NCBI GenBank assembly: GCA_903929765.1 | Contig: CAIYVX010000012.1 | Coordinates: 1 to 41,390 of the forward strand | Length of the DNA: 41,390 nucleotides | Direction of reading: 5' to 3' | Source of the DNA: an uncultured Planctomycetia bacterium | GTDB taxonomy: Bacteria > Planctomycetota > Phycisphaerae > FEN-1346 > JAACEH01 | In this document: one piece after another, positions 1-41,390 of the stretch | How the letters are laid out: each line of letters starts with the position of its first letter | Position numbering within the stretch: the stretch's first letter is position 1 | Made by a program: the position numbers and the translations under genes | The notes under the pieces: generated by a model | Seen by the model: the letters and a program-made list of their open reading frames with translations, nothing else | Database searches by the model: none | What the model was told of the DNA's origin: nothing

Positions 1-1
1 C

Positions 2-316
2 GGCGGGGTGGTGGGCAGTGCGGCGAACCTGGCCGTGACGGGCAGTTGCACGGTGACGGTGGCGGTGGTGGGCGACGTGTCCGGCGTGAATAATCCGGCG
101 ACGGCGAGCGTGATGATCACCGTGCGGCCATTGGGCGACATTGACGGTAACGGCCCGGCCGGCTCGAACGACCTGACGATTCTCAACAAACGGCTGAATG
201 ACTTCAACATTGCCCCGCAGAACGACGCCAATTGTGACCTCACGGGCAACAACGCCGTGACCACCGCCGACCGCGTTCTGCTGAACAGAGTTCTTAACGG
301 CTTGGTGGTGCCGTGA
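2..316 (+). CDS. Dockerin type I domain protein, C-terminal fragment
   Basis: This is the last 104 residues of a protein whose start lies left of the window; the frame is open from base 2. The first ~45 residues are Val/Thr/Ala-rich with beta-strand spacing, as in an Ig-like or cohesin-type extracellular domain. The end carries two EF-hand-like loops typical of dockerin type I: GDIDGNGPAGSNDLTILNKR and then DLTGNNAVTTADRVLLNRVL, with Asp/Asn calcium ligands followed by a short helix. In planctomycetes such domains terminate large secreted or surface proteins and bind cohesin modules with calcium. The partner and catalytic part are not visible. The dockerin call is firm; the function of the whole protein is unknown. 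Confidence 0.8.
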   Translation, partial: GGVVGSAANLAVTGSCTVTVAVVGDVSGVNNPATASVMITVRPLGDIDGNGPAGSNDLTILNKRLNDFNIAPQNDANCDLTGNNAVTTADRVLLNRVLNGLVVP

Positions 317-686
317 TGGTATAACGGTATCGAACAAAGCTGTTAAGCGTCCGTCAGTCCCGAACAATCCATAGCTCGTAGAGCCGTTAACGTGAAGTAC
401 TCTAGGCCGCGACCTTCGGATGGTCGCAGTTTTACAGTGTTCCGCAGTCTTTTTTTCTCCTACGTCACAAATGGGCTTCAAAAGGGGCTACAAAGGGGTT
501 GTAAACCAAAGGCTACGATGGCATACTATCGACGCCGTGGATTTTGCAACCTGGTCCGCCGACGCTGGACGAAGCCCGGTTGACAGAAGTTAGCGTGGTT
601 CCCCATGATCTTGAGTCGCAGGCCGTGGCCCTCGGCACGCCGGCAACAATAATCAAGCCGCGACGTTAGCTGGGCGCTGTTCTGGG
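317..686. other. Gene-poor spacer with possible decayed mobile-element ends
   Basis: These 370 bases are AT-richer than their surroundings and have no convincing gene. A 63-codon frame at 392-583 is Arg-rich, has no good ribosome site and resembles nothing I recognise. TAGAGCCGTTAACG at 379-392 resembles the terminal repeat of the element at 8531-8669. CGACGTTAGCTGGGCGCT near 660-677 looks like a degraded inverted partner, so a roughly 300-bp relic of the same family is possible but weakly supported. Confidence 0.3.
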
Positions 687-2267
687 ATGACGGAATTCGC
701 CATGAGCATTGTCAGACGATTCATGATCAACGTCTTCTCGAACTGGGCCAACATCATCGCCCAGAGCATGTCTAATATTGTCCTCTTTCCCTACCTGACC
801 CACGCCCTCGGCGACGACGCCTACGGCGTCTGGCAGCTGATGGCCAGCTTCCTGGTCTACATGAGCCTGCTGGATCTGGGTCTCTCCGCCTCGGTCCAGC
901 GCTATGCCGCCCGCTTTGCCGCCCTCAAGAGCGCCGACGACCAGTGCAAGCTGATGAGTACGGCCATGGTGATTTACCTCGGTACGGGGCTGCTCGCGGC
1001 CCTGGCCTGTCTCATCGTCGCCCCCCACATCCCGGACTGGCTCGAAAAAATTCCCGCCAATTTGCGACAGGACACCATTCAAGTCTTTTACCTCGGTGCG
1101 GCCATCGCCTTTCTGCGGCTGATCTCCATGCCCTTCATTGGCTTCCTTTATGGCATCCAGCGCTACGACCTGGCCAACGTCTCCAACATCACCATGAATC
1201 TGCTTCGCTTCGGCTTGACCATTCTCTTTGTCCAACTCTGGGGGCCGCACATCATCCTCGTCGCCTGGGCCGCCTTCCTGGCCACCCTGCCGGGCGTCGC
1301 CTTGCTCGTCACCGCCAGCTTCCGCAGTTGGCCCGGACTCAAGATCCGCCCCAGCCTGATCAGCCGCACGCACTTCCGCGACATCGCCCACTTCGGCGTC
1401 AACACCTTTATCCTGACCATTTGCGGTCTCCTGGTCTTCCAGTTTCCCAACTTCGTCCTCGCCAAGATGCTCGGAACAGACTTCGTCACCGACTTCGCCG
1501 TCGGGTTACTCATTCAGAGCATCCTCCGCGAGATAGTTCGCAGCGTCGGCGCCATCCTCGTGCCGATGTTTGCCCACTCCCACGCCCTCAACGAAAAAGC
1601 GGAAATCGAAGCCCGACTTTGGCGCACCGGACAGATCTGCAACACCATGGCCGGCGTCATGATCGCCGGCATCCTCGTTTATGCCAAGCCGCTGATCCTC
1701 TACTGGACCGGCGATCCTGAAAAGCTCGACGCCTATGGCGCCGTCGTGATCTTCATGTTCGGCTATTTGGCCGTCGGCTTTGAATACGTCACCTATGCCG
1801 CCCTGTCCGGCTGCGGCTATCTGAGGGGGTTGGTCATCACCGAAGTGATGGCCGCGACCCTGGGCGTAGTCATTACCATCTGGGGCATCAAACTGGGTTA
1901 CGGTCTCAATGCCGCCGCCGCCGGCATTGCCCTGCCCATGTTCCTCCGTAGCGGGCTGTGGCAGCCCTGGTACACCTGCCACAAACTCAAACTGTCCCTG
2001 GGGTTGTTCCTGCGCCGGACCCTCCTGCGGCCGGTCGCGGCCTCGCTCCTGGTGGCCGCCGTCGCCCTCCTGCTCCGGGCCGTCTACACGCCCGGGAGCC
2101 GGACCGACATGATCATCTCGGTGGTCATTCTGGCGCCCGTGACCCTGCTGCTGGCCGTCTGGGTTGGCTTGAGCCCGCAGCTGCGCCTGTCCTTGCTCCG
2201 GGCGATCTCCAAACGCGTCTCGGTCGGGGGCGGCCAGATCAATAGCCCGGGGGAGGATATGCCATGA
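687..2267 (+). CDS. Polysaccharide (Wzx-type) flippase
   Basis: A 526-residue integral membrane protein with about 12-14 hydrophobic segments, of the oligosaccharide flippase / polysaccharide biosynthesis family (MOP superfamily). The N-terminus has the typical signature of a first helix, then FPYLTHALGDDAYGVWQLM and LLDLGLSASVQRYAARFAAL, which match Wzx-like proteins. Such proteins translocate undecaprenyl-diphosphate-linked repeat units across the inner membrane. The start is uncertain: ATGs at 687, 702 and 723 are in frame and none has a strong ribosome site; 702 has a weak GACGGAA upstream. The stop overlaps the next gene by ATGA, so it probably heads an operon with the glycosyltransferases that follow. 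Family call is strong; the substrate is unknown. Confidence 0.88.
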   Translation: MTEFAMSIVRRFMINVFSNWANIIAQSMSNIVLFPYLTHALGDDAYGVWQLMASFLVYMSLLDLGLSASVQRYAARFAALKSADDQCKLMSTAMVIYLGTGLLAALACLIVAPHIPDWLEKIPANLRQDTIQVFYLGAAIAFLRLISMPFIGFLYGIQRYDLANVSNITMNLLRFGLTILFVQLWGPHIILVAWAAFLATLPGVALLVTASFRSWPGLKIRPSLISRTHFRDIAHFGVNTFILTICGLLVFQFPNFVLAKMLGTDFVTDFAVGLLIQSILREIVRSVGAILVPMFAHSHALNEKAEIEARLWRTGQICNTMAGVMIAGILVYAKPLILYWTGDPEKLDAYGAVVIFMFGYLAVGFEYVTYAALSGCGYLRGLVITEVMAATLGVVITIWGIKLGYGLNAAAAGIALPMFLRSGLWQPWYTCHKLKLSLGLFLRRTLLRPVAASLLVAAVALLLRAVYTPGSRTDMIISVVILAPVTLLLAVWVGLSPQLRLSLLRAISKRVSVGGGQINSPGEDMP

Positions 2268-3166
2268 AGGTCGCGCTGATCGGCCTTGAGCCGGTCTTTG
2301 GCGCCAGCCTCCAGACCATGTTGCGGGCGCGCGGCTTCGACGTCCGCCTCGGCACCGAACTCCTTCAACCCGGCCGACACCTCGCCAATATCCGCGCTCT
2401 GCTCCGCATGGATATCGTCCACTATCTCCAGGGACAACTGGCCGTCCGCCACCAGTTGCCCCGCGCCATGCTCCGCCGGCCCGCCGTCGTCCACTGGTCC
2501 GGCACCGACGTTCTCGCCGTCGCCAAGTACGGCGCGCTCGGCAGCGCCCTCATCCGCTCCTTTTTTCGCCACTCCTCGGCCGTCCATCTGGCCGACAGTC
2601 CCGACCTGGCCCGCGAGGCCGCCGTCTGGGCCGGCTATGAGCCGCAGGTCGTCCGCCTGTTGCCCGTCTCGATCAAGGGGCAGATCCTGCCGCTGCCGAA
2701 AACGTTTACCGCCCTGAGTTTCTGGCACCGGGATCGTGAGGATTTTTACGGCCGGTCGACCGTCCTGCGCCTGGCCGAGTTGTTTCCCCAGGTGCAATTC
2801 GTCGTCATCGTTGACGACGTGCCGCCGCGCGACCAGTGGCCCGCGAATCTTACCTACCTGCCTTTCCAGGCCAGCCTCGAAGGCCTCTGGCCGCAGATCA
2901 GTTGCCTGATCCGCGTTGTTAAGCACGACAGCCTGTCGGCCATGGTCCTGGAAGCCCTCTCGCGCGGACGATATGTGATTTACTCCAAGGCGTTTCCCCA
3001 TGCGGCCCAGGCCGCCGACGCCGAGAGTGCCCGGCTGGCCCTCCAGGACCTCCTGACTCGGCCGGGCCCGAACGTCGCCGGCGCCGCCTATGTTAACGAA
3101 CACTTCGATCCCGAAGCCGAAGTTGACAAGGTGGTCGCCGTCTATGAACGCCTCTACAGAACTTGA
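2264..3166 (+). CDS. Glycosyltransferase, GT4-like (short)
   Basis: A 300-residue protein starting at the ATG that overlaps the flippase stop (ATGA), with GGAGGATATGCC as ribosome site. It opens with a Rossmann-like strand (MKVALIGLEPVFGASL). HSSAVHLADSPDLAREA resembles the inter-domain region of GT-B transferases. Near the C-terminus KHDSLSAMVLEALSRGRYVI corresponds to the donor-binding EX7E region of GT4 enzymes, with Asp in place of the first Glu. It is shorter than typical GT4 proteins (350-400 residues). It probably adds a sugar to the lipid-linked repeat unit on the cytoplasmic face; the Asp substitution makes donor specificity, and even activity, less certain. Confidence 0.72.
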   Translation: MKVALIGLEPVFGASLQTMLRARGFDVRLGTELLQPGRHLANIRALLRMDIVHYLQGQLAVRHQLPRAMLRRPAVVHWSGTDVLAVAKYGALGSALIRSFFRHSSAVHLADSPDLAREAAVWAGYEPQVVRLLPVSIKGQILPLPKTFTALSFWHRDREDFYGRSTVLRLAELFPQVQFVVIVDDVPPRDQWPANLTYLPFQASLEGLWPQISCLIRVVKHDSLSAMVLEALSRGRYVIYSKAFPHAAQAADAESARLALQDLLTRPGPNVAGAAYVNEHFDPEAEVDKVVAVYERLYRT

Positions 3167-3182
3167 CCGCGGAAAGGTGCCC

Positions 3183-4367
3183 ATGCGAATCCTGATGGTC
3201 TGGTCCGAGAACCTCAACAAGGTCGGCGCCGGGCGTACCCATTTTGTCCACCTGGCCCAGCAACTGGCCGCCCGAGGCCACCAGGTCCGCATCCTCGCCC
3301 CGGGCTACCGGCCCCGTACCACCGAGCCGCTCGGCGTGCCCGTCACCTATCTGCCCGTCGGCCGTCGCAGCATTTTCGCCTTCCTGCTCTTTCATCTGCT
3401 GGTGCTCCCGGCCTTGCCCTGGCTGATCCTGCGCTACCGGCTCCAGGTCGTCTACAATCGCGGACTCTTCCATTCCTTCCTGGTCCAGGCCATGTGCCGG
3501 CTCTTGGGCGCTGTGTTTGTCGTCGAGATCAACGGCATCGGCGATGAAGAACTCCGGACGCGCGACCAGCCGCGCTTGGCCGACCTCGTCCATTTCCTCG
3601 ACAATTATAATCTCCGCTGGGCATCCGGTTTTATCTGTGTGGCCCAGAAACTTCGCGAGGAACTGATCCGCCGCGGGGCCAACCCAGATCACGTTTGGGC
3701 CATCCACAATGGCGCCGCCGTCGAGATGTTTTTCCCCGGCGATGCCGCCGAAGCGCGGCGTCAGCTTAATCTGCCCACCGATGTTCACCTCATCGGGTTT
3801 ATCGGCACCCTCGCCCCCTGGCAGGGGCTGGACCTGCTCCTTGACGCCTGCGCACTCTTGCCCAAAGACAGTCCGCCCTGGCAGGTAATCATCGTCGGCA
3901 ACGGCGAGGTCCGCGACGCCCTGGCCGCACAGAGCGCCCGCCTGGGCCTGGGCGACCGCGTCCGCCTGATCCCCGCCGTGCCACACAAGCAAGTCCCGCT
4001 CTACCTTCAGGCCATGGACCTCGTCGTCATTCCGATTCACGATCAGCGGAAGCTGCGCTACGGCTTCTCGGCCCTCAAGTTCTGGGAGTCCCTGGCGGTT
4101 GGTTTGCCGGTCCTCGTGCCCGACGCCTGCGAACACGGCGGCGTTCTCGGCCAATGGAATTGGCCCGGCGAGTTTAAGACCGGCGACGCGGCAGACCTGG
4201 CGGCGCATATTCAGAACACTCTGTCCCGCTTGCCCGAGTTACGCGCCCGGCGACAGGAAATCCACCAGATCGTCTCCGATGAGCACAGTTGGGCCGCCGT
4301 GGCCCGACAAGTCGAGGAGGTACTGCTTCACCTCACCGCGGGCAAAAAGTCCAAGGAGGCCTCGTGA
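3183..4367 (+). CDS. Glycosyltransferase family 4
   Basis: A 394-residue GT-B fold transferase. The start is the ATG at 3183 behind GGAAAGG; the frame extends upstream, but only the residues from MRILMVWSENLNKVGAGRTH look like a GT4 N-terminus (acceptor-domain Rossmann fold with Gly-rich turn). A hydrophobic stretch near residues 60-85 (FAFLLFHLLVLPALPWLIL) may attach it to the membrane. The C-terminal donor domain begins around HLIGFIGTLAPWQGLDLLL and contains GFSALKFWESLAVGLPVLVP; the second Glu of EX7E is present and the first is replaced by Gly. It ends in a GTGA overlap with the next gene, consistent with translational coupling. Sugar donor and acceptor cannot be told from sequence. Confidence 0.85.
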   Translation: MRILMVWSENLNKVGAGRTHFVHLAQQLAARGHQVRILAPGYRPRTTEPLGVPVTYLPVGRRSIFAFLLFHLLVLPALPWLILRYRLQVVYNRGLFHSFLVQAMCRLLGAVFVVEINGIGDEELRTRDQPRLADLVHFLDNYNLRWASGFICVAQKLREELIRRGANPDHVWAIHNGAAVEMFFPGDAAEARRQLNLPTDVHLIGFIGTLAPWQGLDLLLDACALLPKDSPPWQVIIVGNGEVRDALAAQSARLGLGDRVRLIPAVPHKQVPLYLQAMDLVVIPIHDQRKLRYGFSALKFWESLAVGLPVLVPDACEHGGVLGQWNWPGEFKTGDAADLAAHIQNTLSRLPELRARRQEIHQIVSDEHSWAAVARQVEEVLLHLTAGKKSKEAS

Positions 4368-5608
4368 CCGGCCGCAGCCTACCGGATTCTCCGCCCGCCC
4401 GACTCATCAAAGTCGTCCACGTCACCGCCATCGACGCGTCCTTGCGGGCTTTTCTGTTGCCGCTCCTCGTGACCCTCAAGCGCGCCGGCTTCGACCTCCG
4501 GGCCGCGTGCAGCCCCGGCCTGCCCATTGCCGAACTTGATGCCGCCGCCATCCCCGTCCAGCGCATCCCCATCGCCCGCCGCATCGCCCCGCTGGGCGAT
4601 CTGCTCTCCATCTGGCGGCTCTTTCGCTACTTCCGCCGCGAAAAAATCGACCTCGTCCACGCCCACACCCCCAAGGCCGGACTCCTCGCTCGCCTCGCCG
4701 CCCGCCTGGCCGGCGTCCCCATCATCGTTTACACCGTCCACGGTTTCTATTTTCACGACCACATGCCCTGGCTCCCGCGCCACTTCCACATCTTCCTGGA
4801 AAAGGTCGGCGCCCGCTGCTGCCGCATCCTGCTCCCCGTCAGCAGCGAGGACGTGCGCACCGCCACCGCCCTGAACATCGCCCCGCCCGAGAAAGTTCGT
4901 TACCTCGGCGGCGGCATCGACATCGACCGCTTCCGTCCCGGCCGTTTCTCGGCCGACGAAATCCGCCGCCGCCGCGCCGAGTTCAACATCCCCCCCGACG
5001 CCGTTGTCGTCGGCATCGTCGCCCGCATGGTCCGCGAAAAGGGCTACCTCGAACTCTTCCAGGCCCTCGCCGGACTGATGCCCAAATTCCCCAAACTCTA
5101 TCTCCTCCAGATCGGCGGCACCGACCGCGAGAAGGCCGACGCCCTCGGTCCTGACAGCGCCAAACCTTACGGCATTTCGGACCGCTCCCGCCTCCTCGGC
5201 GACCGCTCCGACGTGCCCGACCTCCTGCTCCTCATGGACATTCTCGTCCTGCCCAGCTATCGCGAGGGCCTGCCCGTCTCCCTCATGGAAGCCGCCGCCA
5301 GCGGCCTGCCGATTGTCTCGACCCGCATCCGCGGTTGCCGCGAAGTTGTCGCCGACGGCGAAAACGGCCTCCTGGTTCCCCCGCGCGACGCCGCCGCTCT
5401 GGCCGCCGCCCTGGAAAAACTGATCGCCGCGCCCCAGTTGCGGATCCAGATGGGCGAAGCCGGACGAAGTCGCGCCGTCGAGCATTACGACCAGCGCCGC
5501 GTCTGCCGCACCACCCTGGAAACCTACCGCGACCTCCTCCTTGAGCGCCGTCTCCAGCCGCCCCCCGGCCTCCAGACCCAACTTGACCTCCTACCCGCAG
5601 CCAAGTAG
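4364..5608 (+). CDS. Glycosyltransferase family 4
   Basis: A 414-residue GT4 enzyme using a GTG start that overlaps the previous stop (GTGA), preceded by AAGGAGG at good spacing. The acceptor domain contains DLVHAHTPKAGLLARLAARL, and the interdomain region has YTVHGFYFHD. The donor domain starts near VVVGIVARMVREKGYLELF and contains a complete EX7E motif, REGLPVSLMEAAASGLPIVS, the nucleotide-sugar binding signature. The arrangement resembles WcaL/PglA-like transferases that act on polyprenyl-diphosphate-linked oligosaccharides. A small GTGGCTGC hairpin follows the stop. The GT4 assignment is secure; the linkage it forms is not known. Confidence 0.9.
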   Translation: MTGRSLPDSPPARLIKVVHVTAIDASLRAFLLPLLVTLKRAGFDLRAACSPGLPIAELDAAAIPVQRIPIARRIAPLGDLLSIWRLFRYFRREKIDLVHAHTPKAGLLARLAARLAGVPIIVYTVHGFYFHDHMPWLPRHFHIFLEKVGARCCRILLPVSSEDVRTATALNIAPPEKVRYLGGGIDIDRFRPGRFSADEIRRRRAEFNIPPDAVVVGIVARMVREKGYLELFQALAGLMPKFPKLYLLQIGGTDREKADALGPDSAKPYGISDRSRLLGDRSDVPDLLLLMDILVLPSYREGLPVSLMEAAASGLPIVSTRIRGCREVVADGENGLLVPPRDAAALAAALEKLIAAPQLRIQMGEAGRSRAVEHYDQRRVCRTTLETYRDLLLERRLQPPPGLQTQLDLLPAAK

Positions 5609-5628
5609 GGTGGCTGCTTGCAGCCACG
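5609..5628. repeat. Short GTGGCTGC hairpin (REP-like)
   Basis: A perfect inverted repeat GTGGCTGC-TT-GCAGCCAC (5610-5627) lies just after the stop of the preceding glycosyltransferase. A nearly identical hairpin (loop TG) sits at 32396-32413. It is preceded by TAGG in both places. It could stabilise mRNA ends or be a reduced member of the hairpin families found throughout the window. Confidence 0.7.
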
Positions 5629-5671
5629 CCGTAATATAATGCCGTTTTCCGCCCGGACGCAGAGACCGAAC

Positions 5672-6796
5672 ATGAAGATCGGCTATGTCATTCGCAGCCT
5701 CGAAGATTCCGGCGTCACCGTCTATGTCCTCCGCCTGGCCGACGAGATGCGCCGCCAGGGCCACGACGTTTTCCTCGTCAGCGACGGCGGTATGTACGAA
5801 ACCGAAGTCGAACGCCTGAAATTGCGCCGCCTGCCGCTGGCCCTTTGCCGCGGCCCGGTCACGTCCTACCTGGCCGCCCGGCGACTCGCCGACCTCGTCC
5901 GCCGCGAACGCCCCGACATCCTCCACGCCAACTGGCGACGGGCGCAACTGGCCTGTCACCTGGCCCAGAAATCCACCGGCACGCCGTTCGTCAGCACCTT
6001 GCACACGGTCGGGATACCCGCCGGCTGGCTCTACCAAAAAATGACCCACTGGGGCGCCCGCGTCATCGCCCCATGCACCGAGGCCGTAACTTATCTGCGA
6101 GAAGTTTTCGCCGTGCCCCGGGATCGCATCCGCCAGATTTCTCATGGCGTCAATCCTGCCGCCTGGCCCGTTCCCAGCCCCGAGGCCAAAGCCGGAGCCA
6201 GAAAAATATTTAACCTCCCGCCCGAAGCGCCCGTCCTGGTCTGCGTTGCCCGGCTCGGAATACTCAAGGGCCAGGATCTTCTGATTCAGGCCCTGGCCGG
6301 AGCACGAACGTCCGGTGCGGACCTGCGACTTCTTCTGGTCGGCGCCGGCGCGGACGAATCGCGCCTCCGGGCCATGGCCCGCGACCTCGGTCTGACCGAC
6401 GCCGTCCAATTCCTCGGCTTCGCCGATCCCCACGACGCCCTGGCTGCCGCCGATGTCTTCGTCCTGCCCAGTTGGCAGGAATCTTTCGGCCTGGCCCCCG
6501 TCGAGGCCATGATGTCGGGCCGCGCTCCCATCCGCACCGACAGCCAGGGCGCCCACGACCAGATCGTTTCCGGCGAGAGCGGCCTGATTATTCCTTGCGG
6601 CGACGTCGCCACCCTCTCCGTCGCCCTGGCCGACGTCGCCCGTGACCGCGACCTCTGGCTCGAGCGCGGCCAAAAAGCCCACGACCGCGCCGTCAAATTT
6701 TTTACCATCGAAGCTATGGCCAGACGCGTCACCGCCGTCTACGAAGAAGCTCTGGCCGAAACGGCTTCTTCAAGCCATCGAGGCCCCGACCGATGA
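5672..6796 (+). CDS. Glycosyltransferase family 4
   Basis: A 374-residue GT4 protein. The ATG at 5672 gives MKIGYVIRSLEDSGVTVYVL, a typical GT4 start; the frame continues upstream through the hairpin but without family-like residues. The N-domain includes DILHANWRRAQLACHLAQ and STLHTVGIPAGWLYQ. The donor domain starts at VLVCVARLGILKGQDLLIQA and carries a full EX7E motif, SWQESFGLAPVEAMMSGRAP. It ends in an ATGA overlap with the sugar-phosphate transferase, so the two are translated together. It is likely to act early in repeat-unit assembly. Specificity is unknown. Confidence 0.9.
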   Translation: MKIGYVIRSLEDSGVTVYVLRLADEMRRQGHDVFLVSDGGMYETEVERLKLRRLPLALCRGPVTSYLAARRLADLVRRERPDILHANWRRAQLACHLAQKSTGTPFVSTLHTVGIPAGWLYQKMTHWGARVIAPCTEAVTYLREVFAVPRDRIRQISHGVNPAAWPVPSPEAKAGARKIFNLPPEAPVLVCVARLGILKGQDLLIQALAGARTSGADLRLLLVGAGADESRLRAMARDLGLTDAVQFLGFADPHDALAAADVFVLPSWQESFGLAPVEAMMSGRAPIRTDSQGAHDQIVSGESGLIIPCGDVATLSVALADVARDRDLWLERGQKAHDRAVKFFTIEAMARRVTAVYEEALAETASSSHRGPDR

Positions 6797-7380
6797 CCCT
6801 TGCCTCTCGCATCCTCAAACGCGCCATCGACCTCCTCGGGTCCGTCGCAGCCCTGCTGTTGCTCTCCCCGCTGCTGGCCGTCCTGGCCCTCTGGATTCGC
6901 TGCAACAGCCGCGGCCCGGCCCTCTTCCGCCAGGAGCGCGCCGGCCGCCACGCCGCGCCCTTTATCCTCTACAAATTCCGCACCATGCGCACCGATACCG
7001 ATCCTTTCGGCGACAGCCCCGCGGCCGCCGAAGACCCGCGCCTGACCTCCCTCGGCCGCCGCCTCCGCGAATCCAGCCTCGACGAGTTGCCGCAACTCTG
7101 GAACGTCCTGCGCGGCGACATGAGCCTGATCGGCCCGCGGCCGCTCTACCTCAGCCAGGTCCGGGACTTCACTCCGCGCCAGCGCCGCCGCCTGGAAGTC
7201 CGCCCCGGCCTCACCGGCCTGGCCCAACTCGCCGGTCGCGGCGAGTTGCCCCACGCGGAAAAGCTTGAACTCGATGTCCAATATGTGGAGAATGCCTCAC
7301 TCTGGCTCGACCTCAAAATCCTGTTTCGCACCGTGACCCACGTTTTCCGTCGCCGCCAGATCTACCAGAAATGGTCGTAG
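6793..7380 (+). CDS. Polyprenyl-phosphate sugar-1-phosphate transferase (PglC/WcaJ-like)
   Basis: A 195-residue monotopic bacterial sugar transferase, the small PglC-like form that lacks the N-terminal multi-pass domain of WbaP/WcaJ. One hydrophobic re-entrant segment lies at residues ~10-35 ([20 protein letters not shown]). It is followed by the family signatures [23 protein letters not shown], and the catalytic region [24 protein letters not shown] with the Asp-Glu pair. It transfers a sugar phosphate from a UDP-sugar to undecaprenyl phosphate at the inner membrane and so begins repeat-unit synthesis. Its neighbours, an aminotransferase and an acetyltransferase, fit a diamino- or acetamido-sugar donor as in Pgl pathways; that link is inference. 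Confidence 0.92.
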
Positions 7381-7407
7381 CCCGCTTCCGGAAAGGAACG
7401 TGATTAA

Positions 7408-8529
7408 ATGCGAATAAATCTTTCGTCCCCCGACATCGACCAGTCCGACATCGACGCTGTCGTCGCCGTCCTGAAAACCCCCACCCTCAGCCTCGGCCCC
7501 AAGCTCCCCGAGTTCGAGGAGAAGCTCGCCGCCGTCGCCGGCGTCAAACACGCCGTCGCCGTCAATTCCGGCACCAGCGCCCTCCATTGCATCATCCGCG
7601 GCCTCGGCTTCGGACCCGGCGACGAAGTCATCACCACGCCCTTTTCCTTCGTCGCCTCCGCCAACTGCATTCTTTTCGAGCAGGCCCGCCCGGTCTTCGT
7701 CGACATCGACCCGCTCGACTACAATATCGACGTCGCCCGTCTCGAAGCCGCCATCACCCCGCGCACCAAAGCCATCCTGGCCGTCGATGTCTTCGGCCGC
7801 CCGGCCCGCCTCGACCTCATCGAGAAGATCGCCGCCCGCCACAACCTCCGTCTCATCGAGGATTCCTGCGAAGCCCTCGGCAGTACCTATCAGGGCCGGC
7901 CCGCCGGCTCCTTCGGCTCCGCCGGCGCCTTCGCCTTCTATCCCAACAAGCAGATGACCACCGGCGAGGGCGGCATGGTCGTCACCAACGACGCCGCGCT
8001 CGCCGACCTCTGCCGCAGCTACCGCAACCAGGGTCGCGGCTCGGGCGGCGCCTGGCTGGCCCACGAACGCCTCGGCTACAACTTCCGCCTCTCCGACATC
8101 AATTGTGCCCTGGGAATTACCCAACTCGCCCGACTCGACGAATTCATCGCCAAGCGTGCCGCCGTCGCCGCGCGCTACGACCGCCTCCTGGCCGGACAGT
8201 CCGACGTGTTTACCCCCGCCCCCTACGCCGCCGGCCGACTCTCCTGGTTCGTCTACGTCATCCGCCTGGCCGACCGCTTCACCCAGGCCGACCGCGACAC
8301 CGTCCTCGAGCACCTCCGCCAGAAGGGCATCGGTTGCAACAACTACTTCTCGCCGATCCACCTTCAGCCGTTCTACGGCGAGTTGCTCGGCACCAAAGAA
8401 GGCGACTTCCCCGTGACCGAGCGCGTCGCCGCCCGGACCATCGCCTTGCCCTTCTACAACAATCTCCCCGAGAGCGCTCAGCAGGACGTGGTTGCCGAAC
8501 TCCGCGCCGCCCTGGCCCGCCGGGGTTGA
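7408..8529 (+). CDS. DegT/DnrJ/EryC1/StrS sugar aminotransferase
   Basis: A 373-residue PLP-dependent aminotransferase of fold type I, usual length for the family. It has NSGTSALHCIIRGLGFGPGD (PLP phosphate region), SFVASANCILF, IEDSCEALGSTY with the Asp that pairs with the pyridine nitrogen, and FAFYPNKQMTTGEGGMVV with probable Schiff-base Lys181. Such enzymes aminate a keto-sugar nucleotide (for example UDP-4-keto-6-deoxy-GlcNAc) using glutamate. The start ATG at 7408 follows GGAAAGGAACG. It is 27 bases after the sugar-phosphate transferase, and likely shares its transcript. The 4,6-dehydratase that would supply its substrate is not in the window. Confidence 0.92.
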   Translation: MRINLSSPDIDQSDIDAVVAVLKTPTLSLGPKLPEFEEKLAAVAGVKHAVAVNSGTSALHCIIRGLGFGPGDEVITTPFSFVASANCILFEQARPVFVDIDPLDYNIDVARLEAAITPRTKAILAVDVFGRPARLDLIEKIAARHNLRLIEDSCEALGSTYQGRPAGSFGSAGAFAFYPNKQMTTGEGGMVVTNDAALADLCRSYRNQGRGSGGAWLAHERLGYNFRLSDINCALGITQLARLDEFIAKRAAVAARYDRLLAGQSDVFTPAPYAAGRLSWFVYVIRLADRFTQADRDTVLEHLRQKGIGCNNYFSPIHLQPFYGELLGTKEGDFPVTERVAARTIALPFYNNLPESAQQDVVAELRAALARRG

Positions 8530-8530
8530 T

Positions 8531-8669
8531 TAAAGCAGTTAACGTTTGCAAGATTGCGCCAGGGTGGCATGGCCGCTTGCGGCCATGCTCGTTGTGTTCG
8601 GGACGGGAGAAGAACATGGCCGCAAGCGGCCATGCCACCCCAAGAATACTTTCATCGTTAACTGCTCTA
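8531..8669. mobile_element. MITE-like palindromic element between convergent genes
   Basis: Terminal inverted repeats TAAAGCAGTTAACG (8531-8544) and CGTTAACTGCTCTA (8656-8669) bracket 139 bases. Inside, the arm at 8562-8588 (GGTGGCATGGCCGC plus GCGGCCATG) recurs in inverse orientation at 8615-8640. The element therefore folds as one long cruciform or RNA hairpin, each arm being itself palindromic. No coding capacity. It lies between two convergent genes and could act as a bidirectional terminator. Related ends or cores occur at 17613-17716, 31797-31920 and 41334-41367. Confidence 0.75.
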
Positions 8670-8672
8670 AGA

Positions 8673-10109
8673 TTATTTAGGCTCGCCGGCCTCACGGACG
8701 ACCGCCCGCCCCGTCGAACGCAGCCACATCGCCCCGGCCAGCATCACCAGCGGAATCAAGAGCGGGGCGCGCAGCCGCGGCTCCGCCTCCGGGCAAATCG
8801 TCGCCGCCATCAGGCACAGCAAGACCAGCCCCAACGCGTTCGACGCCGCCACGCGGCCCCAGCGCCGCAATCTTAACCACCCCGCCAGCGCCATCAGCCA
8901 GACCAGCGCCAGCCACGCCGTCTCATAAATCATATAAACAATCGTCGTATTGTGATACTGTCCCAGCACCGTCTTGGCCTTTTGCCACCACCCGCCCGGC
9001 CCGTTCAGCACGTGCTCCAGTTTCTCGTCCGAACCCATGAGCTGCGGCCCCGTCCAGCGGTCCGGCAACAGCAGCAGCACCACCGCCCCATTGGCGAAGG
9101 CCCGCACCGTCTCCCGCGGATGCGCCCACATGTACTCCAGGGCCACCGCCCGCCCGATGCGCACGCGCTCGCCCCGCGTCGCCCCGGTCGGCGTCCGCGC
9201 CGCCGCCATGGCCGCCAGCTTTCCCCGGGCCTCCGTATAAAATTCTATGCCCTCGACCAGGCTCATCACTCTCGCCGCCCGATAGCGCATCAGGTTCTCC
9301 GACGCCACCGTAGTCATTTCCCAGGTGTCTGCACCCTGATGATTCCGCATCATCCACGGAAACACCACGAGCGCCGGGATCAATAGTGCCACCACCGCCT
9401 GGCCCAGCCGCCGCCCCAGCCGGCCGCCGCAATTCTCAGCCTTCTCAGGTTCCCCGCTGAGAAAATAGAACCCTCGGTTTGCCAGTGCCGCCACCGCTGT
9501 CACCGCCGGGAACAACAGTCCTACCGGTCGCACATACAGCCCCAACCCCGCTACCGCCGACAACGCCAACAGGTTGCCCCACGACCGCTCTCCGACGTAG
9601 CGCACCAGCAGGAACAGCCACAGGGCCACGCTGAACTGATACAGCGAGTCGCTGATCACATAGCAGGGCAGGGCGGCGCTCAACCCGCTCAGGGCCAACA
9701 GCAGTCCCGCCACCAGTGCCGCTCGCCGGCCTGCCAACTGCCGCATCGCCGCATAGATCAGAATCACCGCCAGCACGCTCAGGGCGATCTGCACCAGCGC
9801 CACCGCCAGATCGTTTCCGTCGCCGGCCGTCTTCCAAATTTCGGCCAGGACCAACGGATAACCCGGCGTCCGGTAGGTGTCCAGGGTATAAGGCGGCCCC
9901 TGAGCATCCGAAAAAATTCCCACGTTCAGGAAGTTCCGCGCCGGGATCGTGTAGGCTTCGGCCAGGCCGCCGTACTCCAGCGTCGCCCCCGTCCCCAGCG
10001 CCGCCACCAACAGCCCCACGCGCACCGCCAGCGCCACCCCCGCCACCAACCACATCCGCCGGTCGCGCCACAGGCTCACACGGTTCTCATTCGGCAGCGT
10101 TTCGCTCAT
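8673..10109 (-). CDS. GT39-like membrane glycosyltransferase
   Basis: A 478-residue multi-pass protein with about 11 hydrophobic segments, similar in layout to the dolichyl-phosphate-mannose mannosyltransferase / ArnT superfamily (GT39/PMT_2). After the first helix there is a periplasmic loop with TIPARNFLNVG and TYRTPGYPLVLAEIWKTAGD, which matches the typical 'D..RTPGYPLFLA' region. It ends with CPEAEPRLRAPLLIPLVMLA, the usual C-terminal helix of this group. It would transfer a sugar from a polyprenyl-phosphate donor outside the membrane. AAAAAAGGAGCGACG precedes the ATG at 10109. It is inverted within a plus-strand cluster. The acceptor (lipid, protein or polymer) is unknown. Confidence 0.78.
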   Translation of the reverse strand: MSETLPNENRVSLWRDRRMWLVAGVALAVRVGLLVAALGTGATLEYGGLAEAYTIPARNFLNVGIFSDAQGPPYTLDTYRTPGYPLVLAEIWKTAGDGNDLAVALVQIALSVLAVILIYAAMRQLAGRRAALVAGLLLALSGLSAALPCYVISDSLYQFSVALWLFLLVRYVGERSWGNLLALSAVAGLGLYVRPVGLLFPAVTAVAALANRGFYFLSGEPEKAENCGGRLGRRLGQAVVALLIPALVVFPWMMRNHQGADTWEMTTVASENLMRYRAARVMSLVEGIEFYTEARGKLAAMAAARTPTGATRGERVRIGRAVALEYMWAHPRETVRAFANGAVVLLLLPDRWTGPQLMGSDEKLEHVLNGPGGWWQKAKTVLGQYHNTTIVYMIYETAWLALVWLMALAGWLRLRRWGRVAASNALGLVLLCLMAATICPEAEPRLRAPLLIPLVMLAGAMWLRSTGRAVVREAGEPK

Positions 10110-10291
10110 CGTCGCTCCTTTTTTCGACCCGCTTTCGGGGCCATTATCTGTCGAGCCGCATGATTATGCAAAATCTTTTTCCCCCGGCCGCGCCGAACCC
10201 GTCCGTAGTTCCTCCGTTTTTCCTTGAATCCCCGCTCGCCTGGCGCTATCATCGCCCATCGCCGCTTGGTCGACTGGAACAAGGTGCCGCC

Positions 10292-10894
10292 GTGAACCTC
10301 GATGCCACAAACATCCTCCCCCTGACCGCCGGCCATGCCGCCCAGCTCGCCGCCCTCCACCAGGCCGGCCTGCACGCCGGTTTCCTCTCCAGCCTCGGTC
10401 CACGGTTCCTGACGCAACTCTATGCCGCCATTCCGGCGACCGCTTCCGGATTCGGCTTCGTCGCCGAAAAACAGGGTCGCGTTATTGGTTTTATAACCTG
10501 TGCCGATCGCCTCGGCGCCCTTTACCGCCAGGCCCTCAAGGCGCGCGGCCTGCGGATGGCCCTCGTCCTCCTCCCCGCCATGTTCCGTTGGGGCACCGTC
10601 CGCCAGATCGGCGAAACGCTTCTCTTTCCCGCCCGGATCGAAGATAAATACCCGCCCGCCGAAATTCTGAGCATCGTGGTCGACCCCGCAGCACGTGGCT
10701 CGGGCGTCGCCCGCGACCTCATGAATCTGGCCTTCACCGAGTTTCGCCGCCGCGGCATCCGCCAACTCAAGGTCCAGGTCTGGACCGAAAACCCGGCCGC
10801 CAAGCGCTACTACGAAAAGTGCGGTTTTCGCCTCGCCGGCCAGACGCTTCACCACCAGGAAATGCAGGATATTTACGTCATCGAGCTAACTTAG
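10292..10894 (+). CDS. GNAT-family N-acetyltransferase
   Basis: A 200-residue GNAT protein. The frame runs far upstream, but family similarity begins at a GTG (10292) after GGAACAAGGTGCCGCC, giving VNLDATNILPLTAGHAAQLA. Motif A is clear: ILSIVVDPAARGSGVARDLM, with the acetyl-CoA pyrophosphate loop ARGSGVA. It is followed by LKVQVWTENPAAKRYYEKCG, the motif B region with the catalytic-type Tyr. It probably acetylates an amino group on a small molecule or an amino-sugar nucleotide. With an aminotransferase and sugar-phosphate transferase nearby, a role in N-acetyl sugar formation is plausible, though classical PglD enzymes use another fold. Confidence 0.82.
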   Translation: MNLDATNILPLTAGHAAQLAALHQAGLHAGFLSSLGPRFLTQLYAAIPATASGFGFVAEKQGRVIGFITCADRLGALYRQALKARGLRMALVLLPAMFRWGTVRQIGETLLFPARIEDKYPPAEILSIVVDPAARGSGVARDLMNLAFTEFRRRGIRQLKVQVWTENPAAKRYYEKCGFRLAGQTLHHQEMQDIYVIELT

Positions 10895-11011
10895 TATATG
10901 AAAACCACCGGGCCAGGTGGGTTTTGGCCGGACGCCTCGCATAAAATAACTTGAACTGGACGCGCAATATGCCGAAAATGCCCTAAGGGCCTAATTAGGA
11001 ATCTTCGCAGC

Positions 11012-11995
11012 GTGGCCAAAAAGACCTTTCGCATTCTCTTTTCCTGCATTGGCCGACGCGTCGCCCTGGTCGAAGCGTTTCGCCGCTCCTGCCAACGCCT
11101 CGGCCTGGAAAGCTGTCTGATCGGGGCCGACAATTCCCCCTACTCCGCCGCCTTGCAACGCTGCGACAAACGCTTCCTCGTCCCTGCCAGCATCGACAAA
11201 AACTACCTCGACGAAATCCTCGACCTCTGCCGCCGCGAGAACGTCAACCTGTTGATCCCCCTCATCGATCCCGAGCTCCTCGTCCTGGCCGGACAGCAGG
11301 ACAAGTTCGCCGAAGTCGGCACGACCCTGTGCCTCTCCGACGCCAAGGTGGTCAAAATCTGCCGCGACAAAGTCCGCACCTTTCGCACCCTCACCGACGC
11401 CGGCATCGACACGCCGCGACTCTTTCGCTACGACGACATCACGGACGCCGACCTGCCCCTGTTCATGAAACCGCGCGCCGGCTCCGCCGCCCGCAACATC
11501 CACCGCCTCTCCAACCGCGAATCGCTGGACTTCTACCATCGCACCCTGCCCACCGCCATTATTCAGGAACTCATCGAGGGCCAGGAATACACCCTCGATG
11601 TCTTCACCGATTTCCTCGGCCGCCCGCGCTGCGTCGTCCCGCGCATCCGCCTGGAAGTCCGCTCCGGCGAAGTCTCCAAGAGCATGACCGTCAAGGATCA
11701 GGAACTCATGGCCCTCGGTCGCCGCACCGTCGAGGCCCTCCCCGGCTGCCGCGGGCCGCTCACCATCCAATGTTTCCGTACCCGTCAGGGCCGCCTGACC
11801 GTCATCGAAATCAATCCCCGCCTCGGCGGCGGAGTCCCGCTCTCCATCGAGGCCGGCGCCGATATCCCCGCCTGGACCATTCAGTGCGCCCTGGGACAGG
11901 AACCCGACATCGACCCGGCCGCTTTCCGCGAACGGTTGGTAATGTTGCGTTACGATGACGCCGTGTTTATTAACCAGAGCGAATTACAGAAATGA
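11012..11995 (+). CDS. ATP-grasp ligase (CarB/PylC-like)
   Basis: A 327-residue ATP-grasp protein with a GTG start (MAKKTFRILFSCIGRRVALV). Residues 1-105 form a pre-ATP-grasp Rossmann-like domain. Next come KICRDKVRTFRTLTDAGIDT, the nucleotide-binding PLFMKPRAGSAARNIHRL, IIQELIEGQEYTLDVFTDF, and the Mg-binding end IEINPRLGGGVPLSIEAGAD. This architecture matches the 'carbamoyl-phosphate synthase large subunit-like' proteins often found in O-antigen and exopolysaccharide clusters. ATP-grasp enzymes join a carboxylate to an amine or thiol through an acyl phosphate. An amino-acid or carboxylate decoration of a sugar is a reasonable guess here, not shown. Ribosome site is weak (TAGGAA, 14 bases upstream). 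Confidence 0.85.
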   Translation: MAKKTFRILFSCIGRRVALVEAFRRSCQRLGLESCLIGADNSPYSAALQRCDKRFLVPASIDKNYLDEILDLCRRENVNLLIPLIDPELLVLAGQQDKFAEVGTTLCLSDAKVVKICRDKVRTFRTLTDAGIDTPRLFRYDDITDADLPLFMKPRAGSAARNIHRLSNRESLDFYHRTLPTAIIQELIEGQEYTLDVFTDFLGRPRCVVPRIRLEVRSGEVSKSMTVKDQELMALGRRTVEALPGCRGPLTIQCFRTRQGRLTVIEINPRLGGGVPLSIEAGADIPAWTIQCALGQEPDIDPAAFRERLVMLRYDDAVFINQSELQK

Positions 11996-12011
11996 TCCGG
12001 GAGAAGGCCTG

Positions 12012-13298
12012 ATGCTGGCTTTGCTGCTGCCACCCACCAATGTCGGCGCCTGGACGATGCTCATGGGCATCTGGCAGCCCCACTTCTGGATCCTCGTCAG
12101 CGCCATGTTTCTCGCGCTGGTGCTGACCCCGATCTGCCGCACCATCGCCATGCACTGGCACATTTACGACCAGCCCGACCAACTCCTGAAAACCCACCAC
12201 CGCCCCATTCCCTATCTCGGCGGCGTGGCCATTTTTCTGGCCTGGCTCATCCCCGTCCTGGTCGTCGCCGGCTCCCAGATGGCCAACCCCGACGCCATTC
12301 CCCGGGAAACCGAACAGGTCATCCGCGCCGTCGGCCAGAACCCGCCCGAACGCTGGATTGAACATCCCGCCACGCTCTTCTGGATCTGCGGTGCCGCCCT
12401 GCTCATCATGCTGCTCGGGCTCCTCGACGACCTGAAAAACATCTCCCCCACGCTCAAAATCCTCGGCCAGGTTCTCGCCGCCCTGCTCCTGGCCGCCGGC
12501 GGCGTCGTTTTCCTGGCTTTTCCGGCGATCAACGTCGGCAACTACACCCTCTTCCCGCCTCACAACTGGCTGGTCGTCACCCTGGGCGTCTTGTTCCAGA
12601 TTGTCCTCGTCGTCGGCGCCGCCAATGCCACCAATCTTCTCGACGGGCTGGATGGTCTCTGTAGCGGCGTCACCGCCTTTATCAGCTTCGGCTTCCTCCT
12701 TGTCGCCACCGGCCTTCTGGCCTGGGGCATCTATAAGCCCGACCTCGCCCCATACTATGCCAACGCCGAGATCATCGTCCTGCTCTCCTTCGCACTCCTG
12801 GGCGCCGTCCTCGGCTTCCTGCCCTACAATTTCAACCCCGCCTCCATTTTCATGGGCGACGCCGGCAGCATGTTCCTCGGGTTCCTGGCCGCCACCTTCC
12901 TGATCCTCTTCGCCGAGCAGTGGAACGGCGTCAAGTGGTTCCTCGCCGCCACCGTCATCTTCGGCCTGCCCATCTTCGACACCGGACTGGCCCTCGTCCG
13001 CCGACTGGTCAATCATAAACCCATCTTTACCGGCGACCGCAGCCACTTCTACGATCAGCTCGTCGATCGCGGCTGCTCCGTCCGCACCAGCGTCCTCATC
13101 AACTACGGACTCGCCGTCTTTTTCGGACTCTCCGGCGTCGGCATCTCTATGATCCGCCTCCGCTACGCCCTGTCCATCAGTCTGTTGATCTTCGCCGCCA
13201 TCGCCGTCGCCGCCCTCAAGCTCGGACTGGTTCGCGTGGACGATAAGAAAAAACCAGCTTCTACAAACCCGCCAGAAACTGAAACGTCAGATCGCTGA
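12012..13298 (+). CDS. WecA/MraY-like polyprenyl-phosphate GlcNAc/MurNAc-1-phosphate transferase
   Basis: A 428-residue membrane protein of the GT4/MraY transferase superfamily, with about 11 helices. Signature motifs are present: KTHHRPIPYLGGVAIFLAW (first cytoplasmic loop), LLGLLDDLKNISPTLKILGQ with the Asp-Asp pair, NATNLLDGLDGLCSGVTAF, FNPASIFMGDAGSMFLGFLA, and the last loop KPIFTGDRSHFYDQLVDRG carrying the His of the HIP motif. It transfers an N-acetylhexosamine-1-phosphate to undecaprenyl phosphate. This gives the cluster a second initiating enzyme besides the PglC-like one. Start chosen at 12012 (MLALLLPP), weakly supported by GAGAAGG; 12054 is an alternative. Its last 38 bases overlap the convergent esterase gene. 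Confidence 0.88.
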   Translation: MLALLLPPTNVGAWTMLMGIWQPHFWILVSAMFLALVLTPICRTIAMHWHIYDQPDQLLKTHHRPIPYLGGVAIFLAWLIPVLVVAGSQMANPDAIPRETEQVIRAVGQNPPERWIEHPATLFWICGAALLIMLLGLLDDLKNISPTLKILGQVLAALLLAAGGVVFLAFPAINVGNYTLFPPHNWLVVTLGVLFQIVLVVGAANATNLLDGLDGLCSGVTAFISFGFLLVATGLLAWGIYKPDLAPYYANAEIIVLLSFALLGAVLGFLPYNFNPASIFMGDAGSMFLGFLAATFLILFAEQWNGVKWFLAATVIFGLPIFDTGLALVRRLVNHKPIFTGDRSHFYDQLVDRGCSVRTSVLINYGLAVFFGLSGVGISMIRLRYALSISLLIFAAIAVAALKLGLVRVDDKKKPASTNPPETETSDR

Positions 13299-14220
13299 TC
13301 CCCGGCAGCCCTTCGTGCCCGAAGTCCGGGTAGAGGATCATCGACTTCTTCGACCCGATCTTGTTATACGCCGCAAATTGCGTCGACGGCGGGCAGATCT
13401 TGTCCATCAGCCCCGTCACCATCAGCACCTCCGCCTTGATCCGCGGCGCCAGGTGCTGAACGTCAATGTAGCCGAGCTTCGTGAATATCTCCTGCTCCCG
13501 TGAGTGCGTCCGGTCCGTGCAACGGAAATAATGCCGCAACTCCGCATAGGCGTCCTCTGCCAGGTCCATCTCCCAGACCCGCTGATAGTCCGATAGGAAT
13601 GGATAAACCGGCACGGCCAATTTGACTCGCGGCTCCAGGGCGGCGCAGGCCAGCGTCAGTCCGCCGCCCTGGCTGCCCCCGGTCACCCCGACCCGCGCCG
13701 GGTCAACTTCCGGCATCTTCATCACCAGCCCCGCCAGTTGGGCCGTATCCAGAAAAATCTGCCGGAACAGCAGTTTCTCCGGCGGACCGTTCAGCCCGCG
13801 GATGATGTGGCCGTGCAGCGTGTTCCCGACCACGCCGCCGGTGTCCTCGCTCCGCCCGGCCTGACCCCGGCAATCCAGCGCCGCCACCGTGTAGCCCTGG
13901 CCCACGTAGCCCAGCTTGTCCGACCAATCCCCGGACTCGCCTGAGTAGCCGTGGAACATCACCACGGCCGGATGCGGCTTCTTGGCCGCGCGCGGCCGCA
14001 GCAGCTTCGCATAAACCCGCGCCCCGCCCACGCCGGTAAAATACATATCCAGACATTCCGCCCACGGCGTCTGAAACTCCGCCGGTCGCAACTCGACCTG
14101 TGCGTCCACCGCCCGCATCTCCTCCAGCGACCGGTCCCAGAACTGGTCGAAATCCGCCGGACGCGGATTGGTTCCCTGGTACACCTTCAACTCCGGCAAC
14201 GGTTTGTCAATCAGCGGCAC
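13261..14220 (-). CDS. Acetyl xylan esterase / cephalosporin-C deacetylase, CE7 (AXE1)
   Basis: A 319-residue alpha/beta hydrolase matching CE7 length. GTG start at 14220 follows AAGGAGGTGTGCC; upstream in-frame residues are not family-like. Typical features: FDQFWDRSLEEM near the N-terminus; VVMFHGYSGESGDWSDKLGY (oxyanion region); CRGQAGRSED; and nucleophile elbow GVTGGSQGGGLTLACAAL with Ser183. The C-terminal region has VTGLMDKICPPST with Asp273 and YPDFGHEGLPG with His302, completing the triad. It removes O-acetyl groups from xylo-oligosaccharides and small acetyl esters, normally in the cytoplasm, and no signal peptide is seen. It may process imported plant oligomers or turn over acetylated polymer. 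The 3' end overlaps the convergent transferase gene by 38 bases. Confidence 0.92.
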   Translation of the reverse strand: MPLIDKPLPELKVYQGTNPRPADFDQFWDRSLEEMRAVDAQVELRPAEFQTPWAECLDMYFTGVGGARVYAKLLRPRAAKKPHPAVVMFHGYSGESGDWSDKLGYVGQGYTVAALDCRGQAGRSEDTGGVVGNTLHGHIIRGLNGPPEKLLFRQIFLDTAQLAGLVMKMPEVDPARVGVTGGSQGGGLTLACAALEPRVKLAVPVYPFLSDYQRVWEMDLAEDAYAELRHYFRCTDRTHSREQEIFTKLGYIDVQHLAPRIKAEVLMVTGLMDKICPPSTQFAAYNKIGSKKSMILYPDFGHEGLPGISDLTFQFLAGL

Positions 14221-14377
14221 GGCACACCTCCTTGTCATAGCCCGATTTTTCCGCCCCGGCCCGTGCCGGGCGCGTTCGACATAATATAACTTCCCCGCGC
14301 CGCCCTGCCAGTGGAATCTCACCTCTTCGCCGCCTCCGGCTTTCCTCGCCCGCCCCACAATCTTGGCCATTCCGCCC

Positions 14378-14411
14378 TTGCGACCGACAAAATTGTCGGT
14401 ATAATCAGGTC
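14378..14411 (+). promoter_or_regulatory. Promoter with operator in its spacer, sigma-54 activator gene
   Basis: A -35-like TTGCGA (14378-14383) and a perfect TATAAT (14400-14405) are separated by 16 bases. Those 16 bases are exactly the inverted repeat CCGACAA-AA-TTGTCGG (14384-14399). The ATG lies 6 bases after the -10, so the transcript would be leaderless or nearly so; no ribosome site fits between. The same inverted-repeat core recurs upstream of amtB2 and glnA. Its position predicts repression by occlusion, probably autorepression by the encoded activator; this is inference. Confidence 0.7.
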
Positions 14412-15983
14412 ATGTCCAAAACTACCGATCCGGCCGCCGCACCCGACGCCTCGCGCGAACTGCGCCGACTCCAGCTTCTCTACGACGTCTCCGAAACCCT
14501 CTCGCGCAGCATGGACCTCCGCGAAGTCGCCCAGCCCGTCCTCGAAGCCATCGCCGACCGCGCCGGCATGTCGCACGGCACCCTCACCCTCCTCAACCGC
14601 CAGACCGAAGAAATCCTCATCGAGGCCGCCCACGGCCTTTCCGCCGAACAACTCCGCCGCGGCCGCTACCGCGTCGGCGAAGGCATCACCGGCAAAGTCG
14701 TCCAGTCCGGCCAGCCCGCCGTCGTCCGCCGCATCAGCGAGGAACCCCTTTTCCTCAACCGCACCGGGGCCCGCAAGGACATCGCCAAAAAAGACGTTTC
14801 CTTCATCTGCGTCCCCATCAAGCTCGGCCACGATGTTTTCGGGGCCTTGAGCGCCGACCACCTCTACAGCGACGAGGTCAACCTCCGCGAAGACGTGCGG
14901 CTGCTGGGCACCATCGCCTCGATGATCGCCCAGGCCGTCAAAACGCGCCAGGCCGCCGCCGAAGAACGCCAACGCCTCGAAGCCGAAAACCTCCGACTCC
15001 GCGCCGAACTCCGCCAGCGCTGGCAGCCCGCCAACATCATCGGCCGCTCCAACGCCATGCAGAAAATCTACGACCTCATCGCCCAGGTCGCCAAGAGCAC
15101 CGCTACCGTCCTCATTCGCGGCGAGAGCGGCACCGGCAAGGAACTTGTCGCCCACGCCATCCACGCTTCCAGCTCTCGCGCCGACGGGCCGTTCATCAAG
15201 GTCAACTGCGCCGCTCTGCCCGAATCGATCCTCGAAAGCGAGCTTTTCGGCCACGAAAAGGGGGCCTTCACCAACGCCATTGCCGAGCGCCGCGGGCGGT
15301 TCGAGTTGGCCAACAACGGGACCATCTTCCTCGACGAAATCGGCGACTTTGCTCCCGCTTCGCAGATCCGGCTGCTGCGCGTCCTCCAGGAACGCGAGTT
15401 CGAACGCGTCGGCGGCGCCGCCTCCATCAAAACCAACGTCCGCGTCATCGCCGCCACCAACCGCGACCTCGAATCCATGATCCGCGAAGGCAAGTTCCGC
15501 GAAGACCTCTATTACCGCCTCAACGTCTTCCCGATCTTCATTCCGCCGCTGCGGCAGAGGAAGACCGACATCCCGCTTCTGATGGACCATTTTCTGGAGA
15601 AGTATGCGGCGCAGAACCACAAGCGCGTGCGCCGCATCTCCACGCCGGCCATCGACATGCTGATGAGCTACCACTGGCCGGGCAACGTCCGCGAACTGGA
15701 GAACATCATCGAGCGGGCCGTCCTGGTGGCCGACGACGCCGTCATTCGCTCGATCCACCTGCCGCCGACGCTCCAAATGGCCGAGGCCAAGCCGGCCAGC
15801 CTGGCCCTGATCGACCGCGTCGACGAATTCGAACGCGAACTTCTGATCGAGGCCCTCAAGTCGGCTCGCGGCAACATGGCCAAGGCCGCGCGCGAACTCC
15901 AGACCACCGAACGCATCCTCGCCTACAAGGTCCACAAGTACGCCATCGACCGCAAAATCCTCAAGACCGAAATGTCGGCGTGA
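14412..15983 (+). CDS. Sigma-54-dependent activator, GAF-AAA+-Fis (NifA-like)
   Basis: A 523-residue enhancer-binding protein. Residues ~15-180 form a GAF sensor (LLYDVSETLSRSMDLREVAQ through FICVPIKLGHDVFGALSADH). A coiled linker AEERQRLEAENLRLRAEL follows. The AAA+ domain has Walker A GESGTGKE (237-244), Walker B-type IFLDEIGD (305-312), and RLNVFPIFIPPLRQRKTDIP. The C-terminal Fis-type helix-turn-helix includes GNMAKAARELQTTERILAYK. The sigma-54-contacting loop reads GAFTNA (284-289) instead of the usual GAFTGA. No histidine-kinase partner is adjacent. Three sigma-54 promoters of nitrogen genes lie 3-9 kb away, two with an upstream palindrome that also sits in this gene's own promoter, so it is the best candidate regulator of that island. 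GAF ligand is unknown. Confidence 0.93.
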   Translation: MSKTTDPAAAPDASRELRRLQLLYDVSETLSRSMDLREVAQPVLEAIADRAGMSHGTLTLLNRQTEEILIEAAHGLSAEQLRRGRYRVGEGITGKVVQSGQPAVVRRISEEPLFLNRTGARKDIAKKDVSFICVPIKLGHDVFGALSADHLYSDEVNLREDVRLLGTIASMIAQAVKTRQAAAEERQRLEAENLRLRAELRQRWQPANIIGRSNAMQKIYDLIAQVAKSTATVLIRGESGTGKELVAHAIHASSSRADGPFIKVNCAALPESILESELFGHEKGAFTNAIAERRGRFELANNGTIFLDEIGDFAPASQIRLLRVLQEREFERVGGAASIKTNVRVIAATNRDLESMIREGKFREDLYYRLNVFPIFIPPLRQRKTDIPLLMDHFLEKYAAQNHKRVRRISTPAIDMLMSYHWPGNVRELENIIERAVLVADDAVIRSIHLPPTLQMAEAKPASLALIDRVDEFERELLIEALKSARGNMAKAARELQTTERILAYKVHKYAIDRKILKTEMSA

Positions 15984-15989
15984 AGTTTT

Positions 15990-16038
15990 ACCCCTCCCCC
16001 CTGGGGGAGGGTGGCCGCGAAGCGGCCGGGTGAGGGTT
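15990..16038. repeat. CCCTCTCCC-type palindromic repeat
   Basis: Two consecutive hairpins, CCCCTCCCCC/GGGGGAGGG and GGCCGCGAAGCGGCC, followed by GGGTGAGGG. The same architecture occurs at 37299-37344 with GGCCCGAAGGGCC as second hairpin. A partial copy follows at 16048-16085. This kind of repeat is common between genes of many bacteria. Confidence 0.7.
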
Positions 16039-16064
16039 CTTTGTTTCTTCACCCCTCCCCCTTG

Positions 16065-16303
16065 GGTGAGGGTAGGGTGAGGGTGCCGTTGCTGTTTTTG
16101 ATTCATTTCCGTGTATCCCCGTTTTGGGTTTTGTATAGATTCTAGATTTTTTCCGTGGCGGTCAGGGGCGGCTAGCGGCGCGCCGCCCCGCCGGGGCCGC
16201 CTATGAACTCATGCCCCCACCCCAAAAAGTCAGAATCTATACAAAAACTCAAACGGGGATAATCCCAAAGCAACAAAAAACACCCTCACCCTACCCTCTC
16301 CCT
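16065..16303. mobile_element. Non-coding element with ~70-bp inverted repeats (MITE-like)
   Basis: The left arm (16065-16143) and right arm (16232-16303) are imperfect reverse complements over about 70 bases. Shared segments include GGGTAGGGTGAGGGTG, TATCCCCGTTT and TTTTGTATAGATTCT with their complements on the right. The ~85-base centre is very GC-rich (GGCGGCTAGCGGCGCGCCGC) and contains short palindromes. There is no open frame. Size and structure fit a miniature inverted-repeat element, or a very long hairpin after the activator gene. Confidence 0.7.
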
Positions 16304-16358
16304 GGAGGGGAGAGGGTTGAAGAAGAAACAGCGTCCCCCAGCAATGCTGGGGGCTTCT

Positions 16359-16485
16359 AAAGAAGAAGAAAAAGAAGAAGAAAAAAATCGCGCGGGGGGC
16401 GGGTACCGGGGGTTCGTCCCGCAAACAGCAGCGGGACTTCACCCCCGGCTAAAAACTTTCGCCGCTTCGCGGCTGGGCGGGGATG
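16359..16485. repeat. Polypurine-GGTACC repeat module, copy 1
   Basis: An AAG-rich purine run (16359-16387) is followed after ~17 bases by GGGTACCGGGGG, a hairpin closing with CACCCCCGGCTAAA, and a second short hairpin CGCCGCTTCGCGGC. The same three-part order occurs at 17299-17398 and 35584-35675, so this is a dispersed composite repeat rather than chance. Confidence 0.65.
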
Positions 16486-16601
16486 GGTGGACGGGCGGGA
16501 GGGGGCGGGGATGAGGAAACAGGAAAGAAGCAACAACAGCCGGACAGGGCAAAGCCCTGTCCCTACGAGAAGAAGAAGCGGCCATTTGCGGATGGGCCTG
16601 A

Positions 16602-16802
16602 TTACGCTTTCTTTTTGGTTTTCTTGGTTCTCTTGCGACCGGAGCCGCTTTTGTTGCCGCCGCCGGAAAGTTTGTTTACGGTGGCCCAGGCCCGGGCTTC
16701 CGCCGTTTTGGCGCCGACGCCCTTTTTCTCGTAGCCGGTTTCGATATGTTCCGCCTGACGCTTCTGCTTGTCAGTGTAGCTGGATTTATCGCCCTGAGGC
16801 AT
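16602..16802 (-). CDS. Small basic protein of the 'plasmid stabilization'-annotated family
   Basis: A 66-residue protein, MPQGDKSSYTDKQKRQAEHI and then GYEKKGVGAKTAEARAWATV-NKLSGGGNKSG, with a Lys-rich tail ending TKKTKKKA. From memory this matches a widespread small family often labelled 'plasmid stabilization protein', for which I know no demonstrated function. The C-terminal Lys/Arg tail suggests nucleic-acid contact. The ATG follows GGAGGAACCACC, a good ribosome site. It lies downstream of another small gene on the same strand with a 111-base gap that holds a hairpin of the CACACTTTG family. Real gene; role unknown. Confidence 0.8.
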   Translation of the reverse strand: MPQGDKSSYTDKQKRQAEHIETGYEKKGVGAKTAEARAWATVNKLSGGGNKSGSGRKRTKKTKKKA

Positions 16803-16861
16803 TGGTGGTTCCTCCGTTCTGAAAACTGATTACCTCATCAGCGTCACGCCGCCGACCAAGA

Positions 16862-16902
16862 CACACCTTGCCCGGCGATACAGCCCGCCGGGACAAAGTG
16901 TG
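16862..16902. repeat. CACACTTTG-family hairpin
   Basis: CACACCTTGCCCGGCG pairs with CGCCGGGACAAAGTGTG around a 4-6 base loop, followed by GCACCC. It is a diverged member of the family seen at 30467-30505, 34011-34027 and 37436-37474. It separates two small minus-strand genes. Confidence 0.6.
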
Positions 16903-16913
16903 GCACCCAGAGG

Positions 16914-17159
16914 TCAAGGCTTGTTGGCCGGCCGGTTGGTCTGCGTCTGCATGGCCGGCTCGGCGCCGGTATCGTAGTGCTCGAAGGCCTTCGCCAGGCC
17001 TTGCAGGACTTCGGCCGTGGTCTCAAACAGGGCCTGAGCTTTAGGCTCGGTGATCTTCCCCACGTCCTCCCGGCAATGATCCATAGCGTCGGTCAGCATC
17101 CGCTTGATCTTGGCCGTGTGGTGGCGAGGGTCATTCTCGGGGTAATTCTTATCTCCCAT
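16914..17159 (-). CDS. Small conserved hypothetical protein
   Basis: An 81-residue protein, MGDKNYPENDPRHHTAKIKR then MLTDAMDHCREDVGKITEPK and AQALFETTAEVLQGLAKAFE. I recall similar short proteins with the HHTAKI, HCREDV and KITEPKAQALFETTAEVL signature in several bacterial phyla, without known function. The sequence is predicted to be mostly helical with no signal peptide; one Cys and a His pair could bind metal. AAGGAGGATACA precedes the ATG, a strong ribosome site. It probably shares a transcript with the basic protein downstream. Confidence 0.78.
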   Translation of the reverse strand: MGDKNYPENDPRHHTAKIKRMLTDAMDHCREDVGKITEPKAQALFETTAEVLQGLAKAFEHYDTGAEPAMQTQTNRPANKP

Positions 17160-17298
17160 TGTATCCTCCTTGGGTTAGTTAGAGACCGAACCGCATCTTG
17201 CCTTGCGGCCCACGAACGTTTCGAGCCGACCAAGGCAAGTATACCGCCATGGCCGTCTCACCAGTCCTATCTTTCCTTTGTGCGGGGGATGGGACAGC

Positions 17299-17398
17299 AA
17301 AAGAAGAAGAAAAAGAAGAGGAAAAAAATATTTCTCGCGCTTGGGTACCACGGGCTTGCGCCGCGTGGCTACTTCCAGACGCCGCTACGCGGCTAACG
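17299..17398. repeat. Polypurine-GGTACC repeat module, copy 2
   Basis: A purine-rich run of AAG/AGG units ending in AAAAAAA (17299-17329) is followed by GGGTACCACGGGCTTGCGCC, closing with GTGGCTA, and a second hairpin GCCGCTACGCGGC. It has the same order of parts as 16359-16485 and 35584-35675, with compensatory changes in the stems. Confidence 0.65.
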
Positions 17399-17562
17399 GC
17401 AACAACAGAAACCTTTCCCACAAAAATGTAGACCACCTATAGCTACCAAACATTTCTGTCGCCAAGGCACAAACGTCTCCAGGACCGCCCTTCGGGCCAG
17501 TTTTTATTCTAACACCTTCAAAACAAGCCTTTTACGCCGCTGTTGAAACAAATAATTGCTTG

Positions 17563-17578
17563 TGGCACGATCCTTGCT
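17563..17578 (+). promoter_or_regulatory. Sigma-54 promoter (porin-amtB1-glnK1)
   Basis: TGGCACGATCCTTGCT matches the -24/-12 consensus TGGCAC-N5-TTGCW exactly, with GG at 17564-17565 and GC at 17576-17577 (N10 between). Transcription would begin near 17590, giving a ~145-base leader before the porin ATG. It points to nitrogen-type activator-dependent expression of the porin and probably the amtB-glnK pair behind it. Confidence 0.82.
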
Positions 17579-17612
17579 ATTGGATAGGCGAGACGCCTTT
17601 GTCTCTGGCGCG

Positions 17613-17716
17613 AGAGCATGTAAAGTTCGTGGTCTGCCGACAGTCGCTGCGTGAACATGGCGGCAAACGACGGCCGCCATGCCACCCAGTGCAGGCATTC
17701 GAACGTTAGCTGCTCT
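17613..17716. mobile_element. MITE-like palindromic element in an mRNA leader
   Basis: Ends AGAGCATGTAAAGTTCG (17613-17629) and CGAACGTTAGCTGCTCT (17700-17716) are imperfect inverted repeats related to those at 8531-8669. The core, GGTCTGCCGACA followed by GCGTGAACATGGCGGCAAAC and GGCCGCCATGCCACC, is nearly the same as in 31840-31900. It lies between the sigma-54 promoter and the porin start, so it would be transcribed and fold in the leader. Confidence 0.7.
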
Positions 17717-17733
17717 AAAGAATGGAGAGAACC

Positions 17734-19116
17734 ATGACCCCGAGGCGAGAAAATAACGGCTTCTCTGTTCCGCTGGCGGCCGAGGCGCCGACGCGCCCCT
17801 TGCCGGAGCGCATCGCCGATTCGCCCGTTTCCTGGGTCGTCGCCGCCATTGTCCTTTCGGTCGTGCTCCTGGCGGCCAGTAACGTTCTGGCCGCTGACAA
17901 TCCGACATCCGCCGCCAGCGCCACGCCAGCCGCCGCAGCTTCCGTCACCACCTCGGTCGCGAACGTCGCCTCCGGCGAACCGGCCCCCGCCGCCTGGCCG
18001 CCCGGACTGATTATGGATGGTCTTGGGGCCGTTGGCGTTCGCAAGCCGCTCGACGAACTGGGCATTCGCACCTACGGCTTCTTTGAAACCGGCTTCACTG
18101 GCAACCTCAACGGCGAAAAATCCGGCTTTGGCCGCGTATTTGATTCGCGGCGCATGGGCGATTGGCGCTTCAATCAGCTCGCTCTCAACATCGACCGGCC
18201 CTATGACAATACCAAGGCCTTCGACTGGGGTTTCCACGTCGAAGGGATGTTCGGCGGCGATGCCATGTTCACCCACGCCTACGGCCTCTTCGACCACGCC
18301 GGCGTCTCGCACACCGACGCCTGGGCCGATCTGACACAATTTTACGCCCAACTCTGGTTCAAGACCGGCACGGACGCGGGACTGGAAACCCAGGTCGGCA
18401 AGTTTGTCACGCCCATGGGGGCCGAGGTCATCGACGCCCCCGGCAACCAGCTTTACTCGCACAGCTACCTGTTCGGCTACGCCATTCCCTACACCAACAC
18501 CGGCGTCAAGGAAACCTATTACTTCAACAAGCAGTTCTCCGCCTATGTCGGGGCCGTCCAAGGCTGGGACGAGTTCCAACCCAGGAACGACGCCTGGAGC
18601 GAAATCGCCGGCTTGGCCCTGGCCGGGGCCGAGCAACTCGACAACCACCCGCGCGACCAGTTCAACTTCAACCTGATCACCGGGCCGGAAGAGCAGGGCG
18701 ACAGTCACGACAACCGGACCGTTCTCGATTTCGTCCTGACGCACTACTGGACCAGTCCGCTCTCCTCGACCCTCAACGCCGACTGGGGCGAAGAGCAGGG
18801 GGGCTCGCCGACCGGCGGGTCGAATCACTGGTACGGTCTGGCCCATTACCTGACCTACGTTATCAACGATTACGTTTCGGCCACCTGGCGGACCGAGTGG
18901 TTCCGCGACGAGGGCGGCAGCCGCATCGGTGTCCGGGGCAACTTCGCCGAAAACACGCTCGGGCTGACCATCACGCCATGTCCGTCGGACAAGGTCTGGA
19001 AAAACCTGTCGGTGCGGCCGGAAATCCGCTGGGATAATTCCGACCAGCGGGTGTTTGACCATGGCACGCGTGAAAACGGGGCCACGGCCGCGGTTGACAT
19101 CATTTTCAAGTTTTAG
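17734..19116 (+). CDS. Outer-membrane beta-barrel porin (BBP2/OmpL-like)
   Basis: A 460-residue secreted protein. The ATG at 17734 has GGAGAGA just before it; an ATG at 17722 would destroy that site's role. A ~35-residue charged N-terminal stretch precedes the hydrophobic signal core WVVAAIVLSVVLLAASNVLA, with cleavage after ALA likely. An Ala/Pro/Ser linker follows, then alternating strands with RTYGFFETGFTGN, FYAQLWFKTGTDAGLETQVG, FVTPMGAEVIDAPGNQLYSH and YLFGYAIPYTNTGVKETYYF, and a terminal Phe (AVDIIFKF) as in beta-barrels. This matches BBP2-type porins. Being under a sigma-54 promoter and just before amtB, it may admit ammonium or small nitrogen compounds across the outer membrane; that is inference. 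Confidence 0.85.
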   Translation: MTPRRENNGFSVPLAAEAPTRPLPERIADSPVSWVVAAIVLSVVLLAASNVLAADNPTSAASATPAAAASVTTSVANVASGEPAPAAWPPGLIMDGLGAVGVRKPLDELGIRTYGFFETGFTGNLNGEKSGFGRVFDSRRMGDWRFNQLALNIDRPYDNTKAFDWGFHVEGMFGGDAMFTHAYGLFDHAGVSHTDAWADLTQFYAQLWFKTGTDAGLETQVGKFVTPMGAEVIDAPGNQLYSHSYLFGYAIPYTNTGVKETYYFNKQFSAYVGAVQGWDEFQPRNDAWSEIAGLALAGAEQLDNHPRDQFNFNLITGPEEQGDSHDNRTVLDFVLTHYWTSPLSSTLNADWGEEQGGSPTGGSNHWYGLAHYLTYVINDYVSATWRTEWFRDEGGSRIGVRGNFAENTLGLTITPCPSDKVWKNLSVRPEIRWDNSDQRVFDHGTRENGATAAVDIIFKF

Positions 19117-19200
19117 CAGTCACAGGGACGTCCGGCAGAACAAAGAAGAACACGGTCGGACAAGCCGACCGTGGCACATAATAAGGAGAGATTTACAGCA

Positions 19201-20631
19201 ATGAAATACAAGAGCACAGTGGGCCTCGCGGCCCTGTTCGTCGGACTTCTGGCCACAGTCGCCTCGGCCGCAGATTCGGCCATCCCGGCGGTCCCGGCCG
19301 TGGCCGCCACTTCGGCGTTGCCGGCGGTCTCGGCCACGACCTCGGCGGCCGCGCCGGTCGATCCGATGGCGGCCATCAACTCCGGCGACACGGCCTGGGT
19401 GCTGATCGGGGCCGCGCTGGTCATGCTGATGACCCCCGGCCTGGCCTTCTTCTACGGCGGCCTGGTGCGGCGCAAGAACGTCCTGTCGGTGCTGATGCAG
19501 TGCATGATGCTCCTGTGCCTGATCAGCGTGCAGTGGGTGCTCTTCGGGTACTCTCTGGCCTTCGGTCCCGACTTCCACCACTTCATCGGGAATCTGGACT
19601 GGATCGGCTCGCTGCCGGGCTTCGGACTCGCTCCGAACGCCGACTATGCCGCCACCGTGCCGCACCTGGCCTTCATGATCTTCCAGATGATGTTCGCCGT
19701 GATTACCCCGGCCCTGATTCTCGGGGCCTTCGCCGAACGGATGCGGTTCGGCCCGTTCTGCATTTTCTCGCTGCTCTGGGCGACCGTGGTTTACGACCCG
19801 GTCTGCCACTGGGTCTGGAGCAACGCGGGCGGCGTGCCCGGTTTCCTCAAGGGCATGGGCGCACTGGATTTTGCCGGCGGCACGGTTGTCCATATCAACG
19901 CCGGCGTGGCCGCCCTGGCCTGTGCCCTGTACCTGGGCAAACGCAAGGGTTTCCCGGACAAGATTTCCCCGCCACACAGTCTGCCGTTCGCCGTGCTGGG
20001 GGCGGCGCTCTTGTGGTTCGGCTGGTTCGGATTTAATGCCGGCAGCGCCCTGGCTGCCGGGGGCAGCCTGGCCACCACGGCTTTCGTGGCCACGCACGTG
20101 GCCACGGCCATGGCGGGGCTGATGTGGGCCTTGATGGACTGGTTCTTCCACAAGCGGCCGACCATCCTGGGCATCATCACCGGGGCCGTGGCCGGGCTGG
20201 TCGCCATTACCCCGGCCGCAGGCTTTGTCACCCCGCTGGGCGCCTTGGCCATCGGCATCATGGTCGGGATCATCTGCTGGATTTCGGTCACGTTCGTCAA
20301 GGTCAAGTTCGGCTACGACGATTCGCTCGACGCCTTCGGCGTCCACGGCGTGGGCGGGGCCGTGGGGGCCGTGGCCACCGGCCTGTTCGCCTGCGTGGCC
20401 ATTAATTCGGTTGCCAACGGTGGCAACAACGGCCTGTTCTACGGCAACCCCGGCCAGCTTTGGATTCAGATCAAGGCCGTTGGTTGCAGCGCCGGCTACT
20501 CTTTCGTCGTCTCTCTCATCCTGCTCAAGCTGGTGGACCTGGTGTTCAAACTCCGGGTCACGGAAACCGAGGAGCGGATCGGCCTCGACCTGACCGAGCA
20601 CCGCGAAGTCGGGTACACGATGATCGATTAG
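19201..20631 (+). CDS. amtB: Ammonium transporter AmtB (copy 1)
   Basis: A 476-residue Amt channel with signal peptide (AALFVGLLATVASA), a ~40-residue Ala/Pro/Val linker and 11 helices beginning at DTAWVLIGAALVMLMTPGLA. Diagnostic segments: FFYGGLVRRKNVLSVLMQC; WATVVYDPVCHWVW with the conserved Asp; FAGGTVVHINAGVAALA with the first pore His; DAFGVHGVGGAVGAVATG with the second; and a cytosolic tail ending DLTEHREVGYTMID, the PII-binding region. AAGGAGAG lies 9-12 bases before the ATG at 19201. It imports ammonium and is blocked by PII. It has no sigma-54 site of its own, lies 84 bases after the porin, and probably is cotranscribed with it and glnK1. Confidence 0.96.
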   Translation: MKYKSTVGLAALFVGLLATVASAADSAIPAVPAVAATSALPAVSATTSAAAPVDPMAAINSGDTAWVLIGAALVMLMTPGLAFFYGGLVRRKNVLSVLMQCMMLLCLISVQWVLFGYSLAFGPDFHHFIGNLDWIGSLPGFGLAPNADYAATVPHLAFMIFQMMFAVITPALILGAFAERMRFGPFCIFSLLWATVVYDPVCHWVWSNAGGVPGFLKGMGALDFAGGTVVHINAGVAALACALYLGKRKGFPDKISPPHSLPFAVLGAALLWFGWFGFNAGSALAAGGSLATTAFVATHVATAMAGLMWALMDWFFHKRPTILGIITGAVAGLVAITPAAGFVTPLGALAIGIMVGIICWISVTFVKVKFGYDDSLDAFGVHGVGGAVGAVATGLFACVAINSVANGGNNGLFYGNPGQLWIQIKAVGCSAGYSFVVSLILLKLVDLVFKLRVTETEERIGLDLTEHREVGYTMID

Positions 20632-20640
20632 CAGTGCAGT

Positions 20641-20760
20641 GGGGCGGCTTGGCCACGTCTGGGTGGCCAGGCTCCCCGCTGTTAGAAGTCGGTCGGGTTC
20701 TGGCCCGACAATGAAAAATCAGAAAGTCGGTCGGGCCTCGGCCCGCCAAGATAAAAAGGA
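20641..20760. repeat. Hairpin and tandem GGTCGGG-type palindromes between amtB1 and glnK1
   Basis: TGGCCAC/GTGGCCA (20650-20669) forms a hairpin soon after the amtB1 stop. Next are two direct copies, about 45 bases apart, of AGTCGGTCGGG...CCCG (near 20686 and 20732), each a small palindrome. A similar GTCGGGC-TTTG-GCCCGAC is at 25248-25265. They could attenuate or process the message between the transporter and PII genes. Confidence 0.6.
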
Positions 20761-20768
20761 ACCCGCAT

Positions 20769-21110
20769 ATGAAATACGTGATTGCCGTGATTCAACCGGA
20801 CCGCTTGGACGACGTGCTCGACGAATTGACCCGCCGCGAGATTCACCTGGTCACCGTCACCAGCGTCCTCGGGCGCGGCCGGCAGAAGGGGGTGGCCGAG
20901 GTCTACCGCTCCCACACGGAGGTCGGCAGCCTGCTGAAGAAGATCAAGTTGGAAATAGCGGTCAACGATCAGTACCTGGGCGCCACGATCGAGGCCATTA
21001 CCAAAGGCGCCCGGACCGGCAACGTCGGCGACGGGAAAATCTTCGTCCTCGAACTTTGCGAATGCACGCGCATCCGCACCGGTGAGACCGGCGGCCTGGC
21101 CATCGGGTGA
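20769..21110 (+). CDS. glnK: PII signal protein GlnK/GlnB (copy 1)
   Basis: A 113-residue PII protein of normal length with an AAAAAGGAA ribosome site. The T-loop reads GRQKGVAEVYRSHTEVG (37-53): Tyr46 is present but position 51, the Tyr uridylylated by GlnD in E. coli, is Glu. The B-loop ARTGNVGDGKIFVLEL and C-loop RIRTGETGGLAIG keep ATP- and 2-oxoglutarate-binding residues. Linkage to amtB implies direct gating of the channel according to 2-oxoglutarate and ADP/ATP. The lack of Tyr51 argues against classical uridylylation; Ser48 or Thr50 could be other modification sites, but that is speculative. A small hairpin with a weak T-run follows (21165-21184). Confidence 0.96.
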   Translation: MKYVIAVIQPDRLDDVLDELTRREIHLVTVTSVLGRGRQKGVAEVYRSHTEVGSLLKKIKLEIAVNDQYLGATIEAITKGARTGNVGDGKIFVLELCECTRIRTGETGGLAIG

Positions 21111-21164
21111 CAGCCCGTTGAAGTAGAAACACCAGGGGCAAGATGCCAGTGCCACGGTGAAAAA

Positions 21165-21184
21165 AAACTACAACTTCGTAGTTT
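21165..21184 (+). terminator. Possible terminator after glnK1
   Basis: AAACTAC-AACTTC-GTAGTTT makes a 7-bp stem with a 6-base loop 55 bases after the glnK1 stop; an A-run precedes it and only TTT closes it, so termination would be weak. It separates the first operon from the amtB2 control region. Confidence 0.45.
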
Positions 21185-21195
21185 GCCTATGCAGT

Positions 21196-21215
21196 CTCTG
21201 ACAAAATTGTCAGAG
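21196..21215. promoter_or_regulatory. Inverted-repeat UAS upstream of amtB2
   Basis: CTCTGACAA-AA-TTGTCAGAG is a perfect 9-2-9 inverted repeat, the best copy of the family. Its centre is 110 bases upstream of the -24 element of the amtB2 sigma-54 promoter, the usual distance for an enhancer bound by a sigma-54 activator. The core GACAAAATTGTC is shared with 14384-14399 and nearly with 23477-23492. Confidence 0.75.
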
Positions 21216-21313
21216 TCGCAGTTCGCGGATTTATTGGTCTGCGGCAGACATTTTTCGTAACTCCTCTTTCCGCCGCTTGTTATCTGCGGTTTGGGATCAT
21301 TTCTTTCTGCGCG

Positions 21314-21329
21314 CGGCACGACTCTTGCA
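21314..21329 (+). promoter_or_regulatory. Sigma-54 promoter (amtB2)
   Basis: CGGCACGACTCTTGCA has GG at 21315-21316 and GC at 21327-21328 with exactly ten bases between, and matches the -24/-12 consensus at all key positions. Transcription would start near 21340, leaving a ~108-base leader before the amtB2 ATG. Confidence 0.85.
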
Positions 21330-21447
21330 CCGTCTGCTCTTCCCGACTGCTCCTGCCAGACACAGGAACGCGGTTACACTTCCCCTGCGACCGAACTGCG
21401 GTTGCGACCGCTCTCTGTCTGGCCGGATGCAGATCAGAGGGATCGCT

Positions 21448-22818
21448 ATGACAGCCGACGTTTTTTCATACCGGCGTGCCCGGCCGGCGATTCGCGGGCT
21501 GCTCCTGGCCGGTCTGGCCGCCACTCTGACGGTCGTGCCCGCCTCGGCCGCCTGGGCCCAGGATCAGGGCAAAACCCCGGCCATCGACAAGGCCGACACG
21601 GCCTGGGTGCTCCTCGGCGCCGCCCTGGTCCTGCTTATGACCCCGGCCCTGGCGTTCTTCTACGGCGGGTTGGTGCGGCGCAAGAATATCCTCTCGGTCC
21701 TGATGCAGTGCCTGATGCTCATGTGCCTGATCAGCGTCCAGTGGATTTTCTTCGGTTACAGCCTGGCCTTCGGCCCGGACCATCACGGCCTGATCGGCGA
21801 CTTCAGTTGGCTCGGCCTGAGCGGCGTCGGGGTGGCGCCGAATCCGGACTATGCCGACACAGTGCCCCAGCAGGCTTTCATGATCTTCCAGTGCATGTTT
21901 GCCATTATCACCCCCGGCCTGATCATCGGGGCCTTCGCCGAGCGCATCCGCTTCGCCCCGTTCTGTATCTTCTCGCTCCTCTGGGCCACGATTGTTTACG
22001 ATCCGATCGCCCATTGGGTCTGGGGCCACAACGGCTTTCTGGCCGCGATGGGCGTCAAGGACTTCGCCGGCGGCATCGTCGTCCACGTCAACGCCGGCAT
22101 GTGCGCCCTGGCCGCCGCCCTGTTTCTCGGCCGCCGGCACGGTTATCCCACCAAGATCAGCCCGCCGCACAGTTTGCCCTTCGCCGTCCTGGGCGCGGGG
22201 CTGCTCTGGTTCGGCTGGTTCGGGTTCAACGCCGGCAGCGCCCTGAAGGCCGACGGTCTGGCCACGAGCGCCTTCGTCGCTACCCACGCCGCCGGGGCCG
22301 TGGCTGGATTGGTCTGGGCCTTGTGCGACTGGGCCTATTTCAAGCGTTCCACGGTCCTGGGCATGATTACCGGGGCCATCGCCGGATTGGCGGCGGTCAC
22401 CCCGGCGGCCGGTTTCGTCGGACCGTTGCCTGCGGCGGCCATCGGCGTGCTGGCCGGGGCCATCTGCTGGCTCTCGGTCACCTTTATCAAGACCCGCCTC
22501 GGCTACGACGATTCGCTCGACGCTTTCGGCGTCCACGGCGTCGGCGGCATCATCGGCTCCCTGGCCGTCGGCCTCTGGGCCTCCACGGCCATCAACCCGG
22601 CCCCGGCCGGCGCTGACGGGTTGTTCTACGGTCACGCCGGACAACTCGGCACGCAGGCCGTCGGCGTGCTGATTTGCGGCGCTTACTCGTTTGGCGTTTC
22701 GCTGATTCTGTTCAAGGTCGTTGACCTGGTCTTCAAGCTCCGCGTCAGCGAGAAGGACGAGCGGATCGGCCTTGACCTGACCCAGCACCGCGAAGTCGGG
22801 TACACGATGATCGACTGA
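21448..22818 (+). CDS. amtB: Ammonium transporter AmtB (copy 2)
   Basis: A 456-residue Amt protein. ATG at 21448 is preceded by AGAGGGA; ATG at 21427 is an alternative adding seven residues. The signal peptide contains IRGLLLAGLAATLTVVPASA with likely cleavage after AWA; the linker to the first helix is much shorter than in copy 1. Conserved parts: FFYGGLVRRKNILSVLMQC, WATIVYDPIAHWVWG, FAGGIVVHVNAGMCALA and DAFGVHGVGGIIGSLAVG with both pore His residues, and the same C-terminal tail HREVGYTMID. It is clearly a paralogue of copy 1 by tandem duplication with its PII partner, but has its own sigma-54 promoter and enhancer. Confidence 0.96.
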   Translation: MTADVFSYRRARPAIRGLLLAGLAATLTVVPASAAWAQDQGKTPAIDKADTAWVLLGAALVLLMTPALAFFYGGLVRRKNILSVLMQCLMLMCLISVQWIFFGYSLAFGPDHHGLIGDFSWLGLSGVGVAPNPDYADTVPQQAFMIFQCMFAIITPGLIIGAFAERIRFAPFCIFSLLWATIVYDPIAHWVWGHNGFLAAMGVKDFAGGIVVHVNAGMCALAAALFLGRRHGYPTKISPPHSLPFAVLGAGLLWFGWFGFNAGSALKADGLATSAFVATHAAGAVAGLVWALCDWAYFKRSTVLGMITGAIAGLAAVTPAAGFVGPLPAAAIGVLAGAICWLSVTFIKTRLGYDDSLDAFGVHGVGGIIGSLAVGLWASTAINPAPAGADGLFYGHAGQLGTQAVGVLICGAYSFGVSLILFKVVDLVFKLRVSEKDERIGLDLTQHREVGYTMID

Positions 22819-23121
22819 GAGGGCTGGAATTAAACCCTGAGGGGTGGCATGGCGGCGCTGTTTGCCGCCATGTTCAGGGCGGAGGATGTGCCACGGCGGG
22901 TCTGGTTCCGCAGTGACGCCAAAAAATTAACTACTCTCTGGATTTCACCCGGCTTTTTCGGGTATCATTCGGGGCCTAGCGTAGTGCTTCAGTCGGATGG
23001 CACATTATCATCGAGGCTGTACGGGGCCGAACTCCCCTGAACATGGCGGCAAACAGCGCCGCCATGCCACCCGAATAATGTGCGATAATTCAGCAGCACT
23101 ACACTATCGAGGGACGCGAAC
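22819..23121. mobile_element. Nested inverted-repeat element between amtB2 and glnK2
   Basis: Two exact 34-base reverse complements lie at 22842-22875 and 23039-23072 (beginning GGGTGGCATGGCGGC and ending GCCGCCATGCCACCC). A second pair of imperfect inverted ends, around 22979-23012 (AGCGTAGTGCTTCAG... CACATTAT) and 23073-23110 (ATAATGTG... CAGCACTACACTATCGA), brackets the right copy. No gene is seen; a 63-codon frame at 22849 is made by the repeat. No sigma-54 site precedes glnK2, so it is either read from amtB2 through this structure or from an unseen promoter. Confidence 0.7.
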
Positions 23122-23463
23122 ATGAAATATATCATAGCCGTGATTCAACCGGACCGCCTGGACGACGTACTCGACGAGTTGAACCGTCGGGAAATCCACC
23201 TGGTCACCGTGACCAGCGTTCTCGGTCGCGGCCGGCAGAAGGGCGTGGCTGAAGTTTACCGCTCCCATACGGAAGCCGGCAGCCTGCTGCGGAAGATCAA
23301 GCTGGAAATCGCGGTCAACGATCAGTTTGTCGCCCCGACCATCGAGGCCATTACCACGACCGCCCGCACCGGCAACGTCGGCGACGGAAAAATTTTCGTT
23401 CTCGACCTGGCCGAGTGCATCCGCATCCGTACCGGCGAAACCGGCGGCGTGGCCATCGGGTAG
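23122..23463 (+). CDS. glnK: PII signal protein GlnK/GlnB (copy 2)
   Basis: A 113-residue PII protein, differing from copy 1 at relatively few positions, with GAGGGACG as ribosome site. The T-loop GRQKGVAEVYRSHTEAG again has Tyr46 but Glu at 51. Thus both paralogues lack the GlnD target, suggesting an ancestral trait of this lineage rather than a single mutation. B-loop ARTGNVGDGKIFVLDL and C-loop RIRTGETGGVAIG are intact. It presumably regulates AmtB copy 2 by inserting the T-loop into the channel; possibly also GlnA or the sigma-54 activator. Distance from amtB2 (303 bases with an inserted element) makes separate expression possible. Confidence 0.95.
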   Translation: MKYIIAVIQPDRLDDVLDELNRREIHLVTVTSVLGRGRQKGVAEVYRSHTEAGSLLRKIKLEIAVNDQFVAPTIEAITTTARTGNVGDGKIFVLDLAECIRIRTGETGGVAIG

Positions 23464-23476
23464 GCCTTCGACCGGT

Positions 23477-23492
23477 CTGACAAAATCGTCGG
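23477..23492. promoter_or_regulatory. Inverted-repeat UAS upstream of glnA
   Basis: CTGACAA-AA-TCGTCGG is a slightly imperfect copy of the repeat at 14384-14399 and 21196-21215 (one mismatch between arms apart from the Y/R position). Its centre is about 128 bases upstream of the -24 element of the glnA promoter. Same type of position as at amtB2, consistent with an activator-binding enhancer. Confidence 0.65.
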
Positions 23493-23611
23493 TCGCTCAT
23501 GGAAACGGGCACAATCTTGTTGCTGCGCCGGAAAAGTTGTTTTTACGGATAAAGTTGGAAAAGTTGTAACGCCCGCAGGCGCAAGGAGTTGCCGATAGTT
23601 CCGGCCGCCTT

Positions 23612-23627
23612 TGGCACGGGCTTTGCG
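23612..23627 (+). promoter_or_regulatory. Sigma-54 promoter (glnA)
   Basis: TGGCACGGGCTTTGCG has GG at 23613-23614 and GC at 23625-23626 with ten bases between, a full -24/-12 match. Predicted start near 23638, leaving a ~108-base leader, similar to amtB2. Confidence 0.85.
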
Positions 23628-23745
23628 ATGGAGACTGGCGACGGCAGGTCGCCGAAATGATAGAATGCCGTTTTCCGTTCCTGAAAACCAAAGGGCGCCG
23701 TGCCCGTGAAGAGTTGACCAATTTTCAGAAAGAGGAGAAGCAGTC

Positions 23746-25074
23746 ATGAGCATGAACAAGCAAGCCGTGATGAAAGCCGTTTCTGACAATAATGTGAAGT
23801 TCATCCGCCTCTGGTTCACCGACGTTCTGGGCGTGCTCAAGAGCTTCGCCATCACCGTCGAGGAACTCGACGAGGCGATGAACGAAGGCATGGGCTTCGA
23901 CGCCTCGTCGATCGAAGGCTTCGCCCGCATTCACGAGAGCGACATGATCGCCCTGCCCGATCCGAGCACCTTCACGCTGCTGCCCTGGCGGCCGCAGGGC
24001 GAGTCGGGCGTGGCCCGCATGTTCTGCGACGTCATGACGCCGCACGGCGAGCACTATGAAGGCGACCCGCGCTGGGTACTCAAACGCAACCTGGCCGAAG
24101 CGGCCAAGCTCGGCTACACCTTCTACACCGGACCGGAACTGGAGTTCTTCTACTTCAAAGACTCCTGCTGCACTGAAGTCCTGGACCAGGGCGGCTACTT
24201 CGACCTGACACCGCTGGACGTGGCCTCGAACCTGCGGCGCGATACGGTCCTGGCCCTGGAAGCCATGGGCATCCACGTCGAATACTCGCATCACGAAGTC
24301 GCCCCCAGCCAGCACGAGATCGACCTGCGCTACGATGAGGCCCTGACCATGGCCGACAAGGCCATGACCTACCGCCTGACGGTCAAGGAAATCGCCATGC
24401 AGAACGGCGTTTACGCGACCTTCATGCCCAAGCCGATTTTCGGCGAGAACGGTTCCGGCATGCACGTTCACCAGTCGCTCTTCAAAGGCAAGAAGAACGC
24501 CTTCCACGACGGCAAAGACAAGAACGGCCTCTCGAAGGAAGGTCGCAGCTACATCGCCGGCCTGCTGAAGCACTCGCGGGAAATCTGCTCCATCGTCGCC
24601 CAGTACGTCAACAGCTACAAGCGGCTGGTGCCGGGCTACGAAGCCCCGGTCTACGTCGCCTGGGCGCAGCGGAACCGTTCGGCCCTGGTCCGCGTCCCGA
24701 TGTACAAGCCCGGCAAGGAAAAGGCGACCCGGGCCGAGTTCCGTTGCCCCGATCCGGCCTGCAACCCGTACCTGGCCTTCTCGGTCATGCTGGCCGCCGG
24801 TCTCAAGGGCATCAAGGAAGGCTACCACCTGGCCGAACCGGTCGAGGAAGACATTTTTGAAATGACCGACGCCGAGAAGAAGTCGCACAAGATCGAAGCC
24901 CTGCCGGGCAGCCTGGACGAAGCCGTCAACCTGACCGCCAAGAGCGAACTCGTCCGCGAGTGCCTCGGCGATCACGTGTTCGAGAAGTTCATCGCCAACA
25001 AGCGCATCGAATGGGACCGCTTCCGGACCCATGTCAGCCAGTTCGAGCTGGAAAACTATCTGCCGATTCTCTAA
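23746..25074 (+). CDS. glnA: Glutamine synthetase, type I (alpha-like)
   Basis: A 442-residue GSI; length equals the GSI-alpha group (about 444) rather than the ~470 of adenylylated GSI-beta. Start ATG follows AAAGAGGAGAA. Conserved parts: FTDVLGVLKSF; GFDASSIEGFARIHESDM with Arg61, equivalent to the feedback-sensing Arg62 of the Bacillus enzyme; TGPELEFFYF (metal site); the His flap region NGSGMHVHQSLF; NRSALVRVPMY; and RAEFRCPDPACNPYLAF. The adenylylation-loop Tyr (Tyr397 of E. coli) corresponds to Phe371 in EEDIFEMTDAEK. It makes glutamine from glutamate, ammonium and ATP. It has its own sigma-54 promoter and enhancer, and ends in a hairpin. Confidence 0.97.
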   Translation: MSMNKQAVMKAVSDNNVKFIRLWFTDVLGVLKSFAITVEELDEAMNEGMGFDASSIEGFARIHESDMIALPDPSTFTLLPWRPQGESGVARMFCDVMTPHGEHYEGDPRWVLKRNLAEAAKLGYTFYTGPELEFFYFKDSCCTEVLDQGGYFDLTPLDVASNLRRDTVLALEAMGIHVEYSHHEVAPSQHEIDLRYDEALTMADKAMTYRLTVKEIAMQNGVYATFMPKPIFGENGSGMHVHQSLFKGKKNAFHDGKDKNGLSKEGRSYIAGLLKHSREICSIVAQYVNSYKRLVPGYEAPVYVAWAQRNRSALVRVPMYKPGKEKATRAEFRCPDPACNPYLAFSVMLAAGLKGIKEGYHLAEPVEEDIFEMTDAEKKSHKIEALPGSLDEAVNLTAKSELVRECLGDHVFEKFIANKRIEWDRFRTHVSQFELENYLPIL

Positions 25075-25109
25075 AGGATCGGCGGCTTAGAACGAGGCTT
25101 GATTCGGCT

Positions 25110-25142
25110 ATCGAAGCCCCTGGCCATGCCGGGGGCTTCGAT
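25110..25142 (+). terminator. Hairpin after glnA
   Basis: ATCGAAGCCCC (25110-25120) pairs perfectly with GGGGCTTCGAT (25132-25142) around an 11-base loop, 36 bases after the glnA stop. The following TGTCTCTT is only partly T-rich. It probably terminates or strongly attenuates glnA transcription before the glutamate synthase genes. Confidence 0.65.
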
Positions 25143-25184
25143 TGTCTCTTGAGGCCGGAAGCCCAGGCTTTCGTGTTCGCAGGG

Positions 25185-25265
25185 TTGCCTCGCGAACGAA
25201 AATCCGTATAATAGGCCAGACAAGTCGGCCTTGGAGCCAATCTGTAGGTCGGGCTTTGGCCCGAC
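25185..25265 (+). promoter_or_regulatory. Sigma-70-like promoter and leader hairpin of glutamate synthase operon
   Basis: TTGCCT (25185-25190), 16 bases, and TATAAT (25207-25212) form a good housekeeping promoter. A hairpin GTCGGGC-TTTG-GCCCGAC (25248-25265) lies in the predicted leader just before GAGGTG and the ATG at 25282; it is the same palindrome type as near 20690. No sigma-54 site was found here, so this operon seems to be controlled differently from glnA. Confidence 0.6.
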
Positions 25266-25281
25266 ATTTGAGGTGTAATAG

Positions 25282-26442
25282 ATGGACGACGCTCAGACCA
25301 TTCCCGACGACCAGTGGCGCCCGGACCGCCACCAGAAATCCCAGCGCGATGAAAAAGATCAGAGCGGCTGCGCCATCTGCGGCCTCCTGAACGAGGACGG
25401 CTCGCTGGTCGATGGCGGGCTGATCATTCGTGCCATCGCCAACATGCACGACCGTTCCAACGGGCTGGGCGGCGGCTTTGCCGCCTACGGCATTTATCCC
25501 CAGTGGAAATCCTGGTACGCCTTTCATCTGATGTTCGACCACGACGCCGCGCGCCGCCAGACGGAAAGCTATCTGGAGACCGTCTTCCAGGTCGCCCACC
25601 AGGAAGCCATTCCCACGGCCCACCTGGAAGTGATCCGCCAGCGGCCGATCCTGGTCCGCTATTTTCTGCTGCCCAAAGAGGAACTCCGGGCCCGCCACTA
25701 CGACCTGACCGACGACGACATCGTCATGATGAACGTCATGCACATCAATAAGACCATCGACGGGGCCTTCGTCTTCTCCTCCGGCCGCAACATGGGCTGT
25801 TTCAAGGGCGTCGGGTACCCCGAGGACATCGGCCGCTTCTACCGGCTCGACGAATACCAGGCCCACCTCTGGACCGCTCATGGCCGCTTTCCGACCAACA
25901 CCACCGGCTGGTGGGGCGGGGCCCATCCGTTCGGCATTCTCGACTGGGCCGTCGTCCACAACGGCGAGGTCTCCAGCTACGGCAAGAACCGGTCCTACCT
26001 GGCCAACTTCGGCTACCAGTGCACCATGCACACCGACACCGAAGTCATCGGCTACCTCTTCGACCTCCTGGTCCGCAAGCATCACCTGCCCATCGAAATG
26101 GCCTGCCAGGCCGTCGCCCCGCCGCTCTGGAGCCGCATCGAACAGATGCCGCCCGCCGAGCGCCAGTTGCTCCAGACCCTGCGGATCATCTATGGCGGCG
26201 CGCTGCTCAACGGACCGTTCAGCATCGTCGTCTCTCACGCCGGCGGCCTGATCGGCCTGAACGACCGCATCAAACTCCGGCCCATGGTGGCCGCCCGACG
26301 CGGCGCTTCGCTCTACGTGGCCAGCGAGGAAGCCGCCCTGCGGCTCATGTGTCCCAGCCCCGACCTGATCTGGCGTCCCGCCGGCGGCGTGCCCGTCATC
26401 GGCCGGCTCCAGAGCCAGCCCCAGGAGGTGTCCGTTGCGTAA
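25282..26442 (+). CDS. Glutamate synthase glutaminase domain protein (class II amidotransferase)
   Basis: A 386-residue class II (Ntn) glutamine amidotransferase, equal to domain 1 of glutamate synthase as a separate protein. The probable catalytic Cys is Cys30 in SGCAICGLLNEDGS, implying removal of a 29-residue propeptide or a mis-set start; GAGGTGTAATAG fits the ATG at 25282. Further landmarks: NMHDRSNGLGGGFAAYG; TAHGRFPTNTTGWWGGAHPF; and VVHNGEVSSYGKNRSYL, which carry the glutamine-binding Arg and oxyanion Asn-Gly. It releases ammonia from glutamine for the FMN subunit. Archaeal-type glutamate synthases use such split proteins. Stop overlaps the next gene by eight bases. Confidence 0.9.
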   Translation: MDDAQTIPDDQWRPDRHQKSQRDEKDQSGCAICGLLNEDGSLVDGGLIIRAIANMHDRSNGLGGGFAAYGIYPQWKSWYAFHLMFDHDAARRQTESYLETVFQVAHQEAIPTAHLEVIRQRPILVRYFLLPKEELRARHYDLTDDDIVMMNVMHINKTIDGAFVFSSGRNMGCFKGVGYPEDIGRFYRLDEYQAHLWTAHGRFPTNTTGWWGGAHPFGILDWAVVHNGEVSSYGKNRSYLANFGYQCTMHTDTEVIGYLFDLLVRKHHLPIEMACQAVAPPLWSRIEQMPPAERQLLQTLRIIYGGALLNGPFSIVVSHAGGLIGLNDRIKLRPMVAARRGASLYVASEEAALRLMCPSPDLIWRPAGGVPVIGRLQSQPQEVSVA

Positions 26443-27952
26443 GTGGCTGGTCGAACCCGATTTCATCCTGACCCGCGACCCGGACCGGTGCATCAACTGC
26501 CAGGTCTGCGTCCGCCAGTGCGCCAACGACGTCCACGTTCACGACGAGGAAGCCGACCTGGTTCAGAGCGACAGCGAAAAGTGCGTCGGCTGCCATCGCT
26601 GTGCCGCGCTCTGCCCCACCCAGGCCATCAGCATTGAAAAGGCCTCGCTCGAATTCCGCCCCAACGGCAACTGGACCGCCGACCGCATTCGCGCGGTCTA
26701 TAAACAGGCCGAGGGTGGCGGCATTCTCCTCTCCGGCATGGGCAACGACCAGACGCTTCCCGTGCTCTGGGATCACATGGTTCTCAACGCCAGCCAGGTC
26801 ACCAACCCGTCCATCGACCCGCTCCGCGAACCGATGGAACTGGTGACATATCTCGGCCGCAAGCCCGACCGGCTGGAACTCAATCGTGACGCCAACGGCA
26901 AGGTCAGCCTGGCCACCGAGTTGGCTCCGCAACTGCGTCTGGAAACGCCGATCATGTTCTCGGCCATGAGCTATGGCTCGATCAGCTACAACGCCTCGTT
27001 CTCTCTGGCCCGCGCCGCCCAGGCCGCCGGCACCTTCGCCAACACCGGCGAGGGCGGACTGCACAAGGATTTCCGCCCATACGCCAAGAACCTGATCGTG
27101 CAGGTCGCCTCGGGCCGCTTCGGCGTCGATCCCGATTATCTCAACGTTGCCGCGGCGGTGGAAATCAAGATCGGGCAGGGGGCCAAGCCCGGCATCGGCG
27201 GGCACCTGCCGGCCGAAAAAGTCGACGCCCAGGTGAGTGCCACGCGCATGATCCCCGAACGGACCGACGCCCTCAGCCCGGCGCCGCACCACGATATCTA
27301 TTCCATCGAAGACCTGCGGCAACTTATCTACGGCATCAAGGAAGCCACGCAGTACACCAAGCCGGTCTGCGTCAAGATCAGCGCCGTGCACAACGTCGCG
27401 GCCATCGCCTCGGGGGCCGTCCGGGCCGGGGCCGACATCGTGGCCATCGACGGGTTCCGCGGCGGCACCGGGGCGGCGCCCACGGTCATCCGCGACAACG
27501 TCGGCATTCCCATCGAACTGGCCCTGGCCGCCGTCGACGCCCGCCTGCGCGACGAAGGCATCCGCCACCAGGCCTCCATCGTCGCCGCCGGGAGCTTCCG
27601 CTCCTCCGCCGACGTGATCAAGGCCATCGCCCTGGGGGCCGACGCCGTTTACATCGGCACGGCGGCGCTGGTGGCCATGGGCTGCCACCTCTGCCAGAAA
27701 TGTTACACCGGAAAATGCAACTGGGGCATCGCCACCCAGGACCCCATGCTCACCAAGCGCCTCAACGCCGATGTCGCCACGCGCCGGCTGTCGAACTTGC
27801 TGCGCGGCTGGTCGCTGGAGATCAAGGAAATGCTCGGCGGCATGGGCATCAACGCCATCGAAAGTTTGCGCGGCAATCGCGAGCACCTGCGCGGCATCGC
27901 CCTGAGCGACCGCGATTTGAACATCCTCGGCATCAAGGCCGCGGGAGAATAA
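26435..27952 (+). CDS. Glutamate synthase FMN/Fe-S synthase domain protein (archaeal type)
   Basis: A 505-residue protein. TTG start at 26435 with AGGAGGTG at proper distance; the previous stop lies just inside. An N-terminal double 4Fe-4S ferredoxin module has CINCQVCVRQC (Cys19-29) and CVGCHRCAALCP (Cys50-60). The FMN barrel follows: PIMFSAMSYGSISYNASFSL, NTGEGGLHKDF, KIGQGAKPGIGGHLP, VCVKISAVHN, AGADIVAIDGFRGGTGAAPT and ALGADAVYIGTAALVAMGCH. The 3Fe-4S loop CHLCQKCYTGKCNWGIATQD comes next. It condenses ammonia with 2-oxoglutarate and reduces the imine to glutamate. The added ferredoxin domain is typical of archaeal and some anaerobe enzymes, not of proteobacterial GltB. Confidence 0.94.
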   Translation: MRKWLVEPDFILTRDPDRCINCQVCVRQCANDVHVHDEEADLVQSDSEKCVGCHRCAALCPTQAISIEKASLEFRPNGNWTADRIRAVYKQAEGGGILLSGMGNDQTLPVLWDHMVLNASQVTNPSIDPLREPMELVTYLGRKPDRLELNRDANGKVSLATELAPQLRLETPIMFSAMSYGSISYNASFSLARAAQAAGTFANTGEGGLHKDFRPYAKNLIVQVASGRFGVDPDYLNVAAAVEIKIGQGAKPGIGGHLPAEKVDAQVSATRMIPERTDALSPAPHHDIYSIEDLRQLIYGIKEATQYTKPVCVKISAVHNVAAIASGAVRAGADIVAIDGFRGGTGAAPTVIRDNVGIPIELALAAVDARLRDEGIRHQASIVAAGSFRSSADVIKAIALGADAVYIGTAALVAMGCHLCQKCYTGKCNWGIATQDPMLTKRLNADVATRRLSNLLRGWSLEIKEMLGGMGINAIESLRGNREHLRGIALSDRDLNILGIKAAGE

Positions 27953-27954
27953 TA

Positions 27955-28407
27955 ATGAAACGAATTTACGCCCGCGAAGACCTTTGCCTCGGCTGCCGGC
28001 TTTGCGAAATTCATTGCCTGGTCGCCCACTCCAAATCGCGCCGCATCATCTCGGCCATGACCCGCGAAAAGGGCCAGATCACCCCGCGCTGCAAAGTCGA
28101 GGAATCCGGCCAGGTCACCTTCGCCCTGCAGTGCCGCCACTGCGAGCACGCCCGGTGCCTGGAGGCCTGCATGACCGGGGCCATCACCCGCGACCCGGCG
28201 ACCGGCGTCGTGCTGCACAACGCCGACAAGTGCGTGGGCTGCTGGATGTGCCTGATGTCCTGCCCGGTCGGGGCCATTCAGCGCGGCCGCGAAGGCCACG
28301 TCGCCTCGAAGTGCGACCTCTGCCAGGGCGAAGCCGCTCCCGTCTGCGTCGCCAATTGCCCCAACGAAGCCCTCCTCTTTGAGGATCGCGAGGAACGCAA
28401 AAAGTGA
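27955..28407 (+). CDS. Four-cluster ferredoxin-like electron carrier (HycB/DmsB type)
   Basis: A 150-residue protein with sixteen Cys in four cluster motifs: CLGCRLCEIHC (11-21); CRHCEHARCLEAC; CVGCWMCLMSCP; and CDLCQG...CVANCP. This is the pattern of HycB/DmsB-like polyferredoxins, normally holding four 4Fe-4S clusters. No Tat signal, so cytoplasmic. It starts two bases after the previous stop and overlaps the next gene by GTGA, so it is a subunit of the same complex. Most likely it passes electrons between the FAD protein and the FMN/Fe-S glutamate synthase subunit. The electron route is inference from context. Confidence 0.9.
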   Translation: MKRIYAREDLCLGCRLCEIHCLVAHSKSRRIISAMTREKGQITPRCKVEESGQVTFALQCRHCEHARCLEACMTGAITRDPATGVVLHNADKCVGCWMCLMSCPVGAIQRGREGHVASKCDLCQGEAAPVCVANCPNEALLFEDREERKK

Positions 28408-29684
28408 ACTACCTGGTCATCGGAAATTCCGCCGCCGCCGTCGGTGCTGTCGAAGGCATCCGCTCGGTTGACGCCGAGGGCAAAATCACCCTCCTGGCCG
28501 CCGAGCCGGACCACACTTATTCGCGGCCGCTGATTTCCTATCTGCTGGCCGGCAAAGTCGGTCCGGAGCGCCTCGACTATCGCCCCGCCGACTTCTACGA
28601 AAAATTCAAAGTTGAGGCCAAACTCGGCCAGGAAGTCGTCGCCGTAGACACCGCCGCTCACACTGTCGCCACCAAGGCCGGCGAAAAGTTTTCCTACGAC
28701 CGCCTGCTCATCGCCACCGGCGGCCGGCCGTTCGTCCCGGAAATCGCCGGCCTCGCGGGCGCGCGCGGCGCGTTCACCTTCACCGCTCTCGACGACGCCC
28801 GCCGCATCGACCAATACCTGAAAGAATCCGCCGTCAAAGAGGCCGTCGTCCTCGGCGGCGGCATGATCGGCCTGAAGGCCGCCGAAGCGCTCCTGGCGCG
28901 CGGCCTCCAGGTCACGGTCGTCGAACTGGCCGACCGCCTCCTCTCCACCAGCTTCGACCGGGCGGCCAGCGAACTCCTGGAAGCTGCGCTCGAGCGCCGC
29001 CACGCCGCCGTCTGCCTGGGCGGCACCGTCGAGAAAGTTATCGCCAACAATGGCGCCGTTTCCGCCGTCAGCCTCACCGGCGGGCGGGAACTGGCCTGCC
29101 AACTTCTCGTCGTCGCCATCGGCGTCGTGCCCAACGTCGAATTTCTGAAATCCTCCGGCCTCAAGCTTGGCCGCGGCCTCGTCGTTGACGACCACCTGCG
29201 CACCTCGGCCCCCGACGTTTACGCCGCCGGCGACGTGGTCGAAGGCTGGGACTTCCTCGCCGAAACCAAACGGCCGCTGCCGATCCTGCCGCTGGCCTGC
29301 CGCCAGGGCCGCATCGCCGGTTGCAACATGGCCGGCCGCGACGAAAGCTACCTCGGCGGCATGCCCATGAACGCCATCGAAATCTGCGATCTGCCGACCA
29401 TCTCCGTCGGCCTGGCCAACGCCTCCGGCGAACCTTACGAAGTTCTCGCGGTCCGCAACCCGGAGCGCCGCACTTACCGCAAAGTCGTCCTCCGCGAAAA
29501 CAAAATCGTCGGCCTGATTCTCATCGGCGACATCGACCGCGCCGGCATCTTCACCGGCCTGATCGAAAACAAGGTCGACGTCGGGCCGATCAAGCATCTG
29601 CTCCTCGCCGAGGAGTTCGGCCTGCTCTCGCTCGACAGCGAATATCGCAAGCACATGGTCAGTGGACCGGGAATCGAAGTATGA
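28404..29684 (+). CDS. FAD/NAD(P)-dependent oxidoreductase of the glutamate synthase operon
   Basis: A 426-residue pyridine-nucleotide disulfide-type reductase, similar to the nitrite-reductase/rubredoxin-reductase group. GTG start overlaps the ferredoxin stop. FAD site VIGNSAAAVGAVEGI; FSYDRLLIATGGRPFVPEI; NAD(P) site VVLGGGMIGLKAAEALLARG; second FAD contact PDVYAAGDVVEGWD. No redox-active Cys pair is evident. It would take electrons from NAD(P)H and give them to the neighbouring polyferredoxin for glutamate synthesis, in place of the GltD subunit of the bacterial enzyme. The specificity for NADH or NADPH cannot be read safely. It overlaps the next gene by ATGA. Confidence 0.9.
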   Translation: MNYLVIGNSAAAVGAVEGIRSVDAEGKITLLAAEPDHTYSRPLISYLLAGKVGPERLDYRPADFYEKFKVEAKLGQEVVAVDTAAHTVATKAGEKFSYDRLLIATGGRPFVPEIAGLAGARGAFTFTALDDARRIDQYLKESAVKEAVVLGGGMIGLKAAEALLARGLQVTVVELADRLLSTSFDRAASELLEAALERRHAAVCLGGTVEKVIANNGAVSAVSLTGGRELACQLLVVAIGVVPNVEFLKSSGLKLGRGLVVDDHLRTSAPDVYAAGDVVEGWDFLAETKRPLPILPLACRQGRIAGCNMAGRDESYLGGMPMNAIEICDLPTISVGLANASGEPYEVLAVRNPERRTYRKVVLRENKIVGLILIGDIDRAGIFTGLIENKVDVGPIKHLLLAEEFGLLSLDSEYRKHMVSGPGIEV

Positions 29685-30445
29685 CCGCCAACGCCGCAGG
29701 AGCCGCTCACGTCACCATCGCCGCCGGCGACCGCCCCTATCGGCCGGTCAACGCGGAAGTCCGCGCCGCCCTCGAGGCCGGCGTCAAGACGGTTGAACTT
29801 TCCGACGTGCGCGGCCATCGCTACATCGGCTGCGGCCTGACCTGCCAGGGCAAAATCGTCATTCACGGCGTCCCCGGCAACGACCTGGCCATGTTCATGG
29901 ACGGCCCGGAAATCGAAGTCCTCGGCAACGCCCAGGACGCCGTCGGCAACACCATGAATCGCGGCCGCGTCACCATCCACGGCGACGCCGGCGACGTGCT
30001 GGCCCACTCCATGCGCGGCGGGACGATCCTCGTCAAGGGTTCGGTCGGCTACCGCGCCGGCATCCACATGAAATCATATAAGGAAAAGCGCCCGGTCGTC
30101 GTCATCGGCGGCGCCGCCGGCGACTATCTCGGCGAGTACATGGCCGGGGGACTGCTGATCGTCCTGGGCCTCGCCCGCGAGCGCGGCCTGCCCATCTCCG
30201 GCATCTACACCGGCACCGGCATGCACGGCGGCGCCATGATTCTCGGCGAAGCCCTCGACCCCCGCTCCCTCGGCCGCGAAGTCGGGAAAGCCGACCTTAC
30301 CCCCGAAGACCTGGCCGACCTGCGCCGTTACGTCGGCCAGTACGTCGCCGCCTTTGGCGGCAATGCCGAGGAAATCCTCGCCCGGCCGTTCGTCAAATAC
30401 CTGCCCGTCTCCCGCCGGCCGTACGGGCAGATTTACGTTTATTAA
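29681..30445 (+). CDS. Glutamate synthase GXGXG domain protein
   Basis: A 254-residue right-handed beta-helix, equal to the C-terminal domain 3 of GltB as a separate protein. Repeated Gly motifs: SDVRGHRYIGCGLTCQGKIV, NDLAMFMDGPEIEVLGNAQD, VGNTMNRGRVTIHGDAGDVL, AHSMRGGTILVKGSVGYRAG, and GAAGDYLGEYMAGGLLIVLG. The domain has a structural role, holding the glutaminase and FMN parts together around the ammonia tunnel. ATG at 29681 overlaps the preceding stop. As last gene it completes a five-protein glutamate synthase; the hairpin at 30467-30505 ends the operon. Confidence 0.93.
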   Translation: MTANAAGAAHVTIAAGDRPYRPVNAEVRAALEAGVKTVELSDVRGHRYIGCGLTCQGKIVIHGVPGNDLAMFMDGPEIEVLGNAQDAVGNTMNRGRVTIHGDAGDVLAHSMRGGTILVKGSVGYRAGIHMKSYKEKRPVVVIGGAAGDYLGEYMAGGLLIVLGLARERGLPISGIYTGTGMHGGAMILGEALDPRSLGREVGKADLTPEDLADLRRYVGQYVAAFGGNAEEILARPFVKYLPVSRRPYGQIYVY

Positions 30446-30466
30446 TTGTGGATTTTTTCCGGGTGC

Positions 30467-30514
30467 CACACTTTGAAGGCCCGACGAAGTCGGGACCAAA
30501 GTGTGTGTTTTTTT
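30467..30514 (+). terminator. Intrinsic terminator of glutamate synthase operon (CACACTTTG family)
   Basis: CACACTTTG-AAG-GCCCGAC-GAA-GTCGGG-A-CCAAAGTGTG folds into a nested stem of outer 9 and inner 6-7 base pairs, followed by a run of seven T. The 39-base hairpin is nearly identical, in the opposite orientation, to 37436-37474; partial copies lie at 16862-16902 and 34011-34027. A mobile repeat seems to serve here as terminator. Confidence 0.8.
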
Positions 30515-30632
30515 GTGAATGGTTCACATCGTCCTGAGAGACGGGAAGAATACCCCGAACTTATTCTTTCAACTCCCGTCTTTATATTCAGAGAGAGCCG
30601 CCCTTTCTCCTGTCGCCTTTCGGAGGCACGGT

Positions 30633-31544
30633 ATGAAGATCCTGCGCCTTGTCCTGACACTTGCTTTGTTGGCCGGGCTATGGGGTTGCAATCACTCTCC
30701 AAATTCGGTCCCGACCTCCCATCCCTCATCATCCGCCGCTTCGTCCTCATCCGCCGAACCCGTGCGGCTGCTCACGCCGAGTCTGGTCTTTGAAGGCCAA
30801 ACCTATTATCTCTCTGAGACCGACTCGACATTGCCGGCAGATGTGAAGATAGCCTTTACTTGTACGCTGAAGGAAGACGGGCCGGGCTTTGGCGATGGTT
30901 CGATCAAGAGTTTCTTGTTGCGTCTGGTACCCGGCAGCCAGACCGAAGTAATGCAGGCTTTTCCGTTTGGCATTTCGGACGGTCAACTGTTGATGGGAGA
31001 TCTTTACGGCGACGGTCATCTCGAACTGTTTACTTCGGATCGTGATGCTACAGCGCCGACTCTTAAGATCACGAGAGTCTACGGCTTTCCCCATCTCCGC
31101 TACTCGAACGGGATGAATTACTATCGGACTTCCAGTGGCCAGCCCAGAGTTAATGTTTTCAAGATTGACGGCGAGATCACCCAACTCTTCGAGCACCAGA
31201 TCGGCCACGGTGTAGCGGGGGCCATCGCATTGGACAAAAATGGCAAAAATGAAGTATATTGTGGCATGGCTTTCGACTTCTATTGGGCGGACCTTTACGG
31301 CAATGGCCGGCCCGTCTTCTGCCAGGTTTGCGATGAAGTGGACACGCCAAAGAGCGACCCCAAGCACTCGAAACACACTCGCCAACTTTGGTCCTATTGG
31401 GTGATTGATGCGGGTTCCGGCCAGTGGCGAGAAGTATCCGACCGTCGCAAAGTCGATGCCGACGTTCCTTGGCCGCAAAGCCTGTTCGGGATATTGGCAG
31501 CGCTTAAGTCCGATTCGCCGCCGCAGCGCGGGGCAGGGGGCTGA
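30633..31544 (+). CDS. Putative lipoprotein of unknown function
   Basis: A 303-residue protein with a lipoprotein signal: MKILRLVLTLALLAGLWGC, lipid-modified Cys19, then a Ser/Pro/His-rich linker of ~30 residues. ATG at 30633 is preceded by CGGAGGCACGGT. Two short Asp/Gly segments, GDLYGDGHLELFTSDRDA and WADLYGNGRPVFCQ, resemble FG-GAP/VCBS calcium-binding repeats of beta-propellers, but too few are visible for a firm call. Base composition is clearly lower in GC than the neighbours and codon choice is less biased, suggesting foreign origin. The last 41 bases overlap the convergent feoA-like gene. I do not recognise its family. Confidence 0.7.
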   Translation: MKILRLVLTLALLAGLWGCNHSPNSVPTSHPSSSAASSSSAEPVRLLTPSLVFEGQTYYLSETDSTLPADVKIAFTCTLKEDGPGFGDGSIKSFLLRLVPGSQTEVMQAFPFGISDGQLLMGDLYGDGHLELFTSDRDATAPTLKITRVYGFPHLRYSNGMNYYRTSSGQPRVNVFKIDGEITQLFEHQIGHGVAGAIALDKNGKNEVYCGMAFDFYWADLYGNGRPVFCQVCDEVDTPKSDPKHSKHTRQLWSYWVIDAGSGQWREVSDRRKVDADVPWPQSLFGILAALKSDSPPQRGAGG

Positions 31545-31776
31545 CCGTCACCGTAACTTTCCGCACCATGCTCCGCCCCAGGGCCAGCCGCGTCCGGCCT
31601 GCCGCAATCATGATCGGCCCGCCGCGGCGGTGCGTCACCTTGATCAGCACGCCCGGCAGAATCCCCATCCCCGCCAGCCTAGCTCGGAGTTGCGGCCCGC
31701 CGCCGATGGACAACACCCGGGCTTCCTGACCCGACGCCAATGTTTCCAACGACACGCCCGGAACTTTTTCCACCAT
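31504..31776 (-). CDS. feoA: FeoA-domain protein
   Basis: A 90-residue FeoA (SH3-like) protein; ATG at 31776 chosen, with a weak GAAAGAG upstream (a TTG at 31785 would add three residues). Features: LETLASGQEARVLSIGGGPQ, LRARLAGMGILPGVLIKVTH, and RGGPIMIAAGRTRLALGRSM, i.e. the G-x-x-x-R-x-R-L-x-x-M-G-hxPG signature. FeoA accompanies the ferrous iron permease FeoB, but no FeoB lies in the window. It is just downstream of a DtxR-like repressor gene on the same strand, with a MITE-like element in between. Probably part of iron uptake or its control. Confidence 0.85.
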   Translation of the reverse strand: MVEKVPGVSLETLASGQEARVLSIGGGPQLRARLAGMGILPGVLIKVTHRRGGPIMIAAGRTRLALGRSMVRKVTVTVSPLPRAAAANRT

Positions 31777-31796
31777 GGCCGACAACTCTTTCTAGT

Positions 31797-31920
31797 AGAG
31801 CATTTTAACGAATGCGTGTATCCACTGCGTGCCATGTCGGCGGTGGTCTGCCGACATGCGCCGCGTGAACATGGCGGCAAACAACGCCGCCATGCCACCC
31901 CGCGCCTCCATGGGAGCGTT
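31797..31920. mobile_element. MITE-like palindromic element, copy 3
   Basis: The left end AGAGCATTTTAACGAATGC resembles the ends at 8669 and 17613; the right end (AGCGTT near 31915-31920) is decayed. The core is two hairpins: CATGTCGGCGGTGGTCTGCC then GACATG, and GAACATGGCGGCAAAC with GCCGCCATGCC. It closely matches the core of 17630-17690. It lies between the iron-repressor gene and feoA. Confidence 0.65.
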
Positions 31921-31931
31921 ACCGCAAAACC

Positions 31932-32375
31932 TCATTTCTTTCGGCTCTTCGCCGCAAACTGTTCCAGCCAGGCCCGCCGCACTTCCGGCGCCTGGTCCAC
32001 GAATTCGATAAAATCGATTAAGTGCGACAGCGTGTGCGGGCTGATCGCGTGTTCCATCCGACAGGCGTTCTCGTCCGCCTCGGTTTCCGGCAGCCCCAGG
32101 ATGCGGCTCAAAAACGTCTTCAGGGCCTCGTGGCTGCGCACCAGTTGCCGCGCCGCCGTTTTGCCTTCGGGCGTCAGGGTAATCACCGCGTAGGGTTCGT
32201 AATTCACCAGTCCCCGCGCCCCCAAAGCCCGCAGCGCTCCGGTCACGCTCGGCATGTGTACGGCCAGCCGCTCGGCCACGTCCTTGGCCCGGGCGAAGCC
32301 CTGGCCCTCGGTCAGGTGATAGATCGCTTCCAGGTAATCTTCCAGGCTGCCCGTCAGACGCTGTTTTGTCGCCAT
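31932..32375 (-). CDS. DtxR/MntR-family metal-dependent repressor
   Basis: A 147-residue protein: N-terminal winged helix with SLEDYLEAIYHLTEGQGFAR and AKDVAERLAVHMPSVTGALR (recognition helix), then a dimerisation domain. Metal ligands can be assigned by the family pattern: Asp13/Glu16 region, His82, and Cys105-x2-Glu108-His109 in ACRMEHAISP. The Cys resembles iron-sensing DtxR/IdeR (ACRWEH) rather than Mn-sensing MntR (where Glu occupies this place). No C-terminal SH3 domain, but the next gene is a separate FeoA/SH3 protein. It probably represses iron-uptake genes when ferrous iron is plentiful. Gene order with feoA and IscU-like scaffold supports this. Confidence 0.9.
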   Translation of the reverse strand: MATKQRLTGSLEDYLEAIYHLTEGQGFARAKDVAERLAVHMPSVTGALRALGARGLVNYEPYAVITLTPEGKTAARQLVRSHEALKTFLSRILGLPETEADENACRMEHAISPHTLSHLIDFIEFVDQAPEVRRAWLEQFAAKSRKK

Positions 32376-32388
32376 GGCCCGCGCCTTT

Positions 32389-32904
32389 TTATAGGGTGGC
32401 TGCTGGCAGCCACGCGGAAAAGTTAGGCTTCAATAACATTGTAAGGCACTGCGAAGTGATGTCAAGCAGTTTTGTCGGGAGTTTCGTTCCGCTGCGCCGC
32501 GTCGCGCGCGACAGGCGGTCGATCTCCCGCGTCACATGGTCCATGATGGCGTTGTGCAGGGCGTCGCAGGCCAGCGTGGCGCAGTGCCACTCGTCCTGCG
32601 GCAACCCCGCCGCCTCGCCGACCACCGTGTCCGGCAGTTCCGCCGCCTCGTCCAGGCCCAACCCCAGCGCCGCTTCGGTCATGGCGCTGGCCGCCGCCAC
32701 TGCCGCCGGGCAACCCGTGCACTCGAACCGAATCTGGGAAATCTTTTCGTCCCGCACCCTGATTCGCACCACGAGCAGATCGCCGCACCCGGTCTGGGCC
32801 GCCGAGCCTACGCCGTCGGCCTCCGCCAGCGGCCCGGCATTGCGGGGGTGGCGATAGTGGTCGAGCAGTTTTACGCTATAGCGGCTGAGGTCAGGTTTGC
32901 CCAT
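32389..32904 (-). CDS. IscU/NifU-like Fe-S cluster scaffold
   Basis: A 171-residue protein of the IscU/NifU-N/SufU fold. It begins YSVKLLDHYRHPRNAGPLAE. Cluster ligands: Cys40 with Asp42 in TGCGDLL; Cys65 in ECTGCPAAVAAASAMTEAAL; and Cys108 in EWHCATLACDALHNAI. It assembles Fe-S clusters for transfer to apoproteins, of which this region encodes several. No cysteine desulfurase is adjacent. The family fold ends near residue 130; the last ~35 residues are atypical, and the final WLPAATL is encoded by the GTGGCTGC hairpin repeat at 32396-32413, so the C-terminus seems to have been extended by a repeat. The ribosome site is weak. Confidence 0.88.
   Translation of the reverse strand: MGKPDLSRYSVKLLDHYRHPRNAGPLAEADGVGSAAQTGCGDLLVVRIRVRDEKISQIRFECTGCPAAVAAASAMTEAALGLGLDEAAELPDTVVGEAAGLPQDEWHCATLACDALHNAIMDHVTREIDRLSRATRRSGTKLPTKLLDITSQCLTMLLKPNFSAWLPAATL
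32396..32413. repeat. Short GTGGCTGC hairpin (REP-like), copy 2
   Basis: GTGGCTGC-TG-GCAGCCAC, preceded by TAGG, matches 5610-5627. Here it is read as the last codons of the IscU-like gene and lies 20 bases upstream of the repressor gene start. Confidence 0.65.
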
Positions 32905-32918
32905 TGTTTATCTGATAG

Positions 32919-32975
32919 GCGGAAGAAGAGCGTTTAATTTTGGTGGCTGCAAACGACGCATCCGCCCTACATAAC
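32919..32975. repeat. 57-bp direct repeat, copy 1
   Basis: Starts GCGGAAGAAGAGC and ends CCGCCCTACATAAC. It equals 33941-33997 at 50 of 57 positions in the same orientation. The two copies bracket the radical SAM gene, whose stop codon lies inside this copy. The GGTGGCTGCAAAC part recalls other repeats of the window. Confidence 0.75.
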
Positions 32976-33914
32976 TTCGTAATACGTTTTTCCGCCGCGC
33001 CGGCTGCTTTTAATTTGCCCGGCCGCATCGAGCGCCGCCAGAGTCCGGGCCACCTGTTCCAGCTTCGCCCCCAGCGCTGCGGCAATCTCCTCGGCTGGGG
33101 CCGGATGACGAGCTACCAGCGCCAGCACGGCCTCGTCGGAAATCTCCGTCGCGCCGCTCGCGGTTTGGGCCTTGAAATCCGCAATCACCTCGGCCCGTGG
33201 CCCCAGTTCCCGCGCAATCTCCGCCAGCCGCACGGCCGGAACCGCGCCGACCTCCGCCTCGGCCGTTGGCCGCGTCGCCGTGTTGACCTGCACGCGATCG
33301 GGGTTGATCCGCTCGATCAGGGTCCGCATCTTCGCCACCTGCTGCGGCGAATCGTTCACCCCGGCCACGACAAAAACTTCCAGCCAGTATTGCCCGGCAA
33401 ATTCCTGGCGAAACGCCGTCAGACCGTCAACCAGCGCCGCCAGCGTCAGCCCGCGCGTCGGCCGGTTAATTCGCTGATACGTCGCCTCGTCGCCGGCGTC
33501 GAGCGACGGGACCACCAGGTCGGCCCCGGCGCAATCGCGCCGCACGTCCGGTTCGCCGAGCAGCGTGCCATTGGTGATAATCGCCACGGGCACGTCGGTG
33601 ATTTTTCGCAGGCCGGCGACGATCTCCCCGAGCCGCACGTTCAGCGTCGGCTCGCCCGAGCCGCTGATGGTGACGTAATCCGGGCGCGGCCCGCGTCCGA
33701 GCGCCGCCGCGACTTCCGCCAGCACTGCCGCGACCGGCACGAAATCGCCGCGCCGCACGGTCAGGTCCGTCGTCCGCCCGACCTGGCAATAGACGCAATC
33801 GAGCGTACACACCTTGCGCGGCACAATGTCCAGGCCCAGCGAGCGGCCCAACCGCCGCGACGGCACGGGACCGAAGACGAATTTGCCGGTGGAAGTTTTT
33901 GGCGATTCCTGCAT
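32967..33914 (-). CDS. Radical SAM protein (COG0731-like) with C-terminal winged helix
   Basis: A 315-residue radical SAM enzyme. The N-terminus FVFGPVPSRRLGRSLGLDIV is characteristic of the COG0731-type group, followed by the cluster motif CTLDCVYC (Cys36, Cys40, Cys43) that binds the 4Fe-4S and S-adenosylmethionine. YVTISGSGEPTLN carries the glycine-rich SAM motif and VAIITNGTLL the next strand. From ~residue 245, EVIADFKAQTASGATEISDE-AVLALVARHPA and further residues look like a winged-helix domain, possibly for nucleic-acid or partner binding. The substrate is not known to me. The gene is framed by two 57-bp direct repeats, and its stop lies within one of them. Confidence 0.88.
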   Translation of the reverse strand: MQESPKTSTGKFVFGPVPSRRLGRSLGLDIVPRKVCTLDCVYCQVGRTTDLTVRRGDFVPVAAVLAEVAAALGRGPRPDYVTISGSGEPTLNVRLGEIVAGLRKITDVPVAIITNGTLLGEPDVRRDCAGADLVVPSLDAGDEATYQRINRPTRGLTLAALVDGLTAFRQEFAGQYWLEVFVVAGVNDSPQQVAKMRTLIERINPDRVQVNTATRPTAEAEVGAVPAVRLAEIARELGPRAEVIADFKAQTASGATEISDEAVLALVARHPAPAEEIAAALGAKLEQVARTLAALDAAGQIKSSRRGGKTYYEVM

Positions 33915-33940
33915 TGATTGTCCTCACACAACAACGTCAA

Positions 33941-33997
33941 GCGGAAGAAGAGCCTTTTATTATGGCGGCTGCAAACAGCGCAACCGCCCTACATAAC
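33941..33997. repeat. 57-bp direct repeat, copy 2
   Basis: Same as 32919-32975 with seven differences. It lies 27 bases upstream of the radical SAM start. A partial CAAAGTGTGGCACCC element (34011-34027) follows immediately, next to the stop of the glucosidase gene. Confidence 0.75.
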
Positions 33998-34031
33998 GGC
34001 ATCGCCACTTCAAAGTGTGGCACCCGGATTT

Positions 34032-35459
34032 TCACAGCACCTGCCGCGCCTTGATGCAGGCGGCATAGAATTTTGCGCTCAATTTCGCGGTCCGCCGTTG
34101 CGTGACAAAATTATTCCGGTACAACCCGAAGCGGCAGGTGTATCCCGCGGCCCATTCGAAGTTGTCCAGCAGCGACCAGGCGAAGTACCCCTTGAGCGGA
34201 TAGCCCTCGGCCACGGCCCGGGCCGCCGCCCCCAGGTACAAGCGGTAAAATTCCGTCCGGTCGGTGTCCTGCACCTCTTCGCCCGTCGGCTCGTCGGTGA
34301 CGGAACAGCCGTTCTCGGTGATGTACGTCGCCTTGACGCCATATTCCTCGTGGCACAGCCGCACCGCCCAATAAATCGCCTGCGGCATCACGGGCACCCA
34401 ACCGTCGCACGCCACCGGATAATCCTTCGGCTTGGGCACGACCACGAAGCCGTCCTCGGGCGTGGACGGCGCCGCCAGGCTCGGCGTGGCCTCTTCGATC
34501 TTCAGCGGCGCGGCCGGCGCCGTCTCGTGTTGTCGCGGGGCCCGCACGAAAACGCCGCTGTAACAGTTAATACCGAAAAAGTCCATGGGCGCAGCGATGA
34601 TCTCCAGGTCGCCCGCCGCCACTTGCGGCCCGTCCTTGCCCAGGGCGGCCAACCACGGCTGGGGGTAATGCCCGCGCAGCAGCGGATCGAGCATCGGACC
34701 GTTGTCGAACACGAACCCTTTCCGCGCGGCCGCAATGTCGGCGGCGGTTTCAATCGCCGGCACGAAGGCCCGGGCATTGTGCGCCACGCCCACCTGGGCC
34801 CGCCGGCCGCCGTGGCTCCGCACCGCCCGCACGCCGTAACCGTGGGCCAGCAGGGCGTGGTGCTGAATCTGCGTCAGAACCTGCCGCGATTCTTTCGCCC
34901 CCGGGGCATGAATTCCGAGGCCGTAGCCCGCCACCACAAAGCCCGGCATTTCGTTCAGCGTTATCCAATGGCGGACCCGGTCGCCCAGCGCCGCCACCAC
35001 CACCTCCGCGTACCGCCGAAAAGCTTCGGGGATTTTGCGGCTCCGCCACCCGCCGTACTTTTCTTCCAGCGCCTGCGGCAAGTCCCAATGATACAGCGTC
35101 ACGAAAGGCACGATTCCCGCCGCCAGCAACTTGTCCACCAGCCGCGCGTACCAGTCCAACCCCTTCTGGTTCACCGTCCCCTCGCCGTCGGGAATGATGC
35201 GCGGCCAGGCGATGCTGAAGCGATAGGCCCCCACGCCCAGGTCTTTCATCAGGGCGATGTCTTCCGCATAGCGGTGATAATGGTCGCAGGCCACGTCGCC
35301 CGTGTCGCCGTTCTTGATCTTATCCGGCGTGTGGCAGAAGCGGTCCCAGATCGACTCGCCGCGGCCGTCCTCCTGCACCGCGCCTTCGATCTGGTAGGCC
35401 GCCGTCGCCGTGCCGAAAATGAAACTCTTCGGAAACTTATGCACCAGTCCTGCCGCCAT
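34032..35459 (-). CDS. Beta-glucosidase, glycoside hydrolase family 1
   Basis: A 475-residue GH1 enzyme of full length. N-terminal signature FPKSFIFGTATAAYQIEGAV; RFSIAWPRIIPDGEGTVNQK; VTLYHWDLPQALEEKYGGW; acid/base Glu170 in ITLNEMPGF (Met replaces the usual Pro); NCYSGVFVRAP; nucleophile Glu382 in YITENGCSVTDE; aglycone region GYFAWSLLDNFEWAAGYTCR-FGLY. No signal peptide, so it is cytoplasmic and hydrolyses imported beta-glucosides such as cellobiose. With the CE7 esterase and dockerin protein, it fits a plant-polysaccharide-using life style. Start ATG at 35459 has only a weak ribosome site. Confidence 0.95.
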   Translation of the reverse strand: MAAGLVHKFPKSFIFGTATAAYQIEGAVQEDGRGESIWDRFCHTPDKIKNGDTGDVACDHYHRYAEDIALMKDLGVGAYRFSIAWPRIIPDGEGTVNQKGLDWYARLVDKLLAAGIVPFVTLYHWDLPQALEEKYGGWRSRKIPEAFRRYAEVVVAALGDRVRHWITLNEMPGFVVAGYGLGIHAPGAKESRQVLTQIQHHALLAHGYGVRAVRSHGGRRAQVGVAHNARAFVPAIETAADIAAARKGFVFDNGPMLDPLLRGHYPQPWLAALGKDGPQVAAGDLEIIAAPMDFFGINCYSGVFVRAPRQHETAPAAPLKIEEATPSLAAPSTPEDGFVVVPKPKDYPVACDGWVPVMPQAIYWAVRLCHEEYGVKATYITENGCSVTDEPTGEEVQDTDRTEFYRLYLGAAARAVAEGYPLKGYFAWSLLDNFEWAAGYTCRFGLYRNNFVTQRRTAKLSAKFYAACIKARQVL

Positions 35460-35583
35460 TGTCTGCCATACTCTTTTTTTAGAACGCTATGGAAACACGG
35501 CCCCGGTTTCTCGCCGAGGCCGTGTTGTTGATGCTTCTTCTATCGGCCCCAACCGGGCAAAGGCGCTGCCACCCCTTCGGGGT

Positions 35584-35675
35584 TGAGAAGAAAAAGAAGA
35601 AAAGAATGATTTTTTGGGGTCGGGTACCGGGGGCTTACGCCCCCGGCTAAACACTTCCGGCCCTTCGGGCCTTAT
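35584..35675. repeat. Polypurine-GGTACC repeat module, copy 3
   Basis: AAG-rich purine run (35584-35608), GGGTACC, hairpin CCGGGGGCTTACGCCCCCGG, CTAAACACTTC, and a second hairpin GGCCCTTCGGGCC. It has the same plan as copies at 16359 and 17299. It touches the 3' end of the S1 gene. A further stem AACACGGCC/GGCCGTGTT is at ~35492-35526. Confidence 0.7.
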
Positions 35676-37144
35676 AGACCGCCCTTCAACTCCGTCTTCC
35701 GTTTCTTCTTCGGCTTGGCTGCTTCCTCGGCCGCCTCTTCCGGCGTCGGCTCCGGTTCCGGCCCCATGCCCTTGAGGGAGAGCGAAATCCGCCGGTCGGC
35801 CTCGTTCACGCTCAGCACGCGGACCTGCACGTCCTGCCCCGCCCGCACCGCGTCGGAGGCCCGCTGCACCGGCTTGTCGGAAATTTCGCTGATATGGATC
35901 AGGCCGTCCAGCCCCGGTTCCAGTTCGACAAACGCCCCGAAGTCCGTCAGCCGCGTCACCTTGCCGGGCACGACCGTGTTGAGCAGGTAGTGCCGCTCGA
36001 CGCCCGTCCACGGGTCCGGCTCGAAGGCCTTCAGGCTCGTGCTCATACGCCGCCGCACCGGGTCGATCTCCAGAATGCTGACCTCGACCTCCTGCCCGGG
36101 TTTCAAAATTTCGGAGGGATGATTGATCCGTTTCTTGTAGGTCATTTCGCTGATCGGAATCAGGGCTTCCAGGCCCGGCTCGATCTCGACGAAGGCCCCG
36201 AAGTTGGCCAGGTTGGTGATCTTGCCCTTGACGGCGGCGCCCTTCTTGTACTTCTCGGCCGCGACGGTCCACGGGTCGACCAGGAGTTGCTTCATCCCCA
36301 GCCCGATCCGCCGTCCGCCTTCTTCGATCTTCAGCACCTGAACCTTCACCACCTGGCCGATCTTGACCACGTCGCCCGGCTCTTTCACGCGGCTGTAGCT
36401 CATGTCGCTGACGTGGACCAAGCCGTCCACGCCGCCCAGATCGACAAACGCCCCGAACGGCAGAATCGTCTTGACCGTGCCCTCGCGGACCTGACCCTCG
36501 GCCAGTTCGGCCATCGTCTTTTTCTTCGCCTCCAGCCCGGCCTTCTCCAACAACTTCCGCCGCGACAGGATCACGTTGTTCGCTTCGCGGTCGAGCTCCA
36601 CGATTTCGCAGGTCAGTTTCTGGCCCACATAGACGCTCTGATCTTCCACGCGCATCGTGTCGACCTGGCTGGCCGGCAGGAAGGCCCGGATGCCGTTGAC
36701 GTCGCACTCCAGCCCCTTGCCGCCCTTGACGACGGCGGTGATCTTCGCCTCGACCGCGTCGCCCTCGGCCATCGTGCCCCAGGCCGCCTTCTGGGCGATG
36801 CCCATCCGCGTCAGAATCAGGAGGCCCTGGCTCTCGTCATAGTGATCGATCAGCACCTCGATGGCGTCGCCCACCTTCGGCGGCGCCTCGTCGGCCTTGA
36901 ACTGGTCGAGCGTCACGACGCCCTGGCTGCGGCCGCCCATGTCGACGAAGATGTCGCTCTTGTTGATGGCGATGACCTTGCCGACGCGGACGCCGGCGGC
37001 GCTCTTCTTGCCCGGCTTGTCGGTGCCGTCGGCCTCGGCCATGATTTCTTCGAGGCTCTTGTCGCCCAGGGCCGCGTCGATCTCTTGTTGCAATGCCGAG
37101 TCCATACCGCCGTCCCGTCGGAACTTCTCGTTTTTTTCTTCCAT
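35672..37144 (-). CDS. rpsA: 30S ribosomal protein S1 homologue (five S1 domains)
   Basis: A 490-residue protein if begun at ATG 37144 (GGGA 12 bases upstream); ATGs at 37162 and 37105 are alternatives. Five S1/OB domains: ~51-118 (VGKVIAINKSDIFVDMGGRS), ~132-198 (more diverged), ~217-287 (EGTVKTILPFGAFVDLGGVD), ~303-373 (KGKITNLANFGAFVEIEPGL) and ~389-459 (PGKVTRLTDFGAFVELEPGL). The tail is acidic then basic (KPKKKRKTELKGGL). E. coli S1 has six domains, but four to five is usual in other phyla. It binds mRNA on the small ribosomal subunit and aids initiation on weak ribosome sites, relevant as several genes here have poor or absent sites. Broader RNA-binding roles are possible. Confidence 0.92.
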   Translation of the reverse strand: MEEKNEKFRRDGGMDSALQQEIDAALGDKSLEEIMAEADGTDKPGKKSAAGVRVGKVIAINKSDIFVDMGGRSQGVVTLDQFKADEAPPKVGDAIEVLIDHYDESQGLLILTRMGIAQKAAWGTMAEGDAVEAKITAVVKGGKGLECDVNGIRAFLPASQVDTMRVEDQSVYVGQKLTCEIVELDREANNVILSRRKLLEKAGLEAKKKTMAELAEGQVREGTVKTILPFGAFVDLGGVDGLVHVSDMSYSRVKEPGDVVKIGQVVKVQVLKIEEGGRRIGLGMKQLLVDPWTVAAEKYKKGAAVKGKITNLANFGAFVEIEPGLEALIPISEMTYKKRINHPSEILKPGQEVEVSILEIDPVRRRMSTSLKAFEPDPWTGVERHYLLNTVVPGKVTRLTDFGAFVELEPGLDGLIHISEISDKPVQRASDAVRAGQDVQVRVLSVNEADRRISLSLKGMGPEPEPTPEEAAEEAAKPKKKRKTELKGGL

Positions 37145-37298
37145 AACTATTCTGATTCCCATCTATTCATGCCGCGCCTCGGGGCGGCGCCGTTATGACT
37201 GGCCGCCAGCCCCCTTTGAGCCGGCGGTCGTCCCAAGAACAGCCATTATACCTCCGATTTTCCGACCGTGCCGGAAATTTCCGCTTCGCAGTTTCTTC

Positions 37299-37344
37299 AC
37301 CCCTCTCCCTTGGGAGAGGGTGGCCCGAAGGGCCGGGTGAGGGG
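37299..37344. repeat. CCCTCTCCC-type palindromic repeat, second site
   Basis: CCCCTCTCCCTTGGGAGAGG followed by the hairpin GGCCCGAAGGGCC and GGGTGAGGGG. Same architecture as 15990-16038 with the second stem changed in a paired manner. Confidence 0.7.
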
Positions 37345-37435
37345 TTTTGGCGGAAGACCTCCCGAAAATACGTTGACCCCCGCCTCGTTTCTCGTAAAAA
37401 TGCCTACTGCTCTGTCAGCCGTCATCCGAGAAGCA

Positions 37436-37480
37436 CACACTTTGGTCCCGGCTGCGACGGGCCTTCAAAGTGTGGCACCC
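37436..37480. repeat. CACACTTTG-family hairpin, upstream of rfbD
   Basis: The 39 bases 37436-37474 are the near-exact reverse complement of the terminator hairpin at 30467-30505, differing only around the loop (GGCTGCGAC versus GACTTCGTC). GGCACCC follows, as at 34020 and 16903. It lies ~60 bases upstream of rfbD. Confidence 0.75.
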
Positions 37481-37537
37481 GGACTCTTCATTTGCGCGTT
37501 GACAGAGTACAGGAATCTGTCTGAAGGAATTTAAATC

Positions 37538-38431
37538 ATGGCCGATCAACCGATTCTTATCACCGGCGGACGTGGCATGTTGGCTTCCGCCCTGCGCCGC
37601 CGGTTCGCCAGGCCCGACGGCCCGACCGTCCCGATTCTCTGGACCGACGTCGGCGAACTCGACATCACCAACGAATGGACCGTCCGGCAGTTCGTCAAGC
37701 TTCACCGCCCCAGCCTGATCCTCAACTGCGCCGGCCTGACCGACGTCGACGGTTGCGAAGCCAAACGCGATCTGGCCTTCGCCATCAACGCTCGCGGCGT
37801 CGGCTACCTGGCCCGCGCCGCCAACGAGGTCTCGGCCGACTTCGTCCACATCTCCACCGACTTCATCTTCTCCGGCGCCGGGCGCGGCCCCGGACAGCCG
37901 TACCGCGAAGACGACACCACCGAGCCGCAGTGCGTCTACGCCGAATCGAAACTTGCCGGCGAGGTGGAAGCCCGGCAGGCCGAAAAACACATCATCGCCC
38001 GCACCTCATGGCTTTACGGCACCGACGGGAAAAATTTCGTCAAAGCCATCGCCGACCGCGCCGCCGCCGGGGCCACGCTCAAAGTCGTCGGCGACCAGAT
38101 CGGTTGCCCCACCTACACCTGCGACCTGGCCGAAGCCCTCTGGCGACTCATTACCCGCCAAGCGCGCGGCACGTTCCATACCTGCGGCTCGGAGGTCTGC
38201 TCCTGGTTCCAGTTTGCCCAGGCCATCGTCGATCTCCACCGGCCCGGCACGACGGTCCTCGAAATTTCTTCCGCCGAGCTCGACCGTCCTGCCCATCGCC
38301 CGGCCTACAGCGCCATGGATTGCACCAAGCTTTTCGCGGCGACCGGCTACCGCCTGCCCGGTTATCACGACGCCTTGCCGCGCTACCTGGCCGAAATGGC
38401 CGGCCCGGCCCCGGCGAAAGGAACGCCATGA
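37538..38431 (+). CDS. rfbD: dTDP-4-dehydrorhamnose reductase (RmlD-like)
   Basis: A 297-residue short-chain-type reductase of the RmlD family. ILITGGRGMLASALRRRF is the NADPH site; ILNCAGLTDVDGCEAKRDLA is very characteristic (usually NxAAYTxVDxAE); STDFIFSG replaces STDYVFDG; catalytic Tyr134 and Lys138 in YAESKLAGE; RTSWLYGTDGKNFVKAI; QIGCPTYTCDLAEAL. It reduces dTDP-4-keto-rhamnose to dTDP-rhamnose, the donor for rhamnose in surface polysaccharides. RmlA, B and C are not in the window, so another nucleotide 4-keto sugar could be the substrate. The stop overlaps the next gene by ATGA. Confidence 0.88.
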   Translation: MADQPILITGGRGMLASALRRRFARPDGPTVPILWTDVGELDITNEWTVRQFVKLHRPSLILNCAGLTDVDGCEAKRDLAFAINARGVGYLARAANEVSADFVHISTDFIFSGAGRGPGQPYREDDTTEPQCVYAESKLAGEVEARQAEKHIIARTSWLYGTDGKNFVKAIADRAAAGATLKVVGDQIGCPTYTCDLAEALWRLITRQARGTFHTCGSEVCSWFQFAQAIVDLHRPGTTVLEISSAELDRPAHRPAYSAMDCTKLFAATGYRLPGYHDALPRYLAEMAGPAPAKGTP

Positions 38432-39741
38432 AACTCGCCGTCGTCGGCGCCGGTTACGTCGGACTCGTTACCGGCGTCTGCCTCGCCGAAACGGGGAATC
38501 AGACGGCCGTTCTCGACTGTGACCGCGAGCGCATCGCAACGCTTGGCGCCGGCCGTGTGCCGTTCTACGAACCCGGCCTGGCCGAACTCCTCGACCGAAA
38601 TTTGAGGGCGGGCCGCCTGAGTTTCACCACCAATCCCGCCGAGGCCCTCGCCGGAACCGAAATCGCCTTCATCGCCGTCGGCACGCCGGCCACCGCCTCC
38701 GGCGACACCGACCTTGCCGCCGTAAACGAAGTCGCCGAATCGATAGCCGCATTTTCCGATCCGCCGCCGCTGGTGGTGGTCAAGAGTACCGTGCCGGTCG
38801 GCGGATGCTCGCGGCTCCAGGAATTTTTCGACCGCCACTGCCCCGGTCGCGTCCGCGTCGCCTCGAACCCCGAATTCTTGCGCGAAGGCGCCGCCGTCAG
38901 CGATTTTAACTTTCCCGACCGCATCGTCATCGGCACGCCCGACCCGGAGGTCGCCGCCACACTGAAACGACTTTACGCCCCGTTCGTCCGCACGCTGCAC
39001 CCCATCCTGGTCATGAGCCGCGAGTCGGCCGAGATGACCAAATACGCCGCCAACGGCCTGCTGGCCTCACGCATCAGCTTTATGAACGAAATTGCCAACT
39101 TGTGCCGCGCGTTGGGGGCGGATGTCGGCGAAGTCCGCACCGGCATGGGTTTCGACAGCCGCATCGGACTGCAATATCTTTTTCCCGGCGTGGGCTACGG
39201 CGGATCGTGTTTTCCGAAGGACGTGCAGGCCCTGGCCCGCCTGGGCCGCGCTGCGGGCGTGCCATGCGAAATGCTCGAAGCCGGCCACGCCGTCAACGAG
39301 CGGCAGAAACGCCAGCTCGCCGAGCGGGCCATCGCCTTTTTCGGCGGTTCCTGTCGCGGCCGCACCTTCGCCGTCTGGGGCCTCACCTTCAAGCCCCGCA
39401 CCGACGACCTTCGCGACGCCCCGGCGCTCACGATCATTAATTTGCTGCTCGACGCCGGGGCGAAAATCCGCGTCTACGACCCCGTCGGCCTCGACCGCGC
39501 CCGCGCCGTCCTCGGCGACCGCGTCGCCTATGCCGCCTCCGGCCTCGACGCCGCCAGCGGCGCTGACGCATTGTTTGTCGTCACGGAATGGAGCGAGTTC
39601 CGCACGCTCGACCTGCCGGAACTGCGCCGCCGCATGAAAGCGCTGGTGATTTTCGATGGCCGCAACATGTACAATCGCGACGACCTCCGCCGCGAAGGCG
39701 TGACCTGTTTCAGTATCGGTCAGAGCGATGTGATTCCGTAA
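38428..39741 (+). CDS. ugd: UDP-glucose 6-dehydrogenase
   Basis: A 437-residue UDP-glucose/GDP-mannose dehydrogenase family enzyme. NAD site MKLAVVGAGYVGLVTGVCLA; VPFYEPGLAELL; FIAVGTPATASGDTDLAAVN; STVPVGGC; SNPEFLREGAAVSDFNFPDR; substrate loop AEMTKYAANGLLASRISFMN-E; catalytic Cys261 in VGYGGSCFPKDVQALA; WGLTFKPRTDDLRDAPAL in the C-terminal UDP-binding domain. It oxidises UDP-glucose twice to UDP-glucuronate with NAD+. Translationally coupled to the RmlD-like gene, it supplies activated uronic acid for polysaccharide built by the cluster at 687-13298 or elsewhere. Confidence 0.95.
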   Translation: MKLAVVGAGYVGLVTGVCLAETGNQTAVLDCDRERIATLGAGRVPFYEPGLAELLDRNLRAGRLSFTTNPAEALAGTEIAFIAVGTPATASGDTDLAAVNEVAESIAAFSDPPPLVVVKSTVPVGGCSRLQEFFDRHCPGRVRVASNPEFLREGAAVSDFNFPDRIVIGTPDPEVAATLKRLYAPFVRTLHPILVMSRESAEMTKYAANGLLASRISFMNEIANLCRALGADVGEVRTGMGFDSRIGLQYLFPGVGYGGSCFPKDVQALARLGRAAGVPCEMLEAGHAVNERQKRQLAERAIAFFGGSCRGRTFAVWGLTFKPRTDDLRDAPALTIINLLLDAGAKIRVYDPVGLDRARAVLGDRVAYAASGLDAASGADALFVVTEWSEFRTLDLPELRRRMKALVIFDGRNMYNRDDLRREGVTCFSIGQSDVIP

Positions 39742-39757
39742 TCGGGGAGATTCAAAA

Positions 39758-39979
39758 ATGGTCGAATGGGAACAAAAATTCTTTGATCGCCGCACAGCCG
39801 GCGGGCGTCCCGCCGCGGGCCGCGAGCGCCGCCAGTTCGCCGACTCGCACGACGAACTGCCGCCCGACCTCCGCGAATTCGCCAACGCCGTGGACGCCTA
39901 CAAAATCGCCCACGCCCGCAAGTTCGTCACCCTGGCCGAACTCCACGTCATCCTTACCGGACTGGGCTACCACAAATAA
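39758..39979 (+). CDS. Small conserved hypothetical protein
   Basis: A 73-residue protein with GGGGAGA seven bases before the ATG, 16 bases after ugd. The C-terminal half ELPPDLREFANAVDAYKIAH followed by ARKFVTLAELHVILTGLGYH-K resembles a motif I recall in many small planctomycete proteins (a helix, then '...F.T..E.L.VL..LGYRK'). The first half is Arg/Gly-rich. Function unknown; the C-terminal fold may be a small helical DNA- or protein-binding unit. It probably shares the rfbD-ugd transcript. Confidence 0.75.
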   Translation: MVEWEQKFFDRRTAGGRPAAGRERRQFADSHDELPPDLREFANAVDAYKIAHARKFVTLAELHVILTGLGYHK

Positions 39980-40007
39980 TTTTTTCTCCGCCGTCAGGGA
40001 AAGGCCG

Positions 40008-41288
40008 TCACTTGCCGCCGACCACCCGCACCTTCACGCTCATCGCCGCCGGCGTTTTATACGGCGGCGCGTCCGGCAGATAAAGTCCGCCCGGTTCCGA
40101 CGCCGCGTAGCTCGCCCACTCGACCTTCACCGTGTACCCCGCCGGCGCTGGTTTCGGCGTCTCGATGGCCGCAATCACCAGCGGCCAGGGCCGGGCGAGT
40201 AGCCCGCGCGAGAACATCCGCCACAATTCCACTTTCAGCGTCAGCGTATCGCCCTGCCACACCGCCTCGCGCAGCGTTATCTGCTCGGACGAATTCCCCT
40301 CCGGCATCGGCCCGACGACCACCGCGTAGGCCGTCTTGCCGACGACGACCAGGGGACCGCCGTTACCTTCCTCTTCCCGGTGCGCTGCTTGCTCCACCCC
40401 CAGCAGAAACTCCGCCACCGCTTTCTCGTTATGACCGTCGAAGTTCCCGACCCGCACCTGGGCCGCGTGGGCGACCGCCATTTCGCGTTCAACCATTTCC
40501 CCGCCCCAGTTCGGACGCTGCCACTGCCGCCCCTTCGCTTCCGCCAGCAGCGCCGCCTGATTCAGATCCAAGGCCAGATCCTTTAACTCGATTACCGGCG
40601 GCAACAAGTCTTGAACATCTTTTCCAACCAATATCTTCCCTGTGGCCACCTGCATCTGATGCAACGTATAGAATTGCTGTTCCGCCATTCTGTTGCAAAA
40701 AAGTTTACGCACATGTACCCGCAACTCCCATTGGCCCGCCGCCAGTTTCCCGAGGTTCAACAGAAAAAGATTCCGACCGGTGACGTTTCGCTTCCGCCCG
40801 CCGTTGTCCGTCCACTCTTCCGCCACCACGGTGATTGTTTTCTTCGCCGCATCGACCGACAGTTCCGCCGGAGCCCAGAACTCGCCGCTGTTCAGGCTTG
40901 GTCCGGCCAGCAGCAGCGCCGCCGGCTGATCCGCCACCGGCCCGGGCAACAGGCGTGTTCCCGTCACGATGCCGTCCAGCACCGGCGTCTTCTCCGTCCA
41001 CCAGGGCACGCAGACCCATTGCCCCGCCGCGTTGGTATCTTTGTCGAACCATTCGCCCACCGCCCTTGGCCACGTCGGCGCCAGACTGACTACTGTCGCC
41101 AGCGGCAACTTCTCCACGTCTTCGAAGCCGATCGTCTTTTTCGTCGCCTCCAGCAGGCAACTCGGCAGCGCCAGCCGCGCCGCCGGCGCTGCTTTCGCTG
41201 CGGAAGACGCGGAGGAATCCTCCGCCCGCGCCGCCCCAGCACCGAACAGCACCAGCGCCGCCGCCAACGCCATCACGCTTCGCTTCAT
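40008..41288 (-). CDS. Secreted protein of unknown function
   Basis: A 426-residue exported protein. ATG at 41288 follows AAGGAGAAGTCC; upstream in-frame residues arise from a repeat and are excluded. Signal peptide MKRSVMALAAALVLFGAGAA with cleavage likely after ARA (residue 22). Two similar-looking halves exist: each has a segment on raising or lowering a value with RVHVRKLF / LKVELWRMFSRGLLARPWPL and a beta-rich context (WELRVHVRKLF; TLTLKVELWRMF), suggesting duplicated beta domains. No catalytic motif or anchoring domain was recognised. It stands alone on its strand beside a small hypothetical gene. Confidence 0.8.
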   Translation of the reverse strand: MKRSVMALAAALVLFGAGAARAEDSSASSAAKAAPAARLALPSCLLEATKKTIGFEDVEKLPLATVVSLAPTWPRAVGEWFDKDTNAAGQWVCVPWWTEKTPVLDGIVTGTRLLPGPVADQPAALLLAGPSLNSGEFWAPAELSVDAAKKTITVVAEEWTDNGGRKRNVTGRNLFLLNLGKLAAGQWELRVHVRKLFCNRMAEQQFYTLHQMQVATGKILVGKDVQDLLPPVIELKDLALDLNQAALLAEAKGRQWQRPNWGGEMVEREMAVAHAAQVRVGNFDGHNEKAVAEFLLGVEQAAHREEEGNGGPLVVVGKTAYAVVVGPMPEGNSSEQITLREAVWQGDTLTLKVELWRMFSRGLLARPWPLVIAAIETPKPAPAGYTVKVEWASYAASEPGGLYLPDAPPYKTPAAMSVKVRVVGGK

Positions 41289-41333
41289 GGACTTCTCCTT
41301 GCATTGGGGCAGTTTACGATTAGTTGTGCTCTC

Positions 41334-41367
41334 GGGGTGGCATGGCCGCTTGCGGCCATGCCACCCC
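41334..41367. repeat. Perfect GGGGTGGCATGGCCGC hairpin
   Basis: GGGGTGGCATGGCCGC-TT-GCGGCCATGCCACCCC, a perfect 16-bp stem. It equals one arm of the element at 8531-8669 and lies ~45 bases upstream of the secreted-protein gene. The window ends 23 bases later, so flanking terminal repeats cannot be judged. Confidence 0.8.
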
Positions 41368-41390
41368 GGCGCACACACAGCGTCATTAGA

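Follow-up and report, generated by a model that had tools for sequence, protein, structure and literature searches.

The window, by which we mean the whole stretch of 41,390 nucleotides that was analysed, carries two amtB-glnK pairs together with a gene for a NifA-like activator and genes of ammonium assimilation:

14412..15983, + strand: NifA-like sigma-54 activator (GAF, AAA+, Fis-type HTH), from profile matches
17722..19116, + strand: beta-barrel porin (BBP2), head of the first transcription unit, from a profile match
19171..20631, + strand: amtB copy 1, ammonium transporter and partner of GlnK copy 1, likely start ATG at 19201 (ORF, NCBIfam)
20769..21110, + strand: PII/GlnK copy 1, 113 aa, Glu51 (ORF, NCBIfam and Pfam PF00543, alignments)
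20901..20921, + strand: T-loop VYRSHTE of copy 1, codon 51 being GAG at 20919-20921 (ORF translation)
21277..22818, + strand: amtB copy 2, partner of GlnK copy 2, likely start ATG at 21427 or 21448, behind a sigma-54 site (ORF, NCBIfam)
23122..23463, + strand: PII/GlnK copy 2, 113 aa, Glu51 (ORF, NCBIfam)
23254..23274, + strand: T-loop VYRSHTE of copy 2, codon 51 being GAA at 23272-23274 (ORF translation)
23746..25074, + strand: glutamine synthetase (GS) type I, with Phe at the adenylylated Tyr site of E. coli GlnA (profile matches, alignment)
25282..26442, + strand: split glutamate synthase, glutamine amidotransferase class-II part (profile matches)
26435..27952, + strand: split glutamate synthase, FMN/4Fe-4S part (profile matches)
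29321..30445, + strand: split glutamate synthase, GXGXG part, whose true start may lie further in (ORF, profile matches)

The two PII proteins are identical at 99 of 113 residues, and both match the NCBIfam P-II family with the domain spanning the whole protein (copy 1 also matches PF00543, at 84.5 bits). No further PII gene was found in the source genome (3.83 Mb, 116 contigs, 96% complete). VYRSHTE occupies residues 45-51 of both, and when copy 1 is aligned with E. coli GlnK (no gaps, 46% identity) Tyr51 of the latter stands against Glu51, as the preliminary description of this DNA had proposed. Its further claim, that the nucleotide- and 2-oxoglutarate-binding loops are otherwise intact, is borne out by the presence in both copies of T29, G37, R38, Q39, G41, K58, A64, G87, D88, G89, K90, R101 and R103, most of which are ligand contacts named for methanogen GlnK in PMC8395244; the list of ATP/ADP and 2-oxoglutarate residues (T29, R38, Q39, K58, G87, D88, G89, K90, R101, R103) was drawn from that paper and from recall. 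The P-II domain, these ligand residues, an adjacent amtB and Arg47 at the tip of the T-loop, all shared with E. coli GlnK, identify both proteins as GlnK-type PII. They do not belong with the PII proteins modified by GlnD: unlike E. coli GlnK, which is uridylylated at Tyr51 by that enzyme, they have Glu51, the gene order is amtB-glnK, and GlnD was not found in the genome.

The preliminary description had held that GlnD control cannot operate at residue 51, which the missing Tyr51 of both copies upholds, and had named a GlnD homologue in the genome as what would count against it. A profile search with PF08335 gave no match in the 96% complete source assembly and only two among 61 genomes (the source and 60 relatives), both GlnE by NCBIfam, so that no GlnD was found in any of them. 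Loss of Tyr51 is, moreover, ordinary among the relatives: PII was found in 43 of the 61 genomes, the canonical PII rows read have M, V, F, I, L or E at residue 51, and the sole Tyr51 row of the class is a nif-type PII that lacks Tyr46. The oddity implied at first was overstated: according to Merrick 2015 (PMC4285133), many PII proteins probably function without modification.

A genome-wide reading of PII found Tyr51 PII in 11 of 12 genomes with GlnD vs none of 13 without it, a count in which five of the 12 were read from the locus only, which omits G073 (a divergent GlnD-like frame, and a Tyr51 row with Trp46), and from which the weaker matches G120:C1, G122:C31, G124:C249 and G096:C269 were left out. 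GlnD was present in all seven hosts of Tyr51 loci. PF08335 matched in 11 of 48 hosts of Glu51 loci (one of them, the host of L053, has Gln51 there) and in one of seven hosts of loci L055-L061; on sorting by NCBIfam, the matches in Glu51 hosts proved to be GlnD in G084, the divergent GlnD-like frame in G073, and otherwise GlnE-type or spurious. G084 counts against the pattern, having a GlnD fragment while the only PII found in it has Glu51. The completeness figure belongs to the source assembly, and the host genomes reached through loci carry none. We take the lack of a GlnD to act on Tyr51 as the reason why this residue was not retained.

The glutamate that stands in its place is not there by chance. 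In a PII tree built without the T-loop columns, Glu51 occurs in 71 of the 76 rows of the branch to which the window's proteins belong, spanning about ten phyla (phyla from record titles), although the Glu51 clade is modestly supported (SH-aLRT 86, 89 columns). The Glu51 type also occurs in the record titled Planctomycetales bacterium ZRK34 (CP050848), from a carrier amenable to culture. The tree dropped L001 and L002, loci that duplicate the window, identical rows and rows with large gaps (the second frame of L079, and L151), and loci L141, L143-L150 and L152 gave no PII row and were not read. Neutral drift after the loss of GlnD, leaving Glu51 with no role, would fit the sister branch, where residue 51 varies among hydrophobics (F, I, V, T, L and H were read, with one E), and the A, S and V of three tandem paralogues inside the Glu51 branch; we nevertheless regard drift as unlikely, given the 71 rows with Glu, the one Asp and one Gln among the exceptions, and the breadth of phyla.

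As an alternative to control by small molecules alone, modification elsewhere in the T-loop (Tyr46, Ser48 or Thr50) had been suggested, which would call for an unknown enzyme replacing GlnD. Both copies have Ser48, as do 30 of the 76 branch rows, and cyanobacterial PII is phosphorylated at Ser49 according to PMC4285133, but the other 46 rows have Gly at position 48, and at position 50 there are 59 Lys and only four Thr. On this poor conservation we reject a substitute modification at Ser48 or Thr50 as unlikely. Tyr46 is invariant (76 of 76), but is equally present in ordinary PII modified at Tyr51, so its invariance is uninformative. This part of the suggestion thus found no support, and such modification appears very unlikely.

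What does accompany Glu51 is the type of channel. An acid or amide at residue 51 was paired with an AmtB at least 55% identical to those of the window in 66 of 67 pairs, and other residues with an AmtB at most 52% identical in all 31 pairs. Position 38 of AmtB, in the cytoplasmic loop after helix 1, is Lys or Arg in 66 of the 67 acid/amide pairs vs 3 of the 31 others, the exceptions being three Arg38 AmtB paired with Val51 or Phe51 and the Glu51 PII of L019, paired with an Ala38 AmtB. Given that the pairs are related by descent, the 98 are not independent events and a Fisher p value is inflated. In a family-level relative, whose glnA and gltB genes are 71-86% identical to those of the window, the same place is taken by amtB-glnK pairs of the other type, with Phe51 or Val51, indicating that channel and PII change together. 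A plasmid search for relatives returned only matches below 60% identity. Glu51 is probably held because the T-loop of the branch is matched to its own AmtB subfamily, and Glu51 may contact AmtB position 38.

It could also be proposed that Glu51 is a permanent stand-in for the charge of uridylylation, barring targets of unmodified PII such as NifA-type GAF domains, with Lys/Arg38 restoring binding to AmtB. We consider this rather unlikely; were it true, this PII and one AmtB subfamily would form, through a charge pair, an insulated cassette that moves as a unit between phyla.

The activator, whose gene lies 4.8 kb ahead of GlnK copy 1, brings a second possible target into view. It scores 548.2 bits against the NCBIfam NifA equivalog cut-off of 528.85, and has the GAF, AAA+ and HTH order of the PII-controlled NifA/AnfA sigma-54 activators. 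Unlike these, it is found in a genome with no nifH over the family cut-off, which rejects nitrogenase as its target, and its candidate sites lie at ammonium-assimilation genes:

14384..14399, no strand: palindrome CCGACAAAATTGTCGG, a candidate operator, where the activator gene starts
17417..17432, no strand: CCCACAAAAATGTAGA, a weak candidate for an operator, 146 bp upstream of the sigma-54 site of the porin
17563..17578, + strand: sigma-54 promoter-like site with 0 mismatches, upstream of the porin (pattern match)
21198..21213, no strand: palindrome CTGACAAAATTGTCAG, 116 bp upstream of the sigma-54 site of amtB2
21314..21329, + strand: sigma-54 promoter-like site with 1 mismatch, upstream of amtB copy 2 (pattern match)
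23477..23492, no strand: palindrome CTGACAAAATCGTCGG, 135 bp upstream of the sigma-54 site of glnA
23612..23627, + strand: sigma-54 promoter-like site, 1 mismatch, ahead of glnA (pattern match)

Classical NifA upstream sites read TGT-N10-ACA, and none occurs in the window. The palindrome was rejected as a letter-for-letter motif across genomes, since at no more than one mismatch it recurs in only 3 of 80 other loci (L022, L071 and L073); what some relatives have in common is the layout alone: 5-base arms around a 6-base spacer, placed some 93 to 146 bp upstream of a sigma-54 site. NtrC was also rejected, no protein among 43 matches in the genome exceeding the NCBIfam NtrC cut-off (best 423 bits), although several NtrC-family regulators occur and an NtrBC-like system may be present.

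Were PII to act mainly on this activator through its GAF domain, and not on AmtB, Glu51 would matter for transcription. The position of the gene is consistent with this, as is a report on Rhodopseudomonas palustris, where the NifA homologue AnfA is inhibited, probably via GAF, by unmodified PII (Y51F) (PMC12093980). The activator, however, also adjoins amtB-glnK pairs of the other type (L065, L072, L073, L075, L077, L078 and L079), and most Glu51 pairs have no such gene within 8 kb; it hence does not track Glu51, so that we think it improbable as the main target.

The adjacent glutamine synthetase is a further candidate partner. It would not be a GlnE target, having Phe in place of the adenylylation Tyr (which we take to be E. 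coli GlnA residue 398, or 397 without Met), and the PF08335 search found no GlnE in the source genome. The top solved-structure matches of the window PII and GS are GlnK1 and GS of Methanosarcina mazei, from complex 8tge among others, which might suggest that PII binds and stabilises GS as GlnK1 does. In M. mazei GS, Arg20 and Asp21 hold the T-loop of GlnK1 (PMC10651883), but these align to Asn in the window GS (with an inferred numbering offset), and core Arg21 of GlnK1 aligns to Asp18 of the window PII. Binding in the M. mazei manner is rejected on this alignment, the contact residues not being kept, and stabilisation of GS by PII seems very unlikely.

Given these comparisons, we favour as the likely explanation a GlnK-type PII switched by metabolites without covalent modification, with Glu51 held by the cognate AmtB. 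Each PII trimer would gate the AmtB encoded directly upstream: at high 2-oxoglutarate with Mg-ATP the T-loop would be pulled away and AmtB open, and at falling 2-oxoglutarate, with ADP bound, the T-loop would plug AmtB with its Arg47. Control by small molecules alone, the other course first suggested, fits Radchenko 2014 (PMC4274968), which reports that GlnK Tyr51Ala associates with AmtB and dissociates from it normally, both in vitro and in vivo, and still controls it by ATP/ADP/2-oxoglutarate. It would also resemble the unmodified GlnK of archaea and Firmicutes, believed to need only nucleotide and 2-oxoglutarate for the control of Amt (PMC4285133, PMC8395244). Methanosarcina GlnK1 differs in keeping Tyr51, where the window PII has a Glu conserved in its branch. 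Solved PII structures without Tyr51 include 1ufl and related entries (YRGTTV in the alignment), presumably Thermus PII, in which residue 51 is Val and not Glu. Residue 51, the absence of GlnD in the assembly, the intact ligand residues, the conservation and the co-inheritance with AmtB type are seen in the data; metabolite gating in the source organism and the contact of Glu51 with AmtB position 38 are inferred.

Because modification-free PII is already known, the missing tyrosine alone teaches little. More useful are the clear match between Tyr51 and GlnD across the examined genomes, the acidic residue that a PII branch of many phyla conserves at the modification site, and its tie to one AmtB subfamily. 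Together these suggest, in a form open to experiment, how specificity may be maintained in genomes with several PII-channel pairs, and they offer a candidate route by which bacteria that lack GlnD may steer nitrogen regulation with a NifA-like activator in the absence of nitrogenase.

Each of the window's two PII genes lies directly 3' of an amtB gene:

20769-21110, forward strand: PII copy 1, 113 aa
23122-23463, forward strand: PII copy 2, 113 aa

The two proteins are identical at 99 of 113 residues, and the gap-free alignment of copy 1 with E. coli GlnK (46% identity) confirmed what the preliminary description had read in both, namely VYRSHTE at residues 45-51 with Glu in place of the uridylylated Tyr51. 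The ATP-, ADP- and 2-oxoglutarate-binding residues are likewise intact in both copies, as it had claimed, and both have Arg47 at the tip of the T-loop. A PF00543 search of the genome gave no match beyond these two genes.

The same description held that classical GlnD control could not operate at residue 51 and proposed a search for glnD. This was run with PF08335, the domain common to GlnD and GlnE, which matched as expected in E. coli, Caulobacter and Corynebacterium; the window's own genome gave no PF08335 match, and with Glu51 in both PII proteins the claim holds. Across the relatives set of 61 genomes, the window's own included, PF08335 matched in two, and both proteins are GlnE by NCBIfam. 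PII is present in 43 of the 61; the canonical PII rows read from these relatives have M, V, F, I, L, E, S, N or T at residue 51, and the single Tyr51 row is a nif-type PII without Tyr46. Given these residues, absence of Tyr51 is the rule in this class, so that Glu51 with intact loops stands as described but not as an oddity among planctomycete T-loops.

In the hosts of the relatives' loci L005-L054 (48 genomes; L013 left out, L019 and L034 in one genome) PF08335 matched in 11, and it matched in 17 of 30 further host genomes. By NCBIfam, GlnD proper occurs in one Glu51 host, G084, alongside a GlnE; G073 has a divergent GlnD-like frame, and GlnE or GlnE-like proteins occur in G063, G075, G078, G086, G087, G091, G092 and G096. 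The weak match in G095 was rejected as spurious by NCBIfam; it falls in an open frame of 10,977 codons with a glycoside-hydrolase-like part (locus L163).

Tyr51 and GlnD occur together. Each of the seven genomes that host a Tyr51 locus (L071, L076, L080-L084) has GlnD, and when PII was read genome-wide in 21 hosts, with G134-G138 added on the PII of their loci only and G073 left out, Tyr51 PII was found in 11 of 12 GlnD genomes as against none of 13 without GlnD. The sole exception is G084, a GlnD genome in which no Tyr51 PII was found; G130 carries both a Tyr51 and a Glu51 PII.

Glu51 is itself conserved in the window's branch of PII. In a tree of 170 rows from which the T-loop columns were excluded, and whose few columns leave finer forks unresolved, one branch of 76 rows (SH-aLRT 86) includes the window's proteins and has Glu51 in 71 rows, the remainder having Asp, Gln, Ala, Ser or Val; the 30 rows of its sister branch show F, I, V, T, L, H and, once, E. 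By record title the branch covers Planctomycetota, Lentisphaerota, Kiritimatiellota, Omnitrophota, Fibrobacterota, Acidobacteriota, Actinomycetota, Spirochaetota, Myxococcota and others. Tyr46, Arg47 and Lys58 are present in all 76 rows, Gly53 in 69 and Lys50 in 59 (the window proteins have Thr); at position 48, 30 rows have Ser and 46 Gly. At three loci (L033, L042, L104) the Glu51 PII adjoins a second PII with the T-loop HQYRGLK, a paralogue in which Glu51 has given way to Ser, Ala or Val, and at five others (L014, L043, L044, L057, L276) Glu51 amtB-glnK pairs lie near nif-type PII genes.

The residue at position 51 also follows the type of channel. Among 98 neighbouring amtB-PII pairs, 67 have an acidic or amide residue (Glu, Asp or Gln) at 51, and in 66 of these AmtB shares at least 55% identity with the window's; in all 31 pairs with another residue the identity is at most 52%. 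The rule also holds between pairs inside one locus (L015, L025, L026, L054, L055). In 66 of those 67 pairs, as against 3 of 31, a Lys or Arg occupies position 38 of AmtB (numbered as in E. coli, signal peptide excluded), in the loop after helix 1, on the cytoplasmic side. As the pairs are related by descent, Glu51 with Lys/Arg38 is a lead to a contact rather than proof of one. In G001 (locus L272, 4971-13999), a genome of the same family, glnA, gltB1 and gltB2 share 80, 71 and 86% identity with their counterparts in the window, and the two amtB-glnK pairs just 5' of them have the other AmtB type (36-38%) with Phe51 and Val51. This genome keeps a window-like glnA-gltB with other-type pairs: channel and PII were exchanged as a unit.

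Candidate regulatory features of the window's cluster are the following:

14384: palindrome CYGACAAAATTGTCRG, activator gene
14412-15983: NifA-like activator (GAF, AAA+ and Fis-type domains)
17563: sigma-54-like site ahead of the porin gene
21198: palindrome CYGACAAAATTGTCRG, before the amtB2 promoter (amtB2 being paired with copy 2)
21314: sigma-54-like site ahead of amtB2
23477: palindrome CYGACAAAATTGTCRG, before the glnA promoter
23612: sigma-54-like site ahead of glnA

Allowing one mismatch, the 41 kb contain these three sigma-54-like sites and no others, and three or more arose in 3 of 100 shuffled windows. The palindrome, at up to one mismatch, has no further site in the 3.83 Mb genome; as the pattern was derived from these sites, the hit count carries no independent weight, whereas the absence of further sites does, and at two mismatches the count did not clearly exceed that of the reversed control. 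In L060, a locus from the same taxonomic order as the window's genome, palindromes TCCTACAGTGTGGTAGGA and TCCTACTTTGTGGTAGGA precede the sigma-54 sites of amtB2 and glnA, each by 93 bp. Palindromes of like build occur in L274, L021 and L077, and none was found in several other loci with the activator. No nifH above the family cut-off was found in the genome, and the activator, which has a palindrome beside its own gene, has the look of a general nitrogen regulator of NifA type that is also self-controlling. The stretch between the activator and porin genes (16238-17400) is poor in long ORFs and contains A/G-rich runs (aagaagaaga) and repeats. Taken over every locus, sigma-54-like sites number 38 in 77,543 bp around amtB starts and 25 in 2,070,383 bp elsewhere, a roughly 40-fold difference in density. 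They occur at 37 of the 98 pairs, in similar shares with Glu/Asp/Gln51 (26/67) and without (11/31), so that sigma-54 control is no distinctive mark of the Glu51 type.

Since both proteins keep their ligand residues, the simplest reading is that AmtB is gated through ATP, ADP and 2-oxoglutarate, and it is as such that the small-molecule control first suggested is retained. E. coli GlnK Tyr51Ala is reported to bind and release AmtB normally (Radchenko 2014, PMC4274968), and many PII proteins are described as probably unmodified, with AmtB control independent of modification (Merrick 2015, PMC4285133). The loss is that of the glutamine input supplied by GlnD. The neighbouring glutamine synthetase has Phe at the adenylylated tyrosine of E. 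coli GlnA; given also Glu51 in PII, both proteins that the classical double cascade acts on lack the known residue for modification.

GlnE-like proteins of L155 and L156 (Verrucomicrobia hosts), L157 and L158 (Acidobacteriota hosts), L161 and L162 are hit as well by the C-terminal portion of GlnD models, in which the glutamine-sensing ACT domains reside; Pfam gave no ACT match in these proteins. In G086 and G087 the matched GlnE-like region and the Glu51 PII gene are about 200 bp or less apart and lie on opposite strands. A GlnE able to sense glutamine on its own could do without a modified PII.

A missing Tyr51 is already known for many PII proteins, and a search of the open-access literature, with subscription literature mostly outside its scope, found no paper on the Glu51 branch or its AmtB. 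A conserved Glu51 that comes with its own AmtB partner is a variation on PII types already known.
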